Assembly: GCA_903821605.1 (NCBI GenBank)
Contig: CAIJLZ010000012.1
Coordinates: forward strand, 91,927 to 155,926
DNA: 64,000 bases
Direction of reading: 5' to 3'
From: an uncultured Sphingomonadales bacterium
GTDB taxonomy: Bacteria; Pseudomonadota; Alphaproteobacteria; Sphingomonadales; Sphingomonadaceae
Each line of letters starts with the position of its first letter. Positions within the stretch are counted from its first letter, which is position 1. Positions 1 through 64,000 of the stretch are shown here, piece by piece. A program made the translations under genes and the position numbers. The notes below the pieces were generated by a model. It was given only the letters and a program-made list of their open reading frames with translations, ran no database searches and was not told where the DNA came from.

Positions 1-103
1 AAAGTTTTGACATGCGAATGTGCCCCCCCCAAGTGAACTGGGCCACCTAACCACAGTCATTATATCAATTCCAATGATTTTATTTTGGGTTAAATGATCA
101 CCT

Positions 104-1003
104 ATGGCTATGAATAGAATCGCCCTCTATCACATTGAAACGCTGCTATGGATCGACCGGCTCGGCACGTTCGCCGCGACCGCACAGCGCCTCAACACGA
201 CACAGCCCGCGATCTCGGCAAGGGTCCGTGAACTAGAGGGCCATCTCGGGGCGGCATTATTCAAACGGGAGGGACGGGTCATGACCCTCACCCCGGTAGG
301 GCGTCAATTGGTGCGCGAATTTGGCCCGATCTGGAGCCATTTACAAGACTGTTTGCTGAACTGCGCCGGCTTCGAAGAGGCCACCGGCATCATTCGCATT
401 GGCGCTGGCGAGATCGCCGCGGCGAGTTGCCTGCCTGGCTTTGTCGCCGGGCTGACATCCGAAATGCCTGCCGTATCGCTGGAAATCGAGATCGAATTGA
501 CCGCCAATCTCATTCTCCAATTGATCAATGGGCGCACCGACATCGCCTTTACGGCGGGCGCGATTGCCCATCCTGCGCTGCGGGCCAGTTCAATTGGTGC
601 GGTCAACCTCTTGTGGCTGGCCAGTCCGCCGGTCGCCGCCGCAATGGAAGGCGATCATCGCAAGGTGCCTAAGGTTTGGTCGCTATCCGACCAGTCGCCA
701 TTATATCAGGTCATGCGGGAGGCCACTCGCCTTGCGGGCATCCCGCCTTCGTCGGTGAACCTCTGCAACAACGTGCGTGCCATGATTGATATCGTCGCGG
801 CTGGCTGCGGGATCGGACTCTTCCCTCAGCCGATGGTCGATCAGCCACTTGCGACCGGCGCGCTCGTCCCGATTGGCAACATGTCCAATCCGCCGCCCGT
901 GGAATTTCACATCGCAATCCGGGCAGCGGAGATCGAGCCACTCGTGCTTGAAATCTATCGGCGCGCGACCTTGCTTGAGATCGGGCAACGTCACAGCGGT
1001 TAA
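104..1003 (+). CDS. LysR family transcriptional regulator
   Basis: N-terminal winged HTH (LLWIDRLGTFAATAQRLNTTQPAISARVRELEGHLGAALFKR) followed by a LysR substrate-binding domain. Confidence 0.93.
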   Translation: MAMNRIALYHIETLLWIDRLGTFAATAQRLNTTQPAISARVRELEGHLGAALFKREGRVMTLTPVGRQLVREFGPIWSHLQDCLLNCAGFEEATGIIRIGAGEIAAASCLPGFVAGLTSEMPAVSLEIEIELTANLILQLINGRTDIAFTAGAIAHPALRASSIGAVNLLWLASPPVAAAMEGDHRKVPKVWSLSDQSPLYQVMREATRLAGIPPSSVNLCNNVRAMIDIVAAGCGIGLFPQPMVDQPLATGALVPIGNMSNPPPVEFHIAIRAAEIEPLVLEIYRRATLLEIGQRHSG

Positions 1004-1275
1004 CCCCTGCCCACCGGGCAAGGGCCAGCGTGGCGCAATTATCTTGCCTTTTGCTGCAATGCACACTAACGGGCTGATCAGCAATCGGCGCGCGGGTCTT
1101 GTCCCGCCGCAGTCCCGGCAACGTGAGGTCCAGCGTTTCAACGCATGACCAGCCCGGACTTACGGTCGCCGTATCGCCAGAAGCTTCCTTCTTCACGCAG
1201 GGTCGCCTCCCACGACACCTTGCTTCGCGCAGGCCCTTTCGCCGCGCGCGCCGCATTTCAATTTGAAAGACGAAC

Positions 1276-2976
1276 ATGTCCTATTTTTCTGACCTTGGCC
1301 TTGCCGAGCCCCTCCTTCGTGCGCTTGAAGCCAAGGGCTATTCCGATCCGACCCCGATCCAGCAACAGGCCATTCCGGCGCTGCTGAAGGGCCGTGACAT
1401 TCTGGGGATCGCGCAGACCGGCACCGGCAAGACCGCGGCCTTCTCGCTGCCGTCGCTCCATCGTCTGGCCGCCAATCCCAAGCCGCGCCAGAACGCGTCC
1501 TGCCGGATGCTGGTGCTGTCCCCGACGCGCGAACTGGCGGCTCAGATCGCCGATAATATGCGCGGCTATGCCAAATATCTGGCGCTCAACGTGCAATGCG
1601 TGTTCGGCGGCATCCCCGTCAGCAAGCAGGCACGCGCCTTGGTTGGCGGCTGCGACATCTTGGTTGCCACGCCGGGCCGTCTGCTTGATCTTGTCGATCA
1701 GCGCGCCCTGACGCTGCGCAATGTCGAGATTTTCGTGCTCGACGAAGCAGACCAGATGATGGACCTTGGCTTCATCGTCCCGCTGAAGCGCGTCGCCAAC
1801 ATGCTGCCCAAGGAACGCCAGAGCCTGTTCTTCTCGGCCACCATGCCAAAGGCGATTGCCGATCTGGGCAAGCAGTTCATCAACAACCCCGTCCGCGTCG
1901 AGGTCGCCCCGCAATCCACCACCGCCGAGCGCGTGGATCAGTTTGTGGTGCACATCAACCACCCGGAAAAGCAGGCGCTGTTGACCATCAGCCTCAAGGA
2001 AGGCCTTGCCTCGGGCAAGCTGGAGCGCGCCTTGGTGTTCACCCGCACCAAACATGGTGCTGACCGCGTTGTGCGCCATCTCAACACCGCTGGCGTCAAT
2101 GCCGCCGCGATCCATGGCAACAAGAGCCAGCCGCAGCGCACCGCCGCGCTGAGCGCCTTCCGCCAAGGATCGACCCCGGTGCTGGTCGCGACCGACATTG
2201 CGGCGCGTGGCATCGACGTATCGGGCGTCAGCCATGTCTTTAATTACGAAATGCCGAATGTGGCCGAGCAATATGTCCATCGCATCGGCCGCACCGCGCG
2301 CGCCGGGGCCGATGGCACGTCGATCAGCTTTGTCGCCCCGGACGAAAAGCCGTATCTGCGCGACATCGAAAAGCTGACCGGCGTCCAGCTCATGCCGCAG
2401 TCGCTGCCTGAGAATTTCGCCAAGGAAGCAGCCCGCCTGCCCGCACCTTCGCGCAAGCCCGCCGAAATCGAGCAGGATGCGCGACGTGAAGAGCGTGACC
2501 GTCGTGGTCGCGGCGGCCCGGGCGGCGGCGGCGGTCGTGGTGGTCGTGGCGGCAATGGCAACCGCAACAACAATGTCAGTCGCGGCGGACAGGGCCTTGA
2601 TGGCCAGAGCCGTGATCAGCATGCCCGCAACGAATTGGTCCGCACCGAATGGGCCCCGCGTGAGCCGGCATCGTCATACCACCCGCTCGGCAACGAAAGC
2701 CGCGATGTCGCGCCCAAGGGTGATCGTCGCCCCGCGCCGCAGGGTGATCGCCGCCCGGCCCGTCCCGAAGGTGATCGTCGCCCGGTGCGCACGGATGGCG
2801 ACCGCCGTCCCGCGCGTCCTGAAGGCGACCGTCGTCCCGCACGGGCCGATGGCGATCGTCGTCCGGCGCAGGGTGCCGGTGGCGGCAACGGTGCCGCTGG
2901 CCCGAAGCGCAGCTTTGGCGGTGGCCGTCCCGGCGGCCCCGGCGCGTTCCGTGGCAAGGGCCCGCGCACCAACTAA
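1276..2976 (+). CDS. rhlE: DEAD/DEAH-box ATP-dependent RNA helicase, RhlE type, with RGG and GDRRP-repeat C-terminal tail
   Basis: Q motif, AQTGTGKT (Walker A), DEAD, SAT, and HRIGRTARAG motifs; Gly/Arg-rich tail. Confidence 0.93.
   Translation: MSYFSDLGLAEPLLRALEAKGYSDPTPIQQQAIPALLKGRDILGIAQTGTGKTAAFSLPSLHRLAANPKPRQNASCRMLVLSPTRELAAQIADNMRGYAKYLALNVQCVFGGIPVSKQARALVGGCDILVATPGRLLDLVDQRALTLRNVEIFVLDEADQMMDLGFIVPLKRVANMLPKERQSLFFSATMPKAIADLGKQFINNPVRVEVAPQSTTAERVDQFVVHINHPEKQALLTISLKEGLASGKLERALVFTRTKHGADRVVRHLNTAGVNAAAIHGNKSQPQRTAALSAFRQGSTPVLVATDIAARGIDVSGVSHVFNYEMPNVAEQYVHRIGRTARAGADGTSISFVAPDEKPYLRDIEKLTGVQLMPQSLPENFAKEAARLPAPSRKPAEIEQDARREERDRRGRGGPGGGGGRGGRGGNGNRNNNVSRGGQGLDGQSRDQHARNELVRTEWAPREPASSYHPLGNESRDVAPKGDRRPAPQGDRRPARPEGDRRPVRTDGDRRPARPEGDRRPARADGDRRPAQGAGGGNGAAGPKRSFGGGRPGGPGAFRGKGPRTN
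2719..2871 (+). repeat. Tandem 24-27 nt coding repeat (GDRRPxxxx, six copies) in helicase C-terminus
   Basis: GDRRPAPQ GDRRPARPE GDRRPVRTD GDRRPARPE GDRRPARAD GDRRPAQ read directly in frame. Confidence 0.9.
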
Positions 2977-2984
2977 AGAAGTCG

Positions 2985-3016
2985 TTCCCGCCCTCTGCAA
3001 CTGCACAGGGCGGGAA
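2985..3016 (+). terminator. Terminator-like hairpin after the RNA helicase gene
   Basis: TTCCCGCCCT ... AGGGCGGGAA perfect 10-bp arms, 12-nt loop, 8 nt after the stop codon; no clear T tract. Confidence 0.55.
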
Positions 3017-3111
3017 TGAAGCTGATGAACGGATCATCGGGCGGTGGCTTGCGGCCGCGCGACGCGATGGATAGGCTGGTCCCAAATTTAAGTTTGAGGA
3101 CACAGAATATA

Positions 3112-4503
3112 ATGGTCGCCGTTCACGAGCCGCAGCCCGCGACACCCCAGATACCAGCAACTGGCCCGTTAGGGCATCCGCGCGGCCTTTGGGTCCTGGG
3201 CGGTACCGAATTATGGGATCGCATCTCGTTCCACGGCATGTCGGCGATGCTCGTCTTGTACATGACGGGCGAACTGCTCCAACCCCAACGGGCCGCACAT
3301 GTCATGGGCTTTGCCGCCTATCGCGGCGCACTGGAAAGCGTGTTCGGCCCCCTCAGCCAAGCCCAACTCGCAACCCAGACCTTCGGTCTCTATTTTGCGG
3401 CGATCACCTTTTTACCGATCATCGGCGGCTGGATTGGCGACAAGGTGACCAGTCGGCGCGTGGCGGTCACAATGGGCGCGCTGTTGATGACGGCGGGCCA
3501 TTTTTCAATGGCCTTTGATCGCACCTTCTTGCTCGCGCTTGGCCTGTTGGCGCTGGGCGCCGGGCTGTTGCGCGGCAATCTCGCCCCGCAAATCGGGTCG
3601 CTTTATGCGGCAGGCGACCGTCGCCTTGCGGACGCCTTTCAATTTTACAGCTTTGTCGCCAATTTGGGCGGATTCATCGCCCCGATCGTTAGCGGGACAG
3701 TGGCCAAATATTATGGCTGGCACGCCGGGTTCGCCGTCGCCGGGTTCGGCATGCTGATCGGCCTTGTCTGGTATTTGGTCGGCTCGCGCCACCTGCCCCC
3801 CGAACCCGAGCGCAACGTGGCCGTGCCGCGCCCGCCGCTCACCCCGATCCAACGGCGCAACTTGATCGGGCTATTTGCACTCTGGCCGGTCGCAGTCGCC
3901 TTTTGGACAGCCCAGGCCCAGATCTGGAACGTTTATAATCTCTGGGTCCGCGATCATATCGAGATGCGCGTCAGCGGCTTCGACGTCCCCATTCCGTGGC
4001 TCCAGTCGCTCGACGGGCTGGCACCTGCCATCTATGCCCCGCTCGTGGTGCTCCTCTGGCGCTATCAGGCCCAGCGCCATGCCGAACCTGATGTCTTCAT
4101 CAAGCTGTTCATGGGTTGTGGCATCTTCTCACTCGCCACCTTCCTGCTCGCCGCCGCCCCCTATATGGCGGATCATGGCGGGCGCGGCCCGCTGTGGATC
4201 CCGGTGATGTTCCATCTCATCTCGAATCTTGGGGTGATCTATTTCGTGCCGGTGATGCGCGCATTCTATGCCAGTCGCGCGCCCGAGCATTGGCGCGGTA
4301 CAGTGTTGGGCATCGATACGCTTGCGGTGTCGGCGGCCAGCCTGTTGAGCGGGACGATGGGCGGCTGGTATGAACGAATGAGCCCGTCCCAATTTTGGTC
4401 ACTCAATGGCCTGATCGTTGGCGGTGCAGGCGTTGTGGTGCTGTTGGTCCAGCGCCCCTTACGCCGCTGGATGGATGCTGAGACGCCAGCCAGCGCCCGC
4501 TAA
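3112..4503 (+). CDS. Peptide MFS transporter (POT/PTR family)
   Basis: GTELWDRISFHGMSAMLVLYM and GGWIGDKVTSRR motifs, ~12 TM pattern; start set at MVAVHEPQ because the longer ORF start overlaps the upstream hairpin. Confidence 0.88.
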   Translation: MVAVHEPQPATPQIPATGPLGHPRGLWVLGGTELWDRISFHGMSAMLVLYMTGELLQPQRAAHVMGFAAYRGALESVFGPLSQAQLATQTFGLYFAAITFLPIIGGWIGDKVTSRRVAVTMGALLMTAGHFSMAFDRTFLLALGLLALGAGLLRGNLAPQIGSLYAAGDRRLADAFQFYSFVANLGGFIAPIVSGTVAKYYGWHAGFAVAGFGMLIGLVWYLVGSRHLPPEPERNVAVPRPPLTPIQRRNLIGLFALWPVAVAFWTAQAQIWNVYNLWVRDHIEMRVSGFDVPIPWLQSLDGLAPAIYAPLVVLLWRYQAQRHAEPDVFIKLFMGCGIFSLATFLLAAAPYMADHGGRGPLWIPVMFHLISNLGVIYFVPVMRAFYASRAPEHWRGTVLGIDTLAVSAASLLSGTMGGWYERMSPSQFWSLNGLIVGGAGVVVLLVQRPLRRWMDAETPASAR

Positions 4504-4534
4504 TCCTCTTTCACCCCCGGACGGCCCGGCCCTT

Positions 4535-4939
4535 TCAGTGATGCGGCTTGGGATTGATGCTCTTCAAATAGCCGATCAGCCGTTTGATCTCGTCCGGCGT
4601 CCAAGGTGCCGATGGCATCGCCGGATGCCCGGCAAAAATGCCCTCGGCGAGCGCTTCTTCAAGGCTTTCAATCGGGTAATGCTGGCCCAATGTGCGGAAT
4701 GGGGGCGCAGCGCGGAAGGGGCTGTTGCCGGTCAACTCAACCGCATGGCAACGGCCACAGCGCGCCGCCGCCAGCGCATGGCCTTCGCGCAACATGGTCT
4801 TTTTGCTGGCAGCCAACCCCGGCTGGCTGCCCGCTAGTACCATGGCCAATGCCAGCAATAAACTTGTGGTGCGCAATGGCGAGAATGTCATGGCCAGATC
4901 CTTGCTGCCGTCATCAGATGCAAAACCACGAGATAGCAT
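4535..4939 (-). CDS. Small secreted c-type cytochrome
   Basis: Signal peptide, single CXXCH (CGRCH), C-terminal Met region (FAGHPAMPSAPW). Confidence 0.85.
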   Translation of the reverse strand: MLSRGFASDDGSKDLAMTFSPLRTTSLLLALAMVLAGSQPGLAASKKTMLREGHALAAARCGRCHAVELTGNSPFRAAPPFRTLGQHYPIESLEEALAEGIFAGHPAMPSAPWTPDEIKRLIGYLKSINPKPHH

Positions 4940-4977
4940 CCCCCCGCGTCGATGCGAGCGCCGTTTTGCTCCCCGCG

Positions 4978-6006
4978 TTATTTTTTCGCGACGACCCCCG
5001 CCGATTGACGCCGCACCAAATGCGTCGGGATCGTCAAAGACGGGTCCGGTGCCCCTCCCTTCAAACGCACCAGCATGCGCTCCCCCACCCGCTCGCCCAT
5101 CTCCCGGATCGGCGCATGGATGGTGGTGAGCGGTGGTGAGATCGCACTGGCGATATCAATGTCATCGAAACCGGTGATCGACAGCGCATCGGGCACCGCT
5201 ATGCCCAGCGCATGGGCCTCGGCCAACGCACCTGCGGCCATCAGGTCCGTGGTGCAGACCAAGGCGGTCGGACGCTCGCCGCGTGCCGCAATCACCCGCA
5301 GGCCCTGCCGCCCACCCTCAATACTGAAGGGCTGGATCACAATATCGTCAGGGGCAATCACGATGCCCGCGGCCGCAAGCGCCTCCCGCGCCCCTTCCAC
5401 CCGGGCACGGGCGCGTTCATTATGCGCCAGCGCCCCGGACAGGATCGCGAACCGGCGGTGTCCCAAATCAAGCAGATATTGCACCATCTCGCGCATCGCC
5501 TGACGGTTCGAAAAGCCGACACAATCCTGCGCCGGGGCCTCGTCTGATGACCAGCTAAACAGATGCGGCAGCCCGCTCCGCGCCAGCAATGCCGTCACCG
5601 CCGGATCATGGTCGGTCCCGACCAAGACCAGCCCATCGATGCCGCGCCGGATCAGCCGCTCGACCAACGCAACCTCGGCCTGGTGGTCATATTCATGCGC
5701 CTGCACCAGCAGATGATAGCCCTCCGCACCCAAGCGGCGTTGCAGCACATGGACAAAGCTGGCGAAGACCGGGTTGGTGATCGTCGGCAGGACCACGCCG
5801 ACCATCATCGAGCGGCGCATCGCCAGCGCCCGCGCATTGCCATTGGGCACATAGCCAAGCTGCTCCGCCGCCGCTTCGACCGCCTCACGCGTCCGCTGCC
5901 GCACTGCCTCCGGTTCCGACATCACCCGCGACGCGCTGCCCAGCGACACGCCCGCCAGACGGGCGACATCGCTTAACGTCGGGCGGCGAGGACGATCCGG
6001 GATCAT
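4978..6006 (-). CDS. LacI family transcriptional regulator
   Basis: RPTLSDVARLAGVSLGSASRVMSEPEAVRQRTREAV HTH plus periplasmic-binding-like effector domain; likely start at MIPDRPRRPTLSD (longer ORF to 6087). Confidence 0.92.
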   Translation of the reverse strand: MIPDRPRRPTLSDVARLAGVSLGSASRVMSEPEAVRQRTREAVEAAAEQLGYVPNGNARALAMRRSMMVGVVLPTITNPVFASFVHVLQRRLGAEGYHLLVQAHEYDHQAEVALVERLIRRGIDGLVLVGTDHDPAVTALLARSGLPHLFSWSSDEAPAQDCVGFSNRQAMREMVQYLLDLGHRRFAILSGALAHNERARARVEGAREALAAAGIVIAPDDIVIQPFSIEGGRQGLRVIAARGERPTALVCTTDLMAAGALAEAHALGIAVPDALSITGFDDIDIASAISPPLTTIHAPIREMGERVGERMLVRLKGGAPDPSLTIPTHLVRRQSAGVVAKK

Positions 6007-6013
6007 CGCTTGA

Positions 6014-7441
6014 TCAGGCCTCTGACACGAACTTGATGTTCTGATAGGCGTGCAAGCCTTCGGCCCCGCCTTCTTGACCATGGCCACTTTCCTTGACGCC
6101 GCCGAACGGGGTTTCGGGCGTCGAGACAGCGAGATTGTTCAGCCCGACCATCCCGGCTTCCAGCCCTTCCATCAACCGGCGGCTGGTGTGGACATCGCGG
6201 GTAAAGGCATAGGCCGCGAGCCCGGCCTCCACCCCGTTGGACCGCCCCAGCACCTCGTCCAACTCACCAAAGGGCGCAATCGGCGCAATCGGGCCGAAGA
6301 TTTCATGCGTCCACAACCGCGCCTTGTCGTCAGCCCCCGTCACCACCGTCGGCTGGAAGAAATAGCCCGCATTCTGGATGCGCCGACCGCCTGTCACAAT
6401 CTTACCGCCATGGGCCTGTGCGTCGTCCAACAGGCGCTCCATTTCATCGATGCGCCGCGCATGGGCGAGTGGCCCCATCTGCACGCCGTCCTCCAGCCCA
6501 TGGCCGATCTTGAGCGCGGCCGCTTGGGCGGCGAAGGAGTGCACAAATGGCTCGAACAGGCTTTCATGGACGAAGAAGCGCGACGGCGAGATACAGACCT
6601 GCCCGGCATTGCGGAATTTGGCCGCGACGCAGCTCTTCACCGCCAGATCGAGATCGGCATCGGCACAGACCACGACCGGCGCATTGCCACCCAATTCCAT
6701 CGTCGTCCGCTTTACGCCATCGGCGGCGAGGCGCAGCAGATGCTTGCCAACCGGGGTCGAGCCGGTGAAGCTGATCTTGCGGATTTCCGGCCGGGCAATG
6801 AGTTGGGCAGAGACTTGCGCTGGCACGCCAAAGACAAGATTGACGACGCCCGCCGGCACGCCCGCATCATGCAGGGCGCGGACGAGGGCAACTGCCGTGC
6901 CGGGTGTTTCCTCCGCCGCCTTCAACACCGCCGTGCAGCCCGCCGCAAGTGCCGCCGCCAACTTGCGCGCCGGGGTCAGCGCGGGGAAATTCCATGGCGT
7001 GAACAAAGCGGTCGCACCGACCGGTTCGATGACCACGGTCTGGTGCACACCCGCGACCCGACCCGGAATGACCCGGCCATAGCTGCGCCGCGCCTCTTCC
7101 GCATTCCAGTCGAAAATATCGGCCGATACCAGCACTTCGCCCTTGGCTTCGGCAAAGACCTTGCCCTGTTCCATCGTCAGGGTGCGGGCGATGGCGTCGG
7201 CCCGCTCCCGGATCAAGGTCGCCGCCTTATGCAGTACCGCCGCCCGATCATAGGCCGATGTGGCGCGCCACCCGGCAAAGGCGCGGGCTGCCGCATCAAC
7301 CGCCGCATCAAGATCGGCCGGGCTGGCATGGGGCAGTCGCGCCAGCACGCCGCCCGTGGCGGGATCGATCACGTCTTCGGTCACGCGCCCTTCGGTGCCG
7401 ATGAAGCGACCGTCGATATAGAGATGGAGCGGCTCGTACAT
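6014..7441 (-). CDS. NAD(P)-dependent aldehyde dehydrogenase, succinate-semialdehyde dehydrogenase type
   Basis: FTPWNFP, TMELGGNAPVVV, NAGQVCISPSR catalytic Cys, HEIFGPIAPI motifs. Confidence 0.92.
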   Translation of the reverse strand: MYEPLHLYIDGRFIGTEGRVTEDVIDPATGGVLARLPHASPADLDAAVDAAARAFAGWRATSAYDRAAVLHKAATLIRERADAIARTLTMEQGKVFAEAKGEVLVSADIFDWNAEEARRSYGRVIPGRVAGVHQTVVIEPVGATALFTPWNFPALTPARKLAAALAAGCTAVLKAAEETPGTAVALVRALHDAGVPAGVVNLVFGVPAQVSAQLIARPEIRKISFTGSTPVGKHLLRLAADGVKRTTMELGGNAPVVVCADADLDLAVKSCVAAKFRNAGQVCISPSRFFVHESLFEPFVHSFAAQAAALKIGHGLEDGVQMGPLAHARRIDEMERLLDDAQAHGGKIVTGGRRIQNAGYFFQPTVVTGADDKARLWTHEIFGPIAPIAPFGELDEVLGRSNGVEAGLAAYAFTRDVHTSRRLMEGLEAGMVGLNNLAVSTPETPFGGVKESGHGQEGGAEGLHAYQNIKFVSEA

Positions 7442-7451
7442 GGAAACCTCG

Positions 7452-9080
7452 TTATGTTCGGGATGCTGACAAGATCAGGTCGGACGCTTTTTCCGCGATG
7501 GCAATAATCGCCCCATTGGTGTTGCCGGACAGGACGCTTGGCATGATCGACCCATCGACCACGCGCAAGCCGTGCATGCCCCGCACCCGCAGTTGCGGAT
7601 CAACCACTGCCCGGTCATCCACGCCCATGCGGGCGGTGCAGGTCGGGTGATAAAGCGAAGCGCCATTGGCGCGGATATAGGCCAGCAATGCTGCATCATC
7701 GGTGCAATCATCGGCACCGGGGCGCTTTTCCTCATCCCAATGCGCCTGCATCGCGGGCTGGTGCATCACGCGTCGCAACTCCTTCAAGCCCGCAACCGCC
7801 GTCTGGCGATCATGCTCGGTGCCAAGAAAGTTGACAAAAATCTCGGGCGGCACCGATGGATCGGGCGACACCGCGCGCACATGGCCCCGGCTCTCCGGCC
7901 GCAACGGGCACATCGACGCGGTGAAGCCCGAAAAGGGATCGAGCTTGTCGCCCATTTTATTGGTGCTGAAGGTGATGAAATGGACCTGAATATCGGGCCG
8001 ATGCGGGCTGAGCGCGGTACGCAGAAATGCGCCCGCATAGCCCGCACTGACGGTCAACGGCCCTTTGCGCCATAATAAATAGCGCAAGCCGACCCCCATT
8101 GTTCGCCAGACCGAGGCGAGATCATCGTTGAACGTGATCTTGCGCCGCGCCTGATAGACGGTGCGCGCCTGCAGATGGTCTTGCAGGTCGCTGCCCACCC
8201 CCGGCGCATCCAGCACATGGTCGATGCCGAGCGATTGCAGCAACGCCCCCGGCCCAATGCCCGAAAGCTGCAACAATTGCGGGGTGTTGATCGCGCCTGC
8301 CGACAAGATGACCTCGCCCCGCGCCGTTGCGGAGCATGGCTTGCCCCCGGCGATCCAACGGACCCCGGTCGCGCGCTTGCCCTCGCAATCGATGCGCTGC
8401 ACATGAGCGTGGGTCACAATGGCGAGATTGGCCCGCCTGCGCGCCGGGCGGAGATAGGCCGCGGCGGTGCTAACGCGCACACCATGGCGCGCGGTTGTCT
8501 GGAAATAGCCCGCGCCATCCTGCCGCGCGCCATTAAAGTCGGGATTATGGGGATAGCCCGCCTCCTGCGCGGCGGCGATGAACGCATCGCACAACGGATG
8601 CGGCTCGCGCTGGTCGGATACCGCCTGCGGCCCGCCGACGCCGTGCCATGCGTCGGCACCACGTTCCTGATCTTCGCTCCGGCGGAAATAGGGCAGCACA
8701 TCGTCATAGCCCCAGCCGACATTGCCCGCCGCTGCCCAATCGTCGAAATCCTGACGCTGGCCGCGCATGTACACCAGGCCGTTGATCGAACTCGACCCGC
8801 CCAGCACCTTGCCGCGCGGCTGGCCGATGCGGCGATGATCAAGGCCCGGCTCCGGCACGGTCTGGAACCGCCAGTTGTAACGCGGATGATCGAACAGCTT
8901 GCCATAGCCAAGCGGCAGATGAATCCACGGGCTATGATCCTTGCCGCCCGCTTCCAGCAGCAGCACGCGGTGCTGGCCACTCGCGCTCAGCCGATTGGCG
9001 AGCACGCAACCCGCCGAACCGGCCCCGATAATGATATAGTCAAACTCGCCGACGTGACCACTCATCGGCTCGCCTCCCAA
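7452..9080 (-). CDS. GMC family oxidoreductase (choline/alcohol dehydrogenase-like)
   Basis: DYIIIGAGSAGCVLANRLS FAD motif, GGSSSINGLVYMRGQ and GAINTPQLLQLSGIGP signatures, C-terminal MPSVLSGNTNG. Confidence 0.93.
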   Translation of the reverse strand: MGGEPMSGHVGEFDYIIIGAGSAGCVLANRLSASGQHRVLLLEAGGKDHSPWIHLPLGYGKLFDHPRYNWRFQTVPEPGLDHRRIGQPRGKVLGGSSSINGLVYMRGQRQDFDDWAAAGNVGWGYDDVLPYFRRSEDQERGADAWHGVGGPQAVSDQREPHPLCDAFIAAAQEAGYPHNPDFNGARQDGAGYFQTTARHGVRVSTAAAYLRPARRRANLAIVTHAHVQRIDCEGKRATGVRWIAGGKPCSATARGEVILSAGAINTPQLLQLSGIGPGALLQSLGIDHVLDAPGVGSDLQDHLQARTVYQARRKITFNDDLASVWRTMGVGLRYLLWRKGPLTVSAGYAGAFLRTALSPHRPDIQVHFITFSTNKMGDKLDPFSGFTASMCPLRPESRGHVRAVSPDPSVPPEIFVNFLGTEHDRQTAVAGLKELRRVMHQPAMQAHWDEEKRPGADDCTDDAALLAYIRANGASLYHPTCTARMGVDDRAVVDPQLRVRGMHGLRVVDGSIMPSVLSGNTNGAIIAIAEKASDLILSASRT

Positions 9081-10177
9081 ATCGCATGAACGCGCTCGGC
9101 CAAGGCCAATGACGAGGTGAGGCCGGGGGATTCGATCCCGAACAGGTTGATGATCCCGTCCAGTTGATGATCCGCCGGGCCGCTCAGCAGGAAATCGACA
9201 TTGGGTTCGCCCGGTCCCGATAGCTTGGGCCGTATCCCGGCATAAGCGGGCTGCAACTGATCGGGATCAACCCCCGGCCAAAATTGGCGCACCGCCGCAG
9301 CGAATGTCTCGCGGCGACTTTCCGACACGTCATAGTTGAGATCATCGACCCATTCGACATCGGGGCCAAAACGCGCCTGCCCAGCCAGATCGAGCGTCAA
9401 ATGCGTTCCCAGCCCGCCCGGTTCCGGCACCGGATAGATCAAATGGCGAAAATTCGTGCGCGCCCCATAGGTGAAATAACAGCCCTTGGCGAAACGCAGC
9501 TCGGGCACATGCGCCGCCTCCAGCCCTTCCATCCGGGCGGCAAGCGCATTCGCCCCCAGCCCGGCACAGTTGACGATAGTGCGCGCGGTCACGACCGGAT
9601 CGGACTCACCCGCGATCCGTACCGCCCAGCCATCCGCCACCCGATCCACGCCGACAATCTCGGTATGGCAGACCAGCATCGCGCCATGGGCCTCGGCTTC
9701 GCCCAGCAACGCCAGCATATAGCCATGGGAATCGATGATCCCGGTAGATGGCGAAAACAGCGCCACATCGCACAAAATATCGGGTTCCAGCCCATGCACC
9801 TGCGCGCCGCTCAGCCAGTGCAAATCGTTCATGCCGGCGCGTTCGGCATTGTCGCGGATGCGTTCGAGATCGGCACGCTGCGCGGCATTGGTCGCCACCA
9901 CCAGCTTGCCGCACCGGCGATGGGCGACCGCATGGCGCGCGCAAAAATCATAGAGCAATTCCTTGCCCCGGATGCACAACGCCGCCTTGAGCGAGCCGGG
10001 CGCGTAATAGATGCCGGCGTGGATCACCTCGCTATTGCGTGAACTGGTTTCCATGCCAAAGGCCGGACCGCGTTCAAGGATCATCACCTGCTGACCGGCC
10101 AGCGCCAGACGCCGGGCGACCGCAAGGCCAATGACCCCCGCCCCCACCACCAGCACGTCGACCATCTCCGATGCCAT
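9062..10177 (-). CDS. NAD(P)/FAD-dependent oxidoreductase, L-2-hydroxyglutarate oxidase-like (DAO superfamily)
   Basis: DVLVVGAGVIGLAVARRLA Rossmann motif, SSRNSEVIHAGIYY. Confidence 0.88.
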   Translation of the reverse strand: MASEMVDVLVVGAGVIGLAVARRLALAGQQVMILERGPAFGMETSSRNSEVIHAGIYYAPGSLKAALCIRGKELLYDFCARHAVAHRRCGKLVVATNAAQRADLERIRDNAERAGMNDLHWLSGAQVHGLEPDILCDVALFSPSTGIIDSHGYMLALLGEAEAHGAMLVCHTEIVGVDRVADGWAVRIAGESDPVVTARTIVNCAGLGANALAARMEGLEAAHVPELRFAKGCYFTYGARTNFRHLIYPVPEPGGLGTHLTLDLAGQARFGPDVEWVDDLNYDVSESRRETFAAAVRQFWPGVDPDQLQPAYAGIRPKLSGPGEPNVDFLLSGPADHQLDGIINLFGIESPGLTSSLALAERVHAIWEASR

Positions 10178-10199
10178 ATTCTGCCATCCCCGTTAGCAC

Positions 10200-10213
10200 T
10201 TGAAGCGCTTCAA
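10200..10213. promoter_or_regulatory. Candidate LacI-family operator
   Basis: Perfect 14-bp palindrome TTGAAGCGCTTCAA with central CG, in the divergent promoter upstream of the FAD-oxidoreductase/GMC/ALDH/LacI operon. Confidence 0.75.
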
Positions 10214-10266
10214 CTTTGATCCTATACGGGCAGCGGAATGCCGCTGGCAAGCGCAAAGGGGATAAG

Positions 10267-10704
10267 ATGGCAGCCGATCAGAACCGCGCGGATTATGGTT
10301 ATTGGGTCGATATCGCCACCCGCTGGGCAGATTGCGATCCTTATGGCCATGTCAACAATGCCCAATATTACAGCTTCTTCGACACCGCGCTGTCCACCAT
10401 GATCATTGCCCGCGGCGTGATCCGTTCACCGCTGGGCAACTCAATCGGCCTGTGCGTTGAAAGCCAGTGCCAATTTCATGCCCCGATCGAATTCCCGGCA
10501 ATGATCAACGCCGGGGTCCGCATCGGCCATCTGGGGAGCAAGAGCATCCGCTATGAAATCGGCCTGTTTCTGGCAGGCGAGGACAAGCCCGCGGCCACCG
10601 GCTATTTCGTCCATGTCTTTGTCGACAAGGACAGTCGCCGCCCCGTGCCGCTAACCGATGGCCAGCGCGCCGCCATCGCCGATCTGGTCGTGGCCAAGGG
10701 CTGA
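10267..10704 (+). CDS. Acyl-CoA thioesterase, hotdog fold (4-hydroxybenzoyl-CoA thioesterase-like)
   Basis: RWADCDPYGHVNNAQYYSFFDTAL signature. Confidence 0.88.
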   Translation: MAADQNRADYGYWVDIATRWADCDPYGHVNNAQYYSFFDTALSTMIIARGVIRSPLGNSIGLCVESQCQFHAPIEFPAMINAGVRIGHLGSKSIRYEIGLFLAGEDKPAATGYFVHVFVDKDSRRPVPLTDGQRAAIADLVVAKG

Positions 10705-10848
10705 TCACGGGCCACATCATCCAGCCATCAGGGGCATATCTGCGCCGGATTGGCGACGCGCCCCGCTTGTCCATCACTACTCCACAATTAAGCTTATGGC
10801 TCGTCCCGGTCGTTACCGGCATATGAAGGGCGAGGAGTAAGTTGCGTC

Positions 10849-12294
10849 GTGCGTTATCGGTTGTTCACCGTCACCTTTATCGGGCTGGCCCTGTCCACCT
10901 TATTGGGCGCGCTGGCGATGGCCGCCGTGTTGTCACTCAATCTGACGCGCGGGTTCAACGATTATCTGGCCGCCCGCGACCGCGAGTTCGTGGAACGCGC
11001 GGCCGACATTCTGATCGCGGCGGCGCGCACCCATCTTGCCGAACGCCAGCCCAACCAACCCCCGCCCGATCTCGCCAGCTTGTTGCGTGATCCACGGCTT
11101 GATCTCCCGCCCTTTCGCGCTGATCAGGGCAAGCCCCCGGAAATGTTCCCCGGGCAACAAGCCCATCTGCCGCCGCCCGAACTCGTCATCACCCGGTTGA
11201 TCGTGATGGACGCGCGCGGGCGACGGCTGGCCGGACCATTTCTGCCACCGGCGCGCTTGATGCCCGCCAACATCATCCGGCGTGATCTGGTGGTCGATGG
11301 GGAAATGCTCGGCACCTTGCTGGTGTTGCCGCGCGGCCCGGTACCCAGCGGGGTGGACACCAATTTCCTCCACTCGCAACATCGCCGCGCCGCCCTGCTG
11401 GTGCTGCTGCTCGGGCTGTTCAGCCTGCTGCCCGCGACGCTGATCGCGCGCCGGGGGTCAGGGCTGGTCCGCAATATCCGCTCGGCAACAGGCGCGATCA
11501 GCCGAGGCGACTACGACATTCGCGTGGCACCCAGCCGGATCCGGGAAATTGGCTCGATCTCGGACAATATCAACGACATGGCTCGCAGCCTGTCCCGGCT
11601 TGAAGCCACCCGCCGCCGCATGTTGGCCGAAATCTCGCATGAATTGCGAACCCCGCTGGCGGCGATGCGCGGCGAGATTGACGCGCTGGTCGATGGCGTC
11701 CGGCCGCTGCGACCGCAGGCGATGGTCTCCTTGCAGGAAGATGTCATGCAACTCGGCCAGTTGGTCGACGATCTCCATCTTTTGGCGCTGGCCGATCTCG
11801 CCGCCCTGCCCTGTCGGTTCGACACGGTGGAGGTCCTCGCCTTGTGCCGCGCCGCCATGGGCCGCATCGCGCCACAGGCGGAACGTGCCGGGATCGACAT
11901 GGTGCTGAACACGCCGAAGCTGGACGAACTGGCCGCCCGCTGGGACGCGGCGCGGATGCGTCAATTGTTCGGTAATCTGCTGGGCAACAGCCTTGCCTAT
12001 ACCTCCGCGCCCGGCCGGGTTGAAATGACGCTCGCGCTACGGGACCAGAAAATCATGATCCTTGTCGATGACAGCCCGCCCGGCGTCCCGGTCGATCAGC
12101 GCGCCCATTTGTTTGAGCCGCTGTTTCGCGGCGATCCGGCGCGCAGCCGTGCCACCGGCGGTAGTGGGCTTGGACTGTCGATCAGCACGGCCATTGTGCA
12201 GGCCCATGGCGGGACGATCGACGCCGCGGAGTCCCCGCTTGGCGGGCTGCGTATCGCCATCACCCTACCGCTTGATCCGGAACATCGCGCATGA
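10849..12294 (+). CDS. Sensor histidine kinase (two TM, HAMP, HisKA, HATPase), BaeS-like
   Basis: EISHELRTPLAAMRGEID H-box; GSGLGLSIS G-box; GTG start with GAGGAG RBS. Confidence 0.9.
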   Translation: MRYRLFTVTFIGLALSTLLGALAMAAVLSLNLTRGFNDYLAARDREFVERAADILIAAARTHLAERQPNQPPPDLASLLRDPRLDLPPFRADQGKPPEMFPGQQAHLPPPELVITRLIVMDARGRRLAGPFLPPARLMPANIIRRDLVVDGEMLGTLLVLPRGPVPSGVDTNFLHSQHRRAALLVLLLGLFSLLPATLIARRGSGLVRNIRSATGAISRGDYDIRVAPSRIREIGSISDNINDMARSLSRLEATRRRMLAEISHELRTPLAAMRGEIDALVDGVRPLRPQAMVSLQEDVMQLGQLVDDLHLLALADLAALPCRFDTVEVLALCRAAMGRIAPQAERAGIDMVLNTPKLDELAARWDAARMRQLFGNLLGNSLAYTSAPGRVEMTLALRDQKIMILVDDSPPGVPVDQRAHLFEPLFRGDPARSRATGGSGLGLSISTAIVQAHGGTIDAAESPLGGLRIAITLPLDPEHRA

Positions 12295-12980
12295 CCGAGA
12301 CTAAGCCCTATCGCATCTTCGTCGTCGAGGATGACGCCAAGATCGCTGCGGTGTTGCACGATTATCTCCACGCCGATGGCTATCGCCCCGAGGTATTTCC
12401 GGATGGGCGGCAGCTTGTCACCGCCGTTCGGGACGATCCGCCTGATGCGATCATCCTCGACCTGATGCTGCCCGGCACCGATGGGTTGCAACTATGCTAT
12501 CAACTCCGCGCCTTTTCGGCGGTCCCGATCCTGATGCTGACGGCGCGTGTTGATGAGGCCGACCGGTTGCGCGGGCTTGATGGCGGGGCGGATGACTATG
12601 TGTGCAAGCCCTTCAGCGCGCGTGAAGTGATCGCCCGCATCGCCGCGCTCATTCGCCGGGTAGAGGGTCGGGTGGTCAACGAACAGGCCCCCGAACATGG
12701 CTATGCGGTCGACACTCTGGGGCAGCGGGTGGCATGGGCCGGGCATTGGCTGGGGCTGTCACCGTCCGAACATGCGATCCTTGGCCCGATGATGAAGCAA
12801 CCGGGCCGGGTCTTCACCCGCGACCAGTTGCTCGAAAAGCTGCGCGATGGCGCGCTGGATACGTCGGATCGCGCCATCGACAGCCATATCAAAAACATCC
12901 GCAAGAAAATCTGGGTGGTCGACCCCGACGCCCGGTGCATCGTCTCGGTCTATGGGGTCGGCTATCGGTTCGACCCCTAA
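12291..12980 (+). CDS. OmpR-family response regulator
   Basis: FVVEDDAKIAAVL, ILDLMLPGTDG, winged-helix C-terminus DRAIDSHIKNIRKKI; ATGA overlap with the kinase gene. Confidence 0.93.
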   Translation: MTETKPYRIFVVEDDAKIAAVLHDYLHADGYRPEVFPDGRQLVTAVRDDPPDAIILDLMLPGTDGLQLCYQLRAFSAVPILMLTARVDEADRLRGLDGGADDYVCKPFSAREVIARIAALIRRVEGRVVNEQAPEHGYAVDTLGQRVAWAGHWLGLSPSEHAILGPMMKQPGRVFTRDQLLEKLRDGALDTSDRAIDSHIKNIRKKIWVVDPDARCIVSVYGVGYRFDP

Positions 12981-12994
12981 GCACCCATCTCCCC

Positions 12995-14155
12995 TCAGCG
13001 ATACAGATCGATCAGCGGCCCCATGCGGGTCGCCAGCATGATCGCCGCCAATAGACAGGCCAGCGCCGAAGCGCCGCGCGTGACACTGGTCCCGACCGCT
13101 CCCGCACGGTCGCCGCCCAGCCGCCGACCCAGCAACACCAATCCGACCGGCAGCAGGAGAAAGGCAAACTGGCCGATCTCCACCCCCAGGTTGAAGCCGC
13201 CCAACGTCGCCAGCCGATACTGGCTGGTCAGCCCCATTTGTTCGAGCGCCGACGCGAAGCCAAGGCCGTGCAACAGGCCACAGGCAAAAACAATGGCCGT
13301 GCGCCCCTTCAGCCGCGTCCCCCAGCCCAACAGGTTAAGCGCCCCCATCAACAAGATGCTGAAGGCGATGGCCGGCTCAATCACCGCCGAGGGCAGGCGC
13401 ACCAAGCCGAAGGCGGCGAGCGTCAGCGTCACGCTATGCGCGAGGGTAAAGCTGGTGATGACCCCGATCCAATAGCGCCAAGTCGATCCCGCGACCACGA
13501 TCGTCATCAGAAACAGCAAATGATCATAACCACCCAGAATATGGGTGATGCCGGTGCGGATGAAATCGCCAAAGGCCGCCCATGCGCCGCGAAACAAAAG
13601 ATGCGTGCCATGATCGGGCGTCAGCAAGGCAAGATCGACCTCATCACCCCGACGCGCCCGCAACGTGATCTGCCGTTCATCCGCGCCGCTGCCGAACAGG
13701 TCGGTCGTCACCATGACCTTGGCGGGCGGCCGCACAAAGCGCACCCCCGACAGGATCACAAGATCGGGGGATGGCGCCGCACTCGGTAACGTAACCGATC
13801 CCCCCACCACCGGGTCATCCGGCAACATGATCCAGACAAAGCCGGTCTTGGTCGGCCCATCGGGTGACGACACGCGGAAGCGGCGGCTGAACTGGGCGGT
13901 GATCGAACCGCGTCCCCGGTCCAGTTCGACCGGCGAAATCGCGCCGTCGCGGTTGGTATCGGCGCCCGCAAGCGCCGATACCGGGACCGAAATGACAAGA
14001 TAGCCCTTGTCACCCAACAGGTTAAGGGTGGCATTCTGGCGCGGGAGCATATGCGCCCGCGCCGGGATCGCCAGCAGGCCGACCATGATCAGCATCATGG
14101 CCAATAGCCAGCGGACCGCCACGAACGGCCGCTGACGATCCGATGCCACCATCAT
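12995..14155 (-). CDS. HupE/UreJ-like membrane protein with N-terminal periplasmic domain
   Basis: Signal peptide, ectodomain, then multi-TM region with GITHILGGYDHLLFLMTIV, FTLAHSVTLTLAAFG, and GLLHGLGFA. Confidence 0.85.
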   Translation of the reverse strand: MMVASDRQRPFVAVRWLLAMMLIMVGLLAIPARAHMLPRQNATLNLLGDKGYLVISVPVSALAGADTNRDGAISPVELDRGRGSITAQFSRRFRVSSPDGPTKTGFVWIMLPDDPVVGGSVTLPSAAPSPDLVILSGVRFVRPPAKVMVTTDLFGSGADERQITLRARRGDEVDLALLTPDHGTHLLFRGAWAAFGDFIRTGITHILGGYDHLLFLMTIVVAGSTWRYWIGVITSFTLAHSVTLTLAAFGLVRLPSAVIEPAIAFSILLMGALNLLGWGTRLKGRTAIVFACGLLHGLGFASALEQMGLTSQYRLATLGGFNLGVEIGQFAFLLLPVGLVLLGRRLGGDRAGAVGTSVTRGASALACLLAAIMLATRMGPLIDLYR

Positions 14156-15168
14156 GGTTGCAGCTTACCCTTCAGGCAGCGCCCGATATAGGGGTAAGTA
14201 TCGGTGATCATGTAATAATAAATGCCCTTGGGGAATTCCGGCGTCACCCCGGTGCGGCCATTGCATTCATCGAGATCACCACTGCCCGCCGAATAGCTAT
14301 AGTCTTCGGCAAATGTGCCCAACGGCGCCCAATCAGTGGAGGCCCGACCGGAATCCGCGACCGTGTCGATCTTGAAACTGCCGGTGCATTTTTTCAGGCC
14401 GCTGGTCGAGTCACTTGCCGTCGTGTAGCAATAACGGGCATAAATCGGATAACCATCCGATGCCCAGCCGACGAGCAACATCTTCGGATTGGCTTCCGAC
14501 ACGGCGGCATCGGTCAGCAGGGCCTCGGGCATGCCATGGTAATGATAAGACCCATTGGGCTGCACATGCGCATTGTTGCTATCGGTGCCAAAGCTGAAAA
14601 TTTGCGTCGGCTGGATCGCTTCCAACAGCGAACCCGTGCCGCCATCCGGGTTGCAACCCGCTGTGCTGGTCGCGGTGCTGGGGCAATGGCCATTGGTGAC
14701 CGGATCAAATTTCGCGCCCGACAGCGTATAGCCAACCGCGAGCATCGGTCCGGCCGCAGAATTGCTGGTCGCTTGGCTCGGCGAGATGCTGAAGCTCTTG
14801 TTGAAATTCACTTCCTTGATGTAATTATTGCCATTATCCGCGTTCGGAAACGTCCCGACCGCATGGTTCGGCAGGCCGTTTGACGACAAGCTGCGCGCCG
14901 TGTCGCTGCAACTCCAGGTCCAGTTGGCGGTCAACGTGCCCGATCCGCCATAGCTTCCGGTGTAGCTGCCCTTTTCCGAGCACAGCACACCCGCCGTTGA
15001 TGTGCCGCCGGACGTGCTTGATCCGCCCGAACTCGTTGAACTGCTGGAACTCGTCGACGTCGTGGAACTCCCATCCCCGCCGCACCCTGCCAGCGTCAAT
15101 GCCGCGGCCACCAATATGGCCGGGGCCATCATCGCCCTACTTCCGGTTACGAACTTCAACTTATTCAT
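14152..15168 (-). CDS. YHYH protein, subfamily A, predicted lipoprotein with Ser/Thr/Gly linker
   Basis: LTLAGC lipobox, Ser-rich linker, YHYHGMPEALL, GDLDECNGRTGVTPEFPKG; MNKLKF start preceded by AAGAGA. Confidence 0.9.
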   Translation of the reverse strand: MNKLKFVTGSRAMMAPAILVAAALTLAGCGGDGSSTTSTSSSSSTSSGGSSTSGGTSTAGVLCSEKGSYTGSYGGSGTLTANWTWSCSDTARSLSSNGLPNHAVGTFPNADNGNNYIKEVNFNKSFSISPSQATSNSAAGPMLAVGYTLSGAKFDPVTNGHCPSTATSTAGCNPDGGTGSLLEAIQPTQIFSFGTDSNNAHVQPNGSYHYHGMPEALLTDAAVSEANPKMLLVGWASDGYPIYARYCYTTASDSTSGLKKCTGSFKIDTVADSGRASTDWAPLGTFAEDYSYSAGSGDLDECNGRTGVTPEFPKGIYYYMITDTYPYIGRCLKGKLQP

Positions 15169-15249
15169 CTCTCTTCCTTTCCAACTCATACGCGACGTTG
15201 ACAAAATACAGTCGCCACATGGCGACCTTCACCCTGGCCCAAGACATGC

Positions 15250-16269
15250 TCAGGACAGCTTCCCCTTCAAGCATCGACCGATATACGGGTAGCTATCGGT
15301 GATGATGTAATAATAGGTGCCGTGCGGAAACTCCGGCGTCACCCCGGTGCGCCCGTTACAATCATCCAGATCGCCGCTTCCGGCCACATAGACATGGTCG
15401 CCATCAAAGGTGCCGAGCGGCGCCCAATGGGTCGATGGCCGATCCGGTGCACTGTGGGGGTTGATCTGGTAACTGCCGGCGCATCTTTTCAACCCGCTAC
15501 CGGCATCGTCCGCGCGGCGGTAGCAATAGCGGGCATAGATCGGATAGCCATCAGATGCCCAGCCGACGAGCAGCATCGCGGGCTGCTTGTCGGACAGGCC
15601 GGCACGGGCCAGCAAGGCCTCCGGCATCCCATGATAATGATAGGCCCCGCTTGGCTGGACATGGGCATTATTGGCATCAACCCCAAAGTCGAACACCGAC
15701 TGGCCCAGCGCCTCGATCAGCCAATGGCCAACCGGCCCATCGAGGCTACAATCTTCGCGCCCGACGGCCGTGCCGGGGCAATGACCGTTGGTGACGGGAT
15801 CGAACTTGACGCCCGCCAGCGAATAGCCAACCGGCAGCATCGGCCCGGCACGCGCCACCGATGCGGCCACCACCGGGAACAGCGGCAGCGATAGGCTGAC
15901 CTCCTGCGCCCTGATCATGTTCGGATTGCCCGCATTTGGAAACACGCCCACTTCATGATCCGGCAAGCCATTGGCCAGCAATGTGCGCGTCGTGCCGGTG
16001 CAACTCCAACTCCAGCTTGCGGTCATCCGCCCGGCGCTATGATAATCGCCCGCATAGCTGCCGCTCTCGGCGCATTTGACGGTGCCGCGCCGCGTTGCGC
16101 CATCCTCCCCGCCATTGGCCCCGCCATTGGCCCCGGCAACGGCCGCCACGGCAGGCGCATTGCCGCCCCCGCCGCCAATGTCGCCCAGCATCAACACGCC
16201 GATGACGATCACCGGCACCGTCATCAACGCCCCCAAGGCTGTTTTGAACGAGCTTGCGCGCGGGTTCAT
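15250..16269 (-). CDS. YHYH protein, subfamily A paralogue without lipobox
   Basis: YHYHGMPEALL, WASDGYPIYARYCYRR, GDLDDCNGRTGVTPEFPHG; N-terminal hydrophobic segment. Confidence 0.9.
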   Translation of the reverse strand: MNPRASSFKTALGALMTVPVIVIGVLMLGDIGGGGGNAPAVAAVAGANGGANGGEDGATRRGTVKCAESGSYAGDYHSAGRMTASWSWSCTGTTRTLLANGLPDHEVGVFPNAGNPNMIRAQEVSLSLPLFPVVAASVARAGPMLPVGYSLAGVKFDPVTNGHCPGTAVGREDCSLDGPVGHWLIEALGQSVFDFGVDANNAHVQPSGAYHYHGMPEALLARAGLSDKQPAMLLVGWASDGYPIYARYCYRRADDAGSGLKRCAGSYQINPHSAPDRPSTHWAPLGTFDGDHVYVAGSGDLDDCNGRTGVTPEFPHGTYYYIITDSYPYIGRCLKGKLS

Positions 16270-16271
16270 GC

Positions 16272-17324
16272 TCAGCCCGTCCGTTTCATACTGCTGGCCA
16301 CCGCGCCCGTGACGCAGACCGTGGTATAAGGAAAGCTGTTGCTGCTGTGATAATGATAGCCCAGCGCCGTGGTGCTATGGCCTTGGCAATTGTCCAGCGT
16401 GCCCGCCGCACTGCCATCTGGTTCGGTTGCGCCGTAGACCGGAAAGCCATCGAACATGAAACCATAGATTTTGGTCTTGGCATCCGGCACTCCCGGCACA
16501 TCACGCGCCCGGTGGTAGTGATAATCATAGGCGAAACCGGTATGGCCGCCATAGCTGTCAAGCGGTGCCAAATTGCGGAAGGCCGTGATCCGGGCCACGG
16601 GTTCGGGCGGGAACAACAGAATGCCGTCAAGCGCAATCCCCGCGCCCGGCAGGCTGGTCACCGCCGTGTTGCTTGACGCGACCTTCGGGGTTGCGGGTAT
16701 CTCGATCGTCATCGTCTTGGCGGTGGGTGCCGCCTGGATGCAATGGTTGACGATGCCGGAGGTCTCCGCCTGCGCATAGGTCCAGTTATTGACCTCCTGC
16801 GTCGCGATCTTGTCCAACTCGGCATCGGTGGTGATGTTGACGCTGCCATCGGCATTGACGATCGACCAGCCGAGACGGCTATCCAGCGTCTTGAGCCAAG
16901 CGACCGTGACCTGCACCTCTTCATCCTTGCCGGACGGGTTCTTCAAATTCGCTACGTCATCGACGAAATAGCCCCCCGGTGCGGCATCGCTCGTCGGGCA
17001 CCATGGCCCGATGCTGTGCGCGTTCGGCATTTCATCGACTTGAAAGCTGTAACAGGTTGACGATGTGCCATCGCTCAGCGTGCACGACTTGGTGGTCACC
17101 GGCGTTAGCAGTTCACTACTGACCATCAGGTCCGACAGCTTGGCGGTGGTGGTGGTGCCGCCCGAACTGCTTGAACTGCTGCTGGTCGAACTGCTCGAAC
17201 TGCTCGATGTCGCGCCATCGCCGCCGCAGCCCGATAACGTCAGCGCGAGCGCCAGCATCCCGGCCGTGGCAAACGGTGCAACGACGGGATGGGCGGGGTG
17301 AAATTTCGAGATATGCCTTGTCAT
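16272..17324 (-). CDS. YHYH protein, subfamily B, predicted lipoprotein with Ser-rich linker
   Basis: LTLSGC lipobox, poly-Ser linker, YDYHYHRARDVPG, MFDGFPVYGATEPDGS; start MTRHISK preceded by GAGGAGG RBS (longer ORF to 17699 rejected). Confidence 0.9.
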   Translation of the reverse strand: MTRHISKFHPAHPVVAPFATAGMLALALTLSGCGGDGATSSSSSSSTSSSSSSSGGTTTTAKLSDLMVSSELLTPVTTKSCTLSDGTSSTCYSFQVDEMPNAHSIGPWCPTSDAAPGGYFVDDVANLKNPSGKDEEVQVTVAWLKTLDSRLGWSIVNADGSVNITTDAELDKIATQEVNNWTYAQAETSGIVNHCIQAAPTAKTMTIEIPATPKVASSNTAVTSLPGAGIALDGILLFPPEPVARITAFRNLAPLDSYGGHTGFAYDYHYHRARDVPGVPDAKTKIYGFMFDGFPVYGATEPDGSAAGTLDNCQGHSTTALGYHYHSSNSFPYTTVCVTGAVASSMKRTG

Positions 17325-17337
17325 GTTCCATTCCTCC

Positions 17338-17958
17338 TCAAACGCCAGATTGTTGATCAACGCGCTGCCCGGCGAGCCGCCGCATCCGCACCCGTAGCCA
17401 CAACCAAGCGACCGCCAGCGCCGCAATGGCCAGCCCGGCCCCGGTCCATTCAAAACCGCGCCGCCAGTTGCGGGCATAAAGCGTGAGCGGCTCGTCCGGC
17501 GGCGTGTCGCCATCAAATGCAAATTGGGGCGCGCGCACCCGCAGCCCGCTGGGCCAGAGGCCATCCAGCCGCTGAAAACTGGTGATCCGGGCGGTAATCC
17601 GCCACGGATCAGCCGGGACGCCTTCCAACAGGAAAACCGCCATCGACATATGGCTACCCGGCATGATCGCGCCGCGGCCAAATTGCGCGCGCCGCCCATT
17701 CATGCGGATATCGATGGTCTGGCGCAAATGGGTGGCAAGACAAGCCTCGACGCGCGACAAACCAGCACAGCCGGGCACCCGACTGGCCGCGATATTCGCC
17801 GGACCAAAGCCGATCGACAGCAGCCATTGGCCCTGATCCTGCGTCAGATTATACTGCGCACCGGCAATCATATGGGCCGCCACGGGCATTGGTGTGATGA
17901 CCGGCAGCAGCAATGCTGCCACGGCCCACCATCGATGCAAGACCATCCGCCTGCTCAT
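17338..17958 (-). CDS. Hypothetical membrane-anchored periplasmic protein (signal peptide, ectodomain, one C-terminal TM, basic tail)
   Basis: MSRRMVLHRWWAVAALLLPVITPMPVAAHMIAGAQYNLTQ; C-terminal TM GAGLAIAALAVAWLWL followed by RVRMRR; ATGA overlap with the upstream YHYH gene. Confidence 0.75.
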   Translation of the reverse strand: MSRRMVLHRWWAVAALLLPVITPMPVAAHMIAGAQYNLTQDQGQWLLSIGFGPANIAASRVPGCAGLSRVEACLATHLRQTIDIRMNGRRAQFGRGAIMPGSHMSMAVFLLEGVPADPWRITARITSFQRLDGLWPSGLRVRAPQFAFDGDTPPDEPLTLYARNWRRGFEWTGAGLAIAALAVAWLWLRVRMRRLAGQRVDQQSGV

Positions 17959-18971
17959 CCCACCCTCGACATGCCGGTCGCAACCGCGCCGTTCAGACAG
18001 GTGGTGAGATAGGGAAAGGCGTTGCTGGCATGATAATGATAGCCAAGCCGCGCCGTGACATGGCCCTGACAACGATCAAGGTCGCGCACCGCGCTGCCAT
18101 CGGGTTCAGTCGCGCCATAAATGGGGTAGCCGTCAAACATGAAGCCATACACCCTTGTCCGCAGATTGGGCACGCCCGGCACCTCCCGCGCCCGGTGGTA
18201 ATGATAGTCATAGGCGAAACCGGTATGCCCCCCGGTCGCATCCAGCGGCGCGACATTGTGATAGGTGGTAATCCGCCCCACCGGTTCCGGCGGAAAATAC
18301 AAAACGCCATCCAGCGCAATGCCCGTGCCCGGCAAGCCGGCAGCGACGATATCGACCGGTTCCGCCGCAGCTCGCGGGACGGATGGGATGAGGATGGTCA
18401 ATGTTCGAGGTATCGGCTGCGCCTGTACGCAATGATTGACGATGCCGTAGCTCGCCGCCTCACCATAGCCCCAGCGGCCAACCTCCTGATCGGCCACCAT
18501 CGCCAATTCCGTGTCATTGGTGATATTGACGCTGCCATCGGGATTGACAATCGACCAACCCAAACGTTGATCGATTTCCCGCAGCCAAGCGACCGTGACC
18601 TGCTTCTCCTCATCCCGCCCGGCCGGGTTACGCAGGTGGCGAACGTCATCGACGAAATAGCCGCCCGGCTCATATGCGCTGCGCGGGCACCATGGCCCGG
18701 CCGCATGGGACGGCATGCTTGTCGTCTGGAAGGCATAGCATGTCGACACCGCGCCATCGCTCAACCGGCATGGTGTTAGCGCCACCGCCGTCGTCAACTC
18801 GCGCCGAATCATCAAGTCAGACACCCGGAGCATATGCGAGCCGGTCATGGCATCAGCCATCGCCATGCGGCGGGCGTCGCGGGCATGTCCTGCATAAGCG
18901 ACAAGCGCAAAAGCGCCGCCGATCAAACATGCCATCAACACCGCCCAAAGGCGGCCAACTTTTCCACGCAC
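17955..18971 (-). CDS. YHYH protein, subfamily B paralogue without lipobox
   Basis: YDYHYHRAREVPG, MFDGYPIYGATEPDGS; GTG start at 18971 preceded by GGAG, alternative TTG start at 19013. Confidence 0.88.
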   Translation of the reverse strand: MRGKVGRLWAVLMACLIGGAFALVAYAGHARDARRMAMADAMTGSHMLRVSDLMIRRELTTAVALTPCRLSDGAVSTCYAFQTTSMPSHAAGPWCPRSAYEPGGYFVDDVRHLRNPAGRDEEKQVTVAWLREIDQRLGWSIVNPDGSVNITNDTELAMVADQEVGRWGYGEAASYGIVNHCVQAQPIPRTLTILIPSVPRAAAEPVDIVAAGLPGTGIALDGVLYFPPEPVGRITTYHNVAPLDATGGHTGFAYDYHYHRAREVPGVPNLRTRVYGFMFDGYPIYGATEPDGSAVRDLDRCQGHVTARLGYHYHASNAFPYLTTCLNGAVATGMSRVG

Positions 18972-19326
18972 CAACGCTACTCCATCACGATCACGCAACC
19001 CGAGGCGGGCCAAAGCCCTGCACCGACAACCACACCCGCAACTGGGGCGGCTGATGATTGCTATAAATATTCATTGTGGAAATAATATGGATGGTTTTTA
19101 TTAAATATGTCGCTCACAAAAATACATTAAAAAACACACATATCGACGAATACCAATTATTCCCGACAAATTCCAAATAACATGTATCCATAAAGGATCA
19201 TTTAAAAAATCAAATTGGATCCTTCATTAAACATTTTGTCACCCCATAAGGGCTAAACAGCTCCATATTTCCTCCATGATGTGGGAATAGCAGACACATG
19301 TCGCAGGGAGTCGGCCACGGCATTCA
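18972..19326. promoter_or_regulatory. AT-rich divergent intergenic region between the YHYH/HupE operon and the T2SS operon
   Basis: Marked drop in GC at about 19060-19260, with operons reading outward on both sides. Confidence 0.65.
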
Positions 19327-19833
19327 GTGACAATCCATGTAGGTAGTTGCTTGGCGTTCAAAAAATCATTTGTGCTGGCGGAGGGATTGATCGGCTGCCT
19401 GTTGGTGGCCCAGATTATCCGCCTCACCTTGCTTGTCGTGACGCCGCTTGGCCCCTTGGGCGATTGGCAGCCGACCCGTCCGGTTCGGTTTCCTGCGGCG
19501 GCACGACAGGCGATTTTTGCCCGATTTGATCCATTTTACCGCGATGTCCCCATGACCCCGGATGCGGGTGGCATGATGGCAGGCCCGGTCCACCTCTATG
19601 GCGTCCATGTCAATGCCGACACCGGCAGCGGCACCGCGATCCTCGCGCTGGGCGATGGCGAACAGAAACTCCTCGGCCTGGACGAGTTGGTGGCACCCGG
19701 CATCCGGCTTGCCGCCATTGCCTATGACCATGTCGAGATCGATCGCGCCGGTCAGCGGGAGCGGGTGTTCCTCACCTCCCCCGACACCTCCGGCATCCAG
19801 CCGCCCGACATGTCAGGGACAGCCCATCCATGA
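19327..19833 (+). CDS. gspC: Type II secretion system protein GspC
   Basis: N-terminal TM, GDWQP homology-region-like LYGVHVNADTGSGTAIL; first gene before the secretin. GTG start uncertain. Confidence 0.78.
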   Translation: MTIHVGSCLAFKKSFVLAEGLIGCLLVAQIIRLTLLVVTPLGPLGDWQPTRPVRFPAAARQAIFARFDPFYRDVPMTPDAGGMMAGPVHLYGVHVNADTGSGTAILALGDGEQKLLGLDELVAPGIRLAAIAYDHVEIDRAGQRERVFLTSPDTSGIQPPDMSGTAHP

Positions 19834-21998
19834 ACCGCCATTTCCTTGCCCGCCTCCCCCTTTTGGCTGTGCTACTTGCGGCGCAGCCGTTGGCCGCGCA
19901 GCATCTGCTCAACTTTCGCGACGCCGATATACGAGCGTTCATCGCCGATGCGGCGAAAGTGACTGGTCGCACCTTCGTCGTCGATGCGCGGGTGCAAGGC
20001 AAGGTCACCGTCGCCGGGGAGCGCCCGCTGTCCCGTGCCGAATATTTCGAGATTTTTCTTTCAACCCTGCGCGCCAACAATCTGGTCGCGGTGCCGATGG
20101 CCAATGGCAATTATCGCATCCAATTATTTGACGGCGCGGCCAGCCAGCCAAGCACGATCGGCAGCAAAGGCGCCTCGCGCAACCAGTTGGTGACTGAAAT
20201 CGTGCGATTGCGTTTCCTTGATGCTGGCCAGTCGCTTGAAACGGTCCGCCCGTTGATCAGCCCACAAGGGGCCGTCACCGCCAATCGCGGGGCCAACAGC
20301 CTGATCATCGCCGATTTTGCCGACAATGTCAGGCGGGTGCGTGCCCTGCTTGACGCGGTTGACCGGGACACCAACACCACCCGGCTGATCCCGCTGCGCA
20401 ATGCCGGGGCGCGCGATGTGTCGGCCTCGCTGCAACAGCTTGGTGCCGGTGGCCAGTCGGGCATCGCGATCGCGGCGATTGATAGTAGCAACAGCATCGC
20501 CTTAAGCGGCAACCCCGGCATGGTCGACCGCTTTGCAAAGCTGGTGGATGACCTAGATCAGCGCGCCGAATCCGCCAGCGAGATCCGCGTCCATTTCCTC
20601 CAGCACGCCAATGCACAACGGCTTCTGCCGACGTTGCAGCAACTGGTCGGCGGCGGCAGTGATCCGACGCCTCCGTCCAACAGCCCGGCGGCGACGGGTG
20701 CATCGGGATCAACCGCCTCCATGGCCAATCCGATGGGCAGTCGCACCGGTGGGTCAAACGGGCCAAGCAGCAGCGCCAGCGCCGGCGCCAACGCCAATAA
20801 CGCGCCCGCCGCCACGCCAACCAGTGGCAGCATCGCGAGCTATGGCCCGGCGATTATCACCCGTTATGAAGGCGCGAACGCGATCATTGTCGCCGCCAAT
20901 AGCGATGTGCAGCGCAAGCTGGGCGAACTGATCCGCCAGCTCGACACCCGCCGCCCGCAGGTTTTGGTCGAAGCCGTGATCGTGGAAATCGGCAATGACG
21001 CCGCGAAAAAATTGGGTGTTCAATTTCTGATCGGCGGCAAGAACATGCCGTTTTTGGCCACCAATTATTCCAACGCCAACCCGAACATTCTGTCCCTTGG
21101 CGGCGCGGCGGCGGGCTATGCGCTATCCAAGACGACCACGACCATCGACAGCAATGTCGTCACCACATCAGACAGCAGTCCGTTCGGCACGACATTTCAA
21201 GAATCCGCCGCCAATGCCTTGCTCAACGCGACCGGCGGCTTTGCGGGCGGGGCGGGCACCTTTGGCAATAATGGCGTATTCGCCTCGATCATCAACGCGA
21301 TCCGATCCGATACCAGTTCCAACCTGTTGGCCGTGCCGCATCTGGTGACGCTGGATAACCAGCCCGCGCGCTTTCTGGTCGGGCAGGAAGTGCCGATTGC
21401 CACCGGCGAGGCGCTGTCCAAGAACTTCGACAATGCCTTCCGCACGGTCCAGCGCGAAGAAGTCGGCATCAAGCTGGAGGTCACCCCACAGGTCAATGAC
21501 AGCGGCGAGGTCATGATGACGTTGCGGCAAGAAGTGTCGAGCATCGCCGGACCGGTTTCGACCCAATCGAGCGATCTCGTCATCAACAAGCGCAGCTTCG
21601 AGACCGTGTTGACGGCTGATGACGGCCAGATTCTCGCCATTGGCGGGCTGCTGAACGACGACGAACGCCGAACGATTGAACGCATTCCGCTGCTCGGTGA
21701 TGTGCCGCTGCTGGGCCAGTTGTTCCGGTCGCGCAGCCGCAGCCATGCCAAGACCAATTTGATGGTCTTCATCCGCCCGACCGTGCTGCGCGACAGCGCC
21801 GATAACGCTGCCTTCACCGCCCGGCGTTACGGCCAATTGCGCGCGGCCCAGCTTGCCCGCAACCCGGATACCGAACCCGAAATCGACCTGTTGGTCCGCG
21901 ACTATCTCGGCACGGTGCCGCCGGTCGCGGCCGGGCGTTCCGATGATGCGGTCATCGTCCCGCCCCCGCCCGCATCGCCGCCCGCGGGCCAACCATGA
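19830..21998 (+). CDS. gspD: Type II secretion system secretin GspD
   Basis: N0-N3 domains (LNFRDADIRAFIADAAKVTGRTFVVD), secretin domain (VPHLVTLDNQPARFLVGQEVPI, LLGDVPLLGQLFRSR). Confidence 0.96.
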   Translation: MNRHFLARLPLLAVLLAAQPLAAQHLLNFRDADIRAFIADAAKVTGRTFVVDARVQGKVTVAGERPLSRAEYFEIFLSTLRANNLVAVPMANGNYRIQLFDGAASQPSTIGSKGASRNQLVTEIVRLRFLDAGQSLETVRPLISPQGAVTANRGANSLIIADFADNVRRVRALLDAVDRDTNTTRLIPLRNAGARDVSASLQQLGAGGQSGIAIAAIDSSNSIALSGNPGMVDRFAKLVDDLDQRAESASEIRVHFLQHANAQRLLPTLQQLVGGGSDPTPPSNSPAATGASGSTASMANPMGSRTGGSNGPSSSASAGANANNAPAATPTSGSIASYGPAIITRYEGANAIIVAANSDVQRKLGELIRQLDTRRPQVLVEAVIVEIGNDAAKKLGVQFLIGGKNMPFLATNYSNANPNILSLGGAAAGYALSKTTTTIDSNVVTTSDSSPFGTTFQESAANALLNATGGFAGGAGTFGNNGVFASIINAIRSDTSSNLLAVPHLVTLDNQPARFLVGQEVPIATGEALSKNFDNAFRTVQREEVGIKLEVTPQVNDSGEVMMTLRQEVSSIAGPVSTQSSDLVINKRSFETVLTADDGQILAIGGLLNDDERRTIERIPLLGDVPLLGQLFRSRSRSHAKTNLMVFIRPTVLRDSADNAAFTARRYGQLRAAQLARNPDTEPEIDLLVRDYLGTVPPVAAGRSDDAVIVPPPPASPPAGQP

Positions 21999-23479
21999 CC
22001 ATCTGCGCGCCCCTGCCCTATGGCTTTGCCCGGCGGCACGGGGTGGTGCTGCGTGCCGCAACGCCAGAGCCGGTGATTGCCCTGCGCGCCAACGCCGAAC
22101 CTTGGGTGCTGATGGAGGTGCGCCGCTGGCTAGGGCAAGCCTTCACCTTGGAACATGTCTCGCCCGGCCAGTTCGATGGCTTGCTCGCCGATCTTTATGC
22201 GCTCGACATGGGCAGCGCCGAGGTGGCCGGTGCGATGGCGGTGGGCGCGGATAGCCTCGACCTGCTCGCCACCGATCTACCCAGTGCCGATGACCTGCTC
22301 GATAGCGCCGATGACGCACCCGCGATCCGATTGATCAACGGCATCATCGCCGACGCCGCGCGCCAAGGCGTTTCCGATATCCATGTCGAACCTTATGAAA
22401 CCGCGCTGGTCATTCGCATGCGGGTGGATGGCCTGTTGCGCGAGGTGCTGCGCATGCCGCCCCATGTCGCGCCCGTGCTGGTCAGCCGGATCAAGGTCAT
22501 GGCCCGGCTCGATATCGCCGAACGGCGCGTGCCGCAGGATGGGCGCATCGGGCTGACGCTGGGCGGCAAGGCGCTGGATGTCCGGGTTTCCACCCTGCCT
22601 AGCCGGGCGGGTGAGCGGGTGGTGCTGCGCCTGCTCGACAAGGACAATGCCGGGATTGATTTCGATGCACTAGGGCTGAAAGGCAGCGCCGACCGCATCT
22701 TGCGCGCTGCGCTGGATGAACCGCATGGCATCATCCTTGTTACCGGCCCAACCGGATCCGGCAAAACAACGACGCTCTATGCCGCGCTCAAGGCGTTAAA
22801 CGATGGCCGGCGGAATATTCTCACGGTCGAGGACCCGGTCGAATATGCGGTTGATGGCGTCGGCCAGACCCAGGTCAATGCCAAGGTCGGGCTGACCTTT
22901 GCCGCCGGGCTACGCGCCATCCTGCGGCAAGACCCGGATGTGGTGATGGTCGGCGAAATCCGCGACCGCGAAACCGCCGATATTGCGGTGCAGGCCTCGC
23001 TCACCGGTCATCTCGTCTTGTCCACCGTCCACACCAATGACGCGATTGGGGCGATTACTCGGCTACGCGACATGAAGGTCGAGCCGTTCCTCATCGCCTC
23101 GGCCCTGCGCGCCGTCATCGCGCAGCGGCTGGTGCGCCGTCTATGCCCGGGCTGCCGCATCGCATCGCAGTTGGATGCGCCGTTGCCCGGCCTCGCCTTA
23201 CCGGTCGGCACCATGGTGTGGCGCGCCAACGGCTGCCCCGCCTGCCAGCAAAGCGGCTATCGTGGCCGCATTGGCCTGTTTGAAGCGGTGCGCATTGATG
23301 ACCGGATGCGGGCGATGATCATTGCCGATGCCGATGAAGCCAGTCTCGCCCGCCATGCTTTTGCCGCCACGCCAACCCTTGCCGCCGCCGTCGGCGCACT
23401 GGTGCGACAGGGCGACACCTCGCCGGAAGAGGCCATTCGCATCGCGCGGCAGGCGGACGGAGAATCCGACCATGGCTGA
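21995..23479 (+). CDS. gspE: Type II secretion system ATPase GspE
   Basis: GPTGSGKTTTLYAAL Walker A, VGEIRDRETADIAVQASLTGHLVLSTVHTND, CPGCR...CPACQ zinc motif. Confidence 0.97.
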   Translation: MTICAPLPYGFARRHGVVLRAATPEPVIALRANAEPWVLMEVRRWLGQAFTLEHVSPGQFDGLLADLYALDMGSAEVAGAMAVGADSLDLLATDLPSADDLLDSADDAPAIRLINGIIADAARQGVSDIHVEPYETALVIRMRVDGLLREVLRMPPHVAPVLVSRIKVMARLDIAERRVPQDGRIGLTLGGKALDVRVSTLPSRAGERVVLRLLDKDNAGIDFDALGLKGSADRILRAALDEPHGIILVTGPTGSGKTTTLYAALKALNDGRRNILTVEDPVEYAVDGVGQTQVNAKVGLTFAAGLRAILRQDPDVVMVGEIRDRETADIAVQASLTGHLVLSTVHTNDAIGAITRLRDMKVEPFLIASALRAVIAQRLVRRLCPGCRIASQLDAPLPGLALPVGTMVWRANGCPACQQSGYRGRIGLFEAVRIDDRMRAMIIADADEASLARHAFAATPTLAAAVGALVRQGDTSPEEAIRIARQADGESDHG

Positions 23480-24704
23480 ATTTCGCTATCGCGTCATCGA
23501 CCCCGCCGGTCGCGGCCGCGAAGGGCGCATCGCGGCACGCGACCGGGAAGAAGCAGGCCGCGTGCTACAGGACCGCCGGCTGTTCGTCGTCGACTGCATC
23601 GCCCTGTCGCCGGATGAACCACGCCCCCGCGCGCCGGCGCTGATCGCCTTGTCGCGGCCACGTCGCCAACGCCTCTCCGCCCGCGAACTGGCGCTGTTTA
23701 CCCGGCAACTATCAACCCTGACCCAAGTGAGCCCGCTGGAAGAAGCGTTGCGCACCGTCGCCCGGCAAAGCGAGGCCGCGCATGTCCGGCGCATCATCGG
23801 CCATGTCCAATCGGGCATTCTCGAAGGTCGCCGCCTCGCGCTCGCGCTTGCGCTCGAACCGGCAAGCTTTCCGCCGCTCTATCGCGCGATGATCGCGGCG
23901 GGCGAGAGTGCCGGGAGCCTGCCCGAAATTCTCGACCGGCTGGCGGCCCTGCTGGAACGACAGGCGGAAGTGCGCGGCAAGCTGATCGCCACGCTCGCTT
24001 ATCCGCTGGTGCTGGCGCTGGTCGCGCTGCTGGTGGTGGCGGCGCTCATGATTTGGGTCGTGCCCCGGGTGGTCGAACAGTTCGACACGGTTGGCCAGCA
24101 ACTGCCGCTGCTGACCCGGATCGTCATCACCCTGTCGGACCTTGCCGCCAACTGGTGGTGGCTCGGCCTAGCCATAACGGGCGCGCTGGCGTTCGGGGCC
24201 GTGCACCTGCTGCGTTTGGCTGGACCCCGGCTGACATTCGATGGCTGGCTGTTGCGGGTGCCGCTGATCGGTCGGCTGGTGCGCGATCTCCATGCGGCAC
24301 GCTTCGCCCGCACGCTTGGCACCATGGTCGCCAGCCGATTGCCCTTGGTCGAGGGTCTGGAACTGACCCTGCCGACGATCCACAATCGGGTACTCGCCGG
24401 GGCCACGCAAATGCTCGCCACCCAAGTGCGGGGCGGCGGCAGCCTGTCCGGCGCGCTGCGTAGTTGCGGCCTATTTCCGCCATTGCTTGTCTATCTTGTC
24501 GCCAGTGGCGAAAGTTCGGGGCGGCTGGATCTCATGCTGGAACGCGCCGCCGACTATCTCGAACGCGAATTCGACCGCTTCACCGCGACCGCGATGGCGC
24601 TGCTCGAACCGGCAATCATCGTCGTCATGGGCGCGGTGGTCGCGCTCATCATTCTGGCGATCCTGCTGCCCATTCTTCAACTGCAACAATTGACCGGAGC
24701 CTGA
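23472..24704 (+). CDS. gspF: Type II secretion system inner-membrane protein GspF
   Basis: MAEFRYRVIDPAGRGREGRIAA start, two GspF domains with TM segments. Confidence 0.96.
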   Translation: MAEFRYRVIDPAGRGREGRIAARDREEAGRVLQDRRLFVVDCIALSPDEPRPRAPALIALSRPRRQRLSARELALFTRQLSTLTQVSPLEEALRTVARQSEAAHVRRIIGHVQSGILEGRRLALALALEPASFPPLYRAMIAAGESAGSLPEILDRLAALLERQAEVRGKLIATLAYPLVLALVALLVVAALMIWVVPRVVEQFDTVGQQLPLLTRIVITLSDLAANWWWLGLAITGALAFGAVHLLRLAGPRLTFDGWLLRVPLIGRLVRDLHAARFARTLGTMVASRLPLVEGLELTLPTIHNRVLAGATQMLATQVRGGGSLSGALRSCGLFPPLLVYLVASGESSGRLDLMLERAADYLEREFDRFTATAMALLEPAIIVVMGAVVALIILAILLPILQLQQLTGA

Positions 24705-24707
24705 GCC

Positions 24708-25175
24708 ATGCCCTTATGGTCCCCACCCGCGCGCGCAAAAGCCGCCCGCCCGTCAAGCGAACAGGGCTTCACCTTGGTCGAACTGATGGTGGTGATCTTC
24801 ATCATCGGCCTGCTTTCCACCGTGGTGCTGATCAACGTCTTGCCAAGCCAAGACCGCGCGATGGTGACCAAGGCACGGGCGGATATCGCGACCTTGTCGG
24901 CGGCGATGGAGATGTATCGGCTCGACAATCTCGCCTATCCGGCGGCGAGTGACGGGCTGCAAGCGCTGCGTGATCCGCCCGCCAGCCTCACCGATGCCAG
25001 CCGTTACCGACCGGGCGGCTATGTCCGCTCGCTGCCCGCTGATCCCTGGGGTCGTCCCTATCAGATCAAGACCCCCGGCGCGGATGGCAGCCCTTTCCAA
25101 ATCTATTCGCTAGGGGCCGATGGCGCGCCCGGCGGGAGCGGCGACAATGCCGATATTCTTGACAGTGCGCGTTAA
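24708..25175 (+). CDS. gspG: Major pseudopilin GspG
   Basis: GFTLVELMVVIFIIGLLS prepilin motif, DPWGRPYQ. Confidence 0.96.
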   Translation: MPLWSPPARAKAARPSSEQGFTLVELMVVIFIIGLLSTVVLINVLPSQDRAMVTKARADIATLSAAMEMYRLDNLAYPAASDGLQALRDPPASLTDASRYRPGGYVRSLPADPWGRPYQIKTPGADGSPFQIYSLGADGAPGGSGDNADILDSAR

Positions 25176-25623
25176 TCGATCCCGGCGATTAGCCGCGGGC
25201 TTCACGCTTGTCGAACTGATGGTGGTGCTGTTCCTGATCGGCATGGCCGCCGCGACCGTGGTGATCGCCCTGCCGCGTGCCGGTGGTGATCTTGGCGAGC
25301 AGGCCGCACGCTTCGCCGCGCGTGCGGCGGCGCTGCGCGACCGGGCCGTCGTGACCGGCGCCCCCGCTGGCCTTTGGGCAAGCGCCACCGGCTATGGCTT
25401 TGAACGATATACCGCTCAGGGCTGGGAACCCTTGCGCGACCATCATATCCCGCCTGCCGACTGGCCACGCGGCACCTTGGTGCGGGTCGATGGACAGCCG
25501 CAAGGCCGCATCGCGTTCGACCGGCTTGGTCTGCCTGATCGCGCCCTCACCATCGACCTGACGCAACGCGGCGAGCGCGCCCAAATCCATATCGATGCCG
25601 CAGGCGAGATCGAGCTGCGATGA
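25147..25623 (+). CDS. gspH: Pseudopilin GspH
   Basis: GFTLVELMVVLFLIGMAAATVV prepilin motif, position in operon. Confidence 0.9.
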   Translation: MPIFLTVRVNRSRRLAAGFTLVELMVVLFLIGMAAATVVIALPRAGGDLGEQAARFAARAAALRDRAVVTGAPAGLWASATGYGFERYTAQGWEPLRDHHIPPADWPRGTLVRVDGQPQGRIAFDRLGLPDRALTIDLTQRGERAQIHIDAAGEIELR

Positions 25624-25979
25624 TGCGCACGGATAACGGCTTCACCCTGCTGGAAATGCTGGTCGCGCTGGCGGTGATGTCGCTGGCGGCGCTGGCGCTG
25701 ATCCGGCTTGATGCGGTGGCGGTGCGCGGGGCGGCAGACCTTGGCAATGATGGCCTTGCGCGCATCGTGGTCGCCAATGCCGCCAGCGACCTCTTAACCG
25801 ACCCGACGCCGCCCGCCATCGGCGCACATAGCGCCCGGGTTGATAATGGCGGCATGGGATGGACCGTACGCCGCCATGTCGAACTGATGCCCGATCCCGG
25901 ATTAATGCAGGTGCGGATCGATGCCAGCGGCGACCAGGGTGGGCGCGCCACATTGACACTGATGAGGCCCGCCCGATGA
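25620..25979 (+). CDS. gspI: Pseudopilin GspI
   Basis: GFTLLEMLVALAVMSLAALAL, position in operon. Confidence 0.9.
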   Translation: MMRTDNGFTLLEMLVALAVMSLAALALIRLDAVAVRGAADLGNDGLARIVVANAASDLLTDPTPPAIGAHSARVDNGGMGWTVRRHVELMPDPGLMQVRIDASGDQGGRATLTLMRPAR

Positions 25980-26587
25980 CCCGACCCCCTCCGCTCGTGC
26001 CCGATGGTTTCACGCTGGTCGAACTGTTGATCGCGCTGGCCCTGTTCGCGCTGCTTTCCATCGCCGGGCTATTGTTGCTGCGGACCAGCGTCGATAGCCA
26101 GTCGGCCATTTCCCGACGATTGGATCAACAGGGCCGGATCGAACGGTTGCGGGCCTTGCTCGCCAATGAATTTGGCACGGCAGTCGGGCGCATCGGGCGG
26201 GATGCACAAGGCGCACGGCACGCGGCCTTCATCGGCTGGCCCCAACAGATCGCGTTCGTCAGCATCGGCGAAGAGGCCGGGACCATCAGCCGGGTCGAAG
26301 CCATTGGCCTGCGCTTCACCCGCAACCAGCTTGTCATGACCCGCAGCCATAGCCTCGATGGCATTTTGCAGGGGGAGGAAAGCACGCTGCTGCGCGACCT
26401 GCGTGACGCCCGCTTTCGCTATCGCGCGGACGACGGCCAATGGCGCGATCAATGGCAGGCTGAACAGCCCCACGCCCTACCGCGCGCAGTCGAATTGAAC
26501 CTGCGCGGCAAAGGGCTTGGCCCGCTGACATTACATATTCCACTCGCCCCGGATGGCGTGGCGCCAATGCCGGACCTGCGCCGATGA
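25976..26587 (+). CDS. gspJ: Pseudopilin GspJ
   Basis: GFTLVELLIALALFALLSIAGLLLL; ATGA overlap with gspI. Confidence 0.92.
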   Translation: MTRPPPLVPDGFTLVELLIALALFALLSIAGLLLLRTSVDSQSAISRRLDQQGRIERLRALLANEFGTAVGRIGRDAQGARHAAFIGWPQQIAFVSIGEEAGTISRVEAIGLRFTRNQLVMTRSHSLDGILQGEESTLLRDLRDARFRYRADDGQWRDQWQAEQPHALPRAVELNLRGKGLGPLTLHIPLAPDGVAPMPDLRR

Positions 26588-27531
26588 CGGCGTTCCCGGC
26601 GCATGAGCGCGGCGCGGCGCTGCTGACCGTGTTGTTGCTGGTCGCCGTCATGACGGTGGTGGCGGCGACCGCGCTGGAACGCCTGACCTTGGCGACCCGG
26701 CGCGCCGCGAGTGGCGCGGCAATGGATCAGGCCCGGTTGAATCAGCTCGCGGTCGAACAGCTTGCGCTGCGGCGGCTTGGCCAAATGTTGAGCGCCAAGG
26801 CCCCTGTTGCCGACTGGATCGACCGGCCATTGACCCTGTCACTCCCGCAAGGAGAGGCTGAGTTCCGTTTCAGCGATGGCGGCAATTGTTTCAACCTCAA
26901 CAGCCTCGCCAGCGATGACGGGGATCAGCGCGACCGCGCGCGCACTCAATTCGCCGCGCTGATACAGCTAAACGGCGTGACGGCGAGCGCTGCTGGGCGG
27001 ATTGTCGCACAGGCCGCCGACTGGGTTGATGGGGACCAGCTCATCACCCCTGGTGGCGGCGAAGATCATGCCTATGGCGATGGTGCCCGTACCCCGGATG
27101 GACCGATGGCCGATCCCAGCGAGCTGCTCGCCCTGCCCGCCATGACCTCGGCAAACTGGCGTCTGATGGCGCCATGGCTCTGCGCCCTGCCACATCGCGA
27201 CGCCTCAACATTCAACATCAACACGCTGCGCCCCGGCCAAGCGTTGCTGCTGGGGCTGATGACGCCCGGCCTGCCACTAGAACGGGCGCGGACGCTGCTT
27301 GCCGCGCGCCCATCGGGTGGCTTTGCCAGCACCAATTTATTCGCCACCGAACTGAGCGCCAATACGACCCCGCTGGCACCGTCCCTCCTCCGCCAACTGA
27401 GCCTCACCAGCCGCTGGTTCCGGCTGCATAGCGTGGTTCATCTTGGCGGGATCGACCTCGCGATGGACAGTCTGGTCGATGTGGCGGATGGCGACCCACG
27501 CATCGTCCAGCGGCGACGGGAGACCATGTGA
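26584..27531 (+). CDS. gspK: Type II secretion system protein GspK
   Basis: ERGAALLTVLLLVAVMTVVAATAL, large pseudopilin with SAM-like region (FNINTLRPGQALLL). Confidence 0.93.
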   Translation: MTAFPAHERGAALLTVLLLVAVMTVVAATALERLTLATRRAASGAAMDQARLNQLAVEQLALRRLGQMLSAKAPVADWIDRPLTLSLPQGEAEFRFSDGGNCFNLNSLASDDGDQRDRARTQFAALIQLNGVTASAAGRIVAQAADWVDGDQLITPGGGEDHAYGDGARTPDGPMADPSELLALPAMTSANWRLMAPWLCALPHRDASTFNINTLRPGQALLLGLMTPGLPLERARTLLAARPSGGFASTNLFATELSANTTPLAPSLLRQLSLTSRWFRLHSVVHLGGIDLAMDSLVDVADGDPRIVQRRRETM

Positions 27532-28667
27532 TGACCGCGCGCCTGTTGCTGAGCCTGCCGCCTCGTCTTGCCGGGAAGGTCGCCCCCGCCACACCAGCGC
27601 CCAGCCACTGGTGGCTGATCGATGATGCGGGCGGCATCCGTGCTGGCACATCGCAGGATTGGCCAGATGTCCTGCCGCACCCCGGCCCGATCATCGCGCT
27701 CGCCCCGGTGGCCGATGTCACGCTGCGGCAGGCCGCCATCGGCGGTCTCGCCCCGCGTCAGGCGGCGATGGCTGCCCGGCTGTTGCTGGCGGATGGGTTG
27801 GCCGATCCCGTGGACGCGCTGCACCTTGCCATTGGCAGTCATGACGCCAGCGGAGAGATGCGACCGGTCGCCATTTGCGGGCGGGAGCAGATACAGGGCT
27901 GGCGCGATTGGCTGGCGGCACTGGGCATCACCGCCGATCACCTTGTACCGCTGGCGTGCCTGTCCCCCATCGCCGATGACACGGCAGGCGGCGCGCTGCA
28001 CATCACGCTTGGCGACCAAGACTGGGTCCGTACCCGTGATCTTGTCTTTCCGGCTGATCCCGCACTGATCAATCTGTTGACAAGCGGTCATCTCGCCGAG
28101 GCCAGTCAGGTGCAGCTCGACGCCGCCCTGATTGCTCTTGCCGATCATCTCCCGCTCGACCTGCTGGACGATCCCTTTGCTCCCGGCACCGGGCAGTTTG
28201 CCGACCGCCGGATGAGGCGCCGGCTCGGCACATGGGCGGCGCTAATGGCAGGTATCAGCCTTGCCCTCCCCCTCACCGAAACGGTGCGACTCAAGCTGGA
28301 CCGCCAACGGCTCGACCGGGACAGCGCGGCAATGGTGGAAAGCGCGCTTGGCCGCGCGCCGCCGCTGGAAGAAGCGGTTGCCGCGCTGGATGCCGACCTT
28401 GCCCGGCGCGGGGGACTGCCGGGCCGGGCCAGCCTGCCATTGGCCGCGTTGTTGCGCGCATTGGAACCACAACCGACGGTCGCCATCAATCGGGTCGACT
28501 GGCGCGGCGATGGGCGGCTCGACGTCACGCTGGCTGCCCCCCGGCCCGATCAAATCGATCCGGTGGCGCAGGCACTGCGCGATAGCGGCTATCGGCTGGT
28601 CATGACGCCACGCGCCGATGGCAATGGGGGGGCGCTCGCCGATCTGGTGATGGAGCCTGCATCATGA
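27528..28667 (+). CDS. gspL: Type II secretion system protein GspL
   Basis: Actin-like cytoplasmic domain, central TM, periplasmic ferredoxin-like C-terminus, position in operon. Confidence 0.9.
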   Translation: MMTARLLLSLPPRLAGKVAPATPAPSHWWLIDDAGGIRAGTSQDWPDVLPHPGPIIALAPVADVTLRQAAIGGLAPRQAAMAARLLLADGLADPVDALHLAIGSHDASGEMRPVAICGREQIQGWRDWLAALGITADHLVPLACLSPIADDTAGGALHITLGDQDWVRTRDLVFPADPALINLLTSGHLAEASQVQLDAALIALADHLPLDLLDDPFAPGTGQFADRRMRRRLGTWAALMAGISLALPLTETVRLKLDRQRLDRDSAAMVESALGRAPPLEEAVAALDADLARRGGLPGRASLPLAALLRALEPQPTVAINRVDWRGDGRLDVTLAAPRPDQIDPVAQALRDSGYRLVMTPRADGNGGALADLVMEPAS

Positions 28668-29143
28668 TCGCATCATCGCGCCAATGGTGGCAGGGGTTAA
28701 TGCCGCGCGAACGGGCGGGGATCGCGGTCGCCGGGCTGTTGACGCTTGCGATCTTGGGCTGGCTGTCGGTGTGGCGGCCGCTGGTGAATGGGCAGCCAGC
28801 GGCGCGGCAAGATCATCTGCTCGCCGTCCGTCGCCACGCCGCCATCCAGCAGCGACTGGCCGACCGCGAAGCCATCCGCCGCCAAGCGACGCCGGGCCAA
28901 AACGCCGCGCCCTTGGCCGAACGGGTGACGCAATTGGCAGCCGAGGCGGGGCTAAGCGGCGACCGGATCGACCCCGCCAGCCATGATGGCGCACGCATCA
29001 CCATCGACCATGGGCGCGCCACGGCGGTGCTGTCTCTGCTCCACCGGCTGGAGGCGGAGGGCATCATGGCCAGCGAATTGAGCTTGCGCCGCCATGGTGA
29101 TGGCACGGTCGCCTTCACGGCAAAATTGCGGAGGATGGGATGA
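28664..29143 (+). CDS. gspM: Type II secretion system protein GspM
   Basis: WWQGLMPRERAGIAVAGLLTLAIL single TM, position in operon. Confidence 0.9.
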   Translation: MIASSRQWWQGLMPRERAGIAVAGLLTLAILGWLSVWRPLVNGQPAARQDHLLAVRRHAAIQQRLADREAIRRQATPGQNAAPLAERVTQLAAEAGLSGDRIDPASHDGARITIDHGRATAVLSLLHRLEAEGIMASELSLRRHGDGTVAFTAKLRRMG

Positions 29144-29787
29144 AGCGTCACGCCGTCGCGATGATCTTGCTGGCGCTGGTGGCGCTGATCTTGTTCATGC
29201 CCTTGCGGCTGGTGCTGGCGGTCGCCCGGCCTGATCGACTGAATGCGCGTGAGGTCAGCGGTACGATCTGGTCGGGCCGGATGGAGGATGCGCGATTTGG
29301 CAGTTTTGATCTCGGCGCCTTCACCGTCCGCTTGCAACCCCTGCCCTTGCTGCGGGGCGAGGCTCGGCTTGACCTGCTGCGCGAGGGACCGCAGCCATTG
29401 CGCGCCACCCTGTCCCTGCGCCCCGGCCAATTCGCGGTGGAAAGCGTAAGCGGGACATTGCGACGCGGGCAGGTCATGGATTGGCCAATCGAGCGACTGG
29501 AACTCGACAATGCGACGCTCGCCCTGTCCGCCAGCGGTTGCCGCGCCGCCAGTGGGCAAATCCGCCTCCTCATCGGCAGCGGCGCGACCGGGACCCGCAT
29601 GATGCCGCCGCTTATGGGGCCAATCGCTTGTGTCGGCGAAGAGGTACAAATTCCACTGGCGAGCGCAACGGCCCGTGAGCGGCTAACGGTCGCTTTCTCG
29701 CCCGCCGGGGATTATCGCGTCGATCTCAGCCTGCCGGCTGGTCCTGATGGCAAGCTGTTCAACCAGCAAATGCGCGGCCGGTTCTGA
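29140..29787 (+). CDS. gspN: Type II secretion system protein GspN
   Basis: Single N-terminal TM, VSGTIWSGRMEDARFGSFDLG pattern, position in operon. Confidence 0.88.
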   Translation: MKRHAVAMILLALVALILFMPLRLVLAVARPDRLNAREVSGTIWSGRMEDARFGSFDLGAFTVRLQPLPLLRGEARLDLLREGPQPLRATLSLRPGQFAVESVSGTLRRGQVMDWPIERLELDNATLALSASGCRAASGQIRLLIGSGATGTRMMPPLMGPIACVGEEVQIPLASATARERLTVAFSPAGDYRVDLSLPAGPDGKLFNQQMRGRF

Positions 29788-29789
29788 AC

Positions 29790-30563
29790 ATGGTCGCAAT
29801 GCCCATCCTAACGCCCGCGGTCTGGCAGATGATCGGCGGCCTGCTTGGCCTGATCGCCGGGAGCTTCATCGCCACCTTGGTGCTGCGCTGGACGACAGCG
29901 CGCCGCATCACCGGGCGATCAAGCTGCGATAATTGTGGCCGACGCTTAGCGAGCGGGGAACTGGTGCCATTACTGTCCTGGCTCGTGTTGCGCGGGCGCT
30001 GCCGCCAATGCCGTGCGGCAATTCCGCTATTCCATCCCCTGGTCGAAAGCGCCGCCATGGTGATCGGCTGCGGGGCGACGGCCCTGCAACCGGATATCAA
30101 CGGCATCGCCTTGGCGCTGTTCGGTTGGCAGTTGCTGACGCTCGCCTTGCTGGATGCCCGCGCCTTCTGGCTGCCGCATCGGTTGACAGGCTTGCTGGCA
30201 TTAACCGGCCTGATCATTGCCGAACCGGCCTTGGGCGTGCCGCTTACCGATCGGTTGGTGGGCGGGGTCGCCGGCTTCGGGCTGCTGACCGCGGTCCGGC
30301 TCGGCTATCATAAGCTGCGCGGACGGGAAGGCATGGGCGGCGGCGACCCTCGGCTGTTTGGGGCGATCGGCTTGTGGATCGGATGGCCATTCCTGCCGCT
30401 GGTGTTGATGCTGGCCGCCTTTGCCGGGGTCGCTATCGGGCTACTCCCCTTGGCCCACCCCGATGCGACCATCGACTGGCGTCGCCGCCGCCTCCCCTTC
30501 GGGACGTTGCTGGCCCTGGCCACCATGGTCTGCGGGGCCATGCTGGCCGCGCCGCTCCCATGA
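29790..30563 (+). CDS. gspO: Type IV prepilin peptidase / N-methyltransferase
   Basis: CDNCGRRL...CRQCRAAIP zinc Cys motifs, multi-TM, GGGDPRLFGAIGLW. Confidence 0.93.
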   Translation: MVAMPILTPAVWQMIGGLLGLIAGSFIATLVLRWTTARRITGRSSCDNCGRRLASGELVPLLSWLVLRGRCRQCRAAIPLFHPLVESAAMVIGCGATALQPDINGIALALFGWQLLTLALLDARAFWLPHRLTGLLALTGLIIAEPALGVPLTDRLVGGVAGFGLLTAVRLGYHKLRGREGMGGGDPRLFGAIGLWIGWPFLPLVLMLAAFAGVAIGLLPLAHPDATIDWRRRRLPFGTLLALATMVCGAMLAAPLP

Positions 30564-30663
30564 GATGCCCGCCCATTTTGCCATCATCGGGTCGACGGCA
30601 CGCAATCATTGGACTTCCGCCAATTTTTGTACGAATATAAAAAACTGTATATTGGAAATAAAT

Positions 30664-31149
30664 ATGATGGTTCGCACCCACTCGCTTGCCCTGTTGGGCC
30701 TGATCATTTGGATCGCCTTCTGCCTCGGCGCGCCTCTGGCATTTCAGGACCAACGCTTGCGCGCCAGCTATGTCGATGCGGAACGGTTGCAAGCCCTTTG
30801 TCACAGAAACCATGGTGATCCGGACGCACCGGGCCTAACCCCCGAACGCCGCGCCCTTGTCTTGGCGAAACATGACCGCTGCGACAAGCACATGTCGCTG
30901 GTGCATTATATCTCCGGGCATTTCATGGAATATGAGACCGCCGTCATGAAATTGGCAGCGGTCAGCGCCTTGCTCGTGCTTGGCGCTTATGGTGTGTATG
31001 TGATCAGCAATTACCGGCGGCCCAAGCGCTGGCACGATCCCGAAAATCGTCCCCACGCCCAGCCGGCCAAAACAGCGACGGCGGCGCCTCGCCCCCGCCG
31101 CCGCCCGAATTGGAATCGCGACACTCTCCCGCCGCCGCCAAAGCCTTAA
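30664..31149 (+). CDS. Hypothetical two-TM protein with Pro/Arg-rich C-terminal tail
   Basis: MMVRTHSLALLGLIIWIAFCLG signal/TM, second TM LAAVSALLVLGAYGVYVI; GGAAAT upstream of ATG. Confidence 0.7.
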   Translation: MMVRTHSLALLGLIIWIAFCLGAPLAFQDQRLRASYVDAERLQALCHRNHGDPDAPGLTPERRALVLAKHDRCDKHMSLVHYISGHFMEYETAVMKLAAVSALLVLGAYGVYVISNYRRPKRWHDPENRPHAQPAKTATAAPRPRRRPNWNRDTLPPPPKP

Positions 31150-31910
31150 AGGTGCATGCCGCCGCTGGCGCGGATGCGTTCACCCGTCACCCAGCCGCCC
31201 GCTGGTGACGCGAGAAAGGCAACCACGCTCGCAATATCTCCGGCCTTGCCGATCTCGCCCAGCGCGGTGGCAGACTTAATTGCGCCCATGAATTGATCGT
31301 CCAGTTCACCGATAAAATCGGTCGCGGTCGCGCCCGGTGCGACGGCATTGACGGTGATCTTGCGGCTGCCCAAGCCCGCCGCCAGCGACAGGGTGATCGA
31401 ATCCACCGCCGCCTTTGACGCGGCATAAGCGATGAAAGCCGGATAGGCGTTATGGCTGACCATTGACGAGATGTTGATAATCCGTCCGCCATCCCGCAGG
31501 CGCGGCACGGCCTGTTGCGTCACGAACAACAGGCCCTTGACGTTGACGGCAAATGCCTTGTCAAAATCGGCCTCGCTGGTGGTCCCGACATCGCCCACCA
31601 CGCCCACGCCAGCATTGTTGACGAGAATGTCAAAGCGCTCAATCCCGCGCGCAGCCAGTGCGGCGTCCAGCTCGCGGAAGATATTCGCAATGCCGGTCAT
31701 CTCACCCACATCGCCCTGCACGAGAAATCCGTCACCACCAGCCGCCTTGATCGCGGCCAGCGTGTCATCGGCGGCGGTTTTGCTCTGGCCATAATGCACC
31801 GCAACCAGTGCACCATCGCTGGCAAGCTGCTTTGCAATCGCCCGACCGATGCCGCGCGAGGCGCCGGTCACCAAGGCCACTTTGCCTGCCAAACAACCCG
31901 CCATGCCCAT
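31146..31910 (-). CDS. SDR family oxidoreductase
   Basis: KVALVTGASRGIGRAIAKQLA, NNAG, YAASKAAVD motifs; start at MGMAGCLAGK. Confidence 0.92.
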   Translation of the reverse strand: MGMAGCLAGKVALVTGASRGIGRAIAKQLASDGALVAVHYGQSKTAADDTLAAIKAAGGDGFLVQGDVGEMTGIANIFRELDAALAARGIERFDILVNNAGVGVVGDVGTTSEADFDKAFAVNVKGLLFVTQQAVPRLRDGGRIINISSMVSHNAYPAFIAYAASKAAVDSITLSLAAGLGSRKITVNAVAPGATATDFIGELDDQFMGAIKSATALGEIGKAGDIASVVAFLASPAGGWVTGERIRASGGMHL

Positions 31911-32033
31911 CTCCTCTGATGTTTCGCCGCCGCTGCTGTCGCGGCGATGACCCGAACGATAGAGGTCAGGCAAGACGGGGTCTACTTGGCCATTTGATCA
32001 GAAGCGGTGCCGTCATCCGGGCAGACAGGCCGC

Positions 32034-32411
32034 TCACTCGGCGGCGATGAGCTGCTCAGTCGCGCGGGTGCCGGTCAATAGATCATCCGCCACCATGCCA
32101 AGCCGGTCGGCCATGGCCTGCACCGTGCCGAAGGTGGCCGCAAGAAAGCTTGGGAAGGCACCGAATGTAACGATGGTGCGGCGGCCAGGCTTGCGAATCC
32201 AGACGGAATAAATCCACCTGCCACGTTCCGCATCCGGTGGGCGGCGAATGATGATCCGGGACAATTCCCGTTTCTGATCAACGACCTGATAGCCCTTGTC
32301 CACAATGGCTTCGAGCAATTGGTCAAACAGAGTCGCGCGGCTGATATCGGTCGATACATCGATCCGATAACGGGGCATCAAGCCCATCAGCCTTGACGAT
32401 GAACGTCCCAT
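32034..32411 (-). CDS. Hypothetical protein
   Basis: 125-aa ORF with plausible codon usage, isolated by intergenic sequence. Confidence 0.6.
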   Translation of the reverse strand: MGRSSSRLMGLMPRYRIDVSTDISRATLFDQLLEAIVDKGYQVVDQKRELSRIIIRRPPDAERGRWIYSVWIRKPGRRTIVTFGAFPSFLAATFGTVQAMADRLGMVADDLLTGTRATEQLIAAE

Positions 32412-32678
32412 GGCAACCCCTTATGCGAACATCTTCGCACCCAAGTTCCAGTAGTTTCTGTCACTTGGCCGCCCTTTCTTACATTCATTCTGGATAAAAT
32501 TCCAGTCTGGAGATTCATCAGACAGTCCCAATCCGAGACGTAATTTCCCCACGCTGACACACTACCTCTGACAAGTTAGGATCGACCGGCGGCAAACAGC
32601 ACCGAAAAGACGGGCCGCCTTGGTGCCAATACATTGTAATTCTGGGTCGACCTTGCCCGCAGATCGCGCTACGAACCC

Positions 32679-32711
32679 TTGTCATCGAAATGTCACAAAA
32701 CTGTCACAAAA
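32679..32711 (+). promoter_or_regulatory. Pho-box-like triple tandem 11-bp repeat
   Basis: TTGTCATCGAA / ATGTCACAAAA / CTGTCACAAAA at exact 11-nt spacing. Confidence 0.55.
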
Positions 32712-32723
32712 AGGAAATTAAGC

Positions 32724-33131
32724 ATCAGACAGGTCGCCGCCTTGCCCTATCGTTTCACCAGCAACCCCATCGGCATGGAGGTGCTGCTGGTCACGTCCCG
32801 TGACACCAAACGCTGGGTGCTCCCCAAGGGCAATATTGTCAGAGGCTTATCCGCTCCTGCTTCCGCCGCGCATGAGGCGGAAGAGGAAGCAGGCATTCTC
32901 GGCGCTGCCAGCCCGATAGCCATCGGAACCTATCGATACTGTAAGCGGCGGCGCAACGGCACATCATCGATGGTGGATGTCGATGTCTTCCCGCTCGCCG
33001 TCACGACCGAGTTGGACGAATGGGAAGAGCAGGACGAACGCGAACGCCGCTGGTTTTTGCTGGAAGACGCCGCGCAAGCCGTTGACGAGCCAGATTTGCG
33101 TGACCTGATCCGGCATTTTCAGGCCAAGTGA
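32724..33131 (+). CDS. NUDIX hydrolase (start codon uncertain)
   Basis: NUDIX box-like ASAAHEAEEEAGILG; provided ORF starts at TTG 32679 inside the Pho-like repeat; 32724 is an assumed start. Confidence 0.8.
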   Translation: MRQVAALPYRFTSNPIGMEVLLVTSRDTKRWVLPKGNIVRGLSAPASAAHEAEEEAGILGAASPIAIGTYRYCKRRRNGTSSMVDVDVFPLAVTTELDEWEEQDERERRWFLLEDAAQAVDEPDLRDLIRHFQAK

Positions 33132-33135
33132 GCCC

Positions 33136-33975
33136 TCAGCGGCGCGGCTGGCCCAACGAGGTCAGCCCGCCGCCCGATGCGCCGCCGAAGCGATAGCCAT
33201 AGGTCCACGCGAACGGCCCGCTATAGGCGAAGGTCGGGCGATAGGCCGACACCTGTTCGGCCCGCAAAATCCTATTGGTCCGACTATCAAGGATCAGCAT
33301 CCCCTCTGGCCGCCGTACCGCCAGCACCGCATGATCGATCTTACGATAGACATCGCGCACGACCAGCAGGAACATCTCCTCCTCGGGGACGCCCAGCGCC
33401 TTGAGCAGCGCCATCTTGGCGATGGCCATATCTTCGCAATCGCCTTTGCCGGTCAGCAACGTCTCGGGTGCCGCTGCCCATTGATCCGGCCCTGCATCCG
33501 CGACATAGGCGACCCGCTGATTGACCCAGTCATTGATCATCCAAATCTGATCTGCGACCTCCTGCTGCCGGGCGCGCGAGAGAATATAGACCGATGCGCC
33601 CTCCCCCTCACCTAAGCCCATTGCCCGCACCTGCATCCAGCGCAGGCTGAGCGAGGTTGCCCCGACGGGAAGCGCAACCGAACTGAAGACATCGGGCGCG
33701 GGTGGGCGCACCGGCGGCGGTGGGGGCGCGGGGCACGCCTCGGTTGCTGGCGGGGTCGAGACAGATGGCGGTTCGAGCGGCGCGCCTTCAGGCGGCAGGG
33801 CGGGCGGTTGGGCACAGACCGGGGCAAGCGGCGACAGGCCGTCCGACGCCGTCGTGGTCATGATATCCTCAGGCGCGCCCGATGCCGCGTCCTGACCCAT
33901 AACCGGCGTCACCGCCAGCAGCACCGCGGCAGTGGCCAGCCAATCCATTGCTGCACGGGATGGCACGCGCATCAT
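33136..33975 (-). CDS. Transglutaminase-like cysteine peptidase (BTLCP/LapG-like)
   Basis: TGKGDCEDMAIAKMALLKALG, DHAVLAVRR, LILDSRTN (Cys-His-Asp pattern). Confidence 0.85.
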   Translation of the reverse strand: MMRVPSRAAMDWLATAAVLLAVTPVMGQDAASGAPEDIMTTTASDGLSPLAPVCAQPPALPPEGAPLEPPSVSTPPATEACPAPPPPPVRPPAPDVFSSVALPVGATSLSLRWMQVRAMGLGEGEGASVYILSRARQQEVADQIWMINDWVNQRVAYVADAGPDQWAAAPETLLTGKGDCEDMAIAKMALLKALGVPEEEMFLLVVRDVYRKIDHAVLAVRRPEGMLILDSRTNRILRAEQVSAYRPTFAYSGPFAWTYGYRFGGASGGGLTSLGQPRR

Positions 33976-34059
33976 CCCTCTCTCCTCGACCCGTTCGGCA
34001 AGATCATATGTCGCCCACTGCCCGCTTGTCACCTTCCTTGCGCCAAGCGGGCGCATGGA

Positions 34060-34782
34060 TCAGGCCAGCACTTCCGCGAACAGGCCCATCATTGCGTCCC
34101 ATGAACGCGCATCCGCCTTGGCGTCATAACGCGCGAAGTCCGGCGCGCCCAGTTGCGCGGCATCGGGATTGGTGAAGCTGTGCACGACACCGCCATAGAC
34201 ATGAAGCTGCCAATCCACACCGCCCGCGCGCATTTCCGCTTCAAAGCTGGCACGTTCGGCAGCCGTGATCCCGGGATCGTCCGCGCCAATGCAGGCCAGC
34301 ACCCGACCCTTGATGTTCTTCGCATCCTCCGGCCTTTGCGTCGCCAGCCCGGAATGGAAACCAATAGCGGCGCCAATTTCCGCCCCGCCACGGGCCAATT
34401 CCAATGCGACCGTGCCGCCGAAGCAATAACCGATGGCCGCGACCCGGCTGGGATCAGCTTCGGGTCGGGCACACAAGGCCTGCAACCCTCCTTCGGCAAT
34501 GGCGCGGATCTGGAGCGGGTCTTCGCGCAACGCGCCAATGATCGGCATGATTTCCGGAATGGTGGCATAGAGCTTGCCATGGCCGTGAATATCGCACGCG
34601 AGCGCCGCATAGCCCAGCGTCGCCAGCCGCTCTGCCCGCGCCTTGGCGTGCGCACCCAGCCCAAACGCCTCGGGAAAGACTAGCACGGCGGGGCGACGGC
34701 CCGCACCGGCGCTATCATCAACGTAGAAATGGCTTTCCATCTGAAGGCCATTGGCCTCGTAGTTCAACACGTCATGGCGCAT
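34060..34782 (-). CDS. Dienelactone hydrolase family protein
   Basis: VLVFPEAFGLGAHAKARAERLA, IGYCFGG nucleophile elbow, GGVVHSFT His. Confidence 0.92.
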   Translation of the reverse strand: MRHDVLNYEANGLQMESHFYVDDSAGAGRRPAVLVFPEAFGLGAHAKARAERLATLGYAALACDIHGHGKLYATIPEIMPIIGALREDPLQIRAIAEGGLQALCARPEADPSRVAAIGYCFGGTVALELARGGAEIGAAIGFHSGLATQRPEDAKNIKGRVLACIGADDPGITAAERASFEAEMRAGGVDWQLHVYGGVVHSFTNPDAAQLGAPDFARYDAKADARSWDAMMGLFAEVLA

Positions 34783-34897
34783 CTATGCCTCTCCTCTGGC
34801 TGCGGCGTTCATTCATCGGGCAACAGTCATAACCACTGCCAAATGAAATCCCAGCCCCTTTTGCGCGCCTTGTCCGGATGCACCCCGGCCCCCAAGA

Positions 34898-35125
34898 TCA
34901 ATCCGGCGGCACTTCGAACGGCGCGGTCGAAGGCGGCAACGAATCCGGGATATAGGGCTGTTCGCTGGGCGATTCCCCCGGGAAGCGGTCAGGCTCAACC
35001 GGCGGTTGTTCGATCGGGGAACTATCTGGCCGTTCATCCGGGTGGCGGAACGGGGTTTCCGGCTCAACCGGTGGGCTATCCGGATGCGGGTCCGGTCGCT
35101 GCGATAGGGGATTGGTCGTGGCCAT
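34898..35125 (-). CDS. Small Pro/Asp/Glu-rich disordered protein
   Basis: MATTNPLSQRPDPHPDSPPVEPETPF...; low complexity. Confidence 0.5.
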   Translation of the reverse strand: MATTNPLSQRPDPHPDSPPVEPETPFRHPDERPDSSPIEQPPVEPDRFPGESPSEQPYIPDSLPPSTAPFEVPPD

Positions 35126-35213
35126 GTTCGACTCCGGTGCAATTGTCACATGACCGTCAGGGTAAACCGGGCTTTTCCGCCGCACCATATTCCGGATCAA
35201 TACCTAGATCGGA

Positions 35214-36179
35214 TCACGCCTGCGCCGGTCCACCCCGGCGCGCACCAAAGATTGTCACCCCGACACCGCCAAGGATCAGCGCCATGCCAATGAGGTGATA
35301 GCGGTGAAGCGGCTCATGCAGCACAAAGGTCGCCAGCAAGGCCCCGAACAACGGCATCAGGCTGATCGCCTGCCCCGCCCGGCCCGGCCCGATCTCTGCC
35401 ACCGCGCGGTTATAGAGAAAATAGGCGATGACCGATGGGAAGATCGCGACATAGATAAACGCGCCGAACACGCTGGGCGTCCAGACAATCTGTTGCGCCG
35501 CCTGCCATTCGGTCAAGGCAAAGGGCGTCATCGTCAGCGCCCCGATGATGAACGTGGCCGCCAACAGGCTGGCCTGCGCGACCGCCGGACGCAGACGCAA
35601 TAAGGCGGTATAAACGGCCCAGCCGACTACCCCGCACAACACCAACACATCCCCCTCGCCAAACTGGAGTTGCGTAATCGCCGCGACATCCGCCTTGAAC
35701 ACGATCAGCGCCACCCCCAGCGTCGAGAGCATCACCCCGGACAATTGCCACCCACTCGGACGCACGCGAAAAATCATCCGGTCGATCAGCAGCACCAGCG
35801 CCGGGATCGCCGCCTGCATCAACAGGCCATTGGTGGCGGTGGTGTAATGCAGCCCCTTATAGAGAAAACCGTTGAAACCGGCGACCCCGATCACGCCCAA
35901 TGCCACCACCACCGGCCATTGGCGCAGCATGGCTGGCAGATCGGCACGGAACTGGCGGAACACCAGTGGCAGCAGGAGGGTGCAGGCGAGCAACCAACGC
36001 ACGAACGACAGCGTAAAGGGCGGAATATCATCACGCATCGCCCGGCCCACCAGCGAATTGCCGGCCCATAGCAGCATGACCAGCGCCAGCATCGCATAGG
36101 CCTTGGATGCAGGACGAGAATGGGGCATCGGGCTTCCTCTTGGCAAACGGAAGGCGCTTTGTAGCGGGGCCAACGCCAC
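35214..36179 (-). CDS. DMT superfamily transporter (EamA)
   Basis: Two EamA repeats, ~10 TM. Confidence 0.9.
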   Translation of the reverse strand: MALAPLQSAFRLPRGSPMPHSRPASKAYAMLALVMLLWAGNSLVGRAMRDDIPPFTLSFVRWLLACTLLLPLVFRQFRADLPAMLRQWPVVVALGVIGVAGFNGFLYKGLHYTTATNGLLMQAAIPALVLLIDRMIFRVRPSGWQLSGVMLSTLGVALIVFKADVAAITQLQFGEGDVLVLCGVVGWAVYTALLRLRPAVAQASLLAATFIIGALTMTPFALTEWQAAQQIVWTPSVFGAFIYVAIFPSVIAYFLYNRAVAEIGPGRAGQAISLMPLFGALLATFVLHEPLHRYHLIGMALILGGVGVTIFGARRGGPAQA

Positions 36180-36263
36180 TCGTCACCGCCCGAAACACGT
36201 CATCGCCATCTGCCCCCGATTGAAACTCGCTTTTGACCGCCAAAACCGCTATCGGCCCTCACC

Positions 36264-37862
36264 ATGACCACCGACACCGCTACCCCGCCGAGCATCGGCC
36301 ACGACCGCCGTACGTTCGCGATCATTTCCCACCCGGACGCCGGCAAGACCACGCTCACCGAAAAGCTGCTGCTGTTCGGTGGCGCGATCCATGCAGCGGG
36401 CGAAGTGAAGGCGCGCGGCGCCAATCGCCGGGCGCGATCCGACTGGATGAAAATCGAGCAACAGCGCGGGATTTCCGTCACCTCCTCGGTGATGACCTTC
36501 ATCCGCGACGGGCTGACCTTCAACCTGCTTGATACGCCGGGCCACGAGGATTTCTCGGAAGATACCTATCGCACCCTGACGGCGGTTGATTCGGCGGTGA
36601 TGGTGATCGACGCCGCGCGCGGGATCGAAAGCCAGACCCGCAAATTATTCGAGGTCTGCCGCCTGCGGTCGGTGCCGATCATCACCTTCATCAACAAGGT
36701 CGACCGTGAAGGGCGCGAACCGTTCGCCCTGCTCGACGAGGTGGCGGATCAGCTTCAGCTTGATGTGTGTCCGATGAGTTGGCCAGTCGGCATGGGTGGC
36801 CAGTTCGAAGGCATATACGACCTTGAACAACATCGCTTGATGCGCCCGACGGGCGACAGCCGCGCGTTCGAAGGCGATGTCACCCAGATCGACGGGCTGG
36901 ACGATACCCAACTCGATAACCTGATTTCCGCCAATGCCGCCGCCCAGTTGCGCGAAGACACCGAACTGGCGCAGGCGGGCTATGAACCGTTTGATGTCGA
37001 GGCCTATCGTCGCGGCGACCTGACGCCGGTCTTTTTCGGTTCGGCACTGAAGGAATTCGGCGTGGCAGAGTTGATCAGCGCGCTAGCCCGCTTCGCCCCC
37101 TCACCACGCCCGCAGCCCGCCGAGCCCGAACCGATCGCGCCCGATGGCCCGAATGTCACCGGCTTCATCTTCAAGGTGCAGGCCAATATGAACCCGATGC
37201 ACCGCGACCGCATCGCGTTCATGCGCCTGTGTTCGGGCCGGTTCAAACGCGGCATGAAGCTCAATCAAGTCGGCACCGGCAAGGCGATTGCGATCCACAG
37301 CCCGATCCTGTTCTTCGCGCAGGACCGCGAGGTCGTGGACGATGCGTGGCCGGGCGATATCATCGGCATTCCGAACCATGGCACGCTGCGCGTCGGCGAC
37401 ACGCTGACCGATGGCCCGCCGGTAACGATCACCGGCCTGCCCAACTTCGCACCGGAAATCCTGCGCCGCGTCGCACTCAAAGACCCGACCAAGACCAAGC
37501 AGTTGCGCAAAGCGCTGGACGATATGGCCGAAGAAGGCGTGACACAGGTCTTCCACCCTGCGATCGGCGCACAGATGATTGTCGGCGTGGTCGGCCAACT
37601 ACAGTTGGAAGTGCTGATCTCTCGGCTGGAGGCTGAATATAAGGTCGACGCCGTGCTGGAAATGTCGCCTTGGGATACCGCGCGCTGGATCGCCTCGGAC
37701 GATGCGGCGGCGATGAAAGAATTCCAAAGCCTGCACCGCATGGCGATTGCCACCGACCGGGACGGCGCGCCCGTGTTCATGGCCAAGGACAATTGGGACC
37801 TGAATTATGTGATGGGCCGACACCCGTTGATCCGCTTCACCGCGACCAAGGAGCGCCGCTAA
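36264..37862 (+). CDS. prfC: Peptide chain release factor 3
   Basis: ISHPDAGKTTLTEKLLLFGGAI, DTPGHEDFSEDTYRTLTAVDSAVMVIDAA. Confidence 0.97.
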   Translation: MTTDTATPPSIGHDRRTFAIISHPDAGKTTLTEKLLLFGGAIHAAGEVKARGANRRARSDWMKIEQQRGISVTSSVMTFIRDGLTFNLLDTPGHEDFSEDTYRTLTAVDSAVMVIDAARGIESQTRKLFEVCRLRSVPIITFINKVDREGREPFALLDEVADQLQLDVCPMSWPVGMGGQFEGIYDLEQHRLMRPTGDSRAFEGDVTQIDGLDDTQLDNLISANAAAQLREDTELAQAGYEPFDVEAYRRGDLTPVFFGSALKEFGVAELISALARFAPSPRPQPAEPEPIAPDGPNVTGFIFKVQANMNPMHRDRIAFMRLCSGRFKRGMKLNQVGTGKAIAIHSPILFFAQDREVVDDAWPGDIIGIPNHGTLRVGDTLTDGPPVTITGLPNFAPEILRRVALKDPTKTKQLRKALDDMAEEGVTQVFHPAIGAQMIVGVVGQLQLEVLISRLEAEYKVDAVLEMSPWDTARWIASDDAAAMKEFQSLHRMAIATDRDGAPVFMAKDNWDLNYVMGRHPLIRFTATKERR

Positions 37863-38044
37863 TGGCCGGGGACAAGTTTGAACGCCATCGCCAGCCCTGG
37901 ACCGCGCAGGAAATCCAGAAGCTGCACACCCTTGCCAAAAAGGGCATGCCGCTGCGACAAATCGCCAAGGCACTCACCCGCAGCGAGGAATCGGTAAAAG
38001 ATCGCGCCAAGCAAGACGGGCTCTCCATCGCCAAGCTGCACTGA
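37862..38044 (+). CDS. 60-aa HTH microprotein, resembles a GcrA/SANT-like N-terminal helix-turn-helix
   Basis: PWTAQEIQKLHTLAKKGMPLRQIAKALTRSEESVKDRAKQDGL; TAATG overlap with prfC stop. Confidence 0.75.
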   Translation: MAGDKFERHRQPWTAQEIQKLHTLAKKGMPLRQIAKALTRSEESVKDRAKQDGLSIAKLH

Positions 38045-38231
38045 AGAGTGCCCTCCATGGTGCGCGCGTATTCCCTGACCTTGGCGGCCCGCCGTGCTCG
38101 TGCACCGGCCTTCGCGCGCGCCTGCCTTCCCGTGCTTTGGCGCAAGCAGGAACCCATGGTTCGTGCGGCGGGCGGGGAGCTGGGCTGCTGCGCAAGAGTA
38201 ACGTTCCGCCCTCTCCCCCCATCCCCGCTGC

Positions 38232-40016
38232 ATGGCTGAACCCGGCATGATCCGCGACCCGTTGGCCATCTTGCATGATGTGTTCGGCTTTCCCGCCTTT
38301 CGCGGGGTGCAGGCCGATGTCATCGGTCGCGTGCTGGCCGGGCGGCGCACGCTCGCCATCATGCCGACCGGGGCGGGCAAATCGCTCTGCTACCAATTAC
38401 CCGCCGTTGCGCAGCATGGCTGTTGCATCGTCATTTCGCCGCTGATTGCGCTGATGCATGACCAGCTTCGCGCCGCACAAGCCGTCGGCATCCGGGCCGC
38501 CAGCCTGACATCAGTCGACGCCGACTGGCGCGAGACGCAGGATCGGCTGCGGCGCAATGAACTCGACCTGCTCTATGTCGCGCCGGAACGCGCCAGCGGT
38601 GAAGGCTTTCGCGCCCTGCTGCGGCAAGCCAAAATCGCGCTGTTCGCCATTGATGAGGCCCATTGCGTATCGGAATGGGGCCATGACTTCCGCCCCGATT
38701 ATCGCATGCTGCGCCCGTTGCTCGACGAATTCGAGCATGTACCCCGACTAGCCCTGACGGCGACCGCCGACGCCCATACCCGCGAAGACATTCTCGTCCA
38801 GCTTGGGATTCCGCGCGACGGCATGATCATCTCCGGCTTTGACCGGCCGAACATCCGTTATGCGGTCCACCATCGCGACGGCCTGTCGCGACAGGTGGCA
38901 GATCTTGTCGCCGCCAATGCAGGGCCGGGCATCATCTATGCCCAGACCCGCGCCGCGACCGAGAAATGGGCGGAGGTGCTCGCCCGTGACGGCAAGCGCG
39001 AAGTGCGCGCCTATCATGCCGGCCTGCCGCCCGAGGTGCGCGCCGCCAACCAATCCGCCTTCATCGCCAGCGAGGACATGGTGATGGTGGCGACCATCGC
39101 CTTTGGCATGGGGATCGACAAGCCAGACGTACGTTTCGTCATCCATGCCGGGCTGCCGAAATCCATCGAGGGCTATTATCAGGAAAGTGGCCGCGCCGGT
39201 CGCGATGGCGAGCCTGCCGAGGCACATCTATTCTGGGGGGCAGAGGATTTCGCCCGCGCCCGGATGCGGATTGGCGAGTTGGAAGCCGCCCGCCAATCGG
39301 GCGAGCGCACACGCATTTCTGCATTGGGCGCGCTGGTCGAAACCGGCACCTGCCGCCGCGCCATTTTGTTGCGCCATTTTGGGGAACATCCGCCCGCGAC
39401 CTGCGGCAATTGCGACAACTGTCTCCACCCGCCCGCCACCATCGACGCCACCGAGACCGCGCGCAAATTCCTTTCCGCCGTCTATCGCACTGGCCAAAGT
39501 TTTGGCGTCGGCCATATCGAGGCGGTGCTGACCGGCAAGACCAATGACCGCATCCGCGACCGTGGCCATGACCAGCTTTCCGTCTTCGGCATTGTCGATG
39601 GCGAGGAGACGGCGCTGCTCAAGCCCGTATCCCGCGCGCTGTTGCTCCGCGATGCGGTGCTGGCCAATGAACATGGCGGGCTGGAACTTGGCCCCCATGC
39701 CCGCGCCATTCTGCGCAGCGAAGAGCGGGTAGAACTGGCCCTGCCGCCCAAGCGCGAACGCCGCAGCAAGCGCGGGGCCGCCGCCAACCCGGTCGATGAC
39801 CCGCTATTCGACGCGCTACGCGCCTGCCGCCGCGAATTGGCACAAACTGCGGGCGTGCCGCCCTATGTCATTTTCCATGATTCGACCCTGCGGGAAATGG
39901 CCGCGCTTCGGCCCGGCACCATCGAGATGATGTCCCACATCTCGGGCGTCGGCACGCGCAAGCTCGACGCCTATGGCGAGGCGTTTCTGAACGTCATCCG
40001 CACGTTCGAGGATTAG
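38232..40016 (+). CDS. recQ: ATP-dependent DNA helicase RecQ
   Basis: IMPTGAGKSLCYQLPA, DEAHCVSEWGHDFRPDY, QESGRAGRDGE, zinc Cys cluster, HRDC. Confidence 0.96.
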   Translation: MAEPGMIRDPLAILHDVFGFPAFRGVQADVIGRVLAGRRTLAIMPTGAGKSLCYQLPAVAQHGCCIVISPLIALMHDQLRAAQAVGIRAASLTSVDADWRETQDRLRRNELDLLYVAPERASGEGFRALLRQAKIALFAIDEAHCVSEWGHDFRPDYRMLRPLLDEFEHVPRLALTATADAHTREDILVQLGIPRDGMIISGFDRPNIRYAVHHRDGLSRQVADLVAANAGPGIIYAQTRAATEKWAEVLARDGKREVRAYHAGLPPEVRAANQSAFIASEDMVMVATIAFGMGIDKPDVRFVIHAGLPKSIEGYYQESGRAGRDGEPAEAHLFWGAEDFARARMRIGELEAARQSGERTRISALGALVETGTCRRAILLRHFGEHPPATCGNCDNCLHPPATIDATETARKFLSAVYRTGQSFGVGHIEAVLTGKTNDRIRDRGHDQLSVFGIVDGEETALLKPVSRALLLRDAVLANEHGGLELGPHARAILRSEERVELALPPKRERRSKRGAAANPVDDPLFDALRACRRELAQTAGVPPYVIFHDSTLREMAALRPGTIEMMSHISGVGTRKLDAYGEAFLNVIRTFED

Positions 40017-40023
40017 GCCTTCT

Positions 40024-40047
40024 CCTCCCCCGCCTTCGCGCGGGAGG
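40024..40047. terminator. GGGAGG-type palindrome between convergent recQ and ABC-F genes
   Basis: CCTCCC ... GGGAGG inverted repeat in the convergent intergenic gap. Confidence 0.45.
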
Positions 40048-40058
40048 GCAGGTCAATC

Positions 40059-41924
40059 TCAGGCCGGTTCAAGCGATTCCGATACCTCAAGCCAGCGCAA
40101 CTCGGCCACCTCGATGGCCTCGTTCAATTCGGCGCGACGCTTCATCAATTCGCCCATCGTCAGCTTGGCGAGTTTCGGCGCGGCGGTGCTTGGATCGAAC
40201 ATCGCCTGATCGACAGCCCCGCGCTCGGCCGTCAGCCGGGCGAGTTCGCTTTCGGCTGCCTTGGCCTCCTTGCGTAACTGCTGCTCCTTTTCACGCGCCT
40301 GAGCTGCCGCCTTGCGGTCGTCCTTCTTATTGCCCGACTTGCCGTTCTCGCCGCCCTTGGACTGGTTCCGACCAAGGATGAAGTCGGTATAATCCTCGAT
40401 GCTGCCCGAAAACTCGCGCGCCGTACCGCTATCGACCAGCACCAGCCGGTCGGCGGTCAATTCCAGCATGTGGCGATCGTGGCTGACCAGCACCACCGCA
40501 CCATTATAGGCATTGAGCGCCTGCACCAACGCCTCGCGGGAATCGACATCAAGGTGGTTGGTCGGTTCGTCGAGGATCAACAGATGCGGCGCATCGCGCG
40601 TGATCAGCGCCAGCGCGAGCCGGGCGCGTTCACCGCCCGACAGCTTGCCGACCTGCTGCGTCGCCCGGTCGCCCGAAAAGCCGAACCGGCCAAGCTGGGC
40701 GCGCACAGCACCGGGGCTGGCACCCTGCATCTGGCGGGTCATGTGCTGAAGCGGCGTATCCCCGCCGTCCAGTTCCTCCACCTGATATTGGGTAAAATAG
40801 CCGACCTTCATCTTGCCCGACGCGTTCATCTCGCCGTCCATCGGGGCGAGCTGCGCCGCCAGCAATCGCGCCAACGTCGTCTTGCCGTTCCCGTTGCGGC
40901 CCAGCAGCGCGATACGGTCATCGGGATCAATCCGCAGGTTAAGCCGCTGGAGGATCGGCTTGTCCGCATAGCCCACGCTGGCAAGGTCGAGCGTGATCAG
41001 CGGCGGCTTCAATTCATCCGGGCTGGGAAAATCGAAGCTGAGCGACGGATCTTCGGACATCGCGGCAATCGGCTGCATCTTGGCAAGCGCCTTGACGCGC
41101 GACTGGGCCTGTTTGGCGGTTGAGGCACGCGCGCTATTGCGGGCGATGAAGTCCTGCAACTTGGCGCGCTGCGCATCCTGCGCGGCCTTGGCAGCGGCCA
41201 ACTGCGCCGCCCGCTCGGCACGCTGGCGCTCGAATGAGTCATAACCGCCGGTGTACAGCGTGGTCTTGCCATTTTCGAGATGCAGGATGTTGTCGACAAC
41301 ATTGTTGAGCAGGTCGCGCTCATGGCTGATGACCACCATCATCGCCGGATAGGATTTGAGGAAATTCTCCAGCCACAAGGTCGCTTCAAGGTCGAGGTGG
41401 TTCGATGGCTCGTCAAGCAGCAACAAATCCGGTTCGGAGAACAGCAGAGCCGCCAGCGCAACCCGCATCTTCCAGCCGCCCGAATAGCTATCAAGTGGCC
41501 GCCCCTGCATCTCTTCGTCAAAGCCGAGGCCAACCAAAATGCGGGCCGCGCGCGCCTCGGCGGTATAGGCATCGATTGCCATCAACCGTTCATGCACTTC
41601 GCCCAGCCGATCCGGATCGGTGCAGGTCTCGCTTTCCACCATCAGCGCCGCGCGCTCGGTATCAGCGGCCAGCACCGCCTCAAGCGGCGTTGTGGTACCG
41701 CTCGGCGCTTCCTGCGCGATATAGCCGATGCGCGTGCTGCGTGGCATTTCGAGACTGCCCTCATCGGGATCGAACTGGCCGATCATGACCTTCATCAGCG
41801 TCGATTTGCCCGCGCCATTGCGGCCAATCAGCCCGATGCGCCCTTTAGGCGGCAACGCAGCAGTCGCGCGGTCGAGGATAACGCGCCCTCCAAGGCGCAC
41901 GGTGATTCCGTTGAGGTTCAGCAT
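40059..41924 (-). CDS. ABC-F family ATP-binding protein
   Basis: Two ABC cassettes (GRNGAGKSTLMK; GRNGNGKTTLARLL), LSGGERARLALA, coiled-coil C-terminus; start at MLNLNGITV. Confidence 0.95.
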   Translation of the reverse strand: MLNLNGITVRLGGRVILDRATAALPPKGRIGLIGRNGAGKSTLMKVMIGQFDPDEGSLEMPRSTRIGYIAQEAPSGTTTPLEAVLAADTERAALMVESETCTDPDRLGEVHERLMAIDAYTAEARAARILVGLGFDEEMQGRPLDSYSGGWKMRVALAALLFSEPDLLLLDEPSNHLDLEATLWLENFLKSYPAMMVVISHERDLLNNVVDNILHLENGKTTLYTGGYDSFERQRAERAAQLAAAKAAQDAQRAKLQDFIARNSARASTAKQAQSRVKALAKMQPIAAMSEDPSLSFDFPSPDELKPPLITLDLASVGYADKPILQRLNLRIDPDDRIALLGRNGNGKTTLARLLAAQLAPMDGEMNASGKMKVGYFTQYQVEELDGGDTPLQHMTRQMQGASPGAVRAQLGRFGFSGDRATQQVGKLSGGERARLALALITRDAPHLLILDEPTNHLDVDSREALVQALNAYNGAVVLVSHDRHMLELTADRLVLVDSGTAREFSGSIEDYTDFILGRNQSKGGENGKSGNKKDDRKAAAQAREKEQQLRKEAKAAESELARLTAERGAVDQAMFDPSTAAPKLAKLTMGELMKRRAELNEAIEVAELRWLEVSESLEPA

Positions 41925-42237
41925 GGGACGGGCGCATAGCCTATTATTGCCGCACATGCGAACGTCATTCGACAGTTCGGGAATTTGCCTGAATTCCGGC
42001 ACGGATCATGGATAATCCAAAATGCTGCCAAACCCGTCTGCGCGCGCTTGATTTCTGCCGATTCGGTATAAAATTGGCGGAAATGCGTGGCCACCGAGCC
42101 TGAGCGCGGCCATTCAACCCACCATTTTGATTCCGTCTTTGGCACGCAAGTGCACCAATGGCGGAATTCAGGGATTCACAGCCCGGATCAAGTCTGATAC
42201 TTCTGAACATCGGCGAAAAATCGAGGTTTACCGGATG

Positions 42238-43293
42238 CAGCGTAAAATCAGGGATATGGTGTTGATATTGGCGGTTGCCTGTACGTCGATGACGTCGGTC
42301 AGCCCAAGCCATGCCCAGCCGGTCCCGCAACGCGCCAGCCTGACCGCCATCCCAAAATATGCCGCCATCATGATCGATCCGCAGACCGGCGAGGTGCTCT
42401 ACGCACATCAACCGGATGTCGAACGCCACCCTGCATCCATCACCAAGGTGATGACGATGTTCATCCTGTTTGAAGAAATTCGGGCGGGCCGGGTGAAAAT
42501 GTCGGACCGGGTGCCCTTCTCTTTCACCGCCCGCAATCAGGCCCCGTCGCGCCTTGGGGTGGGTGCAAAGGAAACGATCTCGGTCGATGAAGCGATACAG
42601 GCGCTGGCAACCAAATCGGCGAATGATGTCGCCTATGCGGTGGCCGAATTCGTCAGCGGCAGCGAGAAGCAGTTTGTCGAGCGGATGAACAAGCGCGCGC
42701 GTGAAATCGGTATGAAATCGACCAATTTCGCCAATCCAACTGGCCTGCCGAACCCGTCGCACCATTCGACCGCACGCGATATCGCGACGCTCAGCCGCGC
42801 GATGCTGTCGCAATTCCCGAATTACTACACCTATTTCCGCCAGCGCCAGTTCACCTGGAATGGTCAGGTGATGCCGAACCATAACAAGCTGCTTGGCAAC
42901 GCGCTCGGCGTCGATGGCATCAAGACCGGCTATACGGCCGCCTCTGGCTTCACATTGGCCGCGGCTGCCAGCCGGAATGGCAAAAGATTGATCACGGTGG
43001 TGCTGGGCGCACCGACATCCGATGCGCGCAATCGCAATGTGGAGGCGTTGCTGAGTGCGGGCTATGCCCTGCTCGATGAACGCCAACAGGGCCGCAAGGG
43101 CCAGAGCGTTTCATCCCGCATGAACGAAAGTGACTTTGCCCCATCCATCGAGCGCGCCATTGCCAGCAGTGAAATGCGCCCGATTTCCGCCCGTCCCGAC
43201 ACGGATCGCGCCACGCTCAAGCCCGCCGTCCAGACCCGCACGGGCAGCAGCCAGCGCGCTGGCACCTCCTCGGGCGGCGCAACGCTGAAATAA
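42238..43293 (+). CDS. D-alanyl-D-alanine carboxypeptidase (PBP5/6 family)
   Basis: SITKVMTMFI (SxxK), SANDVAYAVAE (SxN), KTGYT (KTG) motifs. Confidence 0.95.
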   Translation, partial: QRKIRDMVLILAVACTSMTSVSPSHAQPVPQRASLTAIPKYAAIMIDPQTGEVLYAHQPDVERHPASITKVMTMFILFEEIRAGRVKMSDRVPFSFTARNQAPSRLGVGAKETISVDEAIQALATKSANDVAYAVAEFVSGSEKQFVERMNKRAREIGMKSTNFANPTGLPNPSHHSTARDIATLSRAMLSQFPNYYTYFRQRQFTWNGQVMPNHNKLLGNALGVDGIKTGYTAASGFTLAAAASRNGKRLITVVLGAPTSDARNRNVEALLSAGYALLDERQQGRKGQSVSSRMNESDFAPSIERAIASSEMRPISARPDTDRATLKPAVQTRTGSSQRAGTSSGGATLK

Positions 43294-43367
43294 CCGCCCA
43301 CAGGCTTTTTGGAACCACGTCGGTCGCGCCCCTTGCGTCCGGACCCTGCGCCCGGCAAGTGGCTGGC

Positions 43368-44843
43368 ATGACGATTCAGATCGACATGGGAATCGACACC
43401 CACGGCAAGCCAGTGCCCATCGACCTGGAGGAACTGCTCGCCACCCGTTTGCTTGTTCAGGGCAATTCGGGTTCGGGTAAGTCGCACCTGTTGCGCCGCA
43501 TGCTGGAACGCTCGGCCAACCATGTGCAACAGATCATCATCGATCCTGAAGGCGATTTTGTCACCCTCGCCCAGCCTTATGGCCATGTCGTGATCGATGG
43601 CGCGGAATATGCGGTGCGCGAAATCACCAATTTCGCGACTCGCATTCGCGAACATCGCGCATCGGTCGTGCTCAACCTTGAAGGGCTGGATGCCGAAGGG
43701 CAGATGCGCTGCGCCGCCCATTTCCTCGGCGCGCTGTTCGAAGCCCCGCGTGAATTCTGGTATCCGGCGTTGGTCGTGGTGGACGAAGCCCAGTTGTTCG
43801 CACCTGCCGCCGGTGGCGATGTATCGGAAGAGGTGCGGCGCGCCTCGCTTACCGCCATGACGAACCTGATGTGCCGTGGCCGCAAGCGCGGGCTGGCCGG
43901 CGTGATCGCGACTCAGCGGCTCGCCAAGCTGGCCAAGAATGTCGCGGCCGAGGCTTCAAATTTCCTGATGGGGCGCACTTTTCTCGATATCGACATGGCG
44001 CGCGCGGCTGATTTGCTGGGCATGGAACGACGCCAAGCGGAGCAGATCCGCGACCTGCAACGCGGCCGCTTCCTCGCGCTCGGCCCGGCCATTTCACGCC
44101 GCCCGCTGGAAGTCCAGATCGGCGCAGTTGCGACTTCGGCGCGCAGCATGAGCCCGAAGCTGGTGCCATTGCCCAAGGCGCGTGGAGAGGACATGGAGGC
44201 GCTGCTGTTCGCCCCGGTCGACGCCCCGGCGATGGTCCTGCACCTCACACCGCCCGCCCCGCCACCGCCGCCGCCCGCAGATGCGCTGTTTGCCGCCATC
44301 AGCGCGCCGGTCATCGCCCCTGGCATCGACATGCCACGGGCGGAGGAGAAAACGGCGGAACAGGTCGAAGCTGTGATCGTCCAGACCCTGCGCGACATCA
44401 TCGCAGAAGAGGAAAGCGACCCGACGATCCGCGCCGCCGCCTTGCTGTTTCAAGATTTTCAGGTGCGCTGCCGCATGGCCGGGGTGGCGCGTGCGCCGCT
44501 GGATGCCGCCGCCTTCAACCGCCGCCTGTCATGCGCCCGCGCCGGCATCTTCAGCATCGATGAAGACGACTGGCAAAGGGCGCTCGCGGTCGGCTCGACC
44601 TTGCCCGAGGATATGCTCGGCACCTTTTTGCTGATCGCGCGCGCCGCCCGCGATGGGCTGCCCTGCCCCAATGACGACCAGATCGCGCGGGCCTATGGCA
44701 CCTCATCACTCGGCCGGGTGCGGCGTTTGCTAAGCTATATCGAAGAGCGCGAGTTGATCGTCTGTCGCGAGGATTTGGCGGGCAAGCGCTCGATCTCGAT
44801 CCCCATTCTCGGCTGGTCTACTGATAGCGCCGCGCCGCGATAA
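43368..44843 (+). CDS. HerA/DUF87-type ATP-binding protein
   Basis: LLVQGNSGSGKSHLLRRMLE Walker A, ALVVVDEAQLFAP Walker B. Confidence 0.88.
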   Translation: MTIQIDMGIDTHGKPVPIDLEELLATRLLVQGNSGSGKSHLLRRMLERSANHVQQIIIDPEGDFVTLAQPYGHVVIDGAEYAVREITNFATRIREHRASVVLNLEGLDAEGQMRCAAHFLGALFEAPREFWYPALVVVDEAQLFAPAAGGDVSEEVRRASLTAMTNLMCRGRKRGLAGVIATQRLAKLAKNVAAEASNFLMGRTFLDIDMARAADLLGMERRQAEQIRDLQRGRFLALGPAISRRPLEVQIGAVATSARSMSPKLVPLPKARGEDMEALLFAPVDAPAMVLHLTPPAPPPPPPADALFAAISAPVIAPGIDMPRAEEKTAEQVEAVIVQTLRDIIAEEESDPTIRAAALLFQDFQVRCRMAGVARAPLDAAAFNRRLSCARAGIFSIDEDDWQRALAVGSTLPEDMLGTFLLIARAARDGLPCPNDDQIARAYGTSSLGRVRRLLSYIEERELIVCREDLAGKRSISIPILGWSTDSAAPR

Positions 44844-44861
44844 GCTCGGCCCCTGCCCCTC

Positions 44862-44883
44862 CCCCTCCCAACGCCGGGAGGGG
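44862..44883. terminator. CCCCTCCC-N6-GGGAGGGG hairpin between convergent genes
   Basis: CCCCTCCC AACGCC GGGAGGGG perfect 8-bp arms. Confidence 0.55.
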
Positions 44884-44894
44884 AAGATGTCAGT

Positions 44895-46772
44895 TCACTC
44901 GCTGGTTTCGAACGAGAACAAGGCACGGATCGCCACCAACACCGCCGGGTTTTCGATCGTCGGCGGGGTTTCGACATGCTCGCCATTGGCAAGGCGGCGC
45001 AAGGTGGCGCGCAGGATCTTGCCGGAACGGGTCTTGGGCAACGCATCGACAAGATGTGCATGTTTCAACGCCGCAACCGGGCCGAGTTCCTCTCGCACCG
45101 TCCAGATAATCTCCTTGGCCAGTTCGTCGCTCATCTCGACCCCAGCCTTGGGCACCGCAAAGGCCATCGGGACCATGCCCTTCAGCACATCATCCACCCC
45201 GATCACCGCGCATTCCGCAATCGCCGGATGTGCCGCGACAATCTGCTCCATCTGGCCGGTAGACAGCCGGTGGCCCGCGACATTGATGATATCATCCGTG
45301 CGGCCCATGATGTGCACAAAGCCCTCGGCATCGATAAAGCCCGCATCGCCCGTCTCATAATAGCCGGGGAAAGTCTGGAACGACTTGGCATAGCCCGCCG
45401 CATTGTTCCACAATGTGGCATAAGCCCCCGGCGCCAATGGCAATTTGATCACGACATTGCCGCTCTGGCCGGTTTCGACGTCATTGCCGCTCTCGTCGAA
45501 CACATGAAAAGCATAGCCCGGCACTGGGAAGCCCGCGCTACCCGCAAGGCGGCGGGTATCGCCAAGGCCAAGACAGGTGGCGAGCGCAGGCCAGCCCAAT
45601 TCGGTCTGCCACCAATGGTCGATCACCGGCATCTGCAACTGGGTTTCCGCCCAATGGATCGTATCCGGATCCGCCCGCTCCCCCGCGAGGAACAGGGCGC
45701 GCATCTTGCCAAGCCCAATGTCTGCGATGAACTTGCCCTCCGGGTCTTCCTTGCGAATAGCCCGGATCGCGGTCGGTGCGGTAAAGAACACATCGACCTG
45801 ATGGCGAACAATGGTGCGCCAGAACGTGCCCGCATCGGGCGTGCCGACGGGCTTGCCCTCGAACAGCACCGTGGTGCAGCCGGCAATCAGCGGGCCATAG
45901 ACAATATAGCTATGGCCAACGACCCAACCGACATCGGATGCGGCCCAGAATATGTCGCCCGGCTTCAGCCCATAGATATTCGCCATGCTCCACGACAAGG
46001 CGACGGCATGGCCACCATTTTCGCGCACCACGCCCTTGGGCGTACCGGTCGTGCCGGAGGTGTAGAGAATATACAACGGGTCGGTCGCCTTGACCGGGAC
46101 GCAACCGACCGGTTCGGCTACTGCCCGCAGCGTCGCCCAATCAAGGTCGCGCCCTGCCGTCATAGCGGCGGGGGCCTGCGGGCGCTGAAACAGAATGACC
46201 CGGTCCACCTTGTGGCTTGCGAGATCGAGCGCATGGTCGACCAGCGGCTTATATTCGACGACGCGATGCCCCTCGATACCGCATGACGCGGTGAGCAACA
46301 GGCGCGGCGTGGCGTCGTCGATCCGCTTGGCGAGTTCCGGCGCGGCAAAACCGCCGAACACCACCGAATGAATCGCGCCGATCCGGGCGCAGCCAAGCAT
46401 CGCGAACAGCGTTTCGGGGATCATCGGCATGTAGATGATGACCCGGTCGCCCGCGGTCACGCCTTGGCCAGCCAGCATCCCCGCAACGCGGGCGACCTCG
46501 TCTTGCAATTGTGCGAAGGTGAATTTGCGGATCTGATCGGTGACGGGGCTGTCATAAATGACCGCAACATCATCGCCGCGCCCATTGGCCACATGGCGAT
46601 CCACCGCATTGTGACAGGTGTTGAGCAGGCCATCGGCAAACCAGCCCTGGCCTTGAACCCAGCCCTTTTCGGGCGCCTTGTCCCATTCAAGCGCGCTCGC
46701 CGCGTCGAGCCAGAAACCATCCGGATCCGACATGCTGCGACGAAGGGCGGCGACATAGCGATCAGACATCAT
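44895..46772 (-). CDS. prpE: Propionyl-CoA synthetase
   Basis: AMP-binding motif YTSGTTGTPKGVVRENGGHAVAL; PrpE-type N-terminus; KTRSGKILRATLR. Confidence 0.93.
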   Translation of the reverse strand: MMSDRYVAALRRSMSDPDGFWLDAASALEWDKAPEKGWVQGQGWFADGLLNTCHNAVDRHVANGRGDDVAVIYDSPVTDQIRKFTFAQLQDEVARVAGMLAGQGVTAGDRVIIYMPMIPETLFAMLGCARIGAIHSVVFGGFAAPELAKRIDDATPRLLLTASCGIEGHRVVEYKPLVDHALDLASHKVDRVILFQRPQAPAAMTAGRDLDWATLRAVAEPVGCVPVKATDPLYILYTSGTTGTPKGVVRENGGHAVALSWSMANIYGLKPGDIFWAASDVGWVVGHSYIVYGPLIAGCTTVLFEGKPVGTPDAGTFWRTIVRHQVDVFFTAPTAIRAIRKEDPEGKFIADIGLGKMRALFLAGERADPDTIHWAETQLQMPVIDHWWQTELGWPALATCLGLGDTRRLAGSAGFPVPGYAFHVFDESGNDVETGQSGNVVIKLPLAPGAYATLWNNAAGYAKSFQTFPGYYETGDAGFIDAEGFVHIMGRTDDIINVAGHRLSTGQMEQIVAAHPAIAECAVIGVDDVLKGMVPMAFAVPKAGVEMSDELAKEIIWTVREELGPVAALKHAHLVDALPKTRSGKILRATLRRLANGEHVETPPTIENPAVLVAIRALFSFETSE

Positions 46773-46870
46773 GCTCTCCCGGACAGGCCAACAACTGCAC
46801 CAACTTTGCGGTGCTTATAGTCCCCTTGGCGCAGTTCGACGAGTGGTGCCATTAGACGATGGTCGCGGAC

Positions 46871-46909
46871 AAAAAATGAGGGTGGCGGGTCTGGGGCACC
46901 GCCACCCTC
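46871..46909 (-). terminator. Rho-independent terminator of the MFS/porin transcript
   Basis: On the minus strand: GAGGGTGGCGG-N10-CCGCCACCCTC followed by ATTTTTTG. Confidence 0.85.
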
Positions 46910-46940
46910 TTCAACCTCCCGCCAAGCGGGCGGCAGGAGA

Positions 46941-48611
46941 TTATTGATCGATATTCCGGCGGAAGGTTTCCGGCAGGAACAGCAAGCCAAGCACCACGGT
47001 CGCGGCGGCGATCACCACCGGATACCACAGGCCGTAGTAGATATTGCCGGTCGCCGCGACCATCGCGAAGGCGGTGGTCGGCAGGAAGCCGCCGAACCAG
47101 CCATTGCCGATGTGATAGGGCAGCGACATCGAGGTGTAGCGGATGCGGCTCGGGAAGAGCTCGACCAGCAACGCCGCGATCGGACCGTAAACGGCGGTCA
47201 CCAGCAGCACGAGGATGAACAGAATGCCAACCACCTTCGGCTTGTTGATCTGGGCAGGATCAGCCTTGGCCGGATAGCCGGCATCGCTCAGCGTTGCCTT
47301 CAGATCATCTTGGAAAGCCGTGATCGCGGCCTTTTTGGCATCGCCCGACAGATTGGCAACATCCGGCGCGGTCAGCACCTTATCGCCGACGCTGATCTGC
47401 GCCACCGCACCCGGTGCCGCTTCCACATTGGTGTAGGTGATGCCGGTCTTCGCCATATAGGATTTGGCGACGTCGCAGCTCTTGGTGTCGAACTTGTTCT
47501 TGCCGACCGGGTCGAACTGGAACGAGCAATCATCTTGATGCGCAACAATCGTCACCGGTGACGTTGCCTGCGCCTTGGCCAAAGCCGGGTTGGCGGCATC
47601 GGTCAGCGCAGTGAACAGCGGAAAATAGGACAAGGCTGCCACGGCGCAACCGACGAGGATGATCGGCTTGCGACCGATGCGATCCGACAGCCAGCCGAAG
47701 AACACGAAGAACGGCGTGCCCAAGGCAAGCGCAATCGCGATCAGGATGTTTGCCGTCGCGCCATCGACCTTCATCATCTTCTCAAGGAAGAACAGCGCAT
47801 AGAATTGGCCGGTGTACCAGACCACGGCCTGCCCCGCGACCGCGCCGATCAGCGCGATGATGACCCAACGCAGATTGCCCCATTCGCCAAAGGCTTCCGA
47901 AATCGGAGCCTTGGAGGTGGTGCCCTCATCCTTCATCTTCTGGAAAACCGGGCTCTCGTTAAGCTGGAGACGGATCCACATCGAAACCGCCAGCAACACG
48001 ATCGAGATCAGGAACGGCAGACGCCAGCCCCATGCCGCAAAGGCTTCCTCACCGATCACCATGCGGGTGCCGATCACGATCAGCAGGGCCGCAAACAGGC
48101 CAAGCGTGGCCGTCGTCTGGATCCAGCTGGTGTACAGGCCGCGCTTATTATCTGGCGCGTGTTCCGCCACATAGGTCGCCGCACCGCCATATTCGCCGCC
48201 AAGCGCAAGGCCCTGGGCCAACCGCATGACAACGAGGATGATCGGTGCCGCCACCCCGATTGACGCATAAGACGGCAGCAAGCCGACCGCGAAGGTCGAC
48301 AGGCCCATGATGCCCATGGTGACAAGGAAGGTATTCTTCCGCCCGACAAGATCGCCGATCCGTCCGAAGACCAAGGCGCCGAACGGGCGCACCGCAAAAC
48401 CAGCCGCAAACGCCGCGAGGGCGAAAATGAAGCCGGTCGTCTCGTTCACGCCCGAAAAGAACTGGGCCGAGATGTAGGTGGCCAGCAGGCCATAGAGATA
48501 GAAATCATACCATTCGAAAACCGTGCCCAGCGATGACGCGGCAATGACCAGTTTCTCATTCTGGGTTGCCTGGTGATGCTTGGGCAGGTTGTCGTTCAAT
48601 ACCGTTGCCAT
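46941..48611 (-). CDS. MFS transporter, metabolite:H+ symporter type, with large inserted loop
   Basis: SSLGTVFEWYDFYLYGLLA, RPFGALVFGRIGDLVGRK, GGEYGGAATYVAEHAP; ~125-aa hydrophilic insert. Confidence 0.9.
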   Translation of the reverse strand: MATVLNDNLPKHHQATQNEKLVIAASSLGTVFEWYDFYLYGLLATYISAQFFSGVNETTGFIFALAAFAAGFAVRPFGALVFGRIGDLVGRKNTFLVTMGIMGLSTFAVGLLPSYASIGVAAPIILVVMRLAQGLALGGEYGGAATYVAEHAPDNKRGLYTSWIQTTATLGLFAALLIVIGTRMVIGEEAFAAWGWRLPFLISIVLLAVSMWIRLQLNESPVFQKMKDEGTTSKAPISEAFGEWGNLRWVIIALIGAVAGQAVVWYTGQFYALFFLEKMMKVDGATANILIAIALALGTPFFVFFGWLSDRIGRKPIILVGCAVAALSYFPLFTALTDAANPALAKAQATSPVTIVAHQDDCSFQFDPVGKNKFDTKSCDVAKSYMAKTGITYTNVEAAPGAVAQISVGDKVLTAPDVANLSGDAKKAAITAFQDDLKATLSDAGYPAKADPAQINKPKVVGILFILVLLVTAVYGPIAALLVELFPSRIRYTSMSLPYHIGNGWFGGFLPTTAFAMVAATGNIYYGLWYPVVIAAATVVLGLLFLPETFRRNIDQ

Positions 48612-48635
48612 TGAACCTCTCCTGTTTTTTACTGA

Positions 48636-50072
48636 TTAAAAGCTGTACTTCGCGGCCATTTCCAGCCGGTCGAACTGACCCTGTGCGCCACTGACAAGTT
48701 CCCGCTCGCCATGGCGATACTCAACACCGAGATCGAAACCCTTGACCGGCGACCAGAACAAATTGCCGGCGGCGCTCCATGCCTTGCTATTGGCAGCGCC
48801 GGTGATCACATAGCCATCGGGATAGTTGGCCTTCTGATAGCTCGCCATGAAAGTCGAACGAACCGTCTTCGTCCAGCCGAGTTTCAGCGCTGCAAAGGCT
48901 GCGAAACTCTCGACCGTTTCGAGCTGCGCCGTATTATTGTTCACGATCACCGCATCCGGCGCAAAGTTCAGACCGAGGTAGCGCCCGATACCCTCACCAT
49001 AAGTCGCCATGAAACGCAGATCATGACGCTTGTCGGGACCGAACGGCAACTTGCCTGCCGCACTCACGCCCCAGCCGGTGGCATGATCACCATAGGCCAC
49101 ATTGCTTACAACCGTATCAGCCGAGAGCTGACGCAACAGCGCAGCAAAAGACAGCTCGCCGAACGGCGCAACATAGTTCAAGCGCGCCGTGATATCGGGC
49201 ATCCGATCATCGTCGTTTTCGACCAGTGTCGCCGACGCGGTGGTGATCGACGCCGTCTCGGGATTTTCCACCGACACGGTCAGCGTCGCCTGCTTGTTGA
49301 GCGGGAAGGCATAGCGAATCTGCTGTTGCCGCACGAAGACGGTGCCCTCGCTTGGGCCGACATAATCGGTCGATTCCGGCAGCGCGCCGACATATTGGAA
49401 GTTGGTCCATTCCTGCCCGACAAGCAGCTTGTCGAACGTCACAAAACCGCGACGAAGCGCCAGATTATAGCCATTGGTCGTGCGCTGGCTGCCCTGGGTG
49501 CCGGGCGATGTCTGGAAGTCGAATTCCAAATGACCCTTCAACAAATGCTTGCCAATCGGGGTCGCCGTGGTGAGCCAGAACCGGCTCTGTTTGGCGGTGC
49601 CGGTATAGTCATTGCCTTCACGCGTGCCCCCGACCGGGATCTGACTGGGGACATAGAAATCCTTGATCAACGAACCATTGGCCGCATCGCCATCGCCATA
49701 ACGGGTGAAGCTCGACACGGCCTTGAAATAGCCATTGAGTTTGACCGTTGTGCCCGCGACATTAAAGCCTTCGAGGGGGGCGGTCGGCTTGGCTTCAAGC
49801 GCGGCGACCTTCTGACCGGTTTGCGCACTGGCATCGGCGGCGGCGGCAGCCTTGGCGGCAGTCGCCTCCTGCTCGGCGCGCAGTTGCAGCACTTCATTGT
49901 TCATCGCCGAATAGGCGGATTCGAGCTTGAGCAACCGGGCTTCAAGTTCCGCTTCACGCGCGCTCTGCGGTGCGGCGGCAGGGGCCGCGATCGCGGCACT
50001 GGTTGCCATGAACATGGCACAGGCTGCGACGCTACCAAGCCAACGGGATTTTGAAACGCTTATGGACATCAC
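48636..50072 (-). CDS. DcaP-like trimeric porin
   Basis: Signal peptide, N-terminal coiled coil, VKLNGYFKAVSSFTRYGDGD, C-terminal aromatic YSF. Confidence 0.87.
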   Translation of the reverse strand: MMSISVSKSRWLGSVAACAMFMATSAAIAAPAAAPQSAREAELEARLLKLESAYSAMNNEVLQLRAEQEATAAKAAAAADASAQTGQKVAALEAKPTAPLEGFNVAGTTVKLNGYFKAVSSFTRYGDGDAANGSLIKDFYVPSQIPVGGTREGNDYTGTAKQSRFWLTTATPIGKHLLKGHLEFDFQTSPGTQGSQRTTNGYNLALRRGFVTFDKLLVGQEWTNFQYVGALPESTDYVGPSEGTVFVRQQQIRYAFPLNKQATLTVSVENPETASITTASATLVENDDDRMPDITARLNYVAPFGELSFAALLRQLSADTVVSNVAYGDHATGWGVSAAGKLPFGPDKRHDLRFMATYGEGIGRYLGLNFAPDAVIVNNNTAQLETVESFAAFAALKLGWTKTVRSTFMASYQKANYPDGYVITGAANSKAWSAAGNLFWSPVKGFDLGVEYRHGERELVSGAQGQFDRLEMAAKYSF

Positions 50073-50155
50073 CCTCTCCTGACACTTGTTCCGGAATTCG
50101 GAATCTTTGCTGGTCAGCCTCGTCTATCGCGTCTGAACAGGCGTGACGGATAGAG

Positions 50156-50193
50156 CGACCTTGGTCTAAGAAGGGTTCGACCTTGGTCCAAGG
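50156..50193. promoter_or_regulatory. Tandem candidate activator sites in the acs/porin divergent promoter
   Basis: CGACCTTGGTCTAAG (50156-50170) and CGACCTTGGTCCAAG (50178-50192), 22 nt start to start; second copy contains palindrome CCTTGG-T-CCAAGG. Confidence 0.7.
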
Positions 50194-50244
50194 TGCCACC
50201 ACCCGGAGGGGCTGTTAAAGTGGCGCAATAAAGTGGAGAGTTCG

Positions 50245-52191
50245 ATGTCTGAGCATGTATTTCCCGTACCCCCCGCCATCAGCACCGCCGCCCATGTTGA
50301 CGCCGCCCGCTATGAGGCGATGCGCGCTGAGGCGGCCAGCAATCCCGACGCTTTCTGGCGACGCGAGGCGCAGCGAGTCGATTGGATCAAGCCCTTCACC
50401 ACGGTCGACAACAGCAGCTTCCACGAATCGGATTTCGGCATTCGGTGGTTCGAGGATGGCGTGCTCAACGTTTCCGCCAACTGCATCGACCGCCACCTTG
50501 CCACCAAGGGCGATCAGACCGCGATCATCTGGGAAGGTGACAGCCCGCACGAGCAGCGCGTCATCAGCTATCGTGAGTTGCACGAGGAAGTCTGCCGCTT
50601 TGCCAATGTGCTGAAAGCCAATGGCGCGCAAAAGGGCGACCGCATCACGATCTACATGCCGATGATCCCGGAAGCGGCGTTTGCGATGCTCGCCTGCACC
50701 CGCATCGGCGCGATCCATTCGGTGGTGTTCGGCGGCTTCTCACCCGAAAGCCTCGCCAGCCGTATCCGCGACTGTGACTCCAAGCTGATCGTGACGGCGG
50801 ACGAAGGGCTGCGCGGCGGCAAGAAAGTTCCGCTCAAGGCCAATGTCGATGAAGCCCTGACCCATCAATGCCCGTCGGTCGAAAATGTGATCGTCGTCCG
50901 CCGCACTGGTGGTCCGGTCGCCATGACCGAAGGCCGCGACCGTTGGTATGAGGCCGAACGCGATCTCGTCGATGCCGACTGCCCGGCGGAACCGATGGGG
51001 GCGGAAGACCCGCTGTTCATCCTCTACACATCCGGGTCGACCGGCACACCCAAGGGCGTGTTGCACAGCACGGGCGGCTATCTTGTCTGGGCCGCCATGA
51101 CCCACCAGTTGGTGTTCGATTACAAGCCGGGTGAAGTCTATTGGTGCACCGCCGATATCGGCTGGGTCACGGGCCATAGCTATATCATCTACGGTCCGCT
51201 GGCGAACGGCGCGACCACCCTGATGTTCGAAGGCGTGCCCAATTATCCGGATTTCAGCCGGTTCTGGCAGGTCATCGACAAATGGAACGTCAACATCTTC
51301 TACACCGCGCCGACTGCGTTGCGCGCCCTGATGCGCGAGGGTGACGATTATGTCACCGCCTGTTCCCGCAAGACGTTGCGCATCCTTGGCAGTGTCGGGG
51401 AACCGATCAATCCGGAAGCATGGGAATGGTATCATCGCGTCGTCGGCGAAGGTCGTTGCCCGGTGGTCGACACTTGGTGGCAGACGGAAACCGGCGGCAT
51501 CATGATCTCGCCACTTCCCGGCGCGACCGATCTCAAGCCCGGTTCGGCGACAAAGCCGTTCTTCGGCGTCAATCCGGTGCTGGTCGATGCGGAGGGCAAT
51601 GAGCTGGACGGCGCGACCGATGGCAATCTCTGCATCACGCAAAGCTGGCCCGGGCAGATGCGCACCGTCTATGGCGACCATGCGCGCTTCTTCCAGACCT
51701 ATTTCAGCACCTATCGCGGCAAATATTTCACCGGCGACGGCTGCCGCCGCGACGCGGATGGCTATTACTGGATTACGGGCCGGGTCGATGATGTGATCAA
51801 CGTATCCGGCCACCGCATGGGCACGGCCGAGGTTGAAAGCGCGCTGGTCGCCCATCCCAAGGTGGCGGAAGCGGCCGTCGTCGGCATGCCGCACGACATC
51901 AAGGGCCAAGGCATTTATGCCTATGTCACGCTCAACGCGGGCGAGCCGGAATCCGACGCCCTCCGCAAGGAGCTGGTGCAATGGGTCCGCCATGAAATCG
52001 GACCGATTGCGACCCCGGATGTGATCCAGTTCGCGCCCGGCCTGCCCAAGACCCGTTCGGGGAAAATCATGCGCCGCATCTTGCGCAAGATTGCCGAAGG
52101 CGATGTGTCTTCGCTGGGTGATACCTCGACCTTGGCCGATCCGTCGGTCGTCGAAAAGCTGGTGGCTGACAGCCGACTTGTATCTGCCTGA
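50245..52191 (+). CDS. acs: Acetate-CoA ligase
   Basis: [43 protein letters not shown] at 50245 with GGAGAG RBS. Confidence 0.97.
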
Positions 52192-52193
52192 AT

Positions 52194-52216
52194 TTTGCTC
52201 CTAAATAGGGAGCAAA
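52194..52216. promoter_or_regulatory. Perfect 8-bp inverted repeat between acs and the LuxR-type regulator
   Basis: TTTGCTCC TAAATAG GGAGCAAA. Confidence 0.6.
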
Positions 52217-52232
52217 TGGGAAGGCAGAACAA

Positions 52233-52877
52233 GTGAATAGCACGGGAGGGGTCATTCTTGTCGCCGACGATCATCCCCTGTTTCGGCAGGCGATGATGAT
52301 GGCGGTCATGCGCGTGCGCCCCGACTGTCGCATTGTCGAAGCGGCCACGCTCGACCATGCGATACAGGCCGCCGCCGACACCAGCGACCTTGTGATGATC
52401 CTGCTCGACCTGAAAATGCCCGGTGCGACGGGCTTTTCCGGTGTGGCGCTGCTCCATGCTGAACGGCCCTCCGTCCCAATTCTCGTGGTTTCAAGTGCCG
52501 ATGCCGATATCGCGGCGCAGGAGGCGCGGCGCTTTGGCGCGGTCGGATTCATCGGCAAAGATCAGGATCTCGACGCGATCGAACAGGCGATTGCCGCCGC
52601 ATTGTCGGGTGAGCGCCCGGCCCTGCCGCCAATCGCCCCCGAGTCGCAACCGGTCGACGACATGGCGGAAAAGGTCGCCTCCCTTACCCCCACCCAATTA
52701 CGGGTGCTGCTTGGGGTGCTGGATGGTCGGCTGAACAAGCAGATCGCCTATGATCTCGGCGTGACCGAGGCCACGGTGAAGGCGCATATGACGGCTGTGC
52801 TGGGCAAGCTTGGGGTACAGAACCGGACGCAGGCGGCGCTGGCGGCGCGGGCGCTGGGGATCGGGATGCAGCATTAA
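52233..52877 (+). CDS. NarL/LuxR-type response regulator, CrbR-like
   Basis: VADDHPLFRQAMM receiver, LTPTQLRVLLGVLDGRLNKQIAYDLGVTEATVKAHMTAVLGKLGV HTH; adjacent to acs and an SLC5-kinase. Confidence 0.92.
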   Translation: MNSTGGVILVADDHPLFRQAMMMAVMRVRPDCRIVEAATLDHAIQAAADTSDLVMILLDLKMPGATGFSGVALLHAERPSVPILVVSSADADIAAQEARRFGAVGFIGKDQDLDAIEQAIAAALSGERPALPPIAPESQPVDDMAEKVASLTPTQLRVLLGVLDGRLNKQIAYDLGVTEATVKAHMTAVLGKLGVQNRTQAALAARALGIGMQH

Positions 52878-52936
52878 GGCCAACGCGTCGGCGGCGCGCT
52901 GGCCCATGCGCGCCCGCCCTCAAGCCGCAAGCCGCG

Positions 52937-55900
52937 CTATTCTCCCGCCTGCGCGCTTGCCCCATCCTGCGCCAGCCAATCATCCAGTTCATTCGGCGCC
53001 AGTGGCTTAGGTAGGATCGGCAGGCAGCGCGCCGCCGCCCGGCTACGCATGCCCGCACTCTGATCGGCGGTAATCAAGGCGATCCGCAATGCCGGGCGGT
53101 GCGCTTGTAGCCGGTCGGCAAGGTCAATCCCGTCCATTGTGTCGCCAAGGGTGAAATCCACCAGCGCCACATCAAAATCGCCGGGCAGGTCCAAGGCGTC
53201 CAACGGGCTCTGCATCGCGACCGACTCATGCCCCCGGCTAGCCAGCAGCGACGCCATCGCATCGCAAATCGCCAGGTCATCATCAACAATCAGGACACGC
53301 AACCCGCCTGCGCGGGTGATTCGCTCGACCGGCAATTCGGGCACAATCACCTGCCCCGTGGCAAGCGGCAGTTGCACCGCAAAGCAGCTCCCCCGGCCCG
53401 GGCGCGAGCGAAGATGCACCGTGCCATGGACAAGCGGCGCGGTGCGTTCGACAATCGCAAGCCCAAGGCCAATCCCGGCCTCTCCATTGGTGCCAAGGCG
53501 TTCGAACTCGCGAAAAATGACCCGCTGTTTGCCGGGCGGGATGCCGGGACCAGTGTCGAAAACCTCGATCCGCACCTTGTCGCCGCGCCGCCGGACACCG
53601 ACAAGAATGCCCCCCTTGTCGGTATAGCGCACGGCGTTTGACATGAAATTCTGCACAATCGACCGCAGCAATGTCCGGTCCGCCTCGACCAAGGCATCCC
53701 CTGCCCCCAGCCGCAGCGTCAAGCCGCGTTCGGCGGCGAGCGGTTCGAAGCTTTCGATCAGTTCCTCCAGCATGCGGCGCACCGGAAACAATGTCGGGTG
53801 CGGTACGATGCCGCCCGCATCCAGCTTGGATATATCGAGCAACGCCCGCAGCAGGTCATTCGCCGCGGCAATCGAGCTATCGACCCGGCCCAACATCTGT
53901 TGGGCATGGTCCGGCACCTCACGTTGCAGCGCCGCCGAAAACAGCCGCGCCGCATGCAGCGGTTGCAACAGATCATGGCTCGCCGCCGCGAGAAAGCGCG
54001 TCTTGTCGGCAATCGCGCTTGCCAGCTTTTCGTTCGCCTCGGACAATTCAGCGGTGCGTTCCACCACCCGGTTTTCCAATTCGGCACGGGCACGCACCAA
54101 CGCGTCGCGCGCCTCGGCCTCGGCCGTAATATCGGTGAAGCACATGACATAGCCGCCATCAGGCATTGGCCCGCCCACCGTTTTCAACACCCGGCCATCC
54201 GGGCGCAGCCGTTCAAAACTATGGGGATGTCCCTGACGCATATGATCGATCCGGCGCGCAACATGGTCCTCAACCTCGCCCGGCCCGCAATCGCCGCGCT
54301 CGGCGTTAAAGCGGATCAGTTCCGACACCGGCGCGCCCACCCGCACCACGCCGGGCGGATAGTTGAACAGGTCGAGATAGCGGCTGTTCCATGCGATAAG
54401 CCGCAGGTTGCGGTCGATCACACTCACGCCCGGATCGATATTTTCCAGCGTGGCCGCCAACAAGCCCCGCGAGAAGCGCAGGCTTTGGCCGGATGCATCA
54501 AGCACATGGGCAATGTCCTCAACCCCAAGCCGCGCCCCCGATAACGCCGACGCCATCAACAAGCGCGCGGATGAGGCCCCGACCACGCCCGCGATCATGC
54601 GTTCGGCGATGCGGGCGGAGGCGCGATCCACCAGCGCCTCGCGGTCGATATCGGGGCCGAACACCTCGCGCACAACCTCGGCCCCGACGAAACGCTCCGT
54701 CATGTCGAGCAGCGCGCCAAGATTAGCGACCGATCCGATCCCACGGCTACCCAAGGGGCGCAGCACCAGCCGCGCCCCCGACATGCCGCGCGCTGCGACC
54801 AGTGCGGACACCAGCAGATTGCCGCCAAGCGCCCAGAATGTGCCATGGACGATCGGGTTAAGCCCGGTCAGCCCCAAAAGCGCCGTCGGATTGAACAGCG
54901 AACCATCGCCGGGCAGCGGCAGGCTGCTCCCAATCGCGGGCAGAAACAGGGTATAGGCCCAAAGCAACAGGCCCGTCGTCAAGCCTGCCTTGGCGGCAAG
55001 TGGATCATTGCCGCTGCGATAAACCGCAAGGATCAGTGCCGGGGCCGATTGCGCCATGGCCGCAAAGGCGATGAGGCCGACCGAGGCAAGCTGGGTGCCC
55101 GATGGCATCATCAACGCATAGGTCGCCGCCGCCGCAATCACGCCGATAATCGCGACACGCCGGGTCCACAGCAGGATCTGGCCAAAATGCGCATCTTCGG
55201 CCCCACGCCGTCGCAGCAGCATCGGCGCGACAAAATCATTCGACACCATGATCGAAAGGGCAATGGTCTCGGTCACTGCCATCGCCACCGCTGCCGACAC
55301 GCCGCCAAGAAAGACGACGACCGCCAGCGCCTGCTTGCCCGCCGATAAGGGCAAGGCGAGGACGTAGAGATCGGGTTCGGCTGTCGATGGCAATAGCGCG
55401 AAACCAGCCAGCGTGATCGGGATCACCGCCAGCACAGTGAGGGTGAGATAACCGATGAACGGCCAACGGGCGCGGACAATGTCATGCGGGTCGCGGGCTT
55501 CGCGCACCGCGATGGAGAATTGGCGCGGCAGGCAGATGATCGCCATCATCGACAATAAAGTCACCACCACAAAGTCGAGATCAATTTGCTCGGGCGCGAA
55601 ATTGGCGCGCAAATGCTGCAACCCTGCAAGTTGCCGATCAAGCGGCGCACCGAAGAACAGCAGCGTGGCAAACAGCGCGACACAGCCCAGCGCGAACAGC
55701 TTGAACACCGACTCGGCGGCGACCGCGAACAGCACCGCCTCGTTGCGGCGCGCCACATCATAACGCTGGGTGCCGAAGCGGATCGCAAAGATCACCAGCC
55801 CAACCGCCGCCCACCAAATCGGTTCGACAATACCGGGACGCCCCGCCAGCAGCGACCAGCTTGTCCCGACCGACCGCAACTGGAGCGCCACATAAGGGAT

Positions 55901-56281
55901 GGTGCCAAATAGCGCGAGCGAGGTCACAAGCGCCGCGACCCCCCGGCTTTTGCCGAAACGGGAACCGATGAAATCTGAGAGCGAGGTCGCGCCCTCGGCA
56001 TGCACCGCCCCGGTCAACCGCTCCAGAAAGCGCGGCGCAAGCGCAAACAGCAAGATCGGGCCAAGATAGATCGGCAGAAAATTCCAACCGCCCGTCGCCG
56101 CACTGCCGACCGCACCGAAATATGTCCAACTGGTGCAATACACGCCGAGCGCAAGAATATAGGCATGGATGCGATAAGGCGAGCGATCAGCCTGTTCGCG
56201 CCGACGTTGCACCCACGCCGCCCCCGCAAACAGGGCCAGCGCATAGGCCGCCGCCATCCATGGCAATGCTGCGCCCGCCAT
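52937..56281 (-). CDS. Hybrid sensor histidine kinase with N-terminal SLC5/SSS transporter-like domain, PAS and C-terminal receiver (CrbS/CbrA-like)
   Basis: Multi-TM SSS-like region, AASHDLLQPLHAARLF H-box, GIGLGLAIVER, receiver VLIVDDDLAICDAM. Confidence 0.93.
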   Translation of the reverse strand: MAGAALPWMAAAYALALFAGAAWVQRRREQADRSPYRIHAYILALGVYCTSWTYFGAVGSAATGGWNFLPIYLGPILLFALAPRFLERLTGAVHAEGATSLSDFIGSRFGKSRGVAALVTSLALFGTIPYVALQLRSVGTSWSLLAGRPGIVEPIWWAAVGLVIFAIRFGTQRYDVARRNEAVLFAVAAESVFKLFALGCVALFATLLFFGAPLDRQLAGLQHLRANFAPEQIDLDFVVVTLLSMMAIICLPRQFSIAVREARDPHDIVRARWPFIGYLTLTVLAVIPITLAGFALLPSTAEPDLYVLALPLSAGKQALAVVVFLGGVSAAVAMAVTETIALSIMVSNDFVAPMLLRRRGAEDAHFGQILLWTRRVAIIGVIAAAATYALMMPSGTQLASVGLIAFAAMAQSAPALILAVYRSGNDPLAAKAGLTTGLLLWAYTLFLPAIGSSLPLPGDGSLFNPTALLGLTGLNPIVHGTFWALGGNLLVSALVAARGMSGARLVLRPLGSRGIGSVANLGALLDMTERFVGAEVVREVFGPDIDREALVDRASARIAERMIAGVVGASSARLLMASALSGARLGVEDIAHVLDASGQSLRFSRGLLAATLENIDPGVSVIDRNLRLIAWNSRYLDLFNYPPGVVRVGAPVSELIRFNAERGDCGPGEVEDHVARRIDHMRQGHPHSFERLRPDGRVLKTVGGPMPDGGYVMCFTDITAEAEARDALVRARAELENRVVERTAELSEANEKLASAIADKTRFLAAASHDLLQPLHAARLFSAALQREVPDHAQQMLGRVDSSIAAANDLLRALLDISKLDAGGIVPHPTLFPVRRMLEELIESFEPLAAERGLTLRLGAGDALVEADRTLLRSIVQNFMSNAVRYTDKGGILVGVRRRGDKVRIEVFDTGPGIPPGKQRVIFREFERLGTNGEAGIGLGLAIVERTAPLVHGTVHLRSRPGRGSCFAVQLPLATGQVIVPELPVERITRAGGLRVLIVDDDLAICDAMASLLASRGHESVAMQSPLDALDLPGDFDVALVDFTLGDTMDGIDLADRLQAHRPALRIALITADQSAGMRSRAAARCLPILPKPLAPNELDDWLAQDGASAQAGE

Positions 56282-56418
56282 TATATGCCCCGTTCCTTCC
56301 GATTAGCCCCTGTCGGCCATTCTGTCGGAAGTCGATCAACAGGGCAATGGCCACGCCGGTCGAAAATCAGGTCACCCCGATAGCGGGCAGCTTCCGGCCC
56401 GGCGGCCCATGGGTTAGT

Positions 56419-56601
56419 TTATTTGCGGCGCTTGTTGGCGTAGAGCAGCGCCGCGACGATCGCCGCAGAGCCAATGCCGACCGCCGCACCCGCCCATAGT
56501 GCCTTGTTCTTGCCGGTGGCGGCATCCTTGGTGTTACCTGTAGCCGTCTCCGTGGCGGGAGTGGCGGACTGCGCCTGATCAGGCTGTTTTTCTTCGGTCA
56601 T
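56419..56601 (-). CDS. Small single-TM hypothetical protein
   Basis: MTEEKQPDQAQSATPATETATGNTKDAATGKNKALWAGAAVGIGSAAIVAALLYANKRRK. Confidence 0.65.
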   Translation of the reverse strand: MTEEKQPDQAQSATPATETATGNTKDAATGKNKALWAGAAVGIGSAAIVAALLYANKRRK

Positions 56602-56665
56602 GCCCGATATATAAGCACCTGACGCCGCGCATGGAAAGTGCCGACTGTCGCCAAAATAGGTCCAT

Positions 56666-57514
56666 TCACCGCGCGATGGGCAACGCGTAGCGATCATGGT
56701 GCCGAATGACATGGCGCTGCTCGTCTAGCGTCAGCACCAGATCGGCCCGCCCCGGCATTTCCGCAAGAATATGGCGGGTCAGCCGCTCATAATAACGGAT
56801 AAAGGCAGCGACCTCTTCATCGCTCATGATCGCGCTGTCGGGATGGTCATCATGGGTACGGCGCAGTTCATGCTCCTGCTCAGTCCGCCATTGCTGGACC
56901 ACCTCAAAACCGGGCGCCTCCAGCAGCACCAGCAAGCCGATCCGGCTGAACAATTGCTGATACGCCCCGGCGAGGCACGCGTTCACATGGGCGCGCCACC
57001 GGCCATCCGCATCCTGAGTGGCTTCCAGCGCATTAACCGGCGCAACCAGCGCGGCTTCGTCTTGCGGCACCGCGCCAACGCACCAGCCTTCGAACAACAC
57101 GACATCAACCGGGCCCTTGACCAGCGGCCATTGGCCATGCGGCATCCGGCTATCGGTTGCTTTATCGAAACGCGGCATCCGCACCGGCTGGGCAGCAATC
57201 AGCCGGTCGAGTACCTCCAGCCCCAGCGCGACCTCATGCGTCCCCGGCACGCCACGCACCCGAAACAGCGGATGCACATCCGACGCCATCTGCGCGCGCG
57301 CTTCACGCGACAGGTAGAGATCATCAAGCGACAGGATCGCACTGTTCAGCCCTTCCGCCTCCAGCCGATCCGTGAGCTTGGCGGCGAGCATCGACTTACC
57401 CGACCCTTGCGCCCCGCAAATGCCGACGACGAGCGTCTCGCCCGGTCCACGTTCGCGCGCCGCATCAATGGCGGCAATCACAAGATCGGTGGTGGTATCA
57501 GACAATGGGGTCAT
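56666..57514 (-). CDS. Kinase of the P-loop glycerate kinase family (D-glycerate 3-kinase-like)
   Basis: GICGAQGSGKSMLAAKL Walker A, LSLDDLYLSREAR, FEGWCVG. Confidence 0.85.
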   Translation of the reverse strand: MTPLSDTTTDLVIAAIDAARERGPGETLVVGICGAQGSGKSMLAAKLTDRLEAEGLNSAILSLDDLYLSREARAQMASDVHPLFRVRGVPGTHEVALGLEVLDRLIAAQPVRMPRFDKATDSRMPHGQWPLVKGPVDVVLFEGWCVGAVPQDEAALVAPVNALEATQDADGRWRAHVNACLAGAYQQLFSRIGLLVLLEAPGFEVVQQWRTEQEHELRRTHDDHPDSAIMSDEEVAAFIRYYERLTRHILAEMPGRADLVLTLDEQRHVIRHHDRYALPIAR

Positions 57515-58469
57515 GCAGCGGCCTCCCTTCGAAAAAACAGACAAGATTTTCCATCGCCCGCATGCCCATGGCGCGACGGGTCTCGATGGTGGCGCTGCCC
57601 AGATGGGGCAGCAGCGCCACATTCGGAAGTTCAAGCAAGGCTGATGGCACCTGCGGTTCCCCCTCATAGACATCAAGCCCAGCCGCCGCGACCCGTCCAG
57701 CGGCGAGCGCCTCGGCCAGTGCGCGGCTATCAACCACGCTGCCGCGCGCGGTATTGACGAGGATCGCCGTCGGTTTCATCCGCGCCAGCAACGCCGCGTC
57801 GACCAGGTGATAGGTATCTGCCCCACCGGGACAATGAAGCGACAAGAGGTCGGACTCTGCCGCCAGTCGGAAAAGATCGGGTTCGTGATGGGCATGGAGT
57901 TCCATCTCGACCTCCACCGGGGCGCGGCTTCGGCTGTGATAGGCGACACGCATGCCGAACGCATCGCGCGCGAGCCGTGCCGTTTCCCGCGCAATCCGCC
58001 CAAAACCGACCAGCCCCAACCGCTTGTGATATAAAGACTGGCCCACCATGTGGGTTGGCCGCCAGCCGGTCCATTGTCCGGCGCGCAATTCGCGTTCGCC
58101 CTCGCTTGCCCGCCGCGCGGCCATCAGCATCAGCATCAACGCGGTTTCGGCTGTCGCCTCGGTCAACACATCGGGCGTATTCGAGACCGCCACCCCGGCG
58201 GCATGGGCAGCGGCCAGATCGACATGTTCGATCCCCGCTCCATAATTGGCGATCAACCGCACCCGCAGGTCTTGGCCTGCGAACAGTTCGGCGGGTAGCT
58301 TGTCGGTCACGGTCGGGCAAAGCGCATCGAACTGTCGCATCGCCTCGGCCAGTTGCCCCATCGTCAGCGCATGATCGTCAGCATTCAGCACCACATCAAA
58401 GCGGGTGGCGAGTGCGGCCTCGACTTCAGCCGGCCAGCGGCGAGTCAACAGGATACGCGGCTTGTCCAT
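57498..58469 (-). CDS. 2-hydroxyacid dehydrogenase (glyoxylate/hydroxypyruvate reductase type)
   Basis: LGLVGFGRIARETARLA NAD motif, LVNTARGSVVDSRAL, HLGSATIETRRAM. Confidence 0.92.
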   Translation of the reverse strand: MDKPRILLTRRWPAEVEAALATRFDVVLNADDHALTMGQLAEAMRQFDALCPTVTDKLPAELFAGQDLRVRLIANYGAGIEHVDLAAAHAAGVAVSNTPDVLTEATAETALMLMLMAARRASEGERELRAGQWTGWRPTHMVGQSLYHKRLGLVGFGRIARETARLARDAFGMRVAYHSRSRAPVEVEMELHAHHEPDLFRLAAESDLLSLHCPGGADTYHLVDAALLARMKPTAILVNTARGSVVDSRALAEALAAGRVAAAGLDVYEGEPQVPSALLELPNVALLPHLGSATIETRRAMGMRAMENLVCFFEGRPLHDPIV

Positions 58470-58511
58470 CGCCGCTACGCTAGCACATCTCCCCCCCGCC
58501 CCAATAGCAAA

Positions 58512-58545
58512 AGCCCCGCACCAACCTGATGGTTGGCACGGGGCT
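58512..58545 (-). terminator. Rho-independent terminator of pckG
   Basis: Minus strand AGCCCCGTGCCAACC-ATCA-GGTTGGTGCGGGGCT-TTTGCT: 15-bp stem including two G-U wobbles that pair only in the minus-strand RNA. Confidence 0.9.
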
Positions 58546-58580
58546 ATTGTTCACACGGCCATCAGGCCGGGCATATGAGC

Positions 58581-60428
58581 TTAACCAGCAGCGTTGAGGC
58601 GCGCTTCAAGGTTGCTCTGCTGATCCTGCAACTGGGCCGGCAGGCGGTCACCGAACTTCTCGAAATCGGCGGCGCTGAGCTTGGCCTCTTCCTTCCACTG
58701 GTCGACATCAACCGACAGCAGTTCGGCCAAGGCGGCCGCATCCATGCCCAAACCGCTGATATCCAGCGAGGCCGCTTCCGGCACGCGGCCAATCGGGGTG
58801 TCGACGGCACCGGCCGTACCTTCGATCCGCTCGACGATCCACTTGAGGACGCGGGCATTGTCGCCAAAGCCCGGCCACAGGAACTTGCCGCTCGCGCTCT
58901 TGCGGAACCAGTTGACGAGATAGATGCGCGGCAACTGGGCCGGATCGGCATCGGCTTCGCCACCGATACGCAGCCAATGCTCGAAATAATCGGCCATGTT
59001 GTAACCGCAGAACGGCAGCATCGCGAACGGATCACGACGCACCACGCCGACCTTATTTTCCGCCGCAGCCGTGCCTTCCGACGCGATGTTCGCGGCGAGA
59101 TACACACCATGCTGCCAATCAAAGGCTTCGGTCACCAGCGGCACCGACGAAGCGCGACGGCCACCAAACAGGATCGCCGAAATCGGCACGCCCGCCGGGT
59201 TGTCCCACTCATCGGCAATCGACGGGCACTGATCCGCTGGCGCGGTGAAGCGGGCGTTCGGGTGCGCCGCCGGGGTGCCGCTCGCCGGATCCCATGGATT
59301 GCCCTGCCAGTCGGTCATGCCCTGCGGCGGTTCCGACGACAGACCTTCCCACCACACATCGCCATCGGCGGTCAGCGCGGTGTTGGTGTAGATGCAGTTG
59401 GCGAACAACGTGTCGACCGCATTTTTGTTGGTCTTGATGCCGGTGCCCGGCGCGACGCCAAAGAAGCCCGCTTCCGGGTTGATGGCATAAAGGCGGCCAT
59501 CCTTGCCAAAACGCATCCAGCAAATGTCGTCGCCAATGGTTTCGACCTTCCAGCCCGGAATGGTCGGTTCCAGCATCGCCATGTTGGTCTTGCCGCAGGC
59601 GCTTGGGAACGCGGCCGACACATAATGCACCTGATTCTGCGGCGAGGTCAGCTTCAAGATCAGCATATGTTCGGCGAGCCAACCCTCATCGCGGGCCATG
59701 ACCGACGCGATACGGAGCGCGAAGCACTTCTTGCCGAGCAGGGCGTTGCCGCCATAGCCCGAACCATAAGACCAGATTTCCCGCGTTTCGGGGAAATGGA
59801 CAATCCATTTGTCGTCATTGCACGGCCAAGCGACATCGGCCTGACCAGCGGCCAGCGGCGCACCGCAGGAATGAACGCAACGGACGAAGAAGCCATGCTC
59901 GCCAAGCTGATCCAGCACCGGCGTCCCGATACGGGTCATGATGCGCATCGACAGCACGACATAGGGGCTATCGGTGATTTCGACGCCAATCTGGCTGATC
60001 GCGGAACCGAGCGGACCCATCGAATATGGAATGACATACATGGTGCGGCCACGCATCGACCCGGCAAACAGGCCGTTCAACGTGCCACGGGTTTCTTCCG
60101 GATCGCGCCAGTTGTTGGTCGGGCCAGCATCATCTTCACTCTCGGAGCAGATGAAGGTGCGGCTCTCGACACGCGCGACATCGCTCGGGGCCGAACGGGC
60201 GTAGAAAGAATTGGGGCGCTTTTCCGGGTTGAGCCGCACCAGCGTGCCGGCTGCGACCAATTGGTTGGTCAGTTCGGTCCACTCGGACTCGGTCCCATCA
60301 CACCAGCGAATCACGTCCGGCTGGGTCAGCGCGGCAACCTGCTCAACCCAGGCGAGCAGTGCCTTGTGCTTGGTGGGAGATACACCGGCTTTACCGGGCA
60401 GAGTCGCAGCTTCCGCGTTGGTCACCAT
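58581..60428 (-). CDS. pckG: Phosphoenolpyruvate carboxykinase (GTP)
   Basis: [52 protein letters not shown]. Confidence 0.97.
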
Positions 60429-60758
60429 TATGTCTCTTTCTACTAGCGTGTACCGAGAGTGCAGGTGTTCCTGCTACCCATCAGACCTGATGCGCACGCC
60501 CCTTACATCGCCGACGCCATATTTTTAAGGGCGAAAAGTACAAGCGCGGCAATTTCGGTCGCGATCTAGCGGCAACCCATCGCCTGAAAGCCCGGATTAC
60601 CGCCAATCACCCCATCTTGGCACCGATCCGCCATGGCGTGAAAATTTCGCGCTGTTGCAGCGTTTTGTCACAATTTGCTGCAGCAAGACCCACCGACTCG
60701 GAAGTGACGGCCGCAGCAAACCCCTGTCGGGTGAGGGGAATGTCAGATGAGGGGAGTG

Positions 60759-61277
60759 TCAGGCGACGGGCAGTTCCACCACCTTACCGCCATGCCACAA
60801 AGCCGGTGCCGCATCCGTGTTGACGATCACATCAAACACTTCGCCAATGAAAATTTCATGCGTACCGAAAATATCGCGCCGCGCGGTGCGGCAGAAAATA
60901 TTCGCCGCCGCGCCGGCGAGAAAGGGCAGGCCGTGGCGTTCGCCCCATGCGGCACCCTGAAAGCGCTCTTCACGCCGGTCGGGGATGGCGAAGGGTAATA
61001 GCTCGTCCGCCTGTGCAAGCCCGATGACATTGATGCAAAAGGCACCGGTGGACTCGATCACGGCATGGGCGCTACCGCCCAGATTGACGCAGACCAGCAT
61101 CGACGGCGGCTCCATCGCCACGGGCACAAAAGCCGTTGCCGCCAGCCCGGCAGGCTCGCCGGTCGCGGCATCGGTCGCGGAGATCAGGGCAACCGGACTT
61201 GGCATGTGCCGCATCGCGGTCTTGAGCGCAGAGGCAATCGCGGCGCTGTCTGGCTGTGCGTCCGGGGCAGAACTCAT
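60759..61277 (-). CDS. Flavin reductase family protein
   Basis: FMN-binding split barrel pattern: MRHMPSPVALISATDAATGEPAGLAATAFVPVAMEPPSMLVCVN. Confidence 0.9.
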   Translation of the reverse strand: MSSAPDAQPDSAAIASALKTAMRHMPSPVALISATDAATGEPAGLAATAFVPVAMEPPSMLVCVNLGGSAHAVIESTGAFCINVIGLAQADELLPFAIPDRREERFQGAAWGERHGLPFLAGAAANIFCRTARRDIFGTHEIFIGEVFDVIVNTDAAPALWHGGKVVELPVA

Positions 61278-61409
61278 CGACTTGGTCTCCGTGCAGGGTC
61301 TTTCACCGCCGCAGGAGTAGCTGCCCGAATCTCAGGCCCGCGTCCCCCGCCGCGACGCCCTCTATGCGGTGGAGACCTTCGCAGATGCAATAGCCCATGC
61401 CAACCGAAC

Positions 61410-61435
61410 CTCCCCTCCCGCGCGCGGGAGGGGAG
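61410..61435. repeat. 26-bp perfect palindrome (REP-like or terminator)
   Basis: CTCCCCTCCCGCGCGCGGGAGGGGAG. Confidence 0.7.
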
Positions 61436-61452
61436 ATGGGCTGGATGCGCGC

Positions 61453-62895
61453 TTAACGCGCCATATATTTATCGAGCGTCTGGTTGAAATGCCGCAACCG
61501 CACTTCCTGATAATTGCCCAGCGTCTGGCCCGGTTTGCGCCCGGCCATGAACTGATTGAGAAAGCCTTGCTGCTGCGCGCGCAGGTTCGCCGTATCCTGA
61601 TCGTAAACCCCGCCCAGACCCTTATCCATGCCGGGCACGATGGTGTAGCTTTCCTCTTCCTTGACGGTGAACATCTCGGCGGGTTCGGGACGCTCGCCGC
61701 TTTCGGGCACGGGGCGAAGGAACAGGATTTCGAATTTGGTGCGATCCGGGCGGTTACCAATCGGGCGGAAGCGATAGACCATCGGCAGCGAGAAACCGGG
61801 AAACAGGATCATGTTCGGGAACAGATGATATTCGATCGTGTCGACGATCTCGCTATCCGAATAGCCCGACAAATCGGCCTGATATTGCTCGCCAAAGACC
61901 TTGCGCAAATAACGCGCCATCACGCAACGCGCGGTCTCGCCCTCCTTCACCGTCAGCTCGTCCGACACCATCGAGCGGTCGCCGACCAACATGGTGTCGA
62001 TCAGTTCCTGCTCGGTCATCGGATTGTCGAGATGCGGGCTTTGCGTGCCGCCTGCCGAATAGAAGCGCGAAACATGATCGCCATAGCAATCATATTGCAC
62101 GTTCGCGTCGCCGGTCGCGGTCATCAACTGCGGATGGGTTTCATAGACATGGTAGGATTCCATAAAGGCCTCCATCGCCGTCTTCCAATTGCAGTTCAGT
62201 TCCTTCGCCATGTGCAACGAGACGTAGCGCTTGCCGAGATCCCAATTGTTGAAATGGTCGGCCAACACCGCGGCATATTGCGCGAACGGCTGCGGGTTTT
62301 CATCAAGGTTGATGAAGATAAAACCGCCCCATTGCGCGGTGGCCACGTGCGGCAGCGCAAATTTCTCCGGTTCGACATGCGGGAAATCCCAAGCGCATGG
62401 CACCGACGACAGCGCCCCATCAATCTGCCACGTCCAGCCATGATAGGGGCAGCGTAAATCGCGGGTCGACCCCTCACCCTCGCACGCGCGCAGCTTGGTG
62501 CCGCGATGGAGACAGGCATTGAGAAACGCCTTCACCGACATGTCATGCTGCCGCATGACGATCACCGAGAACGGACCGACCTCATAGACATAATAATCAC
62601 CCGCTTCGGGGATATGCTCTTCGCGACAGGCCCATTGCCAGGTTTTCTTCCAGACCTTGTCCATCTCGCGATCGAAAAATGCCTGCGTCACATAGCGATC
62701 GATCGTGACATCCTCATCACCAAGAAATTCGTAATGCTCATGGCGCAGCACATCGGGCGCGGGCACCACATCGCGGGCGACCAGTTCCTGCACCGATGGT
62801 CCGGGGCAACGCGCTTTACCCGATACCAGACTGGTGGCGCCATCGCGTGGCACGGTCGACAGTTTCGGACGGGGGGTCTGTATGTTCATGGCCAT
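61453..62895 (-). CDS. Rieske aromatic ring-hydroxylating oxygenase alpha subunit
   Basis: CLHRGTKLRACEGEGSTRDLRCPYHGWTW Rieske motif (CxH...CxxH), catalytic domain with ESYHVYETHP. Confidence 0.93.
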   Translation of the reverse strand: MAMNIQTPRPKLSTVPRDGATSLVSGKARCPGPSVQELVARDVVPAPDVLRHEHYEFLGDEDVTIDRYVTQAFFDREMDKVWKKTWQWACREEHIPEAGDYYVYEVGPFSVIVMRQHDMSVKAFLNACLHRGTKLRACEGEGSTRDLRCPYHGWTWQIDGALSSVPCAWDFPHVEPEKFALPHVATAQWGGFIFINLDENPQPFAQYAAVLADHFNNWDLGKRYVSLHMAKELNCNWKTAMEAFMESYHVYETHPQLMTATGDANVQYDCYGDHVSRFYSAGGTQSPHLDNPMTEQELIDTMLVGDRSMVSDELTVKEGETARCVMARYLRKVFGEQYQADLSGYSDSEIVDTIEYHLFPNMILFPGFSLPMVYRFRPIGNRPDRTKFEILFLRPVPESGERPEPAEMFTVKEEESYTIVPGMDKGLGGVYDQDTANLRAQQQGFLNQFMAGRKPGQTLGNYQEVRLRHFNQTLDKYMAR

Positions 62896-63061
62896 TCTCT
62901 CCAGTTCGGCATGTCACCGGGAAGAATGGCCGCACCCCTCATCGGCCACCTGCACGCCGCGCCGGAAGCTATCCCAGCATCAGTCGCACGACGGTCCGTT
63001 GGCAACCCTCTCCCCATTTACGGGTCGGAGACTCGCTCCGATGGGCAAAAGGTCCCACGAA

Positions 63062-63077
63062 TAGGACAAATGTCCTA
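63062..63077. promoter_or_regulatory. Candidate TetR-type operator upstream of the Rieske oxygenase gene
   Basis: TAGGACA-AA-TGTCCTA perfect 7-bp arms between the TetR stop and the oxygenase start. Confidence 0.65.
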
Positions 63078-63097
63078 CTATACTTTAGGCGAGCTTT

Positions 63098-63766
63098 TTA
63101 AGCGGCGAGCAGCCGCTCGATCCCGCCGCAGAAAAACTCCACCGTGTCATCCACCAACTGGTGAAATTTATCCGGGCTGGCGCGACTGCCGGCAAGGTCT
63201 TCCAGAAAACCCTGATCCTGCGTCATGAACACCAGCGCGGACTCAACCAGATAGACTGCGGACAGGAAACGCTCCTCCGGCGCATTGGGCCATTGCCCCC
63301 GCAACGCATCGGAAAACATGTGCGAAATGGGCTGCAAGGTCCGAAGCGTAGGCGTGAGATGCGGGTCGCGATAGCTGCTCATGAAATGCGAGGTCAGCCG
63401 CACATAATGATGCAGCGGCGATGCCGGGTCCGCCCCGATCTGCAAAAAGGGCGCCACAAAGCCCCGCACGATCTCACTTGTCGTCACATCTGGCCGGGCC
63501 AGCGCTGCATCAATGCTGGCGCGGATCATTGCGGAGAGCAGCGGCAGTCGCCGGGCGACGACATCACGGAACAGATCGTCCTTGCTTTCGAAATAATGCG
63601 AGATCAGGCCAAGTGCCGCGCCACAGCGTGCCGACACCTCGCGCAGGGTGGAGCCATAATAGCCCAGTTCGGCGAAGACCTGTTCGGCGGCATCCATGAT
63701 GGACTCACGCCGGGCCTCCCCTTTCGCGCCCATGACGCGCGGCTTGCGTTTCGCACCCTTGTCCAT
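63098..63766 (-). CDS. TetR/AcrR family transcriptional regulator
   Basis: RRESIMDAAEQVFAELGYYGSTLREVSARCGAALGLISHYFESKDDLFRDVV HTH. Confidence 0.93.
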   Translation of the reverse strand: MDKGAKRKPRVMGAKGEARRESIMDAAEQVFAELGYYGSTLREVSARCGAALGLISHYFESKDDLFRDVVARRLPLLSAMIRASIDAALARPDVTTSEIVRGFVAPFLQIGADPASPLHHYVRLTSHFMSSYRDPHLTPTLRTLQPISHMFSDALRGQWPNAPEERFLSAVYLVESALVFMTQDQGFLEDLAGSRASPDKFHQLVDDTVEFFCGGIERLLAA

Positions 63767-63914
63767 CTTCCATCCCCGGCCTGAGCGGACCTGCCAGCCA
63801 AGCTCACCCGGCCCGCCGATAGATCAGTATGGCAGATCGCACAACTCATCCAAGGCACCAAGGCGGCCCCGAAGGACCGCCTATTCCATGTTCGGCATTG
63901 CCGAAGCGAGGGGC

Positions 63915-64000
63915 TTAGATTTCGCCCATGTAGTTTTCGTTGCCCATGAAGCCCATGTTTTCGACCTTGGCCTTTTTGGCTTCGGCGAGCACCTGGTCAA
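63915..64000 (-). CDS. C-terminal fragment of an unidentified CDS running off the window
   Basis: Minus-strand reading DQVLAEAKKAKVENMGFMGNENYMGEI-stop, open to the window edge. Confidence 0.6.
   Translation of the reverse strand, partial: DQVLAEAKKAKVENMGFMGNENYMGEI

Follow-up and report, generated by a model that had tools for sequence, protein, structure and literature searches.

A candidate sensor-controlled module for envelope metal capture, combining YHYH proteins with an anglerase-type HupE ectodomain, in Sphingomonadales

A stretch of 64,000 nucleotides from an uncultured Sphingomonadales bacterium (contig CAIJLZ010000012.1; here, the window) carries a six-gene operon with YHYH genes beside a two-component system, and sequence comparison across genomes indicates that the conserved core of this locus consists of YHYH-A, an anglerase and the two-component system. 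The locus can be read as a sensor-controlled module for metal capture and metallation in the envelope, a reading to which a probability of about 0.55 is given; by analogy with the studied anglerase, the metal would most likely be copper or nickel. YHYH domains are known from bacteria, phages and giant viruses, and a search of the literature naming the family found no test of its function. The conserved and regulated association of YHYH with a metal-binding protein whose structure has been solved would make YHYH function approachable by experiment. The sequence-only reading of this DNA, which had proposed an envelope binding or acquisition system, is partly supported by the present analysis.

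Organization of the operon

Inspection of open reading frames and start sites placed all six genes on the minus strand, between 12995 and 18971. The first, encoding YHYH-B1 (17955..18971; PF14240, 1.3e-7), has a GTG start with GGAG upstream and is followed by a gene for an orphan exported ectodomain of 206 aa with one C-terminal TM helix and without a Pfam or NCBIfam family (17338..17958), by that of the lipoprotein YHYH-B2 (16272..17324; PF14240, 1.4e-9; lipobox LSGC), preceded by a GAGGAGG ribosome site, and by the genes of two members of the module clade, YHYH-A2, which is exported or anchored (15250..16269; PF14240, 9.9e-64), and the lipoprotein YHYH-A1 (14152..15168, with the ORF open to 15204; PF14240, 9e-61; lipobox LAGC). 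The last gene encodes a HupE/UreJ-2 permease with an anglerase-type ectodomain (12995..14155; Pfam PF13795, 1.8e-39). The tight packing of six same-strand genes recognized in the sequence-only reading was thus confirmed, as were its two ATGA overlaps (14152-14155 and 17955-17958); the remaining intergenic gaps are 2, 13 and 81 bp, and this arrangement would be compatible with a single transcript. The start proposed at 19013 was revised, this position being an upstream TTG and the GTG at 18971 the codon with the GGAG ribosome site. Coding-like, GC-rich third codon positions are found in all six genes, and the profile search that had been suggested as a check returned, in addition to the HupE_UreJ_2 match, four YHYH proteins above the Pfam gathering cut-off of 25 bits (205.6, 215.3, 38.6 and 32.2).

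The two YHYH-A proteins share 55% identity and the two YHYH-B proteins 63%, the latter grouping together in the tree (support 100/99) with Verrucomicrobia copies as closest relatives; these sequence relationships point to two tandem duplications.

Convergent to the operon lies the two-component system (10849-12980), with genes on the plus strand for a BaeS-like sensor histidine kinase (10849..12294; HATPase_c, HisKA and HAMP domains) and an OmpR/BaeR-family response regulator (12291..12980; Response_reg and Trans_reg_C domains). On the other side the YHYH operon is adjoined by a type II secretion operon (19327-30563), in which components C, D, E, F, G, J, K, L and N and a prepilin peptidase scored over the Pfam cut-off; a secretin orthologue, sought in two congeners as an empty-site test, gave no clear candidate.

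Conservation of the module across genomes

YHYH loci were sampled from the family and the class and their neighbours were compared. Six sphingomonad loci carry the module (the window, L043, L045, L123, L124 and L126), and in each of them the neighbours of YHYH-A include a HupE ectodomain and, in convergent orientation, a two-component system. A seventh locus, on the plasmid NZ_CP092194.1 of Deinococcus sp. KNUC1210, has the order YHYH-HupE-response regulator-kinase in one direction, the frames of the regulator and the kinase being interrupted by apparent frameshifts. HupE is full-length at four of the sphingomonad loci and in Deinococcus, while L043 and L045 lack the permease domain and keep the His1 ectodomain, which in L045 retains its own TM helix, together with YHYH-A and the two-component system. 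These seven loci are linked by descent or transfer and hence are not independent observations; the same holds for the related genomes in the counts given below. The linkage of YHYH with HupE anticipated in the sequence-only reading is therefore conserved, at two loci as the ectodomain only. The unit itself had to be redrawn: the two-component system had been omitted from it, whereas both YHYH-B genes and the gene of the orphan ectodomain are, on the comparison of loci, extras of the window outside the conserved core. YHYH-B1, YHYH-B2 and the orphan, being in the same operon, are presumably under its control. The orphan has no relatives beyond itself in the locus set and no plasmid match.

A general link between YHYH and HupE was rejected, as none of 37 class-wide YHYH loci had HupE nearby according to a home-made HupE profile. 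Among the family genomes YHYH occurs in 10 of 401 vs HupE_UreJ_2 in 213 of 401, and the class-wide YHYH genes have no common partner in their neighbourhood besides regulators and, in Verrucomicrobia, sulfatases. Several arrangements were noted in this survey. At L126 (9920-10948) a second YHYH-A copy lies in two frames and is likely a pseudogene or a sequencing error; at L125 (7979-9220) a non-module YHYH-A adjoins a putative dihaem peroxidase gene, recognized by eye from its CxxCH motif; and at L004 (4579-11011) and other Verrucomicrobia loci the YHYH genes are divergent from a two-component system.

The HupE ectodomain and the question of metal uptake

The window HupE has a predicted signal peptide cut ARA|H, which would leave His35 as the N-terminal residue (His1), as in the anglerase Ang-1; cleavage is deduced from the sequence. 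All 23 aligned HupE proteins have the A34-H35 pair, so His1 is a trait of HupE_UreJ_2 more widely and is not specific to the module. The PF13795 domain spans residues 198-341. The ectodomain of the HupE model matched 9GCE, the copper anglerase Ang-1 (E 9.2e-5), and the zinc proteins ZrgA (7.6e-5) and PA4063 (2.8e-4), with a probability of 1.00 each; identity between the studied Ang-1 and the aligned part of the window HupE is about 16%. These model-based matches are in line with the metal theme of the sequence-only reading. Ang-1 binds Cu with a Kd of 74 nM and Ni with a Kd of 220 nM (Franco Cairo et al., 2025; PMC12537917). The orphan ectodomain also has a predicted N-terminal His (VAA|H); its comparison with the anglerase profile gave an hhalign probability of 1.3% (E 0.039), and the only resemblances between the two are their TM topology and the N-terminal His predicted for each. 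Sequence searches of the PDB with YHYH-A, YHYH-B, HupE and orphan ectodomain queries returned nothing meaningful.

The locus might alternatively serve metal uptake, the His1 ectodomain feeding the HupE permease for cytoplasmic import and the YHYH proteins acting as accessory periplasmic or surface binders. HupE is regarded as a nickel permease and Ang-1-HupE has been proposed to fish and import metal (PMC12537917), which, with the complete HupE of five of the seven loci, speaks for import. Yet ectodomain, YHYH-A and two-component system persist in L043 and L045 without a permease domain, and HupE is widespread in genomes without YHYH. Because the ectodomain is kept beside YHYH-A where the permease is missing, pure uptake is weakened and we consider it unlikely; of the proposed envelope binding or acquisition, the metal theme stands and acquisition has lost ground. 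The permease-less loci also call into question the view of anglerase domains as devoted to uptake only.

YHYH proteins: clade, residues and fold

The YHYH-A proteins of the module form a single clade with support of 100/100. Cysteines at positions 66, 90, 164 and 174 are present in nine of nine module members, Deinococcus included; Cys66, Cys164 and Cys174 occur in none of the other sampled YHYH proteins and Cys90 in two of them. The conserved His/Asp set of YHYH-A2 comprises H105, D198, H203, H211, H213, D240 and D302, in columns occupied in 52-57 of 57 sequences; for YHYH-A1, conservation was 57/57 for D198 and D240 and 56/57 for H203, H211 and H213. This near-invariant set is predicted to form a metal site. 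The family had been predicted to be a zinc-binding, tail-associated metal-dependent hydrolase from its conserved His triad and Asp (PMC7824862), residues that are found in YHYH-A1, as judged on residues alone. The earlier statement that YHYH proteins have no established function is consequently to be qualified, since a hydrolase had already been predicted; it holds in that no test of the prediction was found.

The AF2 model of YHYH-A2 has pLDDT >90 across most of residues 68-339. It matched phage YHYH models and had no match in the PDB at E<=0.001, so that no function can be assigned from the fold.

The prediction invites an alternative in which YHYH would be secreted and would hydrolyse the cell wall or outside polymers in a metal-dependent manner, with the two-component system as an envelope-stress switch and the anglerase as metal supplier. 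Besides the published prediction, it is favoured by the type II secretion operon that adjoins the window operon and by BaeS/BaeR as the top NCBIfam models of the two-component pair, though these scored below cut-off. Sulfatase genes lie close to YHYH (<5 kb) in many Verrucomicrobia loci; as sulfatases are abundant in Verrucomicrobia, this link is weak, and the literature search found none treating YHYH and sulfatase together. No hydrolase fold in the PDB matched the YHYH model, and in the other sphingomonads neither a sulfatase nor a type II secretion gene was seen next to the module. This alternative is judged distinctly unlikely.

The two-component system and putative regulatory boxes

The response regulator is present at all six sphingomonad module loci, with a frameshifted copy on the Deinococcus plasmid, and full-length kinase orthologues (40-47%) were found in five other module genomes. 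No full-length kinase orthologue was found in three controls, two congeners without YHYH (G808 and G846) and a genome with a non-module YHYH-A (G393). The sensor region of the kinase was detected in four of 391 family genomes, all four of which carry the module, and within the locus set its matches were confined to the six module loci. The best NCBIfam equivalog matches of the pair were BaeS (317.4 vs a cut-off of 500) and BaeR (239.3 vs 380), and with scores under the cut-off the window pair is not assigned to BaeS/BaeR. Inspection of the kinase sensor by eye gave no obvious metal motif.

A direct repeat, CCAYAWT-N4-CCAYAWT, was found upstream of YHYH operons. In the window the predicted response-regulator box CCATATTATTTCCACAAT (19073..19090, minus strand) has no mismatches and lies about 100 bp upstream of YHYH-B1; a second box, CCATATTTCCTCCATGAT (19263..19280, plus strand; one mismatch), is oriented toward gspC at 19327; and a weak one, CCATCACTACTCCACAAT (10771..10788, plus strand; two mismatches), lies 60 bp upstream of the kinase gene and is not significant taken in the window alone. 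The count of boxes at <=2 mismatches in the whole window is not above chance, so the weight of the box comes from its position and from the other loci. Four of six held-out promoters carried a box at <=1 mismatch, vs 0.0004-0.001 per 150 bp expected by chance, and in held-out tests the box preceded most kinase genes; the L123 kinase has no box (3 mismatches at best) and in Deinococcus it is absent.

At L045 (5415-10153) a held-out box is followed on the same strand by genes for YHYH-B, a MORN protein, SCO1/SenC, a kinase and a regulator. SCO1 is a copper-chaperone family. At L043 an RcnB-like gene is preceded, at a distance of about 230 bp, by a box. The links to SCO1 and to RcnB were each found in a single genome, a different one in each case. 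An exact box at L045 (994-3230) is oriented toward a divergent DUF6152-DUF6644 pair adjoining YHYH-A, possibly further members of the regulon.

The RcnB-like gene with its box would also fit metal detoxification or sequestration, in which YHYH proteins, induced by metal stress, absorb excess periplasmic copper or nickel. By analogy, this could agree with the response of Sphingobium sp. ba1 to high nickel, where a HupE/UreJ-domain protein was the top up-regulated gene and an OmpR-family two-component system was likewise up (PMC5557971). The HupE of Sphingobium sp. ba1 belongs, however, to an efflux cluster, and no efflux pump gene was seen in the module loci, leaving detoxification very unlikely.

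Proposed mechanism

In the metal-capture and metallation reading, the BaeSR-like two-component system would sense a metal or envelope cue and, acting via the tandem CCAYAWT boxes 11 bp apart, would induce itself and the YHYH operon. HupE would be anchored in the inner membrane and expose its His1 ectodomain to the periplasm, where, by analogy with Ang-1, it would capture a divalent metal, most likely copper or nickel. The exported YHYH-A proteins, with their predicted His/Asp metal site, would receive or use the captured metal, and the permease would be a dispensable part of the module. The genes, their conserved linkage, the co-occurrence of the kinase, the boxes as sequence, the fold match of the ectodomain model and the conserved residues are observations; from these we infer that the proteins bind metal, which metal it is, its transfer to YHYH-A, the cue that is sensed and any catalysis by YHYH. 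A more specific version can be offered tentatively, as a conjecture more apt to fail than to hold: a dedicated periplasmic device under two-component control would metallate YHYH-A as its client, copper or nickel passing from the anglerase ectodomain to a YHYH metalloprotein without a solved fold relative, and the whole would be a mobile module shared by Pseudomonadota and Deinococcota.

Comparison with known systems

The window HupE differs from the Ang-1 anglerase-HupE/UreJ-2 system (PMC12537917) in two respects: it is associated with YHYH-A and with a two-component system dedicated to the module, and two of its module relatives are without a permease. The main text of that study makes no mention of YHYH or of two-component systems. 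With the zinc-binding periplasmic proteins ZrgA and PA4063 the window ectodomain shares its predicted fold (probability 1.00); ZrgA serves an ABC transporter, whereas the window ectodomain is fused to HupE and has a DxDxDG EF-hand-like loop in place of the long His-rich loop. The BaeS/BaeR envelope-stress system is the best equivalog match of the window pair, at scores below those required for membership. Finally, the four window proteins fall, above the Pfam cut-off, within the YHYH domain PF14240, phage tail and baseplate forms included, and compared with this family at large the module clade adds four cysteines and a fixed partnership with an anglerase and a two-component system.
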